Source: Lachnospiraceae bacterium
Lineage (GTDB): Bacteria > Bacillota > Clostridia > Lachnospirales > Lachnospiraceae
Direction: 5' to 3'
DNA length: 38,178 bases
Assembly (NCBI GenBank): GCA_024683645.1
Contig: JAIKYA010000177.1
Span: 1 to 38,178, forward strand
Below are positions 1 to 38,178 of this stretch, in pieces. The position numbers and the translations under genes were made by a program. Positions within the stretch are counted from its first letter, which is position 1; every line of letters starts with the position of its first letter. The notes below the pieces were generated by a model that saw only the letters and a program-made list of their open reading frames with translations, made no database searches and was not told the origin of the DNA.

Positions 1-183
1 TTCCTTATATATAGTCTCAGCCTCATGTGCTTCTGACACCTGCGATCCGATATCGGCATTGAACTCACTGTGAAAAAATCGATCCGCAAAAACTTCGGGA
101 TGCTTATCATATCGTATTTTTACCGCAAAACCATCATAAAAACTATCGTAAAATCTATGACCCTGGAAGCTTCTTACTTGCTT
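1..183 (-). pseudogene. Open frame without a start codon at the window edge, possible gene fragment
   Basis: Read on the minus strand this frame stays open for 61 codons from just after a TAA at 184-186 to the window edge. The predicted residues are hydrophilic and mixed (for example GHRFYDSFYDGF and EVFADRFFHSE), which looks more protein-like than random. There is no ATG, GTG or TTG near its beginning and no ribosome site. Codon use is more A/T-rich than in the neighbouring genes. It may be the remnant of a gene whose 5' part was lost or frameshifted, or it may be chance. A plus-strand frame over the same bases is also open for a similar length, which weakens the case. I do not recognise a family. 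Confidence 0.22.
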
Positions 184-366
184 TTAGACCATAAGCGTTT
201 TTACAAGGCAATGACATTTATGACCGTGGAGTAACAATAACTTGCATTAGGTCATATTTCAGAGATTAATAGGCTTGATTCAGACATGATGAACTGATAG
301 GGAGCAGCATTGGCTAGCGTATCGGATGCAATCCGTCCGTATACGGCATTCTGATCCGGCCGGGGA
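184..366. other. Gene-free stretch downstream of the ABC transporter
   Basis: No coding frame stands out here. The stretch contains short perfect palindromes: CCGTATACGG near 337-346, CGGAT-GCA-ATCCG near 323-335, and GATCC-GGCCGG-GGATC near 354-369, the last reaching the end of the ABC transporter gene. None is followed by a T-run on the minus strand, so I do not call a terminator. The 3' end of the cluster transcript is therefore undefined. Confidence 0.4.
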
Positions 367-2064
367 TCACACCTCAAATACCCGGTCGCAGTATTTCAGG
401 GCGCTGGCTCTGTGGGCGATGATGATGACGGTGTAGCTGCCCTTGAGTGCGTTTACGGTTTCCAGGAAATCGCTCTGGGTCTCTTCGTCGAGGGCGCTGG
501 TGGCTTCGTCAAAGACGAGCACTTTGGCGCCGCTGTATATCGCGCGGGCAATGCCGAGGCGCTGACGCTGTCCTCCGGAGAGCCTTACTCCGTTTTCTCC
601 GGTCATTGTCCCGGCACGGTCGGGCAGAGTTGAAACAAAGTCAAGAAGACAGGCCATCTCCAGAGCTTTATTGACTCTGTCCCTGTCTATCTTTTCGGGA
701 TCATCCTCAAGAGCCACGTTCTGCTCTATGCTCATATCCAGCAGCACTATCTCCTGAGGCACGTAACCAAACAATCTTCCGTATCCGTCTTCGGCTGTAT
801 CCACGGCCTTTCTGTCAAGCATCACTTCGCCCTTTCCGGGTTTTAAAAGTCCCAGGATCAGCTGTGCAAGTGTGGTCTTTCCGGCGCCGCTGACGCCGCT
901 TATGCCGAGTATCGAACCCTTCTCTATCTTCAAATCCAGGCTGCTGATTACTTCCGTATCAGTGCCCGGATAAGTATAGCTTATGTTTTTAAGTTCCAGG
1001 CTTTCCTCAAATGAAGGCACGGCAGTCTCGTGCTTATCAGCCTTTCGTGCTTCTTCCGTTGCCTGCTTCATTTCCTCAAACACTTCATCATAGGAGCCGG
1101 CATTGGAACGTACTTCATTAAGGCTGCCGAAGATTCCCATCACCGTATCCCGTATCTGCAGAGCTGCCGATACGGAAACCGAGAGCACCACCATTCCTTC
1201 CTTGATATCTCCTGTGATCCCGTAGCTTATCAGCAGCACCGCAAGTATCATCACCAGTGTAAAGAAGTCCACAAGTGCATTCGGCGCATTCATCAGCAGG
1301 TTGCGTTTAACATGTATCCTGTATGATTCCTCCTGGCCCTTTACCTGCCACCTGTATGCCATATCCGTCTTGCCTGCCATACGGAGCTCGGTGATCGCTC
1401 TTAAGCTTTCCTGCAGCTTTATCGATACACGCCTGCCGATCTTATTCAGCTCAACCGCATATCCCTGCAGCCTTCCTTTGGTCAGCTCATATAAGGTAAG
1501 GCACAGGATGCTTATGACAAAAACAGGTATGAGTATCACTGTCCTGTGCATGCCGATAAGTAATACCGAAAGAAGGATAAGAGTCAGAACCTGTGCAGCC
1601 AGTTCCATTGCCGCCACTACTATACCATTCAGCAGGTTCAATGCTGCAACCGAATATCTGTGTATTATATCAGCACTGTGATTGGAAAAATAATACTCAT
1701 AAGGTCTGTTCAGATACCATTTCAGAAGATATCTCGAATACTTCTGCATCATACGGAGCATTACTGCCGTAGACACATAATCATAAAACAATCTGTACAG
1801 GCAGACCAGCGCATACAGAGCCAGTACCACTCCGGATGCAGCCAGAAGATAATGCAGGCTATTCTCCTTAGGAAGAAAGACTGCGATATAACGGAATATC
1901 GGATATGCTGCCGCTTCCGACGGATCGAACAGTATAAAGATATAAGGAACTATCACGGCTATGCTCAACAGCGATACTGCCATGCTCCCCATATCCAGAA
2001 GAAACAGTATGATAAGTTTTCCTTTGTCCTTCCTATCCAGAAGGCTCATGACATTTCTTAACAT
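367..2064 (-). CDS. ABC exporter, fused membrane and ATPase domains
   Basis: This is a single-chain ABC half-transporter that would dimerise in the membrane and drive export by ATP hydrolysis. The membrane domain covers about residues 15-310. The nucleotide-binding domain has Walker A GVSGAGKT (390-397), a Q-loop at Q437, the signature LSGGQ (495-499), Walker B VLVFDE (515-520) and the H-loop histidine at 551, so all catalytic elements are present. There is no N-terminal C39 peptidase domain, so any leader cleavage would need another enzyme. Its start overlaps the end of the PqqD-like gene by 7 bases, which points to coupled translation. Position behind a radical SAM/PqqD pair suggests export of the modified product, or flipping of a glycolipid. 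The substrate is inferred, not shown. It is the last gene of the cluster. Confidence 0.93.
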   Translation of the reverse strand: MLRNVMSLLDRKDKGKLIILFLLDMGSMAVSLLSIAVIVPYIFILFDPSEAAAYPIFRYIAVFLPKENSLHYLLAASGVVLALYALVCLYRLFYDYVSTAVMLRMMQKYSRYLLKWYLNRPYEYYFSNHSADIIHRYSVAALNLLNGIVVAAMELAAQVLTLILLSVLLIGMHRTVILIPVFVISILCLTLYELTKGRLQGYAVELNKIGRRVSIKLQESLRAITELRMAGKTDMAYRWQVKGQEESYRIHVKRNLLMNAPNALVDFFTLVMILAVLLISYGITGDIKEGMVVLSVSVSAALQIRDTVMGIFGSLNEVRSNAGSYDEVFEEMKQATEEARKADKHETAVPSFEESLELKNISYTYPGTDTEVISSLDLKIEKGSILGISGVSGAGKTTLAQLILGLLKPGKGEVMLDRKAVDTAEDGYGRLFGYVPQEIVLLDMSIEQNVALEDDPEKIDRDRVNKALEMACLLDFVSTLPDRAGTMTGENGVRLSGGQRQRLGIARAIYSGAKVLVFDEATSALDEETQSDFLETVNALKGSYTVIIIAHRASALKYCDRVFEV

Positions 2065-2366
2065 GCTTCTATCACATTTTCCCTCAAAAGAGAAGTAAGC
2101 ACTTCCGTCACATCCTCTATCAGTACTTTTATGTCTGCATCATATTCCTGCTCCATCGCAGCCGCTATCTGATCAACGCCTGCTCCGTTTACCAGCTGTT
2201 TCCATACAAACACACCTTCTTCGTTGAGCCGGATGATACCGTTGAATTCACTGTCATCTCCCATATAAACAACAACGGTCCTGCCTACCACTTCTTTCAG
2301 TTCAAAGCCTTCCTTTATCCTGTAAGAAGCCTTTTTATCGATCTTTACGGTTCTTCCAAAAGCCAT
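2058..2366 (-). CDS. PqqD-like peptide-binding protein
   Basis: This 102-residue protein matches the PqqD fold, the small winged-helix domain (RiPP recognition element) that holds a precursor peptide for a radical SAM enzyme. The diagnostic stretch is residues 40-100: an IIRLNEEG turn, then VWKQL, then the pattern of a helix ending in EYDAD, an IEDV helix and a final LLREN(V)I segment. The first 40 residues are an extra beta-rich part. A ribosome site (AGGAGA) precedes the ATG. The gene begins inside the last codons of the GT8-radical SAM gene (22-base overlap) and ends inside the start of the ABC transporter, so the three are translationally coupled. Known family role: peptide chaperone in PQQ, lasso and sactipeptide-type pathways. 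Its client here is unknown. Confidence 0.85.
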   Translation of the reverse strand: MAFGRTVKIDKKASYRIKEGFELKEVVGRTVVVYMGDDSEFNGIIRLNEEGVFVWKQLVNGAGVDQIAAAMEQEYDADIKVLIEDVTEVLTSLLRENVIEAC

Positions 2367-4024
2367 TCGTCTCTCTCCTTCTTACTCAATCCCCATTTCA
2401 TCTCATGCCCGTACCATTCGTCTACCGCACAGTATCTGCAGAAGGGGATGGGTTTACACAGGAAATTGAGTATCTCTTCTTTATCCTTTGCCTTAAATAT
2501 ATCTATGCTGTCTTCTTCACATTCAGCGATCCCGCTCGGAAACACGCTTTCCAGTCTGTAACTGCGCCCTGCCAGTGAACAGGGATAGAGCCTGTGACCT
2601 TTGAGCTGTATGCACTCATTTGCAAGATAACAGTTAAAGAAATTGTATTTTATATCCCTTGTTCCGGAAGGATCGAAGAGATGCTTTCTGAAATGCACAT
2701 CTTCATTACCGCTGTTATTGAAGAAAGTCATCGCCACATCAAACATGAGTCCTGCAGCCCTTATCTCTTCGGTCTTTATATCGATGGGATAACGCGTGAC
2801 CGATATCTCTATATCATTGTCATGACAGCAGAGCCAGAAAGCCTCATCCATCTGAGTAAGCCTGATCCCGTTGGTCACTATCTGTATCTTACCCTCGGGA
2901 AAAGCTTTCCTTGCAGAGGCCATGATACTGTTTATATCAGGATGAAGCAGAGGTTCACCTCCCATCAGATGTATGGAAGAAACCCTTCCTTCAAACAGTT
3001 CTCCGAGTCTGACAAAACTTTTTTCAAGTTCGCCGGCATCCGCCAGTTCTTCTTTTATAAGCGGAGAAAAATGTGCACAGGCCTTGCAGTTAAGATTACA
3101 GTGTCCTGCCAGGTCTACTTCAAAAGCCAGTTCCCTTCTCGGTATACAGCGCTTGAGCCTGATGCTCCCTGTTCTGTCAAGCAGCATATTAATAAACACG
3201 GATCTGCCTGCCACCGGCCAGAAATACTGATAAGCTTCTTCTGTATCGTTCACCCAGGGTTTCATATGCAGTCCCGCAAAATGAACTATAGCCGGATCTT
3301 TCCTTGCATTGTCTATCTCTTCCCTGAGTACTTCCGGAAGATTCTTATCATGATGCTCTTTTATTATGCAGTTCCATTTGGCATCGAGTATCAGCTTGCT
3401 CTCTGCACAGGCAATGTTAAGCACATCCTGATCATGGTTTCTGAAATCATTCTCCATAGCGATGCGGATAAGCCCGTCTTCACCGAGCATTTCGCGTATG
3501 GCTTTCAGGTTCATCAGCAGTACGCCGCTGTTAAAATAATCGTTATAGTTTTTAAATCCTATCTCGTTATCGTAATACTCCCTGCCGCCATCCACTCTTC
3601 CGTGATACATGCCTATTCCGGTATAATCCCTGACAGCTCCGATCATCCTGTCTCCAAGCTCACAGCCATACATTTCTTCCAGGTCTTTTAAGACTATCAC
3701 ATCGCAGTCCAGATATATCACTTTATCATATTCCGAATATTCCGGTATAAACAGACGGTAATATGCTTCCTGTGGAAGGTCCGGCCTGTTGCCTGTAAAG
3801 AAATTGAAGCTTTCACTTTCTTCGCCGATCGATATAAATTCAATATCAAGATGCTTATACTCCGAAACCTCTGCACGCAGCATTTCTGCACACTCCGGAA
3901 TCTCTTTCATAAGCAGCTTTACCTCGTACCGACTGTTTACCGCTGTTTCTTCCATGGAACGCAGAGTCACTGAAAGCATCGGCAACAGATATTCATTTGC
4001 ACAAAAGACCACGGGTATCTTCAT
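2345..4024 (-). CDS. GT8 glycosyltransferase fused to a radical SAM domain
   Basis: Two enzymes in one chain. Residues 1-275 look like a GT8 retaining glycosyltransferase: the metal-binding DxD as DCD (106-108), NSG (165-167), HDQD (197-200) and the late HFAGLHMKPW segment (248-257). Residues 300-550 are a radical SAM domain with the iron-sulfur motif C309-x3-C313-x2-C316 and the SAM-binding GGEP (355-358). Cysteines at 465, 471, 482, 502, 523, 529 and 532 could bind an auxiliary cluster like SPASM or twitch domains. Similar HCNLNCKAC-type enzymes occur near polysaccharide loci, from memory of the family. The ATG overlaps the previous GT2 stop as ATGA, and the PqqD-like gene begins within its 3' end. 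The likely role is sugar transfer plus radical modification of the same or successive substrate. Whether that is a peptide or a glycan is not decided by the sequence. Confidence 0.88.
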   Translation of the reverse strand: MKIPVVFCANEYLLPMLSVTLRSMEETAVNSRYEVKLLMKEIPECAEMLRAEVSEYKHLDIEFISIGEESESFNFFTGNRPDLPQEAYYRLFIPEYSEYDKVIYLDCDVIVLKDLEEMYGCELGDRMIGAVRDYTGIGMYHGRVDGGREYYDNEIGFKNYNDYFNSGVLLMNLKAIREMLGEDGLIRIAMENDFRNHDQDVLNIACAESKLILDAKWNCIIKEHHDKNLPEVLREEIDNARKDPAIVHFAGLHMKPWVNDTEEAYQYFWPVAGRSVFINMLLDRTGSIRLKRCIPRRELAFEVDLAGHCNLNCKACAHFSPLIKEELADAGELEKSFVRLGELFEGRVSSIHLMGGEPLLHPDINSIMASARKAFPEGKIQIVTNGIRLTQMDEAFWLCCHDNDIEISVTRYPIDIKTEEIRAAGLMFDVAMTFFNNSGNEDVHFRKHLFDPSGTRDIKYNFFNCYLANECIQLKGHRLYPCSLAGRSYRLESVFPSGIAECEEDSIDIFKAKDKEEILNFLCKPIPFCRYCAVDEWYGHEMKWGLSKKERDEWLLEEP

Positions 4025-5028
4025 CTTTTCACCTTAAACAGAAAACGGGGAGGCACTTTTCCTTTTTTCAGCATACCATAAACATACCTTACAAATAAAG
4101 AGTTTTCATCCCTGCCTGTTCCCGCATTCATGGCAGCCTGCAGTTCAGGCTTCTTCATCATCTTATTCCAGTAAGCCTTGCGTTCGTCACTCATTTTTCC
4201 TTCGGACATTTCCTGTACCAGAGTCATTATGATAAACATCCTTATCCTGATATCAATCTGTTCCGTTAATGCGGGTTCGATCTCTGCAATCTTTTTTTTG
4301 CCGAAAACACTGAGTTTCCGGAGACGCCCAAGCATATCGCTTTCGGTACTGTTGGTACGTGAACCTTCCCGCAGTCTGTAATGATATAAGCATTCCTTTA
4401 TCTGATAATGACTTTTCGCCAGCCCTGCGCAAATTACCGAACATACGGCATCCTCACCGAGTACGCAGTCATCATCCATTCCATCTATAGCCTGGGACAG
4501 CAGCTCCTTTTTTATTATCTTGCTGCAAAGTGAATTCTGTATGATGTGGGTGTCATATTCCGAAGGTGCTGCCAGAAGCACCTTTCTGTATTTCTCTCCG
4601 ATATACAGTCCGGTTTCCTGGGGATGTGTCCCTATGCCTATATATGTTCTGGCATTTCTGAACATGCTGCACTGCACCATGTCGGCATCAGTCTCCTTCG
4701 CGGCTTTACACATTTTTGCGTACATATCCGCTTCTATCCAATCATCTCCGTCCACAGAACCTATATATATACCGGCTGCTTTTGAGAGACCGTATTTTCT
4801 TGCGGCTACAATGTTTCCGTGATCCTTATGGAATACCCTGATACGATCATCTTTCGCGGCAAAAGCATCTGCCCTGCTTCCGCTGTCATCCGTGGAAGCA
4901 TCGTCGACCACTATCACCTCAAAGTCTTCGAATTGCTGCTCAATTAAGCTTCTTAAGCATCTGTCGATATATTCTCCCACATTATAACAGAGCACTATGA
5001 TGCTCAGAAACACTCTGTCAGATGACAT
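4021..5028 (-). CDS. GT2 family glycosyltransferase
   Basis: This 335-residue inverting glycosyltransferase has the standard GT-A start: LSIIVLCYN near residue 8, VIVVDDASTDDSG near 38-50 and the metal-binding DGDD in GSVDGDDW near 92-99. The C-terminal part (about 200-335) is helical and has no obvious membrane anchor, so it probably acts at the inner face of the membrane on a lipid-linked or protein acceptor. The ATG has a purine-rich ribosome site (GGAAAGAG). A strong hairpin terminator lies only some 20 bases upstream, so expression may depend on read-through from the surface-protein gene. It overlaps the GT8-radical SAM gene by ATGA. The donor sugar cannot be assigned. Confidence 0.92.
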   Translation of the reverse strand: MSSDRVFLSIIVLCYNVGEYIDRCLRSLIEQQFEDFEVIVVDDASTDDSGSRADAFAAKDDRIRVFHKDHGNIVAARKYGLSKAAGIYIGSVDGDDWIEADMYAKMCKAAKETDADMVQCSMFRNARTYIGIGTHPQETGLYIGEKYRKVLLAAPSEYDTHIIQNSLCSKIIKKELLSQAIDGMDDDCVLGEDAVCSVICAGLAKSHYQIKECLYHYRLREGSRTNSTESDMLGRLRKLSVFGKKKIAEIEPALTEQIDIRIRMFIIMTLVQEMSEGKMSDERKAYWNKMMKKPELQAAMNAGTGRDENSLFVRYVYGMLKKGKVPPRFLFKVKR

Positions 5029-5050
5029 ATCTCTTTCCTATCTTTCATAC

Positions 5051-5079
5051 TAAAAGAAGCCCCGGGATATTCCCGGGGC
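5051..5079 (-). terminator. Hairpin terminator or attenuator between surface protein and GT2
   Basis: A perfect 9-bp stem (GCCCCGGGA / TCCCGGGGC) with a 3-base loop at 5059-5079 is followed on the minus strand by TTCTTTTA. This is a plausible rho-independent terminator directly after the secreted-protein gene, with no room for a new promoter before the GT2 start. Partial termination, giving more of the surface protein than of the enzymes, is a reasonable inference. Confidence 0.8.
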
Positions 5080-5088
5080 AACTCACCA

Positions 5089-7629
5089 TTACTTAAACTC
5101 AACTTTTCCTGTATAATTGCCTTTTCCGCTTACCGTGATGATACCTTTCTTTTTCTTCAGCTTATAATCTTTAGATTTAAGTTTGATCTCGCTGCCGTCA
5201 TCTGTGATATATATGACTTTGTATTTGTTTTTCTTAAGTGTTTCAAGTCTTATATTATCTTTTGTAAGCTCTCTGGCGTTAAATTCAATCCTTATCTTTT
5301 TATTCTTAAGCTTTTTGTTCAGCTGTTTGATCAGGGCTTTCTGTTCTGCCGTTGCATTGCTTTTTGCTTTAAAGCTGAGAGTCAGGTAAGCGCCGTCCTT
5401 GCTTACGTTCTTACTCTTCTTAGCATTAAATACGGGCGTAGCATATTCCGTAACAGCTCCCTTTATCTCGGCGTGGATATCAGCTGTTTTATTCTCATCT
5501 TCTTCCGCGCCTTCGATCACATGTGTAGTTCCGTTATAACTTATCGTCTTTGTAACTATCACATCAAATTCCGTTGTAACAGCATTATCCTTATTACCGG
5601 TCTTTATGCTGAAAGGCTCCAGCTTAAGCCATTCCTTATCTATTGTATAATGTATCTCGCTTATCTTTCCGGTACTGTAGTTCTTATCTCCGACAGCGCA
5701 GGCTTTTAATACTGTTTCTGTCTTTTTGCCTGCTTCGCCGGATATTTTTATCTCTCCGCCATCATACTTAACGGCATTTGCTGAAACGGAAGGATCTGAA
5801 CCATCCAGGGTATAGTAGATATTCAGGTCCTCATATGCTCCCTTAGCGCAGGAAAGCTTTACTGCAATATCCTTTATATAGCTTCCCTCTTTCAGATCTG
5901 CAGTCACTTCGGGAGCTGTCAGCTTCGCTTTAGTGATCTCATATCTGTACTCAGCAGTATCGCTGACCGAATAATTCTTTACACCTTCTGCACAGGCCTT
6001 AAGCACGATACTGTTCTTTACTCCGGGTACACCGCTGATATCGATGGCGTCCTTATAAAGCTTTCTGCTCTCGGAAACTGCAGGATCACTTCCATCCAGC
6101 GTATAGTATATCTTTAACGGCTCATATACGCCTTCAGCCACTGAAAGCTTAACCTGCTTATCTTCGGTATAGCTTCCTCCGTTAACGTCTGCAACAGGCG
6201 TTGCAGCCTTTTCCTTAGGCTTATTGATATAATACACATATTCCGCAGTTTCACCGGCTGAATAATTCTCTTCGCCGACGGAATAAGCCTTCAATACCAC
6301 TCTTGTCACTTCACCGGGTATGCCGCTGATCTCTATGCCTTTACCGTCATACTCTTTTCTGCTCGGGGAAGTCAGCGGATCACTGCCATCCAGCGTATAC
6401 CAGGTTTTAGTATTCTCATAGGTGTTACTGGTATCAAGAGTGATCACCCTGTCATCGGTATAATAATTGGCAGGTATGCTTGTCTTCGGTTTTTCGGCCT
6501 GCTCCTTTTCTTTTTCTATTATATAAGTATATTCAAGGTAATCAGAAGCCTGATATTCACTGGCTTCATAATACACCTTGAGCGTAACCGTAGTCTTCCT
6601 GCCCGGTATGCCTTCAAGCTTTATTCCTCCGCCGGTATATTCTTTTCTTCCCTCGGATACAGCAGGGTCCGTTCCGTCTGTCGTATAGTATACCCTCTGC
6701 GTCGGCTGCTTTCCATCCTCAAACAGTTCTACAAGCAGATCCTCGGTATAGATATATTCCTGATCCGCCGTATTTGAAGGCAGACTAACAGCTTTATCTT
6801 TTTTACCTCTGATACGGTAATGATATACACTGTATTCATCGTTTTCTATAGGATTGCCCGTATTTAATTTGCCTTTAAGATTTGTTGTCTTTTTGTTTAA
6901 AATGAAAAGATAATAATCCGTAGGCTCTTCGTACTGCTCAAGATAATAAGTCACGGTTTTTTGCGGGATATCTATATCGGGACCATACAGGTTCCTGAAA
7001 CCATAGTAGATGTAGTTATCCGATACTACCGGTCCTTCTTCATATAACGTCTTTATCATACTTTCGAACCAGATAGCTCTGTCTGCTACTATCTCTGAAA
7101 TCATCCTGAACTTCTCTCTCTGTGCAGCACTTGTCCCCATCCATGTTTCAACATACGTGTCCAGACTGTCATCATCTACTTCCATTCCATACATCAATAA
7201 ATAAACATCTTTAAGCACTCTTTTTGCATCTTCTTTGGATATTCCGATGTTAGGATCCGAAATGCTGACATTGAACTGATCATCTTCATATGCAGCAAGC
7301 AAGGAGGCTGATTGTATATAATTTTTTAACTGTTCCTGGGTAGTTATACTGTTTCCGCTTAACAGTATTCCTTTTATCAGATTGTTCTCTTCAAGTCCAC
7401 TTTTAGCATCCGTAATAATATTGGCATTATCCGATATCATGGATTTCACCGTAAGCACAAGAGCGTTGTCATATGTTCCGGGCAGTACAGACAGCTCATA
7501 GTCTGCAGGATCAAAGATAATAAACTCCGGATTCCCTTCCGGCTCACCTAAAGCTGCCGTAAGCGGTACCATCGCTATCGCCAGACACACTATGGTCATA
7601 AGAAATGCAACATATACATTTTTTTTCAT
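5089..7629 (-). CDS. Secreted protein with four chitobiase/hexosaminidase C-terminal-type repeats
   Basis: The best start is the ATG at 7629, which overlaps the stop of the 74-residue ORF as ATGA and follows GGAGAAG. An in-frame ATG at 7641 would add four residues. The N-terminus (MKKNVYVAFLM, then a hydrophobic run ending near LTAALG) is a signal peptide. About residues 110-230 are helical, with a stretch around VYLLMYGMEVDDDSLDTYV that faintly resembles DUF4214. Four tandem domains of roughly 85-90 residues follow, each with Y(Y/T)T(T/L)DG(T/S)DP, then a G(I/E)(P/A)G turn and a closing YxYxI strand. This is the CHB_HEX_C_1 type often found in Clostridia surface proteins. The C-terminal 200 residues are lysine-rich and beta-like and end in GNYTGKVEFK. 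No sortase motif, S-layer domain or catalytic domain is seen. It may be the surface target of the neighbouring glycosyltransferases. Confidence 0.85.
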   Translation of the reverse strand: MKKNVYVAFLMTIVCLAIAMVPLTAALGEPEGNPEFIIFDPADYELSVLPGTYDNALVLTVKSMISDNANIITDAKSGLEENNLIKGILLSGNSITTQEQLKNYIQSASLLAAYEDDQFNVSISDPNIGISKEDAKRVLKDVYLLMYGMEVDDDSLDTYVETWMGTSAAQREKFRMISEIVADRAIWFESMIKTLYEEGPVVSDNYIYYGFRNLYGPDIDIPQKTVTYYLEQYEEPTDYYLFILNKKTTNLKGKLNTGNPIENDEYSVYHYRIRGKKDKAVSLPSNTADQEYIYTEDLLVELFEDGKQPTQRVYYTTDGTDPAVSEGRKEYTGGGIKLEGIPGRKTTVTLKVYYEASEYQASDYLEYTYIIEKEKEQAEKPKTSIPANYYTDDRVITLDTSNTYENTKTWYTLDGSDPLTSPSRKEYDGKGIEISGIPGEVTRVVLKAYSVGEENYSAGETAEYVYYINKPKEKAATPVADVNGGSYTEDKQVKLSVAEGVYEPLKIYYTLDGSDPAVSESRKLYKDAIDISGVPGVKNSIVLKACAEGVKNYSVSDTAEYRYEITKAKLTAPEVTADLKEGSYIKDIAVKLSCAKGAYEDLNIYYTLDGSDPSVSANAVKYDGGEIKISGEAGKKTETVLKACAVGDKNYSTGKISEIHYTIDKEWLKLEPFSIKTGNKDNAVTTEFDVIVTKTISYNGTTHVIEGAEEDENKTADIHAEIKGAVTEYATPVFNAKKSKNVSKDGAYLTLSFKAKSNATAEQKALIKQLNKKLKNKKIRIEFNARELTKDNIRLETLKKNKYKVIYITDDGSEIKLKSKDYKLKKKKGIITVSGKGNYTGKVEFK

Positions 7630-7850
7630 TTTCTTCTCCATCCTCTGGGCAGTCCCATAAAGCCGGCTTCAAGTCTTCTTCTTGATTGACGAAGCATCAC
7701 TTCTGTGAATTCTAAGTATTCAAACATGGTTCTCCAGCAGTTATCATTCGGGTTCAAAGATCCTCCGCTTAAACCTCTGCGCATCATATCCTTTGAAGTA
7801 TCATAACTGGACACTTCCATCTCTATGCCCCTGTATATCTTTTTTCCCAT
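7626..7850 (-). CDS. Small orphan protein, 74 residues, candidate precursor or accessory peptide
   Basis: This short gene is well supported: a strong ribosome site (AGGAGGG, 7 bases before ATG), a sigma-A-like promoter just upstream, and an ATGA overlap with the secreted-protein gene. The protein is charged, rich in Arg and Met, has a single Cys next to Trp (DNCWRT) and a Gly/Pro-containing basic tail (GLPRGWRRK). There is no signal peptide or membrane segment. I do not recognise the family. In a locus with PqqD, radical SAM, an S26-like peptidase core and an exporter, a short peptide gene is a candidate RiPP precursor. But it lacks an obvious leader-core boundary, so a regulatory or chaperone role for the following protein is equally possible. 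Confidence 0.72.
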   Translation of the reverse strand: MGKKIYRGIEMEVSSYDTSKDMMRRGLSGGSLNPNDNCWRTMFEYLEFTEVMLRQSRRRLEAGFMGLPRGWRRK

Positions 7851-7864
7851 TTTATTCCCTCCTT

Positions 7865-7880
7865 ATGTCAATTTTGACAT
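7865..7880. promoter_or_regulatory. 16-bp palindrome, candidate operator
   Basis: A perfect inverted repeat, ATGTCAA-TT-TTGACAT, lies between the minus-strand promoter and the ribosome site of the 74-residue gene, about 6-21 bases after the expected transcription start. Its right arm also contains the -35 box of the plus-strand promoter, so one bound regulator could control both directions. No regulator gene is seen nearby. Confidence 0.5.
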
Positions 7881-7902
7881 TACTAACACTATATGATATA
7901 AG
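7874..7902 (+). promoter_or_regulatory. Plus-strand sigma-A-type promoter facing the GT4 fragment
   Basis: TTGACA at 7874-7879, a 17-base spacer and TATAAG at 7897-7902. The first in-frame ATG of the GT4-like fragment (7910) lies only 7 bases later, so a transcript would be nearly leaderless. The -10 overlaps the minus-strand -10. Confidence 0.5.
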
Positions 7903-7921
7903 AATTTGTATGAATCGTCAA
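7893..7921 (-). promoter_or_regulatory. Minus-strand sigma-A-type promoter of the 74-residue gene and downstream cluster
   Basis: TTGACG (7916-7921), a 17-base spacer and TATCAT (7893-7898) on the minus strand. The expected start is near 7886, giving a leader of about 36 bases that carries the palindrome and the AGGAGGG site. This gives the secreted protein, GT2, GT8-radical SAM, PqqD and ABC genes a promoter separate from that of the two upstream genes. Confidence 0.6.
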
Positions 7922-8398
7922 CATTTATTGCTTTTAAAACGTGCTTATCCGTATACATATTCCGATGATAAGAGGTTGCTTTTGAGGTATACTCTGAAGC
8001 TTGAAAAACTCTTTGTTCTCTGTCTTTTTTCTTCACTGAAATCTGCAGAAGAACTGGATATCTCCCTTGCACTGATGAAGAAGCTTAAGAACTCCCGTCC
8101 GGAAAGCCGCCTTATCCTGCTCGGTGACGGACCGCTTCTTCACAGACTGACAGCCGGCTGTGAATATGATGACCTGACTGACATAGTCCTCCCTCTGGGG
8201 ATCACCAATGATCCCGCCGGTATCCTCTCTGTTTCCGATGCTCTCATCATCCCTGTATGGGACCGCCATTCCGGCTTACTTAAAACTGCCGCTGCAGCCA
8301 ATTCCCTGCCTCTTATCACTTCCGATGAAGGGCCGGATATCGAAAGCCGCGCATCCCTGCTTGAAGAAAAAGCCTTATCTCTTCCCATCAGGTCCTGA
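7910..8398 (+). pseudogene. Truncated GT4-type glycosyltransferase fragment
   Basis: This is the only plus-strand coding signal in the window. From about codon 25 the product follows the C-terminal nucleotide-sugar domain of GT4 enzymes: a helix with ALMKKLKNSRPESRLILLGDGPLL, then DIVLPLGITNDPAGILSVSDALIIPVWD, then AAANSLPLITSDEGPD. The N-terminal acceptor domain (some 180-200 residues) is missing. The usual catalytic Glu pair region (E-x7-E) is replaced by SGLLKTAAAAN. The frame can be extended to an ATG at 7793, but that part is antisense to the 74-residue gene and looks unrelated. The 3' end overlaps the end of the convergent three-domain gene by 11 bases. Most likely a relic left by rearrangement of the glycan locus. 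A functional small protein is possible because a promoter faces it. Confidence 0.6.
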
Positions 8399-10331
8399 CA
8401 TAGATACTCATCCGGCATTCGTCAAATATCGCCGGACCGTTCATAAGCATCAGCTCTTTTGAGTTCTTATCTATGCCGGCTTCCTTCTTTATAAAGCCTG
8501 CCTCTCTTAATCTCGAGTCTATCTTTTCCTCCATGGCAGCGCCGAAAACATAGGCCTTGAAACTCCTGTCAGCAAGCTCACTCTGCTCACTGCTTTTGCT
8601 GAATGCCATTATGATCGTTGCATCCTCTGAAGCTTTGCTTATCAGCTCATCAAGAGCTTTCAGTGGTTCCGATGCAAACTCAAGCCCGTGCACGCACAGT
8701 ATACTCTTAAATCTTTTCCCTTCAGGTGGCTGCAATTCCGGATCCTCATCACACAAGCCTTCACCCTCCGGTTCCCTGTATGCCACGGGTCCAAGCACAT
8801 AATAGGGTATCAGCTTTCTTTTAAGCCAGCTTTCTATCGGCGGATGCATGGAATAACTCAGTATTTCGTTTCCGGTAAAGCCCTCTTCTTTCTCCGCCGC
8901 GTTCACGGCCAGCCGCATGTAAGGAACGCTTCCGCAGTAACAGCAGCTGATCTTCTCTTTGGTCGTATAATATTTCTTTCTTTTTTCCTGATCCCAGTCC
9001 CGGTCTTCATAGATTCTGAAAGGAGCGAAATTACCGCAGCAGTTACAATAGCGGTATCCCTTCTTAAACAGAGCTGCTCTCCTGATCCCGGTTATTATGC
9101 CATCAAGGACCGTGAACCTGCTCTTCAGCATATGATAAGCCCTTCCTTCGGCATCCCGGATATCCTTAAGCTCGCCCTCCCTTTCTATCTTCACCACTGT
9201 TCCGAGCACCATAGCCCTGTCCACCGGTGTATCCTTCTCTTTGCTGTTATCACCCTTAAGGATGTAATACTCTCTGCCGTTCTTCCTTGTTTTTCCTATC
9301 AGACGGTGAAGCACTGCTCCATTCCCGTCTTCACAGAGTAATATATCTCCCTTTTCTGTTTTTTCTCTCTTTTCGATCCATACGGTATCGGTATCCGGTC
9401 TGATAAGCGGAAGCATGCTTATGCCCGTCGGTTTCAGTCTCACTCTTTCTCCTGCTGACAGCAGCATCTTCAACATATCGGTATAGCCGGCAGCATCAAT
9501 ATTTCCCCTTTCCCTCTTTCTCTGTATAAGGACTATATTATCCAGCTTTCTGCGGATCTCCTCTGCCTGATCCTTAAGCATCGGATAGCCGGCAGCTTCC
9601 ACAGCAGCTTTAAGCCCTTCCTCGAATAGCTGTCTGTTTTCCGGAAAATTAAAAAAACCCTGTCGCATCAGCGAGTCATTTCTCTGGGTATAGTGATAGA
9701 GAGGCTCATCCGACACAACAACGGTTTTAGCCCGCAAAAGCGTACCATACGAAAGTATAGTATCCTCACCGCGCGCCAGTCTGTCATCAAGACATAAAGC
9801 AGCTTCAGCATACAGTTCTCTTTTTGCCAGCAGGTTCCATACTGTAGGCGCATTATCCGTATTTCCGCTTTCCCTGTCATAGAGAAGGCTTTTGTTCTTG
9901 ATCTCTTCCCATTCATCCGGCTTGTGATAACCGCTCTTAAGCCTGATCCTGCCTTTTATGCTCTTATCGCTATATTCCATGGTATATCCGCAGATGACCG
10001 CATCTGCAGTATATTCCGCCATGCTGTCTGCCATCTTCTTAAGCATATCAGTTTCCATATAGTCGTCCGCATCCAGGAATATCAATGCATCTCCCTGCGA
10101 ATATGATATCAGTTCCTTCCTGCAGGCCGCTATGCCTCTGTGTTCTTCTCTATATATACGTACACGCGGGTCAGTGCTTCCGTAAGCCATGATAAGTTCC
10201 GGACTTTCGTCATCCGAACCGTCATCCAGTATGATAAATTCAATATCCGTAAAGCTCTGTTTTAATACGCTTTTAATACATCGCACTATATAAGCTTCAG
10301 CATTATATACTGCTGTCAGTACGGATATCAT
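8388..10331 (-). CDS. Three-domain protein: GT2, S26 peptidase-like core, zinc ribbon/methyltransferase-like domain
   Basis: Residues 1-230 form a GT2 glycosyltransferase: ISVLTAVYN at the start, IILDDGSDD near 33-41 and FLDADD (85-90). Residues 295-390 match the catalytic core of S24/S26 signal peptidases. Ser305 sits in GISMLP, followed by GDILL, then His342 in VLHRL and Asp361 in KGDN. This Ser-His-Asp set is of the SipW/ER type rather than the Ser-Lys type. No membrane anchor flanks it. Residues 425-470 hold two CxxCG pairs (C429/C432 and C463/C466), a zinc ribbon. About 480-640 resembles a class I methyltransferase, with LCVHGLEFASEPLKALDEL in the place of the usual late motif, but I see no clear glycine-rich SAM loop, so activity is doubtful. 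The gene starts 3 bases after the GT-C stop. Possible roles are a glycosylating and processing enzyme for an exported protein or peptide. Confidence 0.82.
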   Translation of the reverse strand: MISVLTAVYNAEAYIVRCIKSVLKQSFTDIEFIILDDGSDDESPELIMAYGSTDPRVRIYREEHRGIAACRKELISYSQGDALIFLDADDYMETDMLKKMADSMAEYTADAVICGYTMEYSDKSIKGRIRLKSGYHKPDEWEEIKNKSLLYDRESGNTDNAPTVWNLLAKRELYAEAALCLDDRLARGEDTILSYGTLLRAKTVVVSDEPLYHYTQRNDSLMRQGFFNFPENRQLFEEGLKAAVEAAGYPMLKDQAEEIRRKLDNIVLIQRKRERGNIDAAGYTDMLKMLLSAGERVRLKPTGISMLPLIRPDTDTVWIEKREKTEKGDILLCEDGNGAVLHRLIGKTRKNGREYYILKGDNSKEKDTPVDRAMVLGTVVKIEREGELKDIRDAEGRAYHMLKSRFTVLDGIITGIRRAALFKKGYRYCNCCGNFAPFRIYEDRDWDQEKRKKYYTTKEKISCCYCGSVPYMRLAVNAAEKEEGFTGNEILSYSMHPPIESWLKRKLIPYYVLGPVAYREPEGEGLCDEDPELQPPEGKRFKSILCVHGLEFASEPLKALDELISKASEDATIIMAFSKSSEQSELADRSFKAYVFGAAMEEKIDSRLREAGFIKKEAGIDKNSKELMLMNGPAIFDECRMSIYVRT

Positions 10332-10334
10332 AGA

Positions 10335-12233
10335 TCATTCACCCAGTTCAAAATAGAGCTCACCGCCACAGGATTCGCCGTCAATATACAACTGTCCATA
10401 ATAGGAAAAGATTGACGAAGAAGCATATACCTCCGGCACCGGAGCTGTTTCGGTATTAACGCCCTCTATCCCTTCTATTCTTATCTCATATTCAGTATCT
10501 TTTTTAAATTCTGTCTTCCTGAAACTGATAACCGTATCACTGTTTGCCGGGATCAGACTGCAGCCTATTATCTTCTCTGCAATGGGCTCCTCTTTTCCGC
10601 TTTCATACAATGATATTTTTAATGATGAAAAATCACTTCTTGTGCTGTTGTTGTTTTTAAGTCTGAGTTTCAGCTTACGTGCTGTGCCATCATTTAAGAT
10701 CTTAAATACCTGTACTACCGAATGCACATCCTCATCCATTATCTTAATGCCATATTCCTGATCAGCATATTCCCTGTTAGAGAACAGAAGTCTGTCAACT
10801 GCTCCATAGGCATGTAAGGGCAGCCAGAACACTGTCGCAAAAAGCACTGCCCTGAGTATCAATACTGCTGCAGCACTGACGGGATTTTTTATCTCCAGCT
10901 TTTCACCGGCCCTGTCGACTATACGGGGATGCGTAAGTATCAGGAGCAGAAGCATGCATGCCATGAAAATACTGAAAAAAGCCTCATAGCACTGATCAAT
11001 GCCATATCTTGTGAACATGTCTATCATAGAATCATAACTGTATACTGCTTCGGATCTGCCCGAAAGCGGCCTGAGCAGCAGACGGTTTATCAGCATCCCG
11101 TCTTCATTGAGAGGCACACTTGAAATTGCCTCCTCCATAAAGAAACAGAAAGAGGCAACAGCTTCCAGTAAAAGATACAGTATCCTTCCCCTGCTCTCTG
11201 CTGCTATGATGATCACAAGAAAAGGAAGCATCAGTATCACCCAGTAAGTTGTGATCTGGACAAAGGTAACAAAACTTCCGAGTACAAGGAAACAGATATA
11301 TATGATCTCTCTCCTGCTTCTGTTCGCTGCCAGAATACAATATACCAAAACCGCTACAAAGACCAGGATAAAGATACAAGTGCCGCTCGGAAAGTTCGGT
11401 CCCAGCAGCTGTCTGAATGCATCTCTTGCCTGGGAACCCAGCGCCGCTCTATATATAGCGCTTCGGCCAAACAGTAAAGCCTCTGTCAACGGCAGTATAA
11501 ATATGCATAAGGTTTTCCCGACTATCTTTAAGATGTTTTTTTCTTTGAGCAGTATCAGCGGAAGAAAAACAAACAGTGCAAATGTCTTGAACGGCATTGC
11601 CAGAGCAAACGCGATAATAAACATCTTTTCTCTGTTTGTAATATAAAACAACACTCCCAAAAGAATGAGATCAAGGGCTATGATATCGATCTGCGTAAGT
11701 ATTACAAGACTTAAGAGAAAAGCGCTGCTTCCGAAAAAAGCGAAGATACAGATAAAACCCGGTCCCTTTCCCGCAAAAGGTCCATATTCCTCTGATCCAT
11801 TCCCGTCTTTTTCCTTAATGATCTCTGCAGCAATACGATTCATCAATAAAACAGCTATCACAGCAGCAAATATCAGCGGCAGTTTTCCCCACATAAGAGC
11901 AGGAGGTGATGACAGATAATTAGCGCCGTATATCTTCCAGGAAAGAAAGATGGGTATATTCCATAAAGCCCAGATGATATAGGTAAAGAAGCTGTAATTT
12001 GCTGCATATAACGTAGTGGAATTAGCTACACTGTACTCATAAAAATCCCTGATATGTCCTTCGCTGATGCATCTCAGCAGCAACACCGAATTCTCTATCG
12101 TATCCGTGATATCGGCATACATATATATCATGAAGCCTGCCAGTATCAGCAGGACCGAGAAATTCAAAACCGAGCCGGAAACAGTTATTACCGGCTTACG
12201 CGAATCTTCCTTTATCTCTGTTTCAACACTCAT
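10335..12233 (-). CDS. Polytopic GT-C-like membrane glycosyltransferase with extracytoplasmic beta domain
   Basis: The protein has about eleven or more hydrophobic helices between residues 25 and 480, then an outside domain (about 485-632) rich in beta strands. An early loop after the first helix is long and contains DITDTIEN, where GT-C enzymes carry an acidic catalytic site. LILTQIDIIALDLILLG resembles a core GT-C segment. I therefore read it as a lipid-phosphate-sugar dependent transferase (GT39/GT87-like), but no family signature is decisive and a Wzy-like polymerase is possible. It is the first gene of the glycan locus. The ATG lies in an ATGA overlap with a 13-codon upstream frame. An extended -10 box is some 55 bases upstream. 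The gene is followed at once by the three-domain protein. Confidence 0.72.
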   Translation of the reverse strand: MSVETEIKEDSRKPVITVSGSVLNFSVLLILAGFMIYMYADITDTIENSVLLLRCISEGHIRDFYEYSVANSTTLYAANYSFFTYIIWALWNIPIFLSWKIYGANYLSSPPALMWGKLPLIFAAVIAVLLMNRIAAEIIKEKDGNGSEEYGPFAGKGPGFICIFAFFGSSAFLLSLVILTQIDIIALDLILLGVLFYITNREKMFIIAFALAMPFKTFALFVFLPLILLKEKNILKIVGKTLCIFILPLTEALLFGRSAIYRAALGSQARDAFRQLLGPNFPSGTCIFILVFVAVLVYCILAANRSRREIIYICFLVLGSFVTFVQITTYWVILMLPFLVIIIAAESRGRILYLLLEAVASFCFFMEEAISSVPLNEDGMLINRLLLRPLSGRSEAVYSYDSMIDMFTRYGIDQCYEAFFSIFMACMLLLLILTHPRIVDRAGEKLEIKNPVSAAAVLILRAVLFATVFWLPLHAYGAVDRLLFSNREYADQEYGIKIMDEDVHSVVQVFKILNDGTARKLKLRLKNNNSTRSDFSSLKISLYESGKEEPIAEKIIGCSLIPANSDTVISFRKTEFKKDTEYEIRIEGIEGVNTETAPVPEVYASSSIFSYYGQLYIDGESCGGELYFELGE

Positions 12234-12272
12234 TTTGTTTTCATCCCATCAATATATTTTTCTGCATCCATT
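12231..12272 (-). CDS. Possible 13-codon leader peptide
   Basis: A short frame (ATG near 12272; product MDAEKYIDGMKTK) ends in a TGA that overlaps the ATG of the GT-C gene as ATGA. No good ribosome site precedes it, and the GT-C gene also has only a weak one, so re-initiation from this mini-frame could help its translation. It may be chance. Confidence 0.25.
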
Positions 12273-12286
12273 TTAAATCTATTACG

Positions 12287-12295
12287 ATTATAACA
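12287..12295 (-). promoter_or_regulatory. Extended -10 promoter of the GT-C gene
   Basis: TGTTATAAT on the minus strand (TATAAT at 12287-12292 with an upstream TG) fits an extended -10 sigma-A promoter. The region 17 bases upstream is T-rich (TTTTGT) and gives only a weak -35. The expected start near 12280 gives a leader of about 45 bases. Confidence 0.55.
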
Positions 12296-12336
12296 TTTTT
12301 CCGTATAAAACAAAAACCCTCTAACTTGCCCTGGAG

Positions 12337-12462
12337 TCATTGAATTTCTTTCGCGAGTTGTTCTGTCAGTTCGTAGAGAGTCCAGTTTAGATTCACGGGA
12401 GTTACGACAGCCTTCATTCTGATGCTCTTAAGGCCTGTTGCGTTGTTTTTCTTATCCCCCAT
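12337..12462 (-). CDS. Small ORF, 41 residues, unknown
   Basis: The frame starts 6 bases after the stop of the coiled-coil gene. The product begins MGDKKNNATGLKSIR, continues through MKAVVTPVNLNW and ends LYELTEQLAKEIQ, an amphipathic helix. Third codon positions (AAC, AAG, AGC, ATC) resemble real genes here. The ribosome site is weak (AGAAGA), so translation would rely on re-initiation. I know no family. It may be a small regulatory protein, a peptide precursor, or the remnant of a larger gene. Confidence 0.4.
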   Translation of the reverse strand: MGDKKNNATGLKSIRMKAVVTPVNLNWTLYELTEQLAKEIQ

Positions 12463-12468
12463 GATTTG

Positions 12469-13512
12469 TCATCTTCTGCTGCGCATCACTGTTATGATGA
12501 TTCCTGCAATAGCAAGTACCAGAAGGCCGGCAGAGATGCTTCTTAAGTTTTTGATCTTCTTCGATATGCTGACAAACTCTTCGGTCTCATAAACAGGCAC
12601 GAAAGAGACCAGCGTGTTTTTATCCGCTTCGTAAGCTTCAAGTTCTTTAAGCTTTTCTTTGGTTTCTTTTATCTGCGCTTCGCTCTCTTCCAGTTTCTGC
12701 TCCTCTTCATGAAAAGCTTCCGTTTCACTTTCAAGCTCATCGCTCTCATTATCCAGATAGGAGTATTTCCTGTCCAGTTCATCATATTTTGCCTGAAGCT
12801 CATCGGCCCGCTCCTGCAGGGCTGCCGCTCTTCCTCTCAGATCGGCAGGTAAAAGAGCCAGTACCTCCGGCGATAATTCATTCCCGTTATTCTCTATCTC
12901 CGTATAATCCCTGATGGCACCGGTAGATATAAGATAAGCGAATATCTCTTTCATCAGCCCTTCCCTTATACTCTGGATCTTTACGGCCTCCTTCTGGAGT
13001 TCACCGTTTTCCAGCACATAAGGTTCAGCCTTTCTTTCTGACTCATCCTGTCTGGCCTCGAGTTCTTCCCGCTTCTGCTTCAGATCCTCGGCCATATCCT
13101 GCATCTCATCCAGGTAAGCCTGCCACTGTCCCTTATTGCTCTCGGCCAGCTCAGCCTCAAGTGCATCATCCGTCAGTCCTCCGGTCAGGGAAAGTATGGT
13201 AAGTTTTCTCTGAAGTACTTTTGCTTCGTCCCTTTCTTTTTCTTCGCTTTCCGGCTCTTCCCTGTATTTCCAGGCATATCGGCATTCATCCTGCGCATAC
13301 AGGGTGATGCCTTCCTTTCCGAAAGCATATAAAAGCTGCTCCGACGGCTCATGCTCCAGCGTAAAACTGCCGTCGGTCGTAATACGCTCCCGATAACTCT
13401 TCTTTATGCCCTTCTCTATATTTCCGCCGAAAATAAAAAAGCCGCCGGCGATAACAAAAACCGTCACCAGTATCATCAGTATATAAGTTTTCGGCACACG
13501 TGATCTTTTCAT
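12469..13512 (-). CDS. Membrane-anchored coiled-coil protein, unknown function
   Basis: The 347-residue protein has a membrane helix at about 10-28 and a second one at about 322-341 followed by RSRR. Between them lie roughly 290 residues, mostly heptad-rich, charged coiled coil (about 105-165 and 230-300, rich in Glu, Lys and Leu). An early beta-like segment contains DGSFTLEHEPSEQLLYAFG. The arrangement, a tethered coiled coil with both ends in the membrane, suggests a structural or scaffold role at the cell envelope. No enzyme motif is seen. The ATG lacks a strong ribosome site. A promoter near 13.81 kb would give it a leader of nearly 290 bases containing the hairpin array. Confidence 0.75.
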   Translation of the reverse strand: MKRSRVPKTYILMILVTVFVIAGGFFIFGGNIEKGIKKSYRERITTDGSFTLEHEPSEQLLYAFGKEGITLYAQDECRYAWKYREEPESEEKERDEAKVLQRKLTILSLTGGLTDDALEAELAESNKGQWQAYLDEMQDMAEDLKQKREELEARQDESERKAEPYVLENGELQKEAVKIQSIREGLMKEIFAYLISTGAIRDYTEIENNGNELSPEVLALLPADLRGRAAALQERADELQAKYDELDRKYSYLDNESDELESETEAFHEEEQKLEESEAQIKETKEKLKELEAYEADKNTLVSFVPVYETEEFVSISKKIKNLRSISAGLLVLAIAGIIITVMRSRR

Positions 13513-13572
13513 GTTAATAAACCCGAGTTTTTCGGCGAGCCGGCCATCGGAAAACGATACATTGCTTTAAAT

Positions 13573-13738
13573 GGCATTCCGCTTGCGGAATGCCCTGCGC
13601 CGAGCGCGGTTGCCGAAGGCAACAATTTCATTACGCGCGAGTGCGCATAAAGGCGGCAAACGCAATCGCAGATTGTGTTTGCTCGCGTCATTTTTACTTG
13701 CTTTAGCAAGTAAAAATGACAGCTCACACTGTCATTTT
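13573..13738. repeat. Array of adjacent inverted repeats in the leader of the coiled-coil gene
   Basis: Seven hairpins lie side by side. The main ones are a 10-bp perfect stem at 13573-13594 (GGCATTCCGC arm), a 6-bp stem at 13609-13623 (GTTGCC/GGCAAC), a 12-bp stem with one G-T mismatch at 13656-13682, a 16-bp perfect stem at 13687-13720 (GTCATTTTTACTTGCT arm) and a 10-bp stem at 13713-13738 (AAAATGACAG arm). The last two share bases and so exclude each other. Two small GCGC stems sit at 13597-13607 and 13635-13646. This looks like a mosaic mobile or REP-like repeat, or a structured leader RNA. A chance frame runs through it on the minus strand. Confidence 0.75.
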
Positions 13739-13807
13739 CAGAGAAGGTATTTCTTTCTTATGGGGTTATAGCAAAAACTATATAATGTATTGGGGGTTAC
13801 AATAAGC

Positions 13808-13835
13808 ATTATAGCAGATTATGCATTTTCGTCTA
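13808..13835 (-). promoter_or_regulatory. Extended -10 promoter upstream of the hairpin array
   Basis: TGCTATAAT on the minus strand (TATAAT at 13808-13813) with a partial -35 TAGACG at 13830-13835, 16 bases upstream. It lies in the AT-rich gap after ftsH and would transcribe the hairpin array and the coiled-coil gene. The rest of 13739-13885 shows nothing else and no clear ftsH terminator. Confidence 0.55.
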
Positions 13836-13885
13836 TTCGCTAAAATAACAAATATAATAATTTCATCGTTTCTTTTTTGGTATTT

Positions 13886-15703
13886 CTACACAAAAAGTGC
13901 TTCGAACTCTTCTCTGCTGATCCTTTCCTTCTCGATAAGAAGGGCTGCACACTTATGAAGTATATCGATATTCTCCTCCAGAAGCTTCTTAGCGGACGCA
14001 TATGCCTCGTCTATGAGCTTCTTTACGGCATTGTCTATCTCTGCGGATTTGGCTTCGCTTATGTTCTTTGCATGCGCCAGATCACGGCCTATAAATACCT
14101 CTTCCTCACTGTCTTCATAATTGATCATGCCCAGCTCCGACATACCGAAGCGTGTCACCATGCTGCGGGCTTTCTTGGTCGCACTCTTTATATCACCGGA
14201 TGCGCCTGTGGTCACATCGCCTATGACCAGTTCTTCCGCTATACGCCCGCCAAGCGATACCATGAGCTCCTGACGCAGCTGTTCTTTGGTCATGAACATA
14301 TCGTCCTTGTCCGGAAGCGGCATCGTATATCCTGCCGCGCCCACACCCGTAGGTATTATGGATACCGTATAAACCGGGCCTACCAGCGGCAGCACATGGA
14401 ACAGTATAGCATGCCCCGATTCGTGATAAGCCGTGATCCTCTTCTCTTTCTCCGAGATCACACGGCTGGTCTTTTCGGTTCCTATGCCGACCTTTATAAA
14501 GGATTTCTTCACATCCTCAGCTGTGATATATTTTCTGTTATCCTTTGCGGCCTTGATCGCCGCTTCGTTCAGCAGATTCTCCAGATCCGCTCCGGTAAAG
14601 CCTGCCGTGGTCCTTGCTATATCTTCCAGTTTTATATCCTCTGCAAGGTTCTTATTTCTGGAATGCACTTCAAGTATCTCTTCCCTGCCCTTTATGTCAG
14701 GCGGTGATACCGTTATCTTTCTGTCAAACCTGCCGGGGCGCAGTATGGCTGGATCCAGTATATCCACACGGTTCGTGGCCGCAAGAACTATTATGCCCTC
14801 ATTTACTCCGAAACCGTCCATCTCCACCAGCATCTGGTTTAAGGTCTGCTCCCTTTCATCGTGGCCGCCGCCCATACCTGTACCTCTGCGTCTGGCAACA
14901 GCATCTATCTCATCGATGAACACGATACAGGGTGAATTCTTCTTTGCCTCCGAAAACAGATCCCTTACTCTCGATGCGCCGACACCGACAAACATTTCCA
15001 CGAAATCAGACCCGGATATGGAAAAGAACGGTACTCCGGCCTCTCCCGCAACAGCCTTTGCAAGCAGTGTCTTTCCTGTACCGGGACGTCCCTCGAGCAG
15101 TATGCCTTTTGGTATACGGGCTCCCGCTTCGGTAAATTTATTGGGATCCTTTAAGAAATCAACCAGCTCTTCCAGATCCTCCTTTTCTTCCCGAAGCCCT
15201 GCAACATCCTTAAATCTTGTACTTACATCCGACACCATCTGCGCGCGGCTCTTGCCAAAATTCATCATACGCGCACCGGCTCCGCCTCCAGCGTTCTGAT
15301 TGTTCTGCATTGCGGAAAAGAAAAATACAAAGATTATGATGATAAGAAGATAAGGCAGCACATATTCCAGAAACCAGTTATCTTTCGGAACATCACGTAT
15401 GATAGTCTCTATTCCGTTATTCTTTGCATACTCTTCTATATCCCCTACATCAGTAACGCTGAAGCGAAAAGTAGTACCGTCCTTTTTCAATACGGCCACG
15501 CTTCCTGTCGGCACTTCCCTGTTCTGTAATATTGTTATGCTGACCACATCACCCTTAGCCATTGCACTATCGAATTCCGCTCTCGTATGCACTTCACTCT
15601 GGCGCGAATACAGCCCCAGCCATATAGCTGCAGCCACCAATAGCATTATTACAAAAAAATATGCTCCCGATCCGGTTTTTCTCACTTTACTCCTCCGATC
15701 CAT
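13886..15703 (-). CDS. ftsH: ATP-dependent zinc metalloprotease FtsH
   Basis: FtsH is the membrane-bound AAA+ protease that degrades misassembled membrane proteins and short-lived regulators. Seen here: a first membrane helix at about 14-31, an external domain to about 108, a second helix at 112-130, the AAA domain with Walker A EGRPGTGKT (204-212), the pore motif FVGVG (238-242) and Walker B IVFIDEID (260-267), an arginine-finger region near 322-328, and the zinc site HESGH (427-431). The length of 605 residues is normal for Clostridia. It closes the divIC-like/tilS/hpt/ftsH block, an order conserved across many Firmicutes, with 32 bases between hpt and ftsH. The ATG has GAAGGAT upstream. 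No unusual feature is seen. Confidence 0.98.
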   Translation of the reverse strand: MDRRSKVRKTGSGAYFFVIMLLVAAAIWLGLYSRQSEVHTRAEFDSAMAKGDVVSITILQNREVPTGSVAVLKKDGTTFRFSVTDVGDIEEYAKNNGIETIIRDVPKDNWFLEYVLPYLLIIIIFVFFFSAMQNNQNAGGGAGARMMNFGKSRAQMVSDVSTRFKDVAGLREEKEDLEELVDFLKDPNKFTEAGARIPKGILLEGRPGTGKTLLAKAVAGEAGVPFFSISGSDFVEMFVGVGASRVRDLFSEAKKNSPCIVFIDEIDAVARRRGTGMGGGHDEREQTLNQMLVEMDGFGVNEGIIVLAATNRVDILDPAILRPGRFDRKITVSPPDIKGREEILEVHSRNKNLAEDIKLEDIARTTAGFTGADLENLLNEAAIKAAKDNRKYITAEDVKKSFIKVGIGTEKTSRVISEKEKRITAYHESGHAILFHVLPLVGPVYTVSIIPTGVGAAGYTMPLPDKDDMFMTKEQLRQELMVSLGGRIAEELVIGDVTTGASGDIKSATKKARSMVTRFGMSELGMINYEDSEEEVFIGRDLAHAKNISEAKSAEIDNAVKKLIDEAYASAKKLLEENIDILHKCAALLIEKERISREEFEALFV

Positions 15704-15735
15704 GATCCTTCGCCCTTCTTTAACGAAGCATCTTT

Positions 15736-16257
15736 TTATTCTTCAACGATCTCTCCGATAAACGGCAGATTCCTGTATTTCTGGGCATAGTCCAGACCGT
15801 ATCCTACTATGAATACATCCGGCACTTCAAAACCCGTATAGTCCACATGCACTTCATGCGTACGCCTCGAAGGCTTGTCTAAAAGCGTGCACAGTGCAAG
15901 GCTTTCCGGCTTTCTTTCTCTCAGCATCTTCATAAGATAGGAAAGTGTCCTGCCACTGTCCACTATATCTTCTATGACCATAACATGACGGCCCTCTATG
16001 CTTTCGTCCAGATCCTTGACTATCTTTACCACACCGCTTGAACTCTTCTCGTCTCCGTAGCTGGAAACCGACATGAAATCAAGGGTTACCGGTATGCTTA
16101 TACGCTTTGCGAGTTCGCAGGTGAAGAAAGCTCCGCCCTTCAGGACGCTGATCATATGCAGTTCCTTGCCTGCATATTCCTCACTTATCTGGGCACCTAT
16201 CTCTTTTATACGTTTGTTTATGCGTCTCTCACTTATGATCTCTCTGATATTGTCCAT
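15736..16257 (-). CDS. hpt: Hypoxanthine phosphoribosyltransferase
   Basis: This purine salvage enzyme joins hypoxanthine or guanine to PRPP to make IMP or GMP in the cytosol. The PRPP-binding motif VIEDIVDSGRTL is near residues 94-105, LKGGAFF is near 40-46, and the late VGYGLDYAQKYRNLP segment is the conserved base-binding end. The length of 173 residues is usual. A strong AGGAGGAAG ribosome site precedes the ATG. Its place between tilS and ftsH is the common Firmicute arrangement. Confidence 0.97.
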   Translation of the reverse strand: MDNIREIISERRINKRIKEIGAQISEEYAGKELHMISVLKGGAFFTCELAKRISIPVTLDFMSVSSYGDEKSSSGVVKIVKDLDESIEGRHVMVIEDIVDSGRTLSYLMKMLRERKPESLALCTLLDKPSRRTHEVHVDYTGFEVPDVFIVGYGLDYAQKYRNLPFIGEIVEE

Positions 16258-16275
16258 AGCTTCCTCCTCTCTGCC

Positions 16276-17250
16276 CTACTTGTTAAGCAGCAGTATCTCG
16301 ATGCGTTCACACCTTGCAAGCATCCTGTGCGGCATATCCAGTACCTTTCCGGTCTCCATAGAAAACAGTTCGTCAAAAAGCCTCAGATGTACCGCTGTTA
16401 TATCTCTTGCCGATCCGCACACCTCTTTCATGACCGCCAGCAGCAGTCTTTTCCGGATATAGGGATGCAGCTTTTTAAAACCTTCCCTGCCGATATGCGC
16501 GATACCGTCCTCAAACCGCACATTCTCAACATATGCTTCACCTAAGGCATCCTCGATGAAATCTTCCGCTTCCCTGAGCATTGCGGCGCTGCCTGCCACA
16601 TGTTCGGTGCTCCTTGCATTTATCTGTTCATTTGCCGCAGGAAGTATTATATGCCTTATCCGGTTTCTTGTATAGTCATTTGTCTCGTTGCTCTCGTCTA
16701 TCCTGTATCCCTGATCGCGGGACGCCAGATATTCCTCTATCTCGCTGCGCCTGCAGCACAGCATCGGCCTTATCACACGGTCACGCAGGGGCGGTATGCC
16801 GCACAGCCCCTTAGGTCCGCTGCCGCGAAACAGCTGGAACAATACGGTTTCAGCATTGTCATCCATATTGTGTGCCACTGCTATGAGCACTTTTTTACCG
16901 GTCTTTTCCAGCTCCTCTGCCCTCTCTTCAAAAAAAGCATAACGCAGTCTCCTGCCTGCTTCTTCCGTGGAAAGATGCTCCTTCTCCGCATAGCTTTTTA
17001 CGTCCACTCTCCTACACAAAAAAGGGACATCCAGCTTTTCACCCAGTGCCCTTACAAATTCCTCATCTTCATCGGCAGCTTCTCTCAGACCGTGGTGTAC
17101 ATGCAGCACTTCCGTTTCGTACCCGAGTTCTTTAAGGATCATAAGCATGCATACGGAATCCGGTCCGCCCGATACAGCTGCAAGTATATGCTCAGAGCCG
17201 TCTGCCATCCGCTCTTCTTCTATATATTTTTTAACTTTTTCCTTAATCAT
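16276..17250 (-). CDS. tilS: tRNA(Ile)-lysidine synthetase
   Basis: TilS converts C34 of the CAU-anticodon tRNA(Ile) to lysidine, which lets it read AUA instead of AUG. The PP-loop ATPase motif SGGPDS is at residues 27-32. HVHHGLR near 50-56, the AHNMDDNAETVLFQLFRG segment and TRNRIRH near 193-199 are family landmarks. The chain is 324 residues long, shorter than the usual 430-470 residues of Bacillus and E. coli, and appears to end before the C-terminal TilS domain, as in some compact forms. No frameshift is apparent at its end, and hpt follows after 18 bases. Its ATG lies within the end of the DivIC-like gene. Confidence 0.95.
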   Translation of the reverse strand: MIKEKVKKYIEEERMADGSEHILAAVSGGPDSVCMLMILKELGYETEVLHVHHGLREAADEDEEFVRALGEKLDVPFLCRRVDVKSYAEKEHLSTEEAGRRLRYAFFEERAEELEKTGKKVLIAVAHNMDDNAETVLFQLFRGSGPKGLCGIPPLRDRVIRPMLCCRRSEIEEYLASRDQGYRIDESNETNDYTRNRIRHIILPAANEQINARSTEHVAGSAAMLREAEDFIEDALGEAYVENVRFEDGIAHIGREGFKKLHPYIRKRLLLAVMKEVCGSARDITAVHLRLFDELFSMETGKVLDMPHRMLARCERIEILLLNK

Positions 17251-17554
17251 CCTCCGGCTGGAATACTATCTCGCCGTCATATACGTAACCAAGCTTATCC
17301 TTGGCTACTTCTTCGGCATATTTTTTTGTATGTGTATAGGTTTCATATTCTTTAAGCTTGATCGTGCGCTCGTTCTCTTCCTCTATCATCTCTTCCATGT
17401 GCGCTATCTCCGGTTCCAGTTCGGCCTTGGCCTTCTTCAGGGAGATACTGTTGTACGCAAAAAGAGCCAGGAATACACCCAGTGCCAGAAACACCAGGAT
17501 CATGCCCGGATGCAGACTCTTTTTCGGTTTTCTGAATGCAACGGTCTGCGCCAC
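17243..17554 (-). CDS. DivIC/FtsL-like septum formation protein
   Basis: A 103-residue bitopic protein with a short basic cytoplasmic start (FRKPKKSLHPG), one membrane helix at about 17-35 and an external coiled coil (about 38-75) ending in YAEEVAKDKLGYVYDGEIVF, the hallmark of the septum formation initiator family. Such proteins join the FtsB/DivIC-FtsL-FtsQ complex that activates septal wall synthesis. The start is GTG at 17554 with GGAGA upstream, not ATG. Position before tilS matches divIC in Bacillus and Clostridia. Confidence 0.88.
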   Translation of the reverse strand: MAQTVAFRKPKKSLHPGMILVFLALGVFLALFAYNSISLKKAKAELEPEIAHMEEMIEEENERTIKLKEYETYTHTKKYAEEVAKDKLGYVYDGEIVFQPEDD

Positions 17555-17605
17555 TTAAAAAATCTCCGTCTCGTTAGTTGACATAATATTACCACTGCGG
17601 GGGTC

Positions 17606-18013
17606 TCACGTCAAGGCGTCAAGGATCTCCTTAGCCTCTTCGTCGCTCATTTTGCCGGGCTTCCATAACAGATGCTGGCCGTCATTTTTATACCTGGGGA
17701 TCAGGTGCAGATGATAATGCAGCACGCTCTGGCCTGCGACCTCGCCGTTATTCTGTATCACGTTCATACCGTCGGCATGAAGGCTGTCCGAAATCTTCTT
17801 ACCCAGTTTCTTTGCCAGCGGCAGGAGCTTTGCTGCTGTCTCATCGGGCAGATCAAAAAGACAGTCGGCATGTTCCTTCGGCAGTATCAGGGTATGTCCC
17901 TTTGTAGCAGGTCCCAGATCCAATATCGCCGTGAAGTCTTCATCCTCATAAACCTTATTGGTCGGGATATCTCCGTTTGCAAGTTTGCAGAAAATGCAGT
18001 CATCCTTTTTCAT
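17606..18013 (-). CDS. HIT family nucleotide hydrolase
   Basis: This 135-residue protein has the histidine triad HYHLHLIPR near residues 97-105 and an N-terminal zinc-associated CIFCKLANG start typical of the HINT/Hit branch, which hydrolyses nucleoside phosphoramidates and AMP-linked esters. The conserved VYEDEDFTAILDL and KGHTLILPKEHA segments are present. It overlaps the end of murG by 14 bases. The physiological substrate is unknown. It is a common housekeeping gene. Confidence 0.95.
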   Translation of the reverse strand: MKKDDCIFCKLANGDIPTNKVYEDEDFTAILDLGPATKGHTLILPKEHADCLFDLPDETAAKLLPLAKKLGKKISDSLHADGMNVIQNNGEVAGQSVLHYHLHLIPRYKNDGQHLLWKPGKMSDEEAKEILDALT

Positions 18014-19073
18014 TACATATCTCCTCTATAAGATTAATGATCGTTTCCACCGAGTTATACTGGTGTGATCTTGACATCGTCTCCACATATCTGTCTCGGT
18101 TGAAATACAGCTGCTGTACTCCTTCGACCAGTGAATCCTCATCAAGACTCTCTTCCTTTATCACCATGCTGTATCCCTGATCCTCAAAAGACTGGGCGTT
18201 CAGCAGCTGGTCGCCTCTGCTTATCTCAAGAGGGAGCGGAACCAGTATGTTCGGTATCCGAAGTGCCAGCAGTTCGCAGATCGCATTTGCTCCGGCTCTT
18301 GATATCACCAGATCCGTTATCGCAAACAGATCCTTCAGTTCTGTCCTCACATATTCAAACTGTTTATATCCCGGCATATTGAGAAGCAGATTATCCATCT
18401 TGTCGTTTCCGCAGATGTGTATCACCTGGAAATCATTAAGCAGCCTGGGCAGCGCTTCTCTTACCACCCTGTTTATCGCACTCGCTCCCTGTGAACCGCC
18501 CATCACCATTATCACGGGCATACCTTTGTTAAAGCCTGTAAGCTCGTAAGCAGCTTCCTTATTACCTTTTAAGAGTTCTTCCCTGATAGGCGAACCCGTG
18601 AGCACCGCTTTTTTCTCCGGCAGATATTTCAGAGTTTCCGGAAAGTTGCAGCATACCTTTGCCGCTACGGGTATACAGAGTTTATTGGCAAGCCCCGGTG
18701 TCAGATCGGACTCATGTATGATACTGGGTATCTTAAGTGATGCAGCCGCACGTATCACGGGGACCGAAACAAATCCTCCCTTTGAAAAGATTATATCCGG
18801 CTGTATCTGCTTCAGATATTTCTTCGCTTCGCCGTAGCCCTTTAACACACGAAAGGGATCCGTAAAGTTCTTCGGGTCGAAATATCTCCTGAATTTACCG
18901 GTCGCAACGCCGTAATAAGGTATATCAAATTCCTCTATCAGCTTTTTCTCGATACCCTCGTAGGAACCGATATAGCTTATATCATAGCCCCTTTCCTTAA
19001 GATGCGGGATAAGCGCGAGATTCGGAGTCACATGTCCCGCAGTGCCTCCACCTGTCAGTACTATCTTCTTCAT
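18000..19073 (-). CDS. murG: UDP-GlcNAc:lipid I N-acetylglucosaminyltransferase MurG
   Basis: MurG adds GlcNAc to lipid I at the inner membrane face to form lipid II for peptidoglycan. I start it at 19073, where ATGA overlaps the stop of the membrane protein. The open frame runs 77 codons further upstream, but that part is antisense-like noise within the preceding gene. The 357-residue product has GGGTAGHVTPN at 7-17, the second glycine loop MVMGGSQGASAIN, and the UDP-GlcNAc binding SRAGANAICELL segment, all usual. MurG here is not in a dcw cluster but next to HIT and DivIC-like genes. Confidence 0.97.
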   Translation of the reverse strand: MKKIVLTGGGTAGHVTPNLALIPHLKERGYDISYIGSYEGIEKKLIEEFDIPYYGVATGKFRRYFDPKNFTDPFRVLKGYGEAKKYLKQIQPDIIFSKGGFVSVPVIRAAASLKIPSIIHESDLTPGLANKLCIPVAAKVCCNFPETLKYLPEKKAVLTGSPIREELLKGNKEAAYELTGFNKGMPVIMVMGGSQGASAINRVVREALPRLLNDFQVIHICGNDKMDNLLLNMPGYKQFEYVRTELKDLFAITDLVISRAGANAICELLALRIPNILVPLPLEISRGDQLLNAQSFEDQGYSMVIKEESLDEDSLVEGVQQLYFNRDRYVETMSRSHQYNSVETIINLIEEICNEKG

Positions 19074-19630
19074 TTTCTTTCTTCCTTGTTGAAAATATTC
19101 CGTAGTCTTCCGTTTATTTCTTTTCTGTATGCGTAATACGCGACATCCGTGATCACCCAGGCAACTGCAAGTGCTGCTATCACTATGCCCAGCTTTATCG
19201 CCGTATGCGCATCCTTCATTATCTCCGGCATCAGCTCCGTAAGACCGGCCACTCCCGCCAGCAGATAGAATATGAAACCGCATACCGCAGACCAGATCCA
19301 CCACACCAATGCTTTTACAAGTACCGCTCTCTTCTTATCCGTTTTGCTCCCGGAAGTATATTCACAAGCCACCGCATAAGGTACGAATAAGGAAAAGGTC
19401 AGCACATATGTTTTTACCGGGCTTAACAGACAGCCCAGAATAACCGTTGCCGCAAAGCTGCACAGTGCCGCCGGCACTCCCCCAAGCGCTGCCACGGTAC
19501 CGATAAGAAAGGCCGCCAGCACAAGCAGAAAAGCCGTATTAAATTCAAGTACACTGCCTAAGAAGATGCATACCAATGATAATGCGGTAAGCATACCGCT
19601 TAAGGCTATGGTGCGGACACTTACATGCAT
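19070..19630 (-). CDS. Small polytopic membrane protein
   Basis: A 186-residue protein with about five or six hydrophobic helices and a basic C-terminus ([18 protein letters not shown]). I prefer the ATG at 19630, preceded by GGAGGAG, over the one at 19654, which has no site. It overlaps the J-domain gene and is ATGA-coupled to murG. The fold resembles substrate-binding membrane subunits such as ECF S components or MreD-like proteins, but no signature is clear. Coupling with murG makes a wall-related role conceivable. That is inference only. Confidence 0.75.
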
Positions 19631-20052
19631 GCGCAGAGATCTCCTCCCATACATTCACACAGGGTATCCATACACCACAGATCACAGCAGAAATTGCCCG
19701 TTCCGCAGGACTGGCCCCTGTAATTGGCCGGACGTCCGTAGTATCCGGAATTGACATCATACTGATTGCGGTAACCGTACCCGCCCTGGTTGTCCGGCGC
19801 GGAATACTGACCGGTATTGCCGGCGCTTCCGGTATTTCCGTAACCAAAAGGATTGTTCTGCCTTTCCGTCATTATCTCGTTATATGCTTCCTGTACTTCC
19901 TTGAATTTTTCCTCGGCAAGTGAAGCCAGGGGATTCTGTGTCCCTGCAAAATTATCCGGATGATATTTGCGCAGCAGTTCCCTGTAGGCCTTTTTTACCT
20001 CATCATCACTTGCATTTCTGCTTACACCAAGCACTTCATAAGCATCTTTCAT
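19621..20052 (-). CDS. J-domain protein with Cys-rich tail
   Basis: Residues 1-70 are a J domain, starting [22 protein letters not shown], with the DnaK-activating HPD in KYHPDN. A Gly/Tyr/Asn-rich linker follows (about 75-115). The last 30 residues contain eight cysteines in FCC, WC, LCEC and LCAC pairs, which could bind zinc or iron-sulfur or attach to a membrane. It lacks the DnaJ zinc-finger and C-terminal domains, so it is not the main DnaJ. The chosen ATG at 20052 has a GGAG site, and the open frame extends further upstream only as antisense noise. It overlaps DUF5685 by 17 bases, so the two are probably made together. Confidence 0.88.
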
Positions 20053-20929
20053 AACTGTCTCCTTTTTTACAGGATCCTTCGCTCTGCTCAGGATCTTTAT
20101 TCTTCTTATCCTGTTTGCGGTCATATCTGTTCCATATGCCCGCATATATGATATTACTGAGTATGTCCTTATGCTCCGTGCAAGGCAGCTTCTCATAATA
20201 CCAGGCGCACTTTGCTGCTTCGTCATACATCAGTTCATAAGCTTTTTCCTCAAAATCTTTTCCATTATACAATGATTTCAGCGGATTGTAACTTTCTTTT
20301 TTTATATCATCCTCAATATCATCATAGGCATCACAGATATAGATAAAGCAGCCCAGATGATAGGCAAGCCCTTTCAGTTCATGCAAAAACGGTTCTGCCG
20401 TTCTCCTGTAGGAAAACAGCGCCGTCATCAGCTCCCCGAAAGCTGCAGCCGCTTTTTTTACCTTAAAGCCTTCATGATCATTCTTTTCTATCCCTTCCAG
20501 CTTCTTCAGCGCTTTCGTGATACCCCTGTACTGATAGGGATATTTAGCCTTAACCTTCAGAAAATTCTTTCTGTAGAGGCGAAGAGCCGCCGCGCTTTTT
20601 GCATCCTTATCATCCACCAGATCATCCGCAAACTTCGCATAGGTAAGCAGCATGTTCATATCCGCGGCGTATTCCGTGGCCGCACAGCTCACTTCCTTAT
20701 GCTTCTTTCCCGGATGCATGATGCATCTGCGTCTCTCGATCCTGTGATCGCCCGAATACAGCGAATCCAGCAGTATCACAAGAAAGGTCATGTCGTAGGA
20801 AAGCGTCACACGCCCAAGCGTGCCGAAGCGTTCGTTCAGTACCCTGCACAATCCGCAGTAATACGACTTGTACTTCTCATAGTCCTTTATTTTGCACTCG
20901 GCTTTTCTTATCTGTACGTATCCGAACAT
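20036..20929 (-). CDS. DUF5685 family protein
   Basis: A mainly helical 297-residue protein that begins [20 protein letters not shown] and has YYCGLCRVL near 28-36 and [16 protein letters not shown] near 43-58, which mark DUF5685. Acidic pairs in [11 protein letters not shown] and [10 protein letters not shown] recall the metal-binding helices of polyprenyl synthase-like folds, and Cys residues near 29, 32, 69 and 80 may bind a metal. Function is unknown. The constant neighbour here is the Cys-rich J-domain protein, whose start lies inside its 3' end. The tail after about residue 270 is charged and low in complexity. Confidence 0.85.
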
Positions 20930-20932
20930 ATC

Positions 20933-21922
20933 TCAACCAAAAGCAAATATACTGTCAAGAAGTCTTAAGTTCTTGAAATCACCCTTGGTCTTTATGCTTC
21001 CCTCCATAAAGCCTCCCTGGAAGGTCTTGCGTCCTTCTGTAATCTCGTCTATCACGGCGCGTTCGAGGCTCAGTTCCACATCGGGATATACCAGCTCACC
21101 GTAAGCTGCCTCCAGCCTGTTTCCCTCAACTCTCAGTATCAGCGGTTTGGGAGCTTCGCTTATGTTTATCTTATATTTCAGATCTGCTCCTGCCTGAGGC
21201 TTGAATGCTTTTTTAAATCTGGCCGGCAGATCCTCGCCCTTTTCATGATCGCTTGAAAGCCTGCCTTTGAAGAGATCCGCAAGTTCCTTTATATCGGCTT
21301 TCTGTTTTTCTACATATTTCTCATCCGAAGCATATTCGGAAAGCTGCTCCGTCTCCTGCTGCGTAAGCGTTGTATTCCTGGTCTTGTTTGTTATCCTGCT
21401 TACGGCCATGGCACTGACCGGCAGCGCCTTTGCCCGCTGTGACACGCTTCGGTATATATTTTCCGCGCACTTTTCTATCAGTTTCAGATATTCTTCGTTC
21501 TGTTCGAGCGTGGATACCTCAGGCACATATCCTGAAAGCCCCTGACAGGTCATGCCTCCAAGCGACAGCCAGGCAGTCAACAGTTCAAGCTCTCCTTCCT
21601 TTTCACCGTATGCGGTACTCATCACGACGGGAGCCATATAGGTCTTGCTTATCTTTTCCTTGTCACCGTACAGCCAGCATGCATCAAGAAAATTCATGAT
21701 CATCCCGCCTACACCGTGCCATTCCACTGTCGAGGCAAGTATGATGGCATCCGCATCCTTGATAGTAAGCGGCAGCGATGATATATTGTTCTTCTGTTCA
21801 AAAAGATCGTACTTGCTGACCTTGACGTTCAGTTCCTCAAATACCGTCATCATCCTGCGTACCGCAAAGAGCGTGGGATCGCCGATGAGTCCGCGTCCGC
21901 CGTAATATATGTTTATCTTCAT
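20933..21922 (-). CDS. Flavodoxin-like FMN reductase fused to an SCP2-like domain
   Basis: Residues 1-180 form an NAD(P)H-dependent FMN reductase/flavodoxin-like fold: KINIYYGGRG at the start, a ASTVEWHGVGGMIMNFLDAC segment near 63-83 and STAYGEKEGELELL near 102-115. Residues 230-329 look like a sterol-carrier (SCP2) lipid-binding domain, with a beta sheet and an ending GSIKTKGDFKNLRLLDSIF. Such fusions occur in Clostridia. The hydrophobic pocket may present a lipid-like substrate to the flavin. The substrate is unknown. It sits 3 bases from both neighbours' ends, in the long operon. Confidence 0.85.
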   Translation of the reverse strand: MKINIYYGGRGLIGDPTLFAVRRMMTVFEELNVKVSKYDLFEQKNNISSLPLTIKDADAIILASTVEWHGVGGMIMNFLDACWLYGDKEKISKTYMAPVVMSTAYGEKEGELELLTAWLSLGGMTCQGLSGYVPEVSTLEQNEEYLKLIEKCAENIYRSVSQRAKALPVSAMAVSRITNKTRNTTLTQQETEQLSEYASDEKYVEKQKADIKELADLFKGRLSSDHEKGEDLPARFKKAFKPQAGADLKYKINISEAPKPLILRVEGNRLEAAYGELVYPDVELSLERAVIDEITEGRKTFQGGFMEGSIKTKGDFKNLRLLDSIFAFG

Positions 21923-21925
21923 ACC

Positions 21926-23086
21926 TCAGACTTCCTTTCTTTTTAGAGGTGCCGTCGTTATTATATAAATACCGCACAATATCATACCACAGACAAAACC
22001 GCCGAGATGATCCGTTACGTCTATCTTCCCGGCCGCCGCACCTGTTGCAAAGAGCAGACAGAGCACTATTATGATCCTGAAAAAGACTGCCTTTATCCTC
22101 CACAGTCCGGTCAGTATCATTACTGCCAGTATGGCTCCCATCAGACCGTATACCGCACCGCTCGCACCAAGCGAATAGTAAGGCTGACCGGCTTTGGTAT
22201 GATACCATACGGACAATACACCACCCGCTATACCCGATATAAAATACAGTATCGTGAAATATACCCTGTTTATCATACCTTCGATCAGGCTGCCTGCTGC
22301 ATAGAGCATGATCATATTGTTCATCAGATGCAGTTCCGATTCATGTAAAAACATGTAGGTGAAAAATCTGTACCACTGTCCTGTTTCACCTATTATGCCG
22401 TTGGTGAGCGAATAATCCTCCGCCCTGTACATGTCAAGATTCTTCATGCCAAACATCAGCAGATTTATCAGGATCATTCCCACCGTGATCCACGGAACGT
22501 TTTTATCTTTCCCGGATAGATTACCGGACTTCGGTCCGGAAGACGTTTCCTTCACCGGCGTTTTCTCATAATCTTCTTCAACCGGTTCTGCCGAAGGCAG
22601 CATTACATTCACGCCGTTTTCCCTTACAAAGCTCTCCAGTCCCCGCCTTATACCGTAGAAGTCTTCCACTGCCTGGGGCGGCACAAAAAGTCTGGTTCCG
22701 CTGGTTCCGTCTTCTATCATATACCATACATCCCCGACCCAGCGTCTGCCGGCTTCCTTTGACGCTTCATCCTCACCGGATGCATAAGCATACAGCTCGC
22801 CTCTCGGATCTGCTGCCGGCCTGATAAATGACGGTCCCATCTGGTCGACTATCATTATCTTCAGAAAATGTATATCCTTATCCCTGCCGTAGCTTAAACG
22901 CTCCCTGTGTACATCCAGAAAACCCTGCAGCTGCGCCTGCGTGCTCGTTTCCTTTCTTTCATCAAAAAAGCATATGACATTGACTACATAATTCTCTTCC
23001 TGGACAAATGAAAAATACCGTCTGTCCAGTGAACAGACATACAGGCCGTAGCCTTCCGATTTAAAAAATGCGTTGATACTGTTCAT
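21926..23086 (-). CDS. Rhomboid intramembrane serine protease with extra N-terminal domain
   Basis: Residues 197-380 are a six-helix rhomboid core. The catalytic Ser309 is in GASGAVYGL and His360 is in DHLGGF. HLMNNMIMLYAAG (253-265) is the oxyanion-side segment. Both catalytic residues are intact, so it should cleave membrane-spanning substrates. The first 165 residues are a soluble alpha/beta domain with no match I can name, followed by a Lys/Ser/Pro linker (170-196). The gene starts in a TGATG overlap with the EAL gene, so the pair is translationally coupled, which makes c-di-GMP-linked proteolysis an idea worth testing. Confidence 0.93.
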   Translation of the reverse strand: MNSINAFFKSEGYGLYVCSLDRRYFSFVQEENYVVNVICFFDERKETSTQAQLQGFLDVHRERLSYGRDKDIHFLKIMIVDQMGPSFIRPAADPRGELYAYASGEDEASKEAGRRWVGDVWYMIEDGTSGTRLFVPPQAVEDFYGIRRGLESFVRENGVNVMLPSAEPVEEDYEKTPVKETSSGPKSGNLSGKDKNVPWITVGMILINLLMFGMKNLDMYRAEDYSLTNGIIGETGQWYRFFTYMFLHESELHLMNNMIMLYAAGSLIEGMINRVYFTILYFISGIAGGVLSVWYHTKAGQPYYSLGASGAVYGLMGAILAVMILTGLWRIKAVFFRIIIVLCLLFATGAAAGKIDVTDHLGGFVCGMILCGIYIITTAPLKRKEV

Positions 23087-25014
23087 CAGCTGTTACATAC
23101 TCCCGGCACTTCGAAATTTGCTACATACCCGATAAACTTTTCTCCCTCTACAGGTTTCGAGAAATAATATCCCTGGAAGTAATCGCAGCCTAAGCTTAAG
23201 AGCTTCTTTATCTGTTCTTCGGTCTCAACGCCTTCCTGTACCACCTTTAAGTGAAGTCGGTTTGCCATCTTATAGGTATTCTCAAGTGTGATATCCGCCT
23301 TTTTATTTGTCTCGGCAGACCACAGTATTGATTTATCTATCTTCATTATCATGAAGGGCATGTCATAAAGGTATGATATATTTGAATATCCTGTTCCGTA
23401 ATCATCCAGCGACAGCGACACTCCGTGAAGTTCAAAATCACAGATGTTCTTGGTCACTGCTGCGTTGGTTATCATGGCCGCACTTTCGGTTATCTCGAAA
23501 TTGATGCTGTCCGGAGCTATATCATTGTCATGCATTATCTGCATGAACTCTTCCGCAAGACTCTTTTGCATGCACTGTACTGCTGAAAGGTTCACTTCTA
23601 TGTACTCCACTCCCATATCGGCCAGTTTTCCGTCCTTGTAAAAGCGGCATACTTCCTCAAATACAAATCTTCCTATCTGCAGTATATATCCTTCTCTCTC
23701 AGCAAGAGCTATCATGGGCTCTGCCGGTATGGATCCGTACTCCGGATCGAAGAGTCTGATAAGAGCTTCCGCCGCAACGATCTTTTTCTTTTTAGTGGAA
23801 TATATGGGCTGGTAAAATACTTTGAAATTGCCGTCTCTGAGGCCTCTCCTTATGGCTTCGAGCATCTGTGCATCCTTATCATCCCTGATGTACTGCGCAG
23901 CATCCGATATACTGTCAGGCTCCTGATCGTCACGTCCGATATTATTTACAAGCTGTCTCATCAGCTTCACGCTGGTTATCTCTTCCGGCGCAAAACCCTT
24001 AACAAAGCTGGCCGTAAGCATGGTTACCAGCATACCGTTTCTCCAGGGTTGTCTGAACCTGCCTCTTATCTCCCCGAGCAGCTCATCCGCTACTTCCCTG
24101 TCCGTTATACCCGTACGCATGGCCATGATATCGGGAGCTGCCCTGAACACCACACTGTCATTATTCATCGATTCAAGATACCCGCTGACCTGTCTTAAGA
24201 AAAAGTCTGTATTCTCCTGTCCTATGGATTCGGTCAGGACCCTGTAGTCATGCAGCTTTACAAAGATATAAAGATAAGGTATACCTGCTTCTATCGTTTC
24301 TGCAGCCTGGCTCATCATCACATGCTTGTGCATGGAATCCGTACTGTCAAAGATCTCAAATGACCTATGTACGGTATATAACATCTCCGTCATAAGCAGA
24401 GACATAAGGAAAGGCATTATCCTTTTCTGCTGGTCTATCATCTGCAGGCTTTGTATAAAAAGCAGAAGCAGCACGGTAACAACCATATGTATCACCTTAG
24501 CCTTATTCTCTACTCCTTTTCCCCGCCTCAGCACAAGTAAAACGGTGAAAATAAGGGTATAAAGCACAAGTGCTATGAAGGTATATACTACCGGCTTACC
24601 CTGTCTGTATTCGACTGCACTGATCCCGTCACCGAAAGCAAAAATGGCCGATATAACTATTGCGCAGATCGCAAGGGCTATGGGCAGATATACCGTCACA
24701 AGCGTACGGCGCCTGCTGTATCCCTTTCCCGTAAAAACTATCTCCATATAGTTACTGTATCCGGTGATCAGATAAAACTGAAAGATCAGATCGAGCACAT
24801 GTACGAAGTATTCCAGCACTCTTTCTTCTGCAACCGGATGCCTGTAGAAAAAGTAAACAAATATATCCGTGACGCATAACAGCATCGACGTAATGAGCAT
24901 CCCATGATACTGCTTATATTCCCTCAGGGTCGCTTTTCTTTTTCTGAAGTAATAAGCCAGCAGGACTGCAATAACAGCGAGGGCGGTATAATCAAAGATC
25001 ATATTGTATCTCAT
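23086..25014 (-). CDS. Membrane EAL protein, catalytic residues present
   Basis: About eight membrane helices (5-220) are followed by a GGDEF-like region without its motif (about 240-370) and an EAL domain (385-630). The EAL set needed for c-di-GMP hydrolysis is complete: EALIR (416-420), N475, E507, D537-D538 in LDDYGTGYSN, K558, E594 in QEGVE and Q614 in FQGYYFSKP. It therefore probably converts c-di-GMP to pGpG, with the membrane part sensing an unknown signal. The start overlaps the stop of the degenerate paralogue by ATGA. Confidence 0.92.
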   Translation of the reverse strand: MRYNMIFDYTALAVIAVLLAYYFRKRKATLREYKQYHGMLITSMLLCVTDIFVYFFYRHPVAEERVLEYFVHVLDLIFQFYLITGYSNYMEIVFTGKGYSRRRTLVTVYLPIALAICAIVISAIFAFGDGISAVEYRQGKPVVYTFIALVLYTLIFTVLLVLRRGKGVENKAKVIHMVVTVLLLLFIQSLQMIDQQKRIMPFLMSLLMTEMLYTVHRSFEIFDSTDSMHKHVMMSQAAETIEAGIPYLYIFVKLHDYRVLTESIGQENTDFFLRQVSGYLESMNNDSVVFRAAPDIMAMRTGITDREVADELLGEIRGRFRQPWRNGMLVTMLTASFVKGFAPEEITSVKLMRQLVNNIGRDDQEPDSISDAAQYIRDDKDAQMLEAIRRGLRDGNFKVFYQPIYSTKKKKIVAAEALIRLFDPEYGSIPAEPMIALAEREGYILQIGRFVFEEVCRFYKDGKLADMGVEYIEVNLSAVQCMQKSLAEEFMQIMHDNDIAPDSINFEITESAAMITNAAVTKNICDFELHGVSLSLDDYGTGYSNISYLYDMPFMIMKIDKSILWSAETNKKADITLENTYKMANRLHLKVVQEGVETEEQIKKLLSLGCDYFQGYYFSKPVEGEKFIGYVANFEVPGVCNS

Positions 25015-26942
25015 ATGTTCTCACCCCCGTCCCTTTCCTCAGCAGACAGCCTGGCTACCTTCAGGAATTCCTCACCGTCCAGCTGTTCGAAGAAATAATT
25101 ACCTATGGCAAAATCCACGGCCATATCGGATATCACGCCAAACATCTTTTCATCGTTGATACCCGCAACCATTGTCATCATTGACAGATCACGTGCCATC
25201 GTAAGTGTGCTGTCCATGGTTATACGTGCCTTTTCATTTCCCATAGCCGCATGCATGACAGCCTGATTGACCATCAGTATTGAAAACGGCATCTCATATA
25301 TCGATGCTATATTGGTGAAGCCGCTTCCGTAATCCTCCAGACAGAACCTGATACCGGCTGCATTCATCTCATTGATATTCTCTCTAAAAGTGGGTGTAGC
25401 TCTTGATACGGTCCGCTCGGTTACCTGCAGACAGAATATCTTCGGATCCACTCTATATCTGTCCGCTATACCTTTAAGTTTCGAATACATCGAAGGCTGC
25501 ATACTGATGTCCGGCATTAACTCCAGCAGAAGAAAAGACAGGCCCAGGTCCGACAGTCTGTGTTCTGATATGAAACTGCAGACATCTTCAAATATCAGCT
25601 GTCCGAGCTGAAGTGCATGTCCGCTTCTCTCGGCATAACTGAATATCTCGTCGTTATATACATATCCGAGTTCGTCATCGTAGAAACGTACGGCTATCTC
25701 TCCGCCTATGACTCTCGATAAAGCCATCGAATAAACAGGCGTATAACGTATCTCAAACTGTTTCTTATCTATAACGCGTGCAAGCGCACCGGATATATGT
25801 CTGTATCTGTCAAGGCTCTGCATATCAAAATCGTTGATGCTCATACATCTGCTTTCATAAGCCTTATTTCTGAACCTCTCGATGAGAACCTGCAGCTGTT
25901 CGTAATCCGATATATCACCGGGCATGCAAAGCTTTAAAAGATGCCCCTGCAGCGATACCTTTTCTCCTTCAACATCCCATATCCCGTCCATATCCGCTTC
26001 CACTCTGGAGATCAGCTCTGTAGCTTCTCTGGCCTTCGGTCTTATAATCTCAATGGCAAGGGTATTCTCCGCAACCTTATATATCCCGATATCCGAAGCC
26101 AGCTCTCTCAGCCGGTATGCAACAGCTTTCATAAGAGGCCTTCCGCCTTTCTCATGCTTTGCTTCGTAATCTCTGTAACTCCTGATATCCAGAACTATCA
26201 GATCAAAACGTCTCCTGGAAATGATATTGTCGCGCATCTTTTCGGAAAAAGCTGTTTTGCTGTATGTTCCGAGAGCCGCATCTATCTGCTCCGTGGGATT
26301 CTGTATAAAAAGGAAAAGTATAAGCTCGGAAAGCGCAATGGCAAATACTTCCACCTGCATCTCGGGCAGGAGCAGCTGTATCACTACGCTGGCAAGCCCT
26401 ATGCCCAGTATGGTAAGTACCACCGTTCTGCCTTTATTCGAAAAGCTCTTGTTAAACCATATCACCACAAACAGAGTGCTTATGAAATAATATATGAAAG
26501 TTATATAAACTACTATTATGCCGCTTTCCCTTCGATAGATATTTCCGTCATAGGAATACACCAGCTGATGAAGCGGATTGGTTGCTATGAAAATAAGCGC
26601 AAGACTGACCGGAACGATTACAAAGGCCTTGGCAAATGCGGGCATCTCCCTCCAGGAACGTACATTACTGAAGATATATAAGAATATCAGAACTATCATC
26701 ACGGTATGCGTGATGAAGTAGATATATGACATAGCGTAATAGAACATATCCGGAACGTCGGAAACATACTTATCCACGGCCCATCTCATGTATGACGATA
26801 AAGCGGTCAGCGTATTATCAACGACCAGCCATACAAAAAATGCTCCCTGAGTGTTTTTTACTTTATTGAGCCTGTAATAATAGTACAGTATAAGTACCGA
26901 TATCACTATGGCTGCGAAAGCAAAACTCGCCTCAACGTTCAA
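25011..26942 (-). CDS. Membrane EAL-like protein, degenerate
   Basis: Same size and layout as the following gene: membrane helices at about 5-215, a GGDEF-like domain without its motif (about 225-370, including DLIVLDIRSYRDYE), then an EAL-like domain. The catalytic motifs are altered: EIAVR for EALIR, LELMP for VNLS, LEDYGSGF for LDDYGTG, MVNQA where the lysine should be, AGIND for EGVE, and AIGNYF for the QGYYF glutamine. It is very unlikely to hydrolyse c-di-GMP. It may bind the nucleotide or regulate its active partner by heterodimerisation. It is a clear tandem duplicate with divergent function. Confidence 0.9.
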   Translation of the reverse strand: MNVEASFAFAAIVISVLILYYYYRLNKVKNTQGAFFVWLVVDNTLTALSSYMRWAVDKYVSDVPDMFYYAMSYIYFITHTVMIVLIFLYIFSNVRSWREMPAFAKAFVIVPVSLALIFIATNPLHQLVYSYDGNIYRRESGIIVVYITFIYYFISTLFVVIWFNKSFSNKGRTVVLTILGIGLASVVIQLLLPEMQVEVFAIALSELILFLFIQNPTEQIDAALGTYSKTAFSEKMRDNIISRRRFDLIVLDIRSYRDYEAKHEKGGRPLMKAVAYRLRELASDIGIYKVAENTLAIEIIRPKAREATELISRVEADMDGIWDVEGEKVSLQGHLLKLCMPGDISDYEQLQVLIERFRNKAYESRCMSINDFDMQSLDRYRHISGALARVIDKKQFEIRYTPVYSMALSRVIGGEIAVRFYDDELGYVYNDEIFSYAERSGHALQLGQLIFEDVCSFISEHRLSDLGLSFLLLELMPDISMQPSMYSKLKGIADRYRVDPKIFCLQVTERTVSRATPTFRENINEMNAAGIRFCLEDYGSGFTNIASIYEMPFSILMVNQAVMHAAMGNEKARITMDSTLTMARDLSMMTMVAGINDEKMFGVISDMAVDFAIGNYFFEQLDGEEFLKVARLSAEERDGGENI

Positions 26943-26960
26943 TCGCCGCTACTCCTTTCA

Positions 26961-27626
26961 TCAGTCCCAGATAACACGATAGTCAACATCCGTAAGTCTG
27001 CCAATCTGTCTGATATAATTCTCTATCAGCATCCTGGCCTGGCTTTCTGCCGAGACCAGAAGAGATGAATTGCTCATCACATCAGCCTTCATATTCTCAA
27101 CCGCATCATTTACGGCCTTGTTCTCGTTCTCCACTCTTATGGGATTTATCTGAAATCTGTTATCGCTTTCAACAACATAATTTCCGTTCAGTAGTGAATC
27201 CGACAGCAGCCTGCAGTCTACGTTAGGATCCGGAAGAACTATGTGTATCTCCTCACCGTTCTGTGTCATGCTGATCTTATCCAGCGGATAACTGATGGTC
27301 ACCTCACCGTCAAACTCCATCCAGAATTTCCTGGATTTTTCACCGACATGGCTTAAGCCCGTTCCCGCTTCCTGCACACCTTTTGCAACATTATGATAAA
27401 CACACTTTAAGGTTGCAAGCTCCGCAATAGCCCTTATACGGCTGATATCCGGATTTACCTGTAGCTTCGGTACGGGAGTCGGTGTGGGTATGGGCGTAGG
27501 TGTGGGCGTAGCCGTAGGAAGAGGCGTAGGTGTTGCTTCCTCTGTCATTTCCTCTTCTTTTGCTCCCGCACAGCCCTGCAGTCCGACGGCCAGGAGCAGC
27601 AATATCATGAAAAGATATTTTTTCAT
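26961..27626 (-). CDS. DUF4230 lipoprotein with Thr-Pro spacer
   Basis: A lipoprotein signal peptide (MKKYLFMILLLLAVG then LQGC lipobox, Cys19) is followed by a Thr/Pro repeat spacer (about 32-53, alternating TP units) that would extend the domain away from the membrane. The DUF4230 domain is about residues 60-221, including IRAIAELATLKCVYHNV and MTQNGEEIHIVLPDP. Function is unknown. The protein is ATGA-coupled to a second DUF4230 gene upstream and lies 18 bases before the EAL pair. Confidence 0.88.
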   Translation of the reverse strand: MKKYLFMILLLLAVGLQGCAGAKEEEMTEEATPTPLPTATPTPTPIPTPTPVPKLQVNPDISRIRAIAELATLKCVYHNVAKGVQEAGTGLSHVGEKSRKFWMEFDGEVTISYPLDKISMTQNGEEIHIVLPDPNVDCRLLSDSLLNGNYVVESDNRFQINPIRVENENKAVNDAVENMKADVMSNSSLLVSAESQARMLIENYIRQIGRLTDVDYRVIWD

Positions 27627-28447
27627 TGCCCCGCCTCCCCTGCATACTTAACGTTGATGGTATAATCCCTGTCCGGATCCACCTGTTCCACCCAGGGTTT
27701 TAAAAGTGCCAGTTCCGCAGTCTTTGCGGATTCTATAGCTGCCGCCTTTATAGCCGCATCATCTCTCATCCTGTTTTTCAGATCTTCCTCTGCTGCCGCA
27801 TATGCCTGTGAAAACAGACCTTCCCTGTTCATCTTCTCATCCATGAAGAGATAGTCCAGATCATTATCCACGGTGATCTCGAGAGGATTCAGTTCCGGAA
27901 GTACCACTGTTATGGTATTGCTTTCCTCATCGAGGCTTACTTCCACTTTATCAAAATCGAAACCCGCCTTAACGTTTCCGTTGTATGCCACATAATACTG
28001 CACTGTTCCGCCGGCATCCTTTATCCCGACAAAACCGTTATACGGATAGCTCGCCGTATACAGCACAGCCGTTGACACCACGTCTTTCAATGTGCTCTCC
28101 GTGATATAACGGAATTCACCTTCTTCTCCGATTATCACTTCTTCTACGACAGCTTCAGCCGCTTCCTGTACGGCAGTCCCGACTTCTTCAAGTACTTCGG
28201 CGGGTTCCTTTACCGGTTTTTTGCTGCAGCTTCTGAAACAGCCCATTATATAGATCACGATAGCTCCGAGTATCAGCCCGGGTATAACGAACTTAAACAG
28301 GATGGCACGTTTTAAGAGTTTCTTCTTTCTTTCCCTCTCATCCTCCTCCTGTTGGAGACGTCTCGCATTCTCGCGGAGTTTTTCCAGTTCCGCTTCCTCT
28401 TTTGCGATATATTCTTTTTCCAGTTCTTCTTTTGATTTCCTGCTCAT
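27623..28447 (-). CDS. DUF4230 membrane-anchored protein
   Basis: I start it at 28447 (MSRKSKEELEKEY), which has GGAG upstream; an ATG 27 bases earlier has none. The chain has a charged coiled coil (about 5-50), one membrane helix (about 53-72) followed by FRSCSKKPV, and an external DUF4230 domain (about 110-274) with ASYPYNGFVGIKDAGG and NTITVVLPELNPLEI. Function is unknown. It is the first gene after an extended -10 promoter, and so probably the head of the long operon. Together with the next gene it may form a paired surface complex, since both carry the same domain in different anchors. Confidence 0.87.
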   Translation of the reverse strand: MSRKSKEELEKEYIAKEEAELEKLRENARRLQQEEDERERKKKLLKRAILFKFVIPGLILGAIVIYIMGCFRSCSKKPVKEPAEVLEEVGTAVQEAAEAVVEEVIIGEEGEFRYITESTLKDVVSTAVLYTASYPYNGFVGIKDAGGTVQYYVAYNGNVKAGFDFDKVEVSLDEESNTITVVLPELNPLEITVDNDLDYLFMDEKMNREGLFSQAYAAAEEDLKNRMRDDAAIKAAAIESAKTAELALLKPWVEQVDPDRDYTINVKYAGEAGQ

Positions 28448-28479
28448 ACCGCATTTCTCCGCATAGTACACCAATACTA

Positions 28480-28508
28480 ATTATACCACGTTTAAGGGGG
28501 TTAGTAAA
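28480..28508 (-). promoter_or_regulatory. Promoter of the DUF4230 to ftsH gene run
   Basis: TTTACT (28503-28508), a 17-base spacer and TATAAT (28480-28485) with TGG before it, an extended -10. The leader to the ATG at 28447 is about 27 bases. No other clear promoter was spotted between the genes downstream to ftsH, although promoters inside genes cannot be excluded. Confidence 0.7.
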
Positions 28509-28511
28509 CAT

Positions 28512-28629
28512 AAAAACCACGGGGAAAAACACCACGGGGGCGAAAACCACGGGGACGGACCTGGTGGTACTGAAGTACCACCAGGTCCGTCCCCATGGTT
28601 TTCCCCATGGTTTTCGTCCCCATGGTTTT
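28512..28629. repeat. Large REP-like inverted repeat between TelA and DUF4230 genes
   Basis: The core is a perfect 20-bp stem (GGGGACGGACCTGGTGGTAC at 28551-28570; complement at 28575-28594) with a TGAA loop. Outside it each arm carries three imperfect copies of a 12-base unit, AAAACCACGGGG on the left and its near-complement CCCCATGGTTTT on the right (28591-28602, 28603-28614, 28618-28629). The whole is an imperfect cruciform of about 118 bases. It could end TelA transcription on the minus strand, where the core is followed by GTGGTTTT. Its form suits a REP/BIME-type mobile palindrome, though no transposase is in the window. Confidence 0.8.
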
Positions 28630-28650
28630 CCTGTCAGGTTTACCCTGTTT

Positions 28651-29832
28651 TTATCTTCTGTTCCTTACCTCAAGCAGCTTGGCCTTGAGTTCGTTCTCCA
28701 TACGGAGCATCTCATCCTCAGCCTGTTTACGCTTCTCGCGGCCCTCTTCCTGTATCTTCATCACTTCGTCAAAGGTGCTTATCAGGCTCTGGTTGGTCTT
28801 GTTGAGTGTCTCTATATCAACTATACCACGCTGTGATTCCTTCTCGGTCTCTATGGTTGCTATCTTCAGTGCTTCGGCATTGGCCTGCAGCAGCTGGTTG
28901 GTCATATCGGTAACGGCATGCTGTGCCTTTGCAGCCTCGGTAGCGTTCTGGATACCGAGAGCGATGACCATCTGGCTCTTCCACAGAGGAATGGTATTTA
29001 CTACTGTTGAACGTATCTTGTCCACCATCTGGATGTCATTGGCCTGGATCATCCTTATCTGGGGAGCTGTCTGCATCGCTATGGTCCTGGTCAGTTCCAG
29101 ATCCACGATCTTCTTGGAAAACCTCTCGCACATCTCCTGATAATCCCTTGCAGCCTGGGCATCCTCGGGAAGCTGTGACTCCTGGGCTTTCTTCTGAAGT
29201 GCCGGAAGAGTTACATTTTCTGCCTCAGCCAGTTTCTTTTTGCCGGCCAGTATGTACATGGACAGTTCCTTGTAATAGGTGAGGTTCATCTCATACATCT
29301 TGTCCAGCATGGCCGAATCCTTCATGAGCTTGGTCTCATGACCTTCAAGTACATCGACGATCTTGTTGATGTTCACCTCGGCCTTGTCATATTTAGCCTT
29401 CATCATGCCGATCTTGTTGACCGGCTTCTTGAACAGCCCCATGAAGCCTTTTTCTTCTTCATTGAAGCCTTTCAGTTCCGAAACCACTCCGCTTAAGAGG
29501 CCACCTATCTCGCCCATATCCTTGGTACGCACGTTATCAAGGGCCTTGTCCGAGAAATCTGCCATCTTCTGCTGTGTAGCCGCACCGTAAGTCATCACGG
29601 TATTTGAATCCGTGATATCTATCTGCTGTGCGAAATCTTCCACCATCTTTTTCTCTTCAGCTGTCAGCTGCTGCTCTTCCATCGCTGCCTTGGCAGGCAT
29701 GTTAAGCGTGGGTGCCGTTGTCAGATTGATCTCCTGTGCCGCAGGTGCTGCGGGCGCTGCCCCGAAAGGATCAAGTGTGAGTGTAGGCGCGGGAGCCTCA
29801 TTGATCGCTGTTGCCATTTCGTTTTCTTCCAT
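28651..29832 (-). CDS. TelA-like toxic anion resistance protein
   Basis: A soluble helical protein of 393 residues. An Ala/Pro-rich start (about 5-45) is followed by a long coiled-coil TelA domain: VEDFAQQIDITDSNTVMTYG near 64-83, the MGLFKKP segment near 129 and RMIQANDIQMVDKIRSTVVN near 263-282. The family is named for tellurite resistance but its normal role appears to be in envelope stress tolerance. It is paired with XpaC-like proteins in many Firmicutes, as here, 25 bases after its partner. The start has GGGGGAAGGAG upstream. Confidence 0.93.
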   Translation of the reverse strand: MEENEMATAINEAPAPTLTLDPFGAAPAAPAAQEINLTTAPTLNMPAKAAMEEQQLTAEEKKMVEDFAQQIDITDSNTVMTYGAATQQKMADFSDKALDNVRTKDMGEIGGLLSGVVSELKGFNEEEKGFMGLFKKPVNKIGMMKAKYDKAEVNINKIVDVLEGHETKLMKDSAMLDKMYEMNLTYYKELSMYILAGKKKLAEAENVTLPALQKKAQESQLPEDAQAARDYQEMCERFSKKIVDLELTRTIAMQTAPQIRMIQANDIQMVDKIRSTVVNTIPLWKSQMVIALGIQNATEAAKAQHAVTDMTNQLLQANAEALKIATIETEKESQRGIVDIETLNKTNQSLISTFDEVMKIQEEGREKRKQAEDEMLRMENELKAKLLEVRNRR

Positions 29833-29857
29833 GGTATTCTCCTTCCCCCTAAAATGT

Positions 29858-31153
29858 TTATAACGGTAGTGTAGTGTTTGAGCCGAAGCTGTGGCCGGTC
29901 AGGCCCTCCTGCTCCAGCAAGGTCTTCATCACGGATGCATCCGTGGATATATCCATACTCGTAACTTCAAACATGGAATCGAAGAGTTTATCGAAAGCTG
30001 CGTTCATCGTATCGATCGTATCTTCTATCTCTTTCTTCGACTGCACAATATTCTCGCTGCTTTTACCCTGTTTGTCAAGGTCGGCATAAGCCTTCAGAAG
30101 CTTCACCGTAGTAGGCAGGTAGTAGTTCATGAGCCTTCTCATATCGGCTGTCAGCGAGGGTTCTTCCTTGGCCCGTCCGATGATCATGGATATAGAATTT
30201 TCCATGCGGGCTATCTTCTCCGAGATCACTTCTCCGGGTATCTCATCATTGCATCTGTGTATCTCTTCCACAAACTGCTCGCCCTGCTGTATCACTTCTC
30301 TCTGAGCCGGTGTATACTGGGCATACTCTGCATTTATCCTTGCGTCCTCTTCGGCACGCTGCTGCTGTATCTCAAGCGAAGCCTGCTTGGTCTCCAGATA
30401 CTGCTGGTAAGTTACATGGCTGGTGATCAGCGTCTGTTCTTCGCTGTCGAGATGTCCCTGACTAAACCACCCCTTTGTGATCATCTTTTTGATCTTTTTC
30501 AGCAGCTTGTCCGTTTTCATGTTCAGCATCGAAGCGATATCGGAAATGCTGCCGTAGGTCTTGTCACCGAGCAGCCTTACTATCTTTTCAAACATAGAGG
30601 TATCGCTCAGCTTGCTTACACTCACTCCGCCGACCGAACCATGTATAAGCGCTACGACCGCGAAAAAGATCACCATACCGATCCCCTCTGCTTCTTCGAG
30701 CGCTACCAGCAGTCCTATGAGCGAAAACAGTCCGAACAGCGCCATAAGCGAGAAACCGAATACCGTCCCGAGGATGGCCAGTACCTTGGTGACCGTGGGC
30801 TTGTCATACAGCGGGTTGGTCCGGTGCATCTGCATCTGCCCCTGAGGTACATATCCCCTTCTGACATCATTGGTATTACGTATGTACTGATAGGTCCTGG
30901 TATTCTGATAATTCTGCGCTCCGGTCACACTGTTTCTGTAGCCCGGTATGTTCCTGCCGTTTACTCCGTCAGCTATACCCGAAGCATTGATAGTCCTGCC
31001 CACATTATCGAAAACCCTCGATGTCAGTTCACTTATCTGGGAACTGAGATTGCGGTAGTCTCCGGACATAATGGCATCCTGAACGGTGCGGCTCACGTCC
31101 TCACCGATCTGCTTCCACTCCTCTTTTACCTGTTTCATATCCTGCTCTGCCAT
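29858..31153 (-). CDS. XpaC-like protein (5-bromo-4-chloroindolyl phosphate hydrolysis family)
   Basis: The 431-residue protein has an N-terminal helical segment (1-50), a Tyr/Asn/Gln-rich linker (60-120), two membrane helices (about 128-180, LAILGTVFGFSLMALFG and MVIFFAVVALIHG), then a region like a winged helix (SISDIASMLNMKTDKLLKKI) and a long helical C-terminal part typical of the XpaC family. The function is not well known, but the constant partner is TelA, and the pair is likely envelope-related. The -10 box lies about 9 bases before the ATG, so the message is nearly leaderless. A second in-frame ATG five codons later (31138) would leave a short leader. Confidence 0.88.
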   Translation of the reverse strand: MAEQDMKQVKEEWKQIGEDVSRTVQDAIMSGDYRNLSSQISELTSRVFDNVGRTINASGIADGVNGRNIPGYRNSVTGAQNYQNTRTYQYIRNTNDVRRGYVPQGQMQMHRTNPLYDKPTVTKVLAILGTVFGFSLMALFGLFSLIGLLVALEEAEGIGMVIFFAVVALIHGSVGGVSVSKLSDTSMFEKIVRLLGDKTYGSISDIASMLNMKTDKLLKKIKKMITKGWFSQGHLDSEEQTLITSHVTYQQYLETKQASLEIQQQRAEEDARINAEYAQYTPAQREVIQQGEQFVEEIHRCNDEIPGEVISEKIARMENSISMIIGRAKEEPSLTADMRRLMNYYLPTTVKLLKAYADLDKQGKSSENIVQSKKEIEDTIDTMNAAFDKLFDSMFEVTSMDISTDASVMKTLLEQEGLTGHSFGSNTTLPL

Positions 31154-31161
31154 AGTCTAAT

Positions 31162-31190
31162 ATTATATATGAAAAACACGCCAAATGCAA
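31162..31190 (-). promoter_or_regulatory. Promoter of the XpaC-TelA operon
   Basis: TTGCAT (31185-31190), a 17-base spacer and a perfect TATAAT (31162-31167). The ATG follows the -10 by 8 bases, leaving almost no leader for the annotated start. Confidence 0.65.
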
Positions 31191-31207
31191 GAGATAAGGC
31201 TTTTCCC

Positions 31208-31236
31208 AAAAAGCGGCGGGATATCTCTATCCCGCC
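31208..31236 (-). terminator. Terminator after the DUF308 gene
   Basis: A perfect 8-bp stem (GGCGGGAT at 31215-31222, ATCCCGCC at 31229-31236) with a 6-base loop is followed on the minus strand by GCTTTTT. It closes the DUF4349-DUF3298-GIY-YIG-DUF308 operon just before the XpaC promoter. Confidence 0.85.
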
Positions 31237-31273
31237 ACTGTCATTCGTTCTTACTCTGTCAGTTTCATCACTC

Positions 31274-31783
31274 TCAGTTGCTCTTGAGAGTCGTCCACAG
31301 GGACAGGCAGGCATTATATATAAGCACTGCGCCAATGATCTTTACGACTGTGGTCGCACCGAAGAGACCGATGAATACCAGCACGCCTATAACTATTGAT
31401 ATTACCGAAAGTATAAGCTCTACGGGTATCTTCTCCTGCTTGCCGATCCTGATGGCCTTTACCAGATTCATTACACCGTGCAGGATGATGATGATACCGA
31501 ACACCTTCTCTACTGTACCGACAACTATGCCGGGTCTGGACCAGAATACTATACCGGCTATAATGGTTCCTGCTCCTCCGACTATAGTGGGTATGTTAGC
31601 CGAACTGATCTTTCCTCCCATCACTACGGTGATGATCACCAGCACTCCCGCTATCACGAGTACTATTCCTATGACACGTACAATGTTGGCCATTACATCC
31701 CAGGGACGACAAAGCATGATTATTCCCAGGATCAGGATTATGATATCCGTGACCATTGAAGAATTATTTCTTAACTTTTCCAT
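31274..31783 (-). CDS. DUF308/HdeD-like membrane protein
   Basis: A 169-residue protein with six regularly spaced helices in three pairs, such as DIIILILGIIMLCRPW, VLVIAGVLVIITVVMGG and IVIGVLVFIGLFG, the repeat pattern of DUF308/HdeD proteins. In enterics HdeD is linked to acid resistance; in Firmicutes the role is unknown. A strong GGAGGGG site precedes the ATG. The gene overlaps the GIY-YIG stop region without a gap and is the last gene before the terminator. Confidence 0.9.
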   Translation of the reverse strand: MEKLRNNSSMVTDIIILILGIIMLCRPWDVMANIVRVIGIVLVIAGVLVIITVVMGGKISSANIPTIVGGAGTIIAGIVFWSRPGIVVGTVEKVFGIIIILHGVMNLVKAIRIGKQEKIPVELILSVISIVIGVLVFIGLFGATTVVKIIGAVLIYNACLSLWTTLKSN

Positions 31784-31784
31784 T

Positions 31785-32054
31785 TTACCCCTCCTTTATC
31801 AATGCTTCTTTTTCTTTTTTATTTAAGTCATGTTTGATATGCCATTCTCTCTTCTGCGCCATCCTTTTAGCCTCGCGCATATCTTCATGCTCAAAACATT
31901 CGCTGTATACCAGCTTCACCGGCCGCCTGCTCCTGGTGGCTTTCGCACCGCACTTTCCCTCGTTGTGCTCCTTCACACGCCGTTCTATATCCGTGGTATA
32001 CCCGGTGTAAAGACTCCCGTCGGAACATCTCAGCATATATACGTATGCCTTCAT
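31785..32054 (-). CDS. GIY-YIG nuclease-like protein
   Basis: An 89-residue single-domain protein with the GIY-YIG core seen as YVYMLRC then [19 protein letters not shown], and the following segment [28 protein letters not shown], including the conserved Arg and Glu positions. It matches the small UPF0213/YhbQ-like branch, whose substrate is uncertain and which may be nuclease-active. ATGA overlap with the upstream lipoprotein gene places it in the same operon, an odd partner for envelope proteins. Confidence 0.93.
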
Positions 32055-33637
32055 CCTGCAAACATTATACCATCAAACAGCTCTTCTATGTCAATACCAT
32101 TTACCTGCTGGGGATAATCACTGCTGTCAACGTATATTCTTACAAAACTGCCGTTATCCGTCATGAAATCCACATAGGTCTCGTTATCGGTGGCATAAAA
32201 GGCCATCCTGTCACCTTTCGAAAGAAACATGGTATAAGTCATCTGATCTTCAAAGCTGTCCCTGGCCTCTGCTTCGAAATCCTGCTTCATCGTGACCACC
32301 CATTCGCCGTCCCAGGTCTTTATCAGATAATAGTCGTTTATGACTTCCAGGCTTCCGTCATCCTTTATCCTGTAATCATTTACCATGGAATAAGTGGATA
32401 ACAGTTCTCCCCTGCTCCTCATGGTCATACAGTCCGGATTAAATGTCCCGTCCGTAAAACTTGCCCCGGTGTAAGAAATCTCCTTTGGCTCTTTTCCGTT
32501 CAGATCGTATACCGTCACATCGACGTAATCGTTGTCGCGCTGTGTCTCGCGGTACGCATAATTCTTTCCGTTTTTCTCTGCCAGATAAAAAGTGCTGTAG
32601 TAACCGTAGTCCTCAAAAGAATAATCCGTACCGTCCAGTTTGACATGCACGGTCTGTCCGGCTTCAGCGTCGTAATCCATATCGAATGCAACCGTGCGTC
32701 CGTCCGCGAGCGTACGTATATCCGAATAATCGGTACAGCCCACTTCTGTAAAATAGTCTGCAGGAAGCTGTTTGTATTCATCTTTGATCAGCCCGGGGAT
32801 CTCGTCATAGCCTATGGTCACGACGGTTCCTCCCGCTGCATAGGCCGCTATCTCATAAGGCGAGAAGTAAAAAGTCAGACCCTTTCTGTCAAGATTGAAG
32901 GAAAGCTGTCCCAGATCCGCTTCTTCCTGAAGTACATCTCCGAGATCATTTAAAAGCATGTCCTCAAGTCCGTCATTTTCTTCCAGCGCTTTCTTTTCGA
33001 TAAGTTCAAGCATTTCCGGCTGTTTTGAAGTATCTATGACATCTTCGAGTTTAAGCTTCTTACCGCTCTGTGTATCGAAACAATAGGTTTTGTAATAATA
33101 ATTTGGATGTACGCCGCCCGCAAAATCATCCCAGCTCACGCACAGGCACACTGCTTTTGTATCCGCACGGCTTATCAGGGTATCAGAATTACGGTAGTAA
33201 TAATAACTCCAGTCATCCTCAAAAGCATCGTCTTCATATGCATATTCCATGTAATCGGTCGATGCCTGATCAACATACTCTTTCAGCTCGCTGCCAAGCT
33301 CGCTTAAGGAATACTTAAGCGCATAATAATCATCGCAGTTAAGGACCGGCTCGTCATAGCTTCCTTCGAAGCGGATCTTATACTCCTCATCTTTGTCATA
33401 CACGGCGTTATAATTATTGTCCAGTGTAAGAGGAATGTACTTCACATCACTCTCCGCTGCCGGTTCAGGCTCTGCCGGCTCGGCAGGATCCTCCGGCTCT
33501 TCCACCGGCGTCGGTTCCTCTTTTTCAACCTTAGGTTCACGCTCTCTGGCTGCAGGAGTATCCTTAACTTCCTCTTCCTTTCCGCAGGCAGCCAGCATTG
33601 CACCCATCAGTATGACAGTGATCAGAGTCTTTTTCAT
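32051..33637 (-). CDS. DUF3298 (RsiV/PdaC-like) lipoprotein
   Basis: A lipoprotein signal ([18 protein letters not shown], lipobox LAAC) is followed by an acidic Glu/Pro spacer (about 20-65). A DUF4163/DUF3298-type domain covers about 70-300: [20 protein letters not shown], a [11 protein letters not shown] segment and [17 protein letters not shown] are the typical pieces seen in RsiV and PdaC. Residues 300-528 are a second beta-rich region without a match. There is no cytoplasmic anti-sigma segment, so it is not RsiV itself. It is probably a surface binding protein. It is ATGA-coupled on both sides. Confidence 0.9.
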
Positions 33638-34767
33638 TTCTTTTCCTTCTCCCCGTCGTCTTTTGTCTCTTCAGTCTGTGTATCTTCTGTTTTTGTTTCC
33701 TTTTTATCTTTTGTATCTTTCGTATCTTCTGCTTTTTCTTCTGCCCTTTTATCTGCGGGCTTTTCTATTCCCAGCTTTTTTCTTATAAATGCGACAGATC
33801 TTTTGATCAGATGCTTGCCGAAAATCCTGTGAGCGATAAACCTTACGACAAGGATTACTATCACGAATTTGATCAGCGAGATGATAAGGTAAGGCAGGTC
33901 TATCACGAGGTTGATAAAGAAGTTCTTTATATTCTCGCCTATATTCTTAAGACTTCTGAAGAAGCCCTCTTCCATCCTCTCCACGTCGGTCTGCTCTTCG
34001 ACCGGTGTCAGTTCTTCAACCTCGGTAATGCTGAGTCTGAGTGTTGCATAATCAACCTGGTTGTCATAGGTACGGAGCTGGCTTTCCATGCTCTCGATCT
34101 GGTATCTTATATCACCGAGACGGCTCTCGAGAGTTATCAGATCCTCTATGGTCTCAGCCCTGTCCATCATCTCGAGAAGGCGCTTTTCCTGAGCTTTCAG
34201 AGCATTTTTGTGGCTCTCCATATCCACATAGTTAAGTGTTACATCGGAAACGTTTTCATCCCGCTGCACCACATTCGATACTTCCGCAACTTCGGAAAGA
34301 AACTCATCCATCTTTGCCGCGGGTATACGCAGTGTCATGGAAGAATTCCTGGTCTTGCGCCCGGAATAATTGCTGCCGTTATAAGTGGAACTGTTCTCGA
34401 TATAACCGCCGAAAAATGCGGTCCTCTGAGTGACTTTCTCGACCAGTACTTCGAATTCCCTGGTCTCGACCGACATGCTGATATTGCGGATAAGCTTCCT
34501 GTTTGTTGCCTGAGTGGCAGGTGTGTCGGGCGCGGAGGTCTGATTCATATCTGCCATATCGGCTTCCGCAGGCGCTTCGTAATACTCTTCAAAGCCTTCA
34601 TCGGCAGTGGTCGCGCCGGCAGCCATATCGGCTGCTGCCGTGTCGTAAACCGCCCTCGGTGTATCTGCAGTTGCCGCTGCATTTGCCGCCTTGGTGCTGC
34701 CGGAATTGCCGCAGCCTGCGGTAAAAAGCATCATTGCTGCAAGAACTATCGCTATCTTCTTTTTCAT
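33634..34767 (-). CDS. DUF4349 lipoprotein
   Basis: I prefer the ATG at 34767 (MKKKIAIVLAAM), 8 bases after GGGGAGGG; the ATG at 34773 is too close to that site. A lipobox TAGC is followed by an Ala/Asp/Thr-rich spacer (about 25-85). The DUF4349 domain has KLIRNISMSVETREFEVLV near 92 and TLNYVDMESHKNALKAQEKRLLEMM near 180, an external coiled coil, a membrane helix pair near 285-315, and a Lys/Glu/Thr-rich tail (about 330-377). Function is unknown, but the family is common on Clostridia surfaces. The next gene starts at its stop (ATGA). Confidence 0.9.
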   Translation of the reverse strand: MKKKIAIVLAAMMLFTAGCGNSGSTKAANAAATADTPRAVYDTAAADMAAGATTADEGFEEYYEAPAEADMADMNQTSAPDTPATQATNRKLIRNISMSVETREFEVLVEKVTQRTAFFGGYIENSSTYNGSNYSGRKTRNSSMTLRIPAAKMDEFLSEVAEVSNVVQRDENVSDVTLNYVDMESHKNALKAQEKRLLEMMDRAETIEDLITLESRLGDIRYQIESMESQLRTYDNQVDYATLRLSITEVEELTPVEEQTDVERMEEGFFRSLKNIGENIKNFFINLVIDLPYLIISLIKFVIVILVVRFIAHRIFGKHLIKRSVAFIRKKLGIEKPADKRAEEKAEDTKDTKDKKETKTEDTQTEETKDDGEKEKK

Positions 34768-34788
34768 AAACATTCCCTCCCCTGAATG

Positions 34789-34816
34789 AAAGATCCTTCG
34801 TTTCCGAAGAATCTTT
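34789..34816 (-). terminator. GNRA-loop hairpin, weak terminator
   Basis: Arms AAAGATCCTTCG (34789-34800) and CGAAGAATCTTT (34805-34816) form a 12-bp stem with one G-U pair and a GAAA loop on the minus strand. The T-run after the stem is short (TCTTT), so it may be a weak terminator for the beta-helix gene or a bidirectional one. Confidence 0.55.
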
Positions 34817-34833
34817 TTACTGTTCTGTCTTAT

Positions 34834-34854
34834 ATACGTTCAGGGAAAACGTAT
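34834..34854. promoter_or_regulatory. 21-bp inverted repeat upstream of the DUF4349 operon
   Basis: ATACGTT and AACGTAT flank a 7-base centre. It lies between the beta-helix gene and the hairpin. It could be an operator for the DUF4349 operon, but no convincing promoter was found between it and the gene. Confidence 0.3.
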
Positions 34855-34866
34855 TTATGGAAAAAC

Positions 34867-37422
34867 TCAATATTCCTGTTTTTTCTTGATCTTGCAGTTC
34901 TTAAGCACAGGAAGCTTCGTCTTGTCGCAGAAAAGCGTGCCGTTGATAGTACAGTTGACAAAGCTTAAGTTCATGCTGTCACCGCTGTCAACATCACCGT
35001 TGAATACACAGCCTTCCATCTCCAGTGTATCTGCGATCACCGTTTTTGAACCGCGCAATACCATAAAGGAGTAGTAGATACCAAGGCCTGTTTCCTTCTG
35101 GGTCTCACACGATCTGCCGTCCGGTGTGCTCATTATGCAGTTCTTTATCCTTATATTCTTACAGTCAAGCTTGAAATAATCGTTTCCGTTTTCATCCTTC
35201 CACTGGTTCGGCTCTATATCGATACCGGCCATGGGTGCCGTTCCGTTGGCGCTGTCTATCACACAGTCCTCTATCAGCAGATCCTCTGCCTGTATAACGC
35301 TTATATTGTTTCTTCTGTTATTATACAGCTCGCAGTTGATGATCTTTATATCATTGGGAGGATCCTCGGCCTTGGAAGAATATATATAAATGCCGTCGGC
35401 CCAATTGTCGTAAATAAGCATATCCCTTACTTCGACTTTTTCGGAAAGTGTTCCGATGACAACACCGAAACCTTCCTGGTTGAATCCTATATTGTCTATA
35501 TAGCCCTCATGCTTCTCCCTGCCGCCTTCTATCTGGCCGCCCTGTACCAGCACATTTGAACAGTCTTTTATGCTTATGATACTGTACTGGGTCTTGTCGG
35601 TAGCATTCACATGAAGTACGGCTTCCGGATCCATGATAAGCTTTACGTTGTCTTTAAGCTTTATGGCTACTACTGTTTTATTTACGTCGATATTGTAATA
35701 TCCCTCGGGTACGTATACCGTATAGTCCAGTTCAGGAGCTGCTGCCGCAGCCTCTATAGCTGCGTTGAATGCCGCTTCGTCTGCCAGTCCGTCATAAGGA
35801 ATGGCACCGTAATCCTGTACATTTACATACTTTTCGGGCACTTCAACCTTCCTGCTCCTGCGCACAACTACCTTGATGCTTATCTTCTTCTTTCCTATGA
35901 CAGCAGTAATGGTCGCATCATGTCCGCCCTTTCTGCCCTGCAGACGTCCGAACTCGTCAACAAAAGCAACGGAGGGAGAGCTGCTCTTATACTCAACATC
36001 CCTGTAAACTCCCACGGGTACCAGTGTATAATACCTGCCCTCTTCTACGTCTACAGAATACTGTCCGTCGGTTTCTTTCAGATATTCATCCGTAGCAAAC
36101 TCGGGCTTTTCAACATATACGGTCGTCCTGTATTCTACATCTTTGTACCTGCAGGTGATAACGGTATTGCCGCTCACAGCTCCCGCCGTTATCTTTCCTT
36201 TCTCGTTAACCGTAGCGATATTCTTATCTGCCGTATCCCATACGGCATCCTTATTTTTTACCTTATAGAATTTAACTGTTTTGCTCTTTCCCGGCTCCAG
36301 ATAGAGTTCCTTTTCAGCCGCGCGCACATTTACGCTCAGGGTCTTCACCATACGTTTTCTGTCGGTAGCCTTTATCTTTGCCTCACCGGGTGTTACCGCA
36401 GTGAGCTTGCCTGTCCTGGTCAGCGTAACAGTGGCGGCATTGGCGGAGGCATTTCCGCTCACTACCTCCCAGAGTGCTTTCTTCTTAACAAAGCCGTCAT
36501 CAAACTTCACCTTCACGGTCTGTCCCACGTTCATATCAATGGATGAGCTGAAATCCGTGATCTTTGAGACGTTCTCTACTTTTACCCTCTTGGTAAACTT
36601 CCGGCCGCCGACATACACATCAACAGTGGCACTGCCCTTGCTGACAGCCGTTACTTTGTTGCCGGAAACCTTGATTATATTAGGATTGGAACTGTACCAT
36701 GCCGCATCAAAATGATCCCTGTCATAATTGAACTGGATCTCGGCAGACTCGCCCTCGCCGAGAGTGAGCGTACCGCCCTGCATACAGGGCAGATATATAT
36801 GTACATTAAGCTTTTTGGAATGGTCCCCGCCGGACATGATGACGATCGGATCCTTGGGAGTGACCTTTCTGGCCTTACCCTGATTCTTCTTGATGGAAAA
36901 ATACTTCTTTCCTTCCAGTGTCTGGCAGGTCCAGTCATCCTCGGGCAGTTCCAGTCTCTGTCCTCTGATCATCCACACATCGGTCATGCCTTCCTCATAG
37001 AGGATAACGGAATTCAGTGCGGAACGGTTTATATCCGAAACTTCACCCGTTGCATTTACGGATACCCCGTATATTGCGTCAAATGCTTCCTCGCTTATTC
37101 CTTCTTCAGTGGGAAGTACCACTACGGGAGCTGCGGCTTCGGCTGTAACAACGGGAGTTTCCTCTTCCGTAATAACTGCCTCTTCGTGCTGATCCTGCAC
37201 TACAGGTGAAGCCTCCTGCTTCTGCTCCGTATTATTCTTTTTCTTCTTTTTCTTTTCAGTCTTATTGTCGCTGGAGCTGTCATTATCACCGGTTTCGACC
37301 ACTTCGATCTCACCGTCATCCGTAACCACCTCTTCGGACGCAAAAACAGCCACAGGCTGCATTGAACCTGCAGCCAGCACCACGCTCATTAACATTGTAA
37401 ATAGTCTCTTTTTCATCATCAT
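34867..37422 (-). CDS. Large secreted protein: Ig-like domains plus pectate lyase-type beta-helix
   Basis: A signal peptide (KKRLFTMLMSVVLAAGSMQPVAVFA) is followed by a low-complexity acidic/Lys-rich linker (about 30-100), then several Big-like beta domains (about 210-525) with the tell-tale WYSSNPNIIKVSGNKVTAV and NIATVNEKGKI pieces. The C-terminal domain (about 535-850) starts with VNVQDYGAIPYDG, the opening of pectate lyase superfamily beta-helices, and contains repeated coils such as NVLVQGGQIEGG and DLLIEDCVIDSA. Possible roles are polysaccharide lyase, hydrolase or epimerase, or phage/receptor-like adhesion. I see no definite catalytic set. There is no sortase signal. The ATG is in a run of three ATGs with no ribosome site, directly behind a -10 box. 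Confidence 0.87.
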   Translation of the reverse strand: MMMKKRLFTMLMSVVLAAGSMQPVAVFASEEVVTDDGEIEVVETGDNDSSSDNKTEKKKKKKNNTEQKQEASPVVQDQHEEAVITEEETPVVTAEAAAPVVVLPTEEGISEEAFDAIYGVSVNATGEVSDINRSALNSVILYEEGMTDVWMIRGQRLELPEDDWTCQTLEGKKYFSIKKNQGKARKVTPKDPIVIMSGGDHSKKLNVHIYLPCMQGGTLTLGEGESAEIQFNYDRDHFDAAWYSSNPNIIKVSGNKVTAVSKGSATVDVYVGGRKFTKRVKVENVSKITDFSSSIDMNVGQTVKVKFDDGFVKKKALWEVVSGNASANAATVTLTRTGKLTAVTPGEAKIKATDRKRMVKTLSVNVRAAEKELYLEPGKSKTVKFYKVKNKDAVWDTADKNIATVNEKGKITAGAVSGNTVITCRYKDVEYRTTVYVEKPEFATDEYLKETDGQYSVDVEEGRYYTLVPVGVYRDVEYKSSSPSVAFVDEFGRLQGRKGGHDATITAVIGKKKISIKVVVRRSRKVEVPEKYVNVQDYGAIPYDGLADEAAFNAAIEAAAAAPELDYTVYVPEGYYNIDVNKTVVAIKLKDNVKLIMDPEAVLHVNATDKTQYSIISIKDCSNVLVQGGQIEGGREKHEGYIDNIGFNQEGFGVVIGTLSEKVEVRDMLIYDNWADGIYIYSSKAEDPPNDIKIINCELYNNRRNNISVIQAEDLLIEDCVIDSANGTAPMAGIDIEPNQWKDENGNDYFKLDCKNIRIKNCIMSTPDGRSCETQKETGLGIYYSFMVLRGSKTVIADTLEMEGCVFNGDVDSGDSMNLSFVNCTINGTLFCDKTKLPVLKNCKIKKKQEY

Positions 37423-37425
37423 GCT

Positions 37426-37454
37426 ATTGTATCACTTTTTTGTCAGCCATGCAA
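37426..37454 (-). promoter_or_regulatory. Promoter of the beta-helix protein gene
   Basis: TTGCAT (37449-37454), a 17-base spacer and TACAAT (37426-37431) preceded by TGA, an extended -10. The first ATG (37422) lies only 3 bases after the -10, so transcripts would be leaderless or begin at the second or third ATG. Confidence 0.55.
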
Positions 37455-37467
37455 GTTTTTCCGATCA

Positions 37468-38178
37468 TCATACCTTATAGCTGCTGACTATGCCGCCGAG
37501 CCTGTTGGACTGCCCGCTTATGCTTTCGGATCTCTCGGTCACGCTGTTTATGATTCCGGCTATCTCACTTACGGAATTGGCTGTCACCTCGGCAGAAGCC
37601 GCATTTTCCTCCGATATCGCCGAAAGGCTCTCTATTGAGGAATTAAGCTCGTCACAGGCATCCTTTATACCGTCCACATTGGCTCTTATGGCATCAAAGC
37701 TCTCTTTGGTATTATTAATGTCTCCGAAAAGGGTAAACAGGTAGTCCCTGGATTCCCGGCTGGTCGCCTCCTGTCCGGACATTACCTCATTAAGGCTGGT
37801 TACCAGGGTTATGGTCTTGCCTGTCTGCACCTTCAGCTCATCCATGATCTTCTTGATGGAAGCTGCGGAATCATTGGACTGGATGGCCAGCTTGCCTATC
37901 TCTTCTGCTACCACGGCAAACCCGCGGCCTGCCTCTCCGGCCCTGGCAGCCTCTATAGAAGCATTAAGCGACAGGAGATTGGTCTGATTTGCAATGGCAT
38001 TGATCACATCCGCCGTACTGATGACTTCGTCCACCGAAGCTCCCACAACTCCTATCTCTCTGGTCACCTGCTCCAGTTCGTTCATGGACTTCTGTATGGC
38101 ATCGATCAGCACGTCAAAACTCTCCGCCACCTTTACGGAGTTCTCGCTCATGCCCGTCGTACATTCTTCTGCCCCGCT
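37468..38178 (-). CDS. Methyl-accepting chemotaxis protein, C-terminal part (partial at window edge)
   Basis: The frame stays open to the window edge, so the ATG at 38151 is not the true start and the sensor and membrane part lie outside. The visible 236 residues are the cytoplasmic signalling rod: [21 protein letters not shown] is the hairpin tip that contacts CheA and CheW, followed by [11 protein letters not shown] and the returning helix with [15 protein letters not shown]. The end, [13 protein letters not shown], is normal, without a CheR-binding tether pentapeptide. It is followed by the beta-helix gene after 45 bases. Confidence 0.96.

Follow-up and report, generated by a model that had tools for sequence, protein, structure and literature searches.

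A hybrid locus joining RiPP-type and glycan-type genes in a Lachnospiraceae bacterium

Gene content and layout

The window analysed here is the whole of contig JAIKYA010000177.1 (38,178 nucleotides) from a Lachnospiraceae bacterium, and the contig ends 366 bases past the gene for an ABC protein. Gene calls, open reading frames and Pfam and NCBIfam scans recovered every gene that the initial annotation had placed in a 12-kb minus-strand set, at 367-12233 (Table 1). Four GT-type domains are encoded in the locus. The PqqD-type RRE, the sole PF05402 match in the window's genome, shares 22 bases with the GT8-radical SAM gene and 7 with the ABC gene. A terminator-like hairpin, one of 15 found in the region against 9.6 expected, separates the secreted protein gene from the four genes downstream of it (5079-5059), and a promoter scan yielded 26 sites, no more than chance would account for (24.9). 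Of the short ORFs at 1-13600, the ribosome-binding-site scan retained only the RRE and a 74-aa ORF.

Table 1. Features of the locus with their coordinates in the window
Feature	Position	Strand	Basis or remark
632-aa membrane protein, GT-C-like by topology	10335..12233	(-)	10 hydrophobic stretches
647-aa fusion: GT2, SipW-like S26 core, unmatched C-terminal part	8388-10331	(-)	one frame
GT2 domain of 647-aa fusion	9909..10325	(-)	PF00535, E 1.1e-31
SipW/LppS-like S26 leader peptidase domain of 647-aa fusion	9162..9464	(-)	TIGR02228, E 8.6e-6
C-terminal part of 647-aa fusion	8391..9134	(-)	no family match (Pfam, NCBIfam)
GT4 fragment	7793-8398	(+)	poor coding signal; absent from the initial annotation
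74-aa ORF, candidate precursor peptide	7626..7850	(-)	AGGAGG ribosome-binding site
Leader-like stretch YRGIEMEVSSYDTSKDMM, residues 6-23 of 74-aa ORF	7782..7835	(-)	leader matrix, 5.4 bits
Secreted protein, four CHB_HEX_C_1 repeats	5089..7641	(-)	PF13290, E 6.8e-26
Terminator-like hairpin	5059..5079	(-)	hairpin scan; 9 pairs, 8 G-C
Second GT2 glycosyltransferase	4021..5028	(-)	PF00535, E 1.8e-29
GT8-radical SAM fusion, 559 aa	2345-4024	(-)	single frame; GT8 E 4.7e-35, radical SAM E 1.2e-9
GT8 domain of 559-aa fusion	3248..4012	(-)	PF01501, E 4.7e-35
Radical SAM domain of 559-aa fusion	2360..3121	(-)	PF04055, E 1.2e-9
PqqD-type RRE	2058..2366	(-)	PF05402, E 1.4e-13, 51 bits (cut-off 23.4)
PglK-like ABC protein, final gene of block	367..2064	(-)	NCBIfam, tree, PDB comparison

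Adapter, leader peptidase and candidate precursor

The peptide half of the locus can be compared with the linear polyphosphorylated peptide (LPP) RiPPs of Popov et al. 2026 (PMC13381572). Both have a discrete RRE with an Asn and an Asp: N48 and D85 of the window RRE align with N33 and D70 of LppB, the residues that select YxxP leaders (PMC13381572), in an alignment to 9x8z_B that is weak overall (E 0.77). In the RRE tree the protein adjoins two YxxP-type RREs (support 99/79), where locus types, as in the RRE comparison, the ABC tree, the S26 alignment and the S26 neighbourhood count, were assigned by eye. On plasmids and phages, the RRE gave only weak PqqD matches, on 4 Cronobacter plasmids.

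A SipW-like serine leader peptidase is likewise common to LPP clusters and the window. Both family matches of the S26 domain, to TIGR02228 and to Peptidase_S24 (E 0.0035), lie under the curated cut-offs. Its catalytic Ser (GISM), His (VLHR) and Asp (KGDN) align with those of RRE-associated S26 proteins, and identical Ser-Met, His-Arg and Gly-Asp pairs occur in 32 of the 33 other alignment rows. Of the 49 other matches to the S26 domain, 22 are located at most 5 kb from a listed PqqD match. Adapter and peptidase, which had been proposed as RiPP elements from the outset, thus retain the LPP adapter residues and the LPP peptidase residues respectively. Unlike the LPP enzyme, the window peptidase is fused to a GT2 domain. 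Because an LPP-type nucleotidyltransferase is fused to the peptidase in L162 and L167, from the window's genus, and in L306, the GT2 fusion gives the impression that one sugar-adding partner has been exchanged for another. For the C-terminal part of the fusion, the search returned one relative, a weak one (E 5.4e-5, with 27% identity across residues 152-362 of the searched fragment). The GT2-S26 query picked up ordinary GT2s in 234 of 397 family genomes.

A short precursor with a Tyr-led leader would be a further likeness. At 74 aa the candidate lies within the 35-200 aa range of LPP precursors, with YxxI where LPP leaders have YxxP; the leader is divergent, Ile replacing Pro and the TSG end missing. 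We built a leader matrix from 15 other leaders of 11 loci, picked by eye and leaving out the L168 copies of two L167 peptides as well as W-type, Phe-led and Cys-rich leaders. The 74-aa ORF ranked first of 1537 starts in the window. Its leader-like stretch scored 5.4 bits, whereas members left out in turn scored 11.8-46.3 bits, and 8 of 20,000 and 2 of 20,000 shuffles scored as high; the likeness to YxxP leaders had been noticed before this statistical test. The ORF did not stand out by a HMMER leader profile (44th of 1537 starts, 41st of 2001 including shuffles), yet it did by the anchored matrix. Its codon score exceeds 99.7% of non-coding windows, yet is low for a gene and is equalled in a second frame, and the secreted protein gene starts inside the ORF (5089-7641 and 7626-7850). 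The short ORF that had been taken for a RiPP-type element matches the LPP leader pattern weakly, through the anchored matrix, and we regard it as the putative substrate.

LPP clusters are patchily distributed and often embedded in capsule loci (PMC13381572), and the window resembles them in both respects. The two differ in several others. The LPP NTP transferase (PF14907, NTP_transf_5) has no match in the window's genome, which is 91% complete, and no HprK-like kinase was found among the ten scanned proteins, on a contig that ends at 1. The LPP exporter is MsbA-like, whereas the tree and the PDB comparison favour PglK for the window protein. Moreover, the window adds GT8-radical SAM, GT2 and GT-C-like proteins. 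The earlier statement that no named system holds the full set stands for the literature searched, whereas the peptide half now has a name in LPP.

Glycan-type elements and the block shared with RUI559

The radical SAM domain carries a CxxxCxxC motif and four further Cys (465, 482, 529 and 532) that are invariant in a 10-row alignment. Its family, present in records of many phyla, belongs to glycan loci: GT2 matches occur in 26 of the best 80 loci. An RRE lies near only one of these 80, that of the Butyrivibrio MAG RUI559, and none was found at the other 79. Nor was the family detected above 100 bits in 80 stretches around PqqD matches (best 34), a sample hand-picked, not random, from the listed matches for high scores, genus mates and some nearby GT2 genes. 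The initial reading of the domain as a RiPP hallmark is therefore not supported. No reaction of this family is reported in the literature searched.

The fusion of GT8 and radical SAM had been considered as a general marker and was set aside. At the thresholds applied, the window's genome and RUI559 alone gave listed matches spanning both domains among 35 genomes of the window's genus (16 with any match at 1e-10), 397 family genomes (35 with any match at 1e-25, only the three best candidates per genome being scored) and 79 genomes of RUI559's genus (11 matching at 1e-25). In a Gastranaerophilales fusion (L185), the GT8 part is 27% and the radical SAM part 39% identical, and no RRE match was found. 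Single-protein patterns found no relative on viral contigs, and on plasmids and phages no place covered 80% of the fusion.

The ABC protein matches PglK of the Pgl N-glycosylation system end to end (PDB 5c73 and 6hrc, 174-176 bits), and both tree and PDB comparison place it nearer PglK than the LPP exporters, a distinction that NCBIfam does not make (218 against 217 bits). ABC proteins of two glycan loci, L190 (Campylobacteraceae) and L191 (Spirochaetia), group with it; these loci share the same radical SAM family, but neither an RRE nor an S26 domain nor a GT8 fusion was found there. The initial reading of the exporter as a RiPP hallmark is likewise not supported. PglK-type flippases are known carriers of lipid-linked oligosaccharides, and such an ABC protein therefore suits a lipid-linked glycan. 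Unlike the Pgl system, the ten proteins searched with Pfam and NCBIfam include neither a PglB-type oligosaccharyltransferase nor a phosphoglycosyl transferase, although the GT-C-like protein, which no model matches, could be a remote form of such an enzyme; the same scan found no lipid-priming enzyme.

The GT-C-like protein, proposed earlier as a membrane enzyme, is indeed a membrane protein, but no Pfam or NCBIfam model matches it, so that 'GT-C-like' is here a label of topology and not a tested family. At 1e-6, 42 of the 397 family genomes contain a relative, its own genome included (best other 31%), and all 20 rows of an alignment share D41 and D183. The secreted protein begins with a signal-peptide-like stretch without the leader motif.

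RUI559 contains the genes for the GT8-radical SAM fusion, the RRE and the ABC protein in identical order, with identities of 56% (GT8 part), 72% (radical SAM part), 54% (RRE) and 65% (ABC). Because of this shared order, chance does not account for the block. The RUI559 RRE keeps the peptide-contact Asn and has Asn in place of D85. The initial annotation had held that related loci with the glycosyltransferases but with neither the PqqD-like gene nor peptide-size ORFs would mark an ordinary glycan locus. On this point the evidence is mixed: distant radical SAM relatives indeed lack the PqqD-like gene, whereas the one close relative of the block retains it. Downstream, the RUI559 ABC gene is followed by a hairpin read by eye (3487-3515), and no ORF of at least 60 aa occurs before the contig ends about 210 bases on. 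Upstream, the contig is cut such that a small ORF on that side of the block could not be seen. In RUI559 no full-length relative of the GT2-S26 fusion was found, and all matches to the second GT2 there are partial, at 31-42%. From the GT-C-like protein through the GT2-S26 fusion, 74-aa ORF and secreted protein to the second GT2, the window locus has an upstream half that was found in this one genome only.

Proposed pathway and alternatives

The locus is a genuine hybrid of a peptide half and a glycan half. We favour the explanation that an LPP-like RiPP module is wired into glycan assembly, a reading whose chances we consider evenly balanced; in the likeliest course, the RRE presents a peptide, which then receives sugar and leaves the cell. 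It is favoured because of N48 and D85, the position of the RRE in the tree and its standing as the sole PF05402 match of the genome, the intact S26 residues, the apparent exchange of the peptidase's fusion partner, the 74-aa ORF's place in the ribosome-binding-site scan and the leader matrix, and the retention of the block in RUI559. Against it stand the PglK-type ABC protein, the lack of NTP_transf_5 and, among the ten proteins, of a kinase, the divergent leader with its low HMMER rank, the weak codon signal, the single genome with the upstream half and the Asn at D85 in RUI559.

In this pathway, the 74-aa peptide would be made and its YxxI leader bound by the RRE, which would present it to the GT2-peptidase fusion. 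Within the fusion, the GT2 domain would attach an initial sugar to the core, while leader removal would fall to the SipW-like domain. Extension and chemical alteration of the sugar part could then be the work of the GT8-radical SAM protein and the second GT2, before the glycosylated product passes through the membrane by way of the PglK-like ABC protein. Beyond the membrane, a further sugar may come from a lipid-linked donor through the GT-C-like protein, and the secreted repeat protein might act at the surface with the product or receive it. More tentatively, the ribosomal peptide could be both primer and carrier of a glycan, with the RRE guiding glycosyltransferases, the radical SAM domain altering a sugar and the PglK-type flippase exporting the result; we rate this idea as possible, on the doubtful side. 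Neither such an RRE-directed, peptide-borne glycan route nor a junction of this kind between RiPP and glycan pathways is described in the literature searched.

Alternatively, the locus could make a lipid-linked or surface glycan. An oligosaccharide would be assembled on a lipid by the GT2s and the GT8-radical SAM protein, flipped by the ABC protein and put to use by the GT-C-like protein, with the secreted protein as a possible target. The RRE and S26 domain would then be leftovers or adapters and the 74-aa ORF no substrate. This accords with the PglK-like ABC protein, the four GT-type domains, the divergent leader and a radical SAM family of glycan loci, with GT2 matches in 26 and an RRE in 1 of the 80 best loci. 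We nevertheless consider it unlikely, given an RRE kept with its contact Asn in RUI559, intact S26 catalytic residues and ten proteins with neither a lipid-priming enzyme nor an oligosaccharyltransferase.

Two further explanations retain a peptide. The RRE might serve another substrate, for instance a peptide encoded beyond the contig end or elsewhere in the genome, and the 74-aa ORF might be a short upstream frame through which translation of the secreted protein is set. The overlap of the two genes, the divergent leader and the nearby contig end speak for this reading, which we hold to be improbable: past the RUI559 ABC gene there is a hairpin but no ORF of at least 60 aa before the contig ends, and the start of the secreted protein resembles a signal peptide without the motif. 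It is very improbable, in our view, that the RRE and S26 domain mature an LPP-like RiPP while the glycan neighbours form a separate pathway within the same operon. LPP clusters do lie in capsule loci (PMC13381572), and in L146 and L153 an RRE, S26 and ABC sit beside GT2 genes as separate proteins, but in the window peptidase and GT2 share a frame, the RRE gene overlaps both its neighbours and no LPP-type peptide exporter is present.

What sets the locus apart is physical joining: a leader peptidase and a glycosyltransferase within one fusion, and, in two genomes, an adapter retained between a glycan-type radical SAM protein and a flippase. Should the favoured pathway hold, sugar assembly on peptides can be under the direction of RREs, and the locus would offer a defined candidate substrate for this radical SAM family.

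LPP and paeninodin clusters are both frequent in capsule loci, in a role described as unknown (PMC13381572, Discussion). The window RRE carries Asn where W-type RREs carry Gly, and neither a lasso macrolactam cyclase nor a B2 peptidase was found among the ten proteins scanned with Pfam and NCBIfam. Glycosylated paeninodin-type lasso peptides such as pseudomycoidin, with PsmN (PMC7533575), resemble the proposed pathway in having a discrete RRE and in the addition of sugar to a ribosomally made peptide, and rumen Butyrivibrio lasso clusters with GT2 genes provide a further parallel.

Organisation and distribution of the locus

The window spans the whole of contig G000:C110, which belongs to a draft genome of 3.1 Mb with 91% completeness and 5.8% contamination. 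Ten proteins between 367 and 13512, including the plus-strand GT4 fragment, were scanned against Pfam and NCBIfam. Successive overlaps of 4, 22 and 7 bases link the last four genes, encoding GT2, GT8-radical SAM, the PqqD-type adapter (RRE, PF05402) and the ABC protein. By eye, an extended -10-like TGTTATAAT lies at 12295-12287, 5' of the first gene; a promoter scan of the region gave no excess above chance expectation. The GT4 fragment probably represents what is left of a previous locus. A 41-aa ORF at 12337-12462(-), a few bases past the upstream gene's stop and ahead of the first gene of the locus, has a modest codon score (0.094), and the leader motif was not seen in it.

Features of the locus in transcription order, followed by the hairpin and the opposing fragment
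Feature	Position	Strand	Remark
GT-C-like membrane protein	10335-12233	-	first gene
GT2-S26 fusion	8388-10331	-	second gene
74-aa ORF	7626-7850	-	third gene
Secreted repeat protein	5089-7641	-	fourth gene
GT2	4021-5028	-	fifth gene
GT8-radical SAM fusion	2345-4024	-	sixth gene
RRE	2058-2366	-	seventh gene
ABC protein	367-2064	-	eighth, last gene
Hairpin	5079-5059	-	8 G-C pairs, T-rich tail; between secreted protein gene and last four genes
GT4 glycosyltransferase fragment	7793-8398	+	weak Pfam score, poor coding signal; all neighbours lie on the other strand

The locus has a rare and patchy distribution. Outside the window, the block was found at one locus, in the Butyrivibrio sp. MAG RUI559 (stretch L184, 3678 bases), in the order GT8-radical SAM, RRE and ABC, with the first protein truncated at residue 102 and a hairpin recognised by eye after the last gene; a search of the RUI559 draft genome for the upstream genes of the locus found none. 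This spread agrees with the many gains and losses that passages of PMC13381572 report for linear polyphosphorylated peptide (LPP) RiPPs.

Adapter, leader peptidase and candidate precursor

The RRE, the S26 (SipW-like leader peptidase) domain and the small ORF are predicted RiPP parts. Of 397 family genomes, 186 have a PF05402 match, as do 13 of 35 genus genomes. In 80 hand-picked stretches around such matches, our own profile detected an RRE in 63, together with an S26 protein within 5 kb in 22 and additionally an ABC protein within 6 kb in 18. PF14907 nucleotidyltransferases lie near the RREs of five stretches (L146, L161, L162, L167 and L306), and six of the seven RRE-neighbour proteins inspected contain a P-loop; one P-loop protein in L167 weakly matches HPr kinase (E 2.2e-4, below the cut-off). 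According to passages of PMC13381572, the LPP family has the gene set seen around these RREs.

When aligned to PDB chain 9x8z_B (E 0.77), N48 and D85 of the window RRE fall at the places of N33 and D70 of the LPP adapter LppB, taking the chain numbering as shifted by 18, which was inferred since both residues then fit. Passages of the LPP paper describe N33 and D70 as gripping the Tyr leader (PMC13381572). The RUI559 RRE has Asn at the D85 place. In an RRE tree of 86 columns and 72 rows, whose bootstrap had not settled, the window and RUI559 adjoin the YxxP-type RREs of L161 (same genus) and L334 with support of 99/79.

The window S26 domain carries Ser-Met, His-Arg and Gly-Asp, as do 32 of 33 other rows. 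When S26 and the C-terminal part served as query, 41 of 255 family genomes had a match, the window's own genome among them, and at least 22 of the 49 other matches lie within 5 kb of a PqqD match, compared with 148 PqqD matches among those listed. Fusions of the peptidase to a nucleotidyltransferase (NTP_transf_5) occur in the RRE loci L162 (2057-3718) and L167 (3994-5646), both of the window's genus, and L306 (11296-12501). Because of these fusions, the GT2-S26 protein looks like a swap of the peptidase's partner. In another RRE locus, L329, a SipW-like leader peptidase is fused to an ABC exporter (6293-8407).

Among the 63 RRE loci, 11 have short ORFs with a Tyr-led leader, as does L165; the rough consensus is YxxP-E-[VMI]-x-[VI]-x-x-F-[DE]-x-x-D-[VI]-I-x-[TA]-S-G. 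Whereas 10 of 12 Tyr-leader loci contain an S26 protein, none of the five loci with W-type (lasso-like) leaders does. One LPP-like locus, L311, holds identical 55-aa precursors about 2 kb apart (8097-8264 and 10040-10207), and L313 has four consecutive short ORFs with W-type leaders (4938-5774), three of them with closely similar cores. A third leader type near RREs, approximately YxxPxIxxESFxLSxxIA, heads longer Cys-bearing peptides in L177 (3016-3258), L182 (8737-8994), L301 (284-529) and L302 (6206-6466), with radical SAM motifs nearby in L177 and L182.

When 1-13600 was scanned for ORFs that span 22-110 aa, have a ribosome-binding site and lie outside larger ORFs, two were kept, the RRE and the 74-aa ORF. 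The gapless fit of the latter's N-terminus to the leader was spotted by eye before testing. On a matrix of 18 positions from 15 other leaders it scores 5.4 bits and ranks first of 1537 window start codons. Shuffling the whole ORF reached that score 8 times in 20,000, shuffling just its first 40 residues did so 2 times in 20,000, and among 29,151 starts of short ORFs in L185-L263 there were 6 as good. Left-out member leaders score 11.8-46.3 bits on the same matrix, and the candidate would therefore be at best a distant member of the Tyr-led leaders, with Ile for Pro. YxxI fits the W/Y/LxxP/L/I range stated for RREs in passages of PMC12710340. By a local HMMER leader profile, the ORF ranks 44th of 1537 starts and 41st of 2001. 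Its codon score is matched by 0.3% of 640 non-coding windows, but only 3% of 128 gene windows fall below it; a second frame has an equal codon score. NCBIfam has no model for it, nor for the ORFs of nine other leaders.

Relatives of the radical SAM and ABC proteins

Judged by their relatives, both the radical SAM domain and the ABC protein are putative glycan parts. Across the 397 family genomes, the best matches to the radical SAM domain sit within frames of roughly 275-420 aa that have no GT8. Seventeen stretches around such relatives were taken, and ten neighbours or fusions from six of them were scanned. These included SPASM radical SAM proteins, a GT4, a cytidylyltransferase with methyltransferase, an aldo-keto reductase and two GT2-radical SAM fusions (L057 and L058, both of the window's genus); two of the ten had no family match. 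In a named genome collection, at least 580 stretches matched a pattern, 435 were confirmed and 80 kept, all 80 with a radical SAM domain of at least 212.7 bits. GT2 matches occur in 26 and GT8 in five of these loci, an RRE in one (RUI559) and an S26 domain in none, although only 62 of the 80 reach 10 kb and short contigs may hide neighbours. Conversely, in the 80 stretches around PqqD matches no hit to this radical SAM family exceeds 100 bits (best 34 bits).

The same family is fused to GT2 in L057 (5988-7691), L058 (5047-6786), L217 (8762-10798) and L259 (4699-6543) and to GT8 in the Gastranaerophilales stretch L185 (9998-11848); none of these five separate fusions has an RRE match. Several radical SAM or SPASM genes adjoin in the glycan-type loci L048, L049 and L060, and in L285 and L293 (G445:C12:27329-28954) the domain occurs twice within one 671-aa frame.

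In a 46-row tree, the ABC proteins of the window and RUI559 cluster with those of the glycan loci L190 and L191 (support 100/99); the branch leading to the window and RUI559 proteins is long (1.45), and the tree includes just four ABC proteins from glycan loci. All 40 ABC proteins from PqqD stretches fall outside this group, the long-branched L324 protein among them in the next wider group. In L190, genes read by eye as encoding nucleotide-sugar enzymes neighbour the radical SAM gene and the ABC gene. Among the best 60 of 262 PDB rows for the window protein, two-half eukaryotic transporters come top; of the single-length transporters, PglK is first, aligned end to end at 174-176 bits, with MsbA at 154. 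For the ABC protein of the LPP-like locus L146, MsbA and BmrA are best (207-210 bits), and PglK is absent among the best 60 of 279 rows. For the window protein, MsbA and PglK are not told apart by NCBIfam (218 vs 217 bits, both far below cut-off).

Relation to LPPs and proposed mechanism

Strictly speaking, the locus is no LPP, since two core features that were tested, the nucleotidyltransferase and an MsbA-like exporter, were not found. A search of the window's own genome for the LPP-type nucleotidyltransferase (PF14907) found it missing, and no kinase was seen among the ten proteins scanned. What is common to both is the logic of an RRE plus a SipW-like peptidase, and as far as sequence tells the locus works by LPP logic.

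From domains and neighbours, we infer a mechanism in which the RRE would present the peptide to the GT2-peptidase fusion, which would add a sugar and cut off the leader. The GT8-radical SAM protein and the second GT2 would act on the sugar part, with the PglK-like ABC protein exporting the product and the GT-C-like and secreted proteins working outside. We give this mechanism as a whole an even chance. The main points against it are the PglK-like ABC protein, the lack of the nucleotidyltransferase, the fact that no kinase was seen, and how far the leader diverges. The locus can also be read in other ways: that it makes a glycan and its adapter has no role with the 74-aa peptide seems unlikely, an RRE serving another substrate is rather improbable, and an LPP-like RiPP lying next to an unrelated glycan pathway is very unlikely.

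Going by titles and passages, none of the papers listed in the literature searches is about this combination of genes; passages of the RRE-Finder paper mention RRE-glycosyltransferase fusions (PMC7470986).
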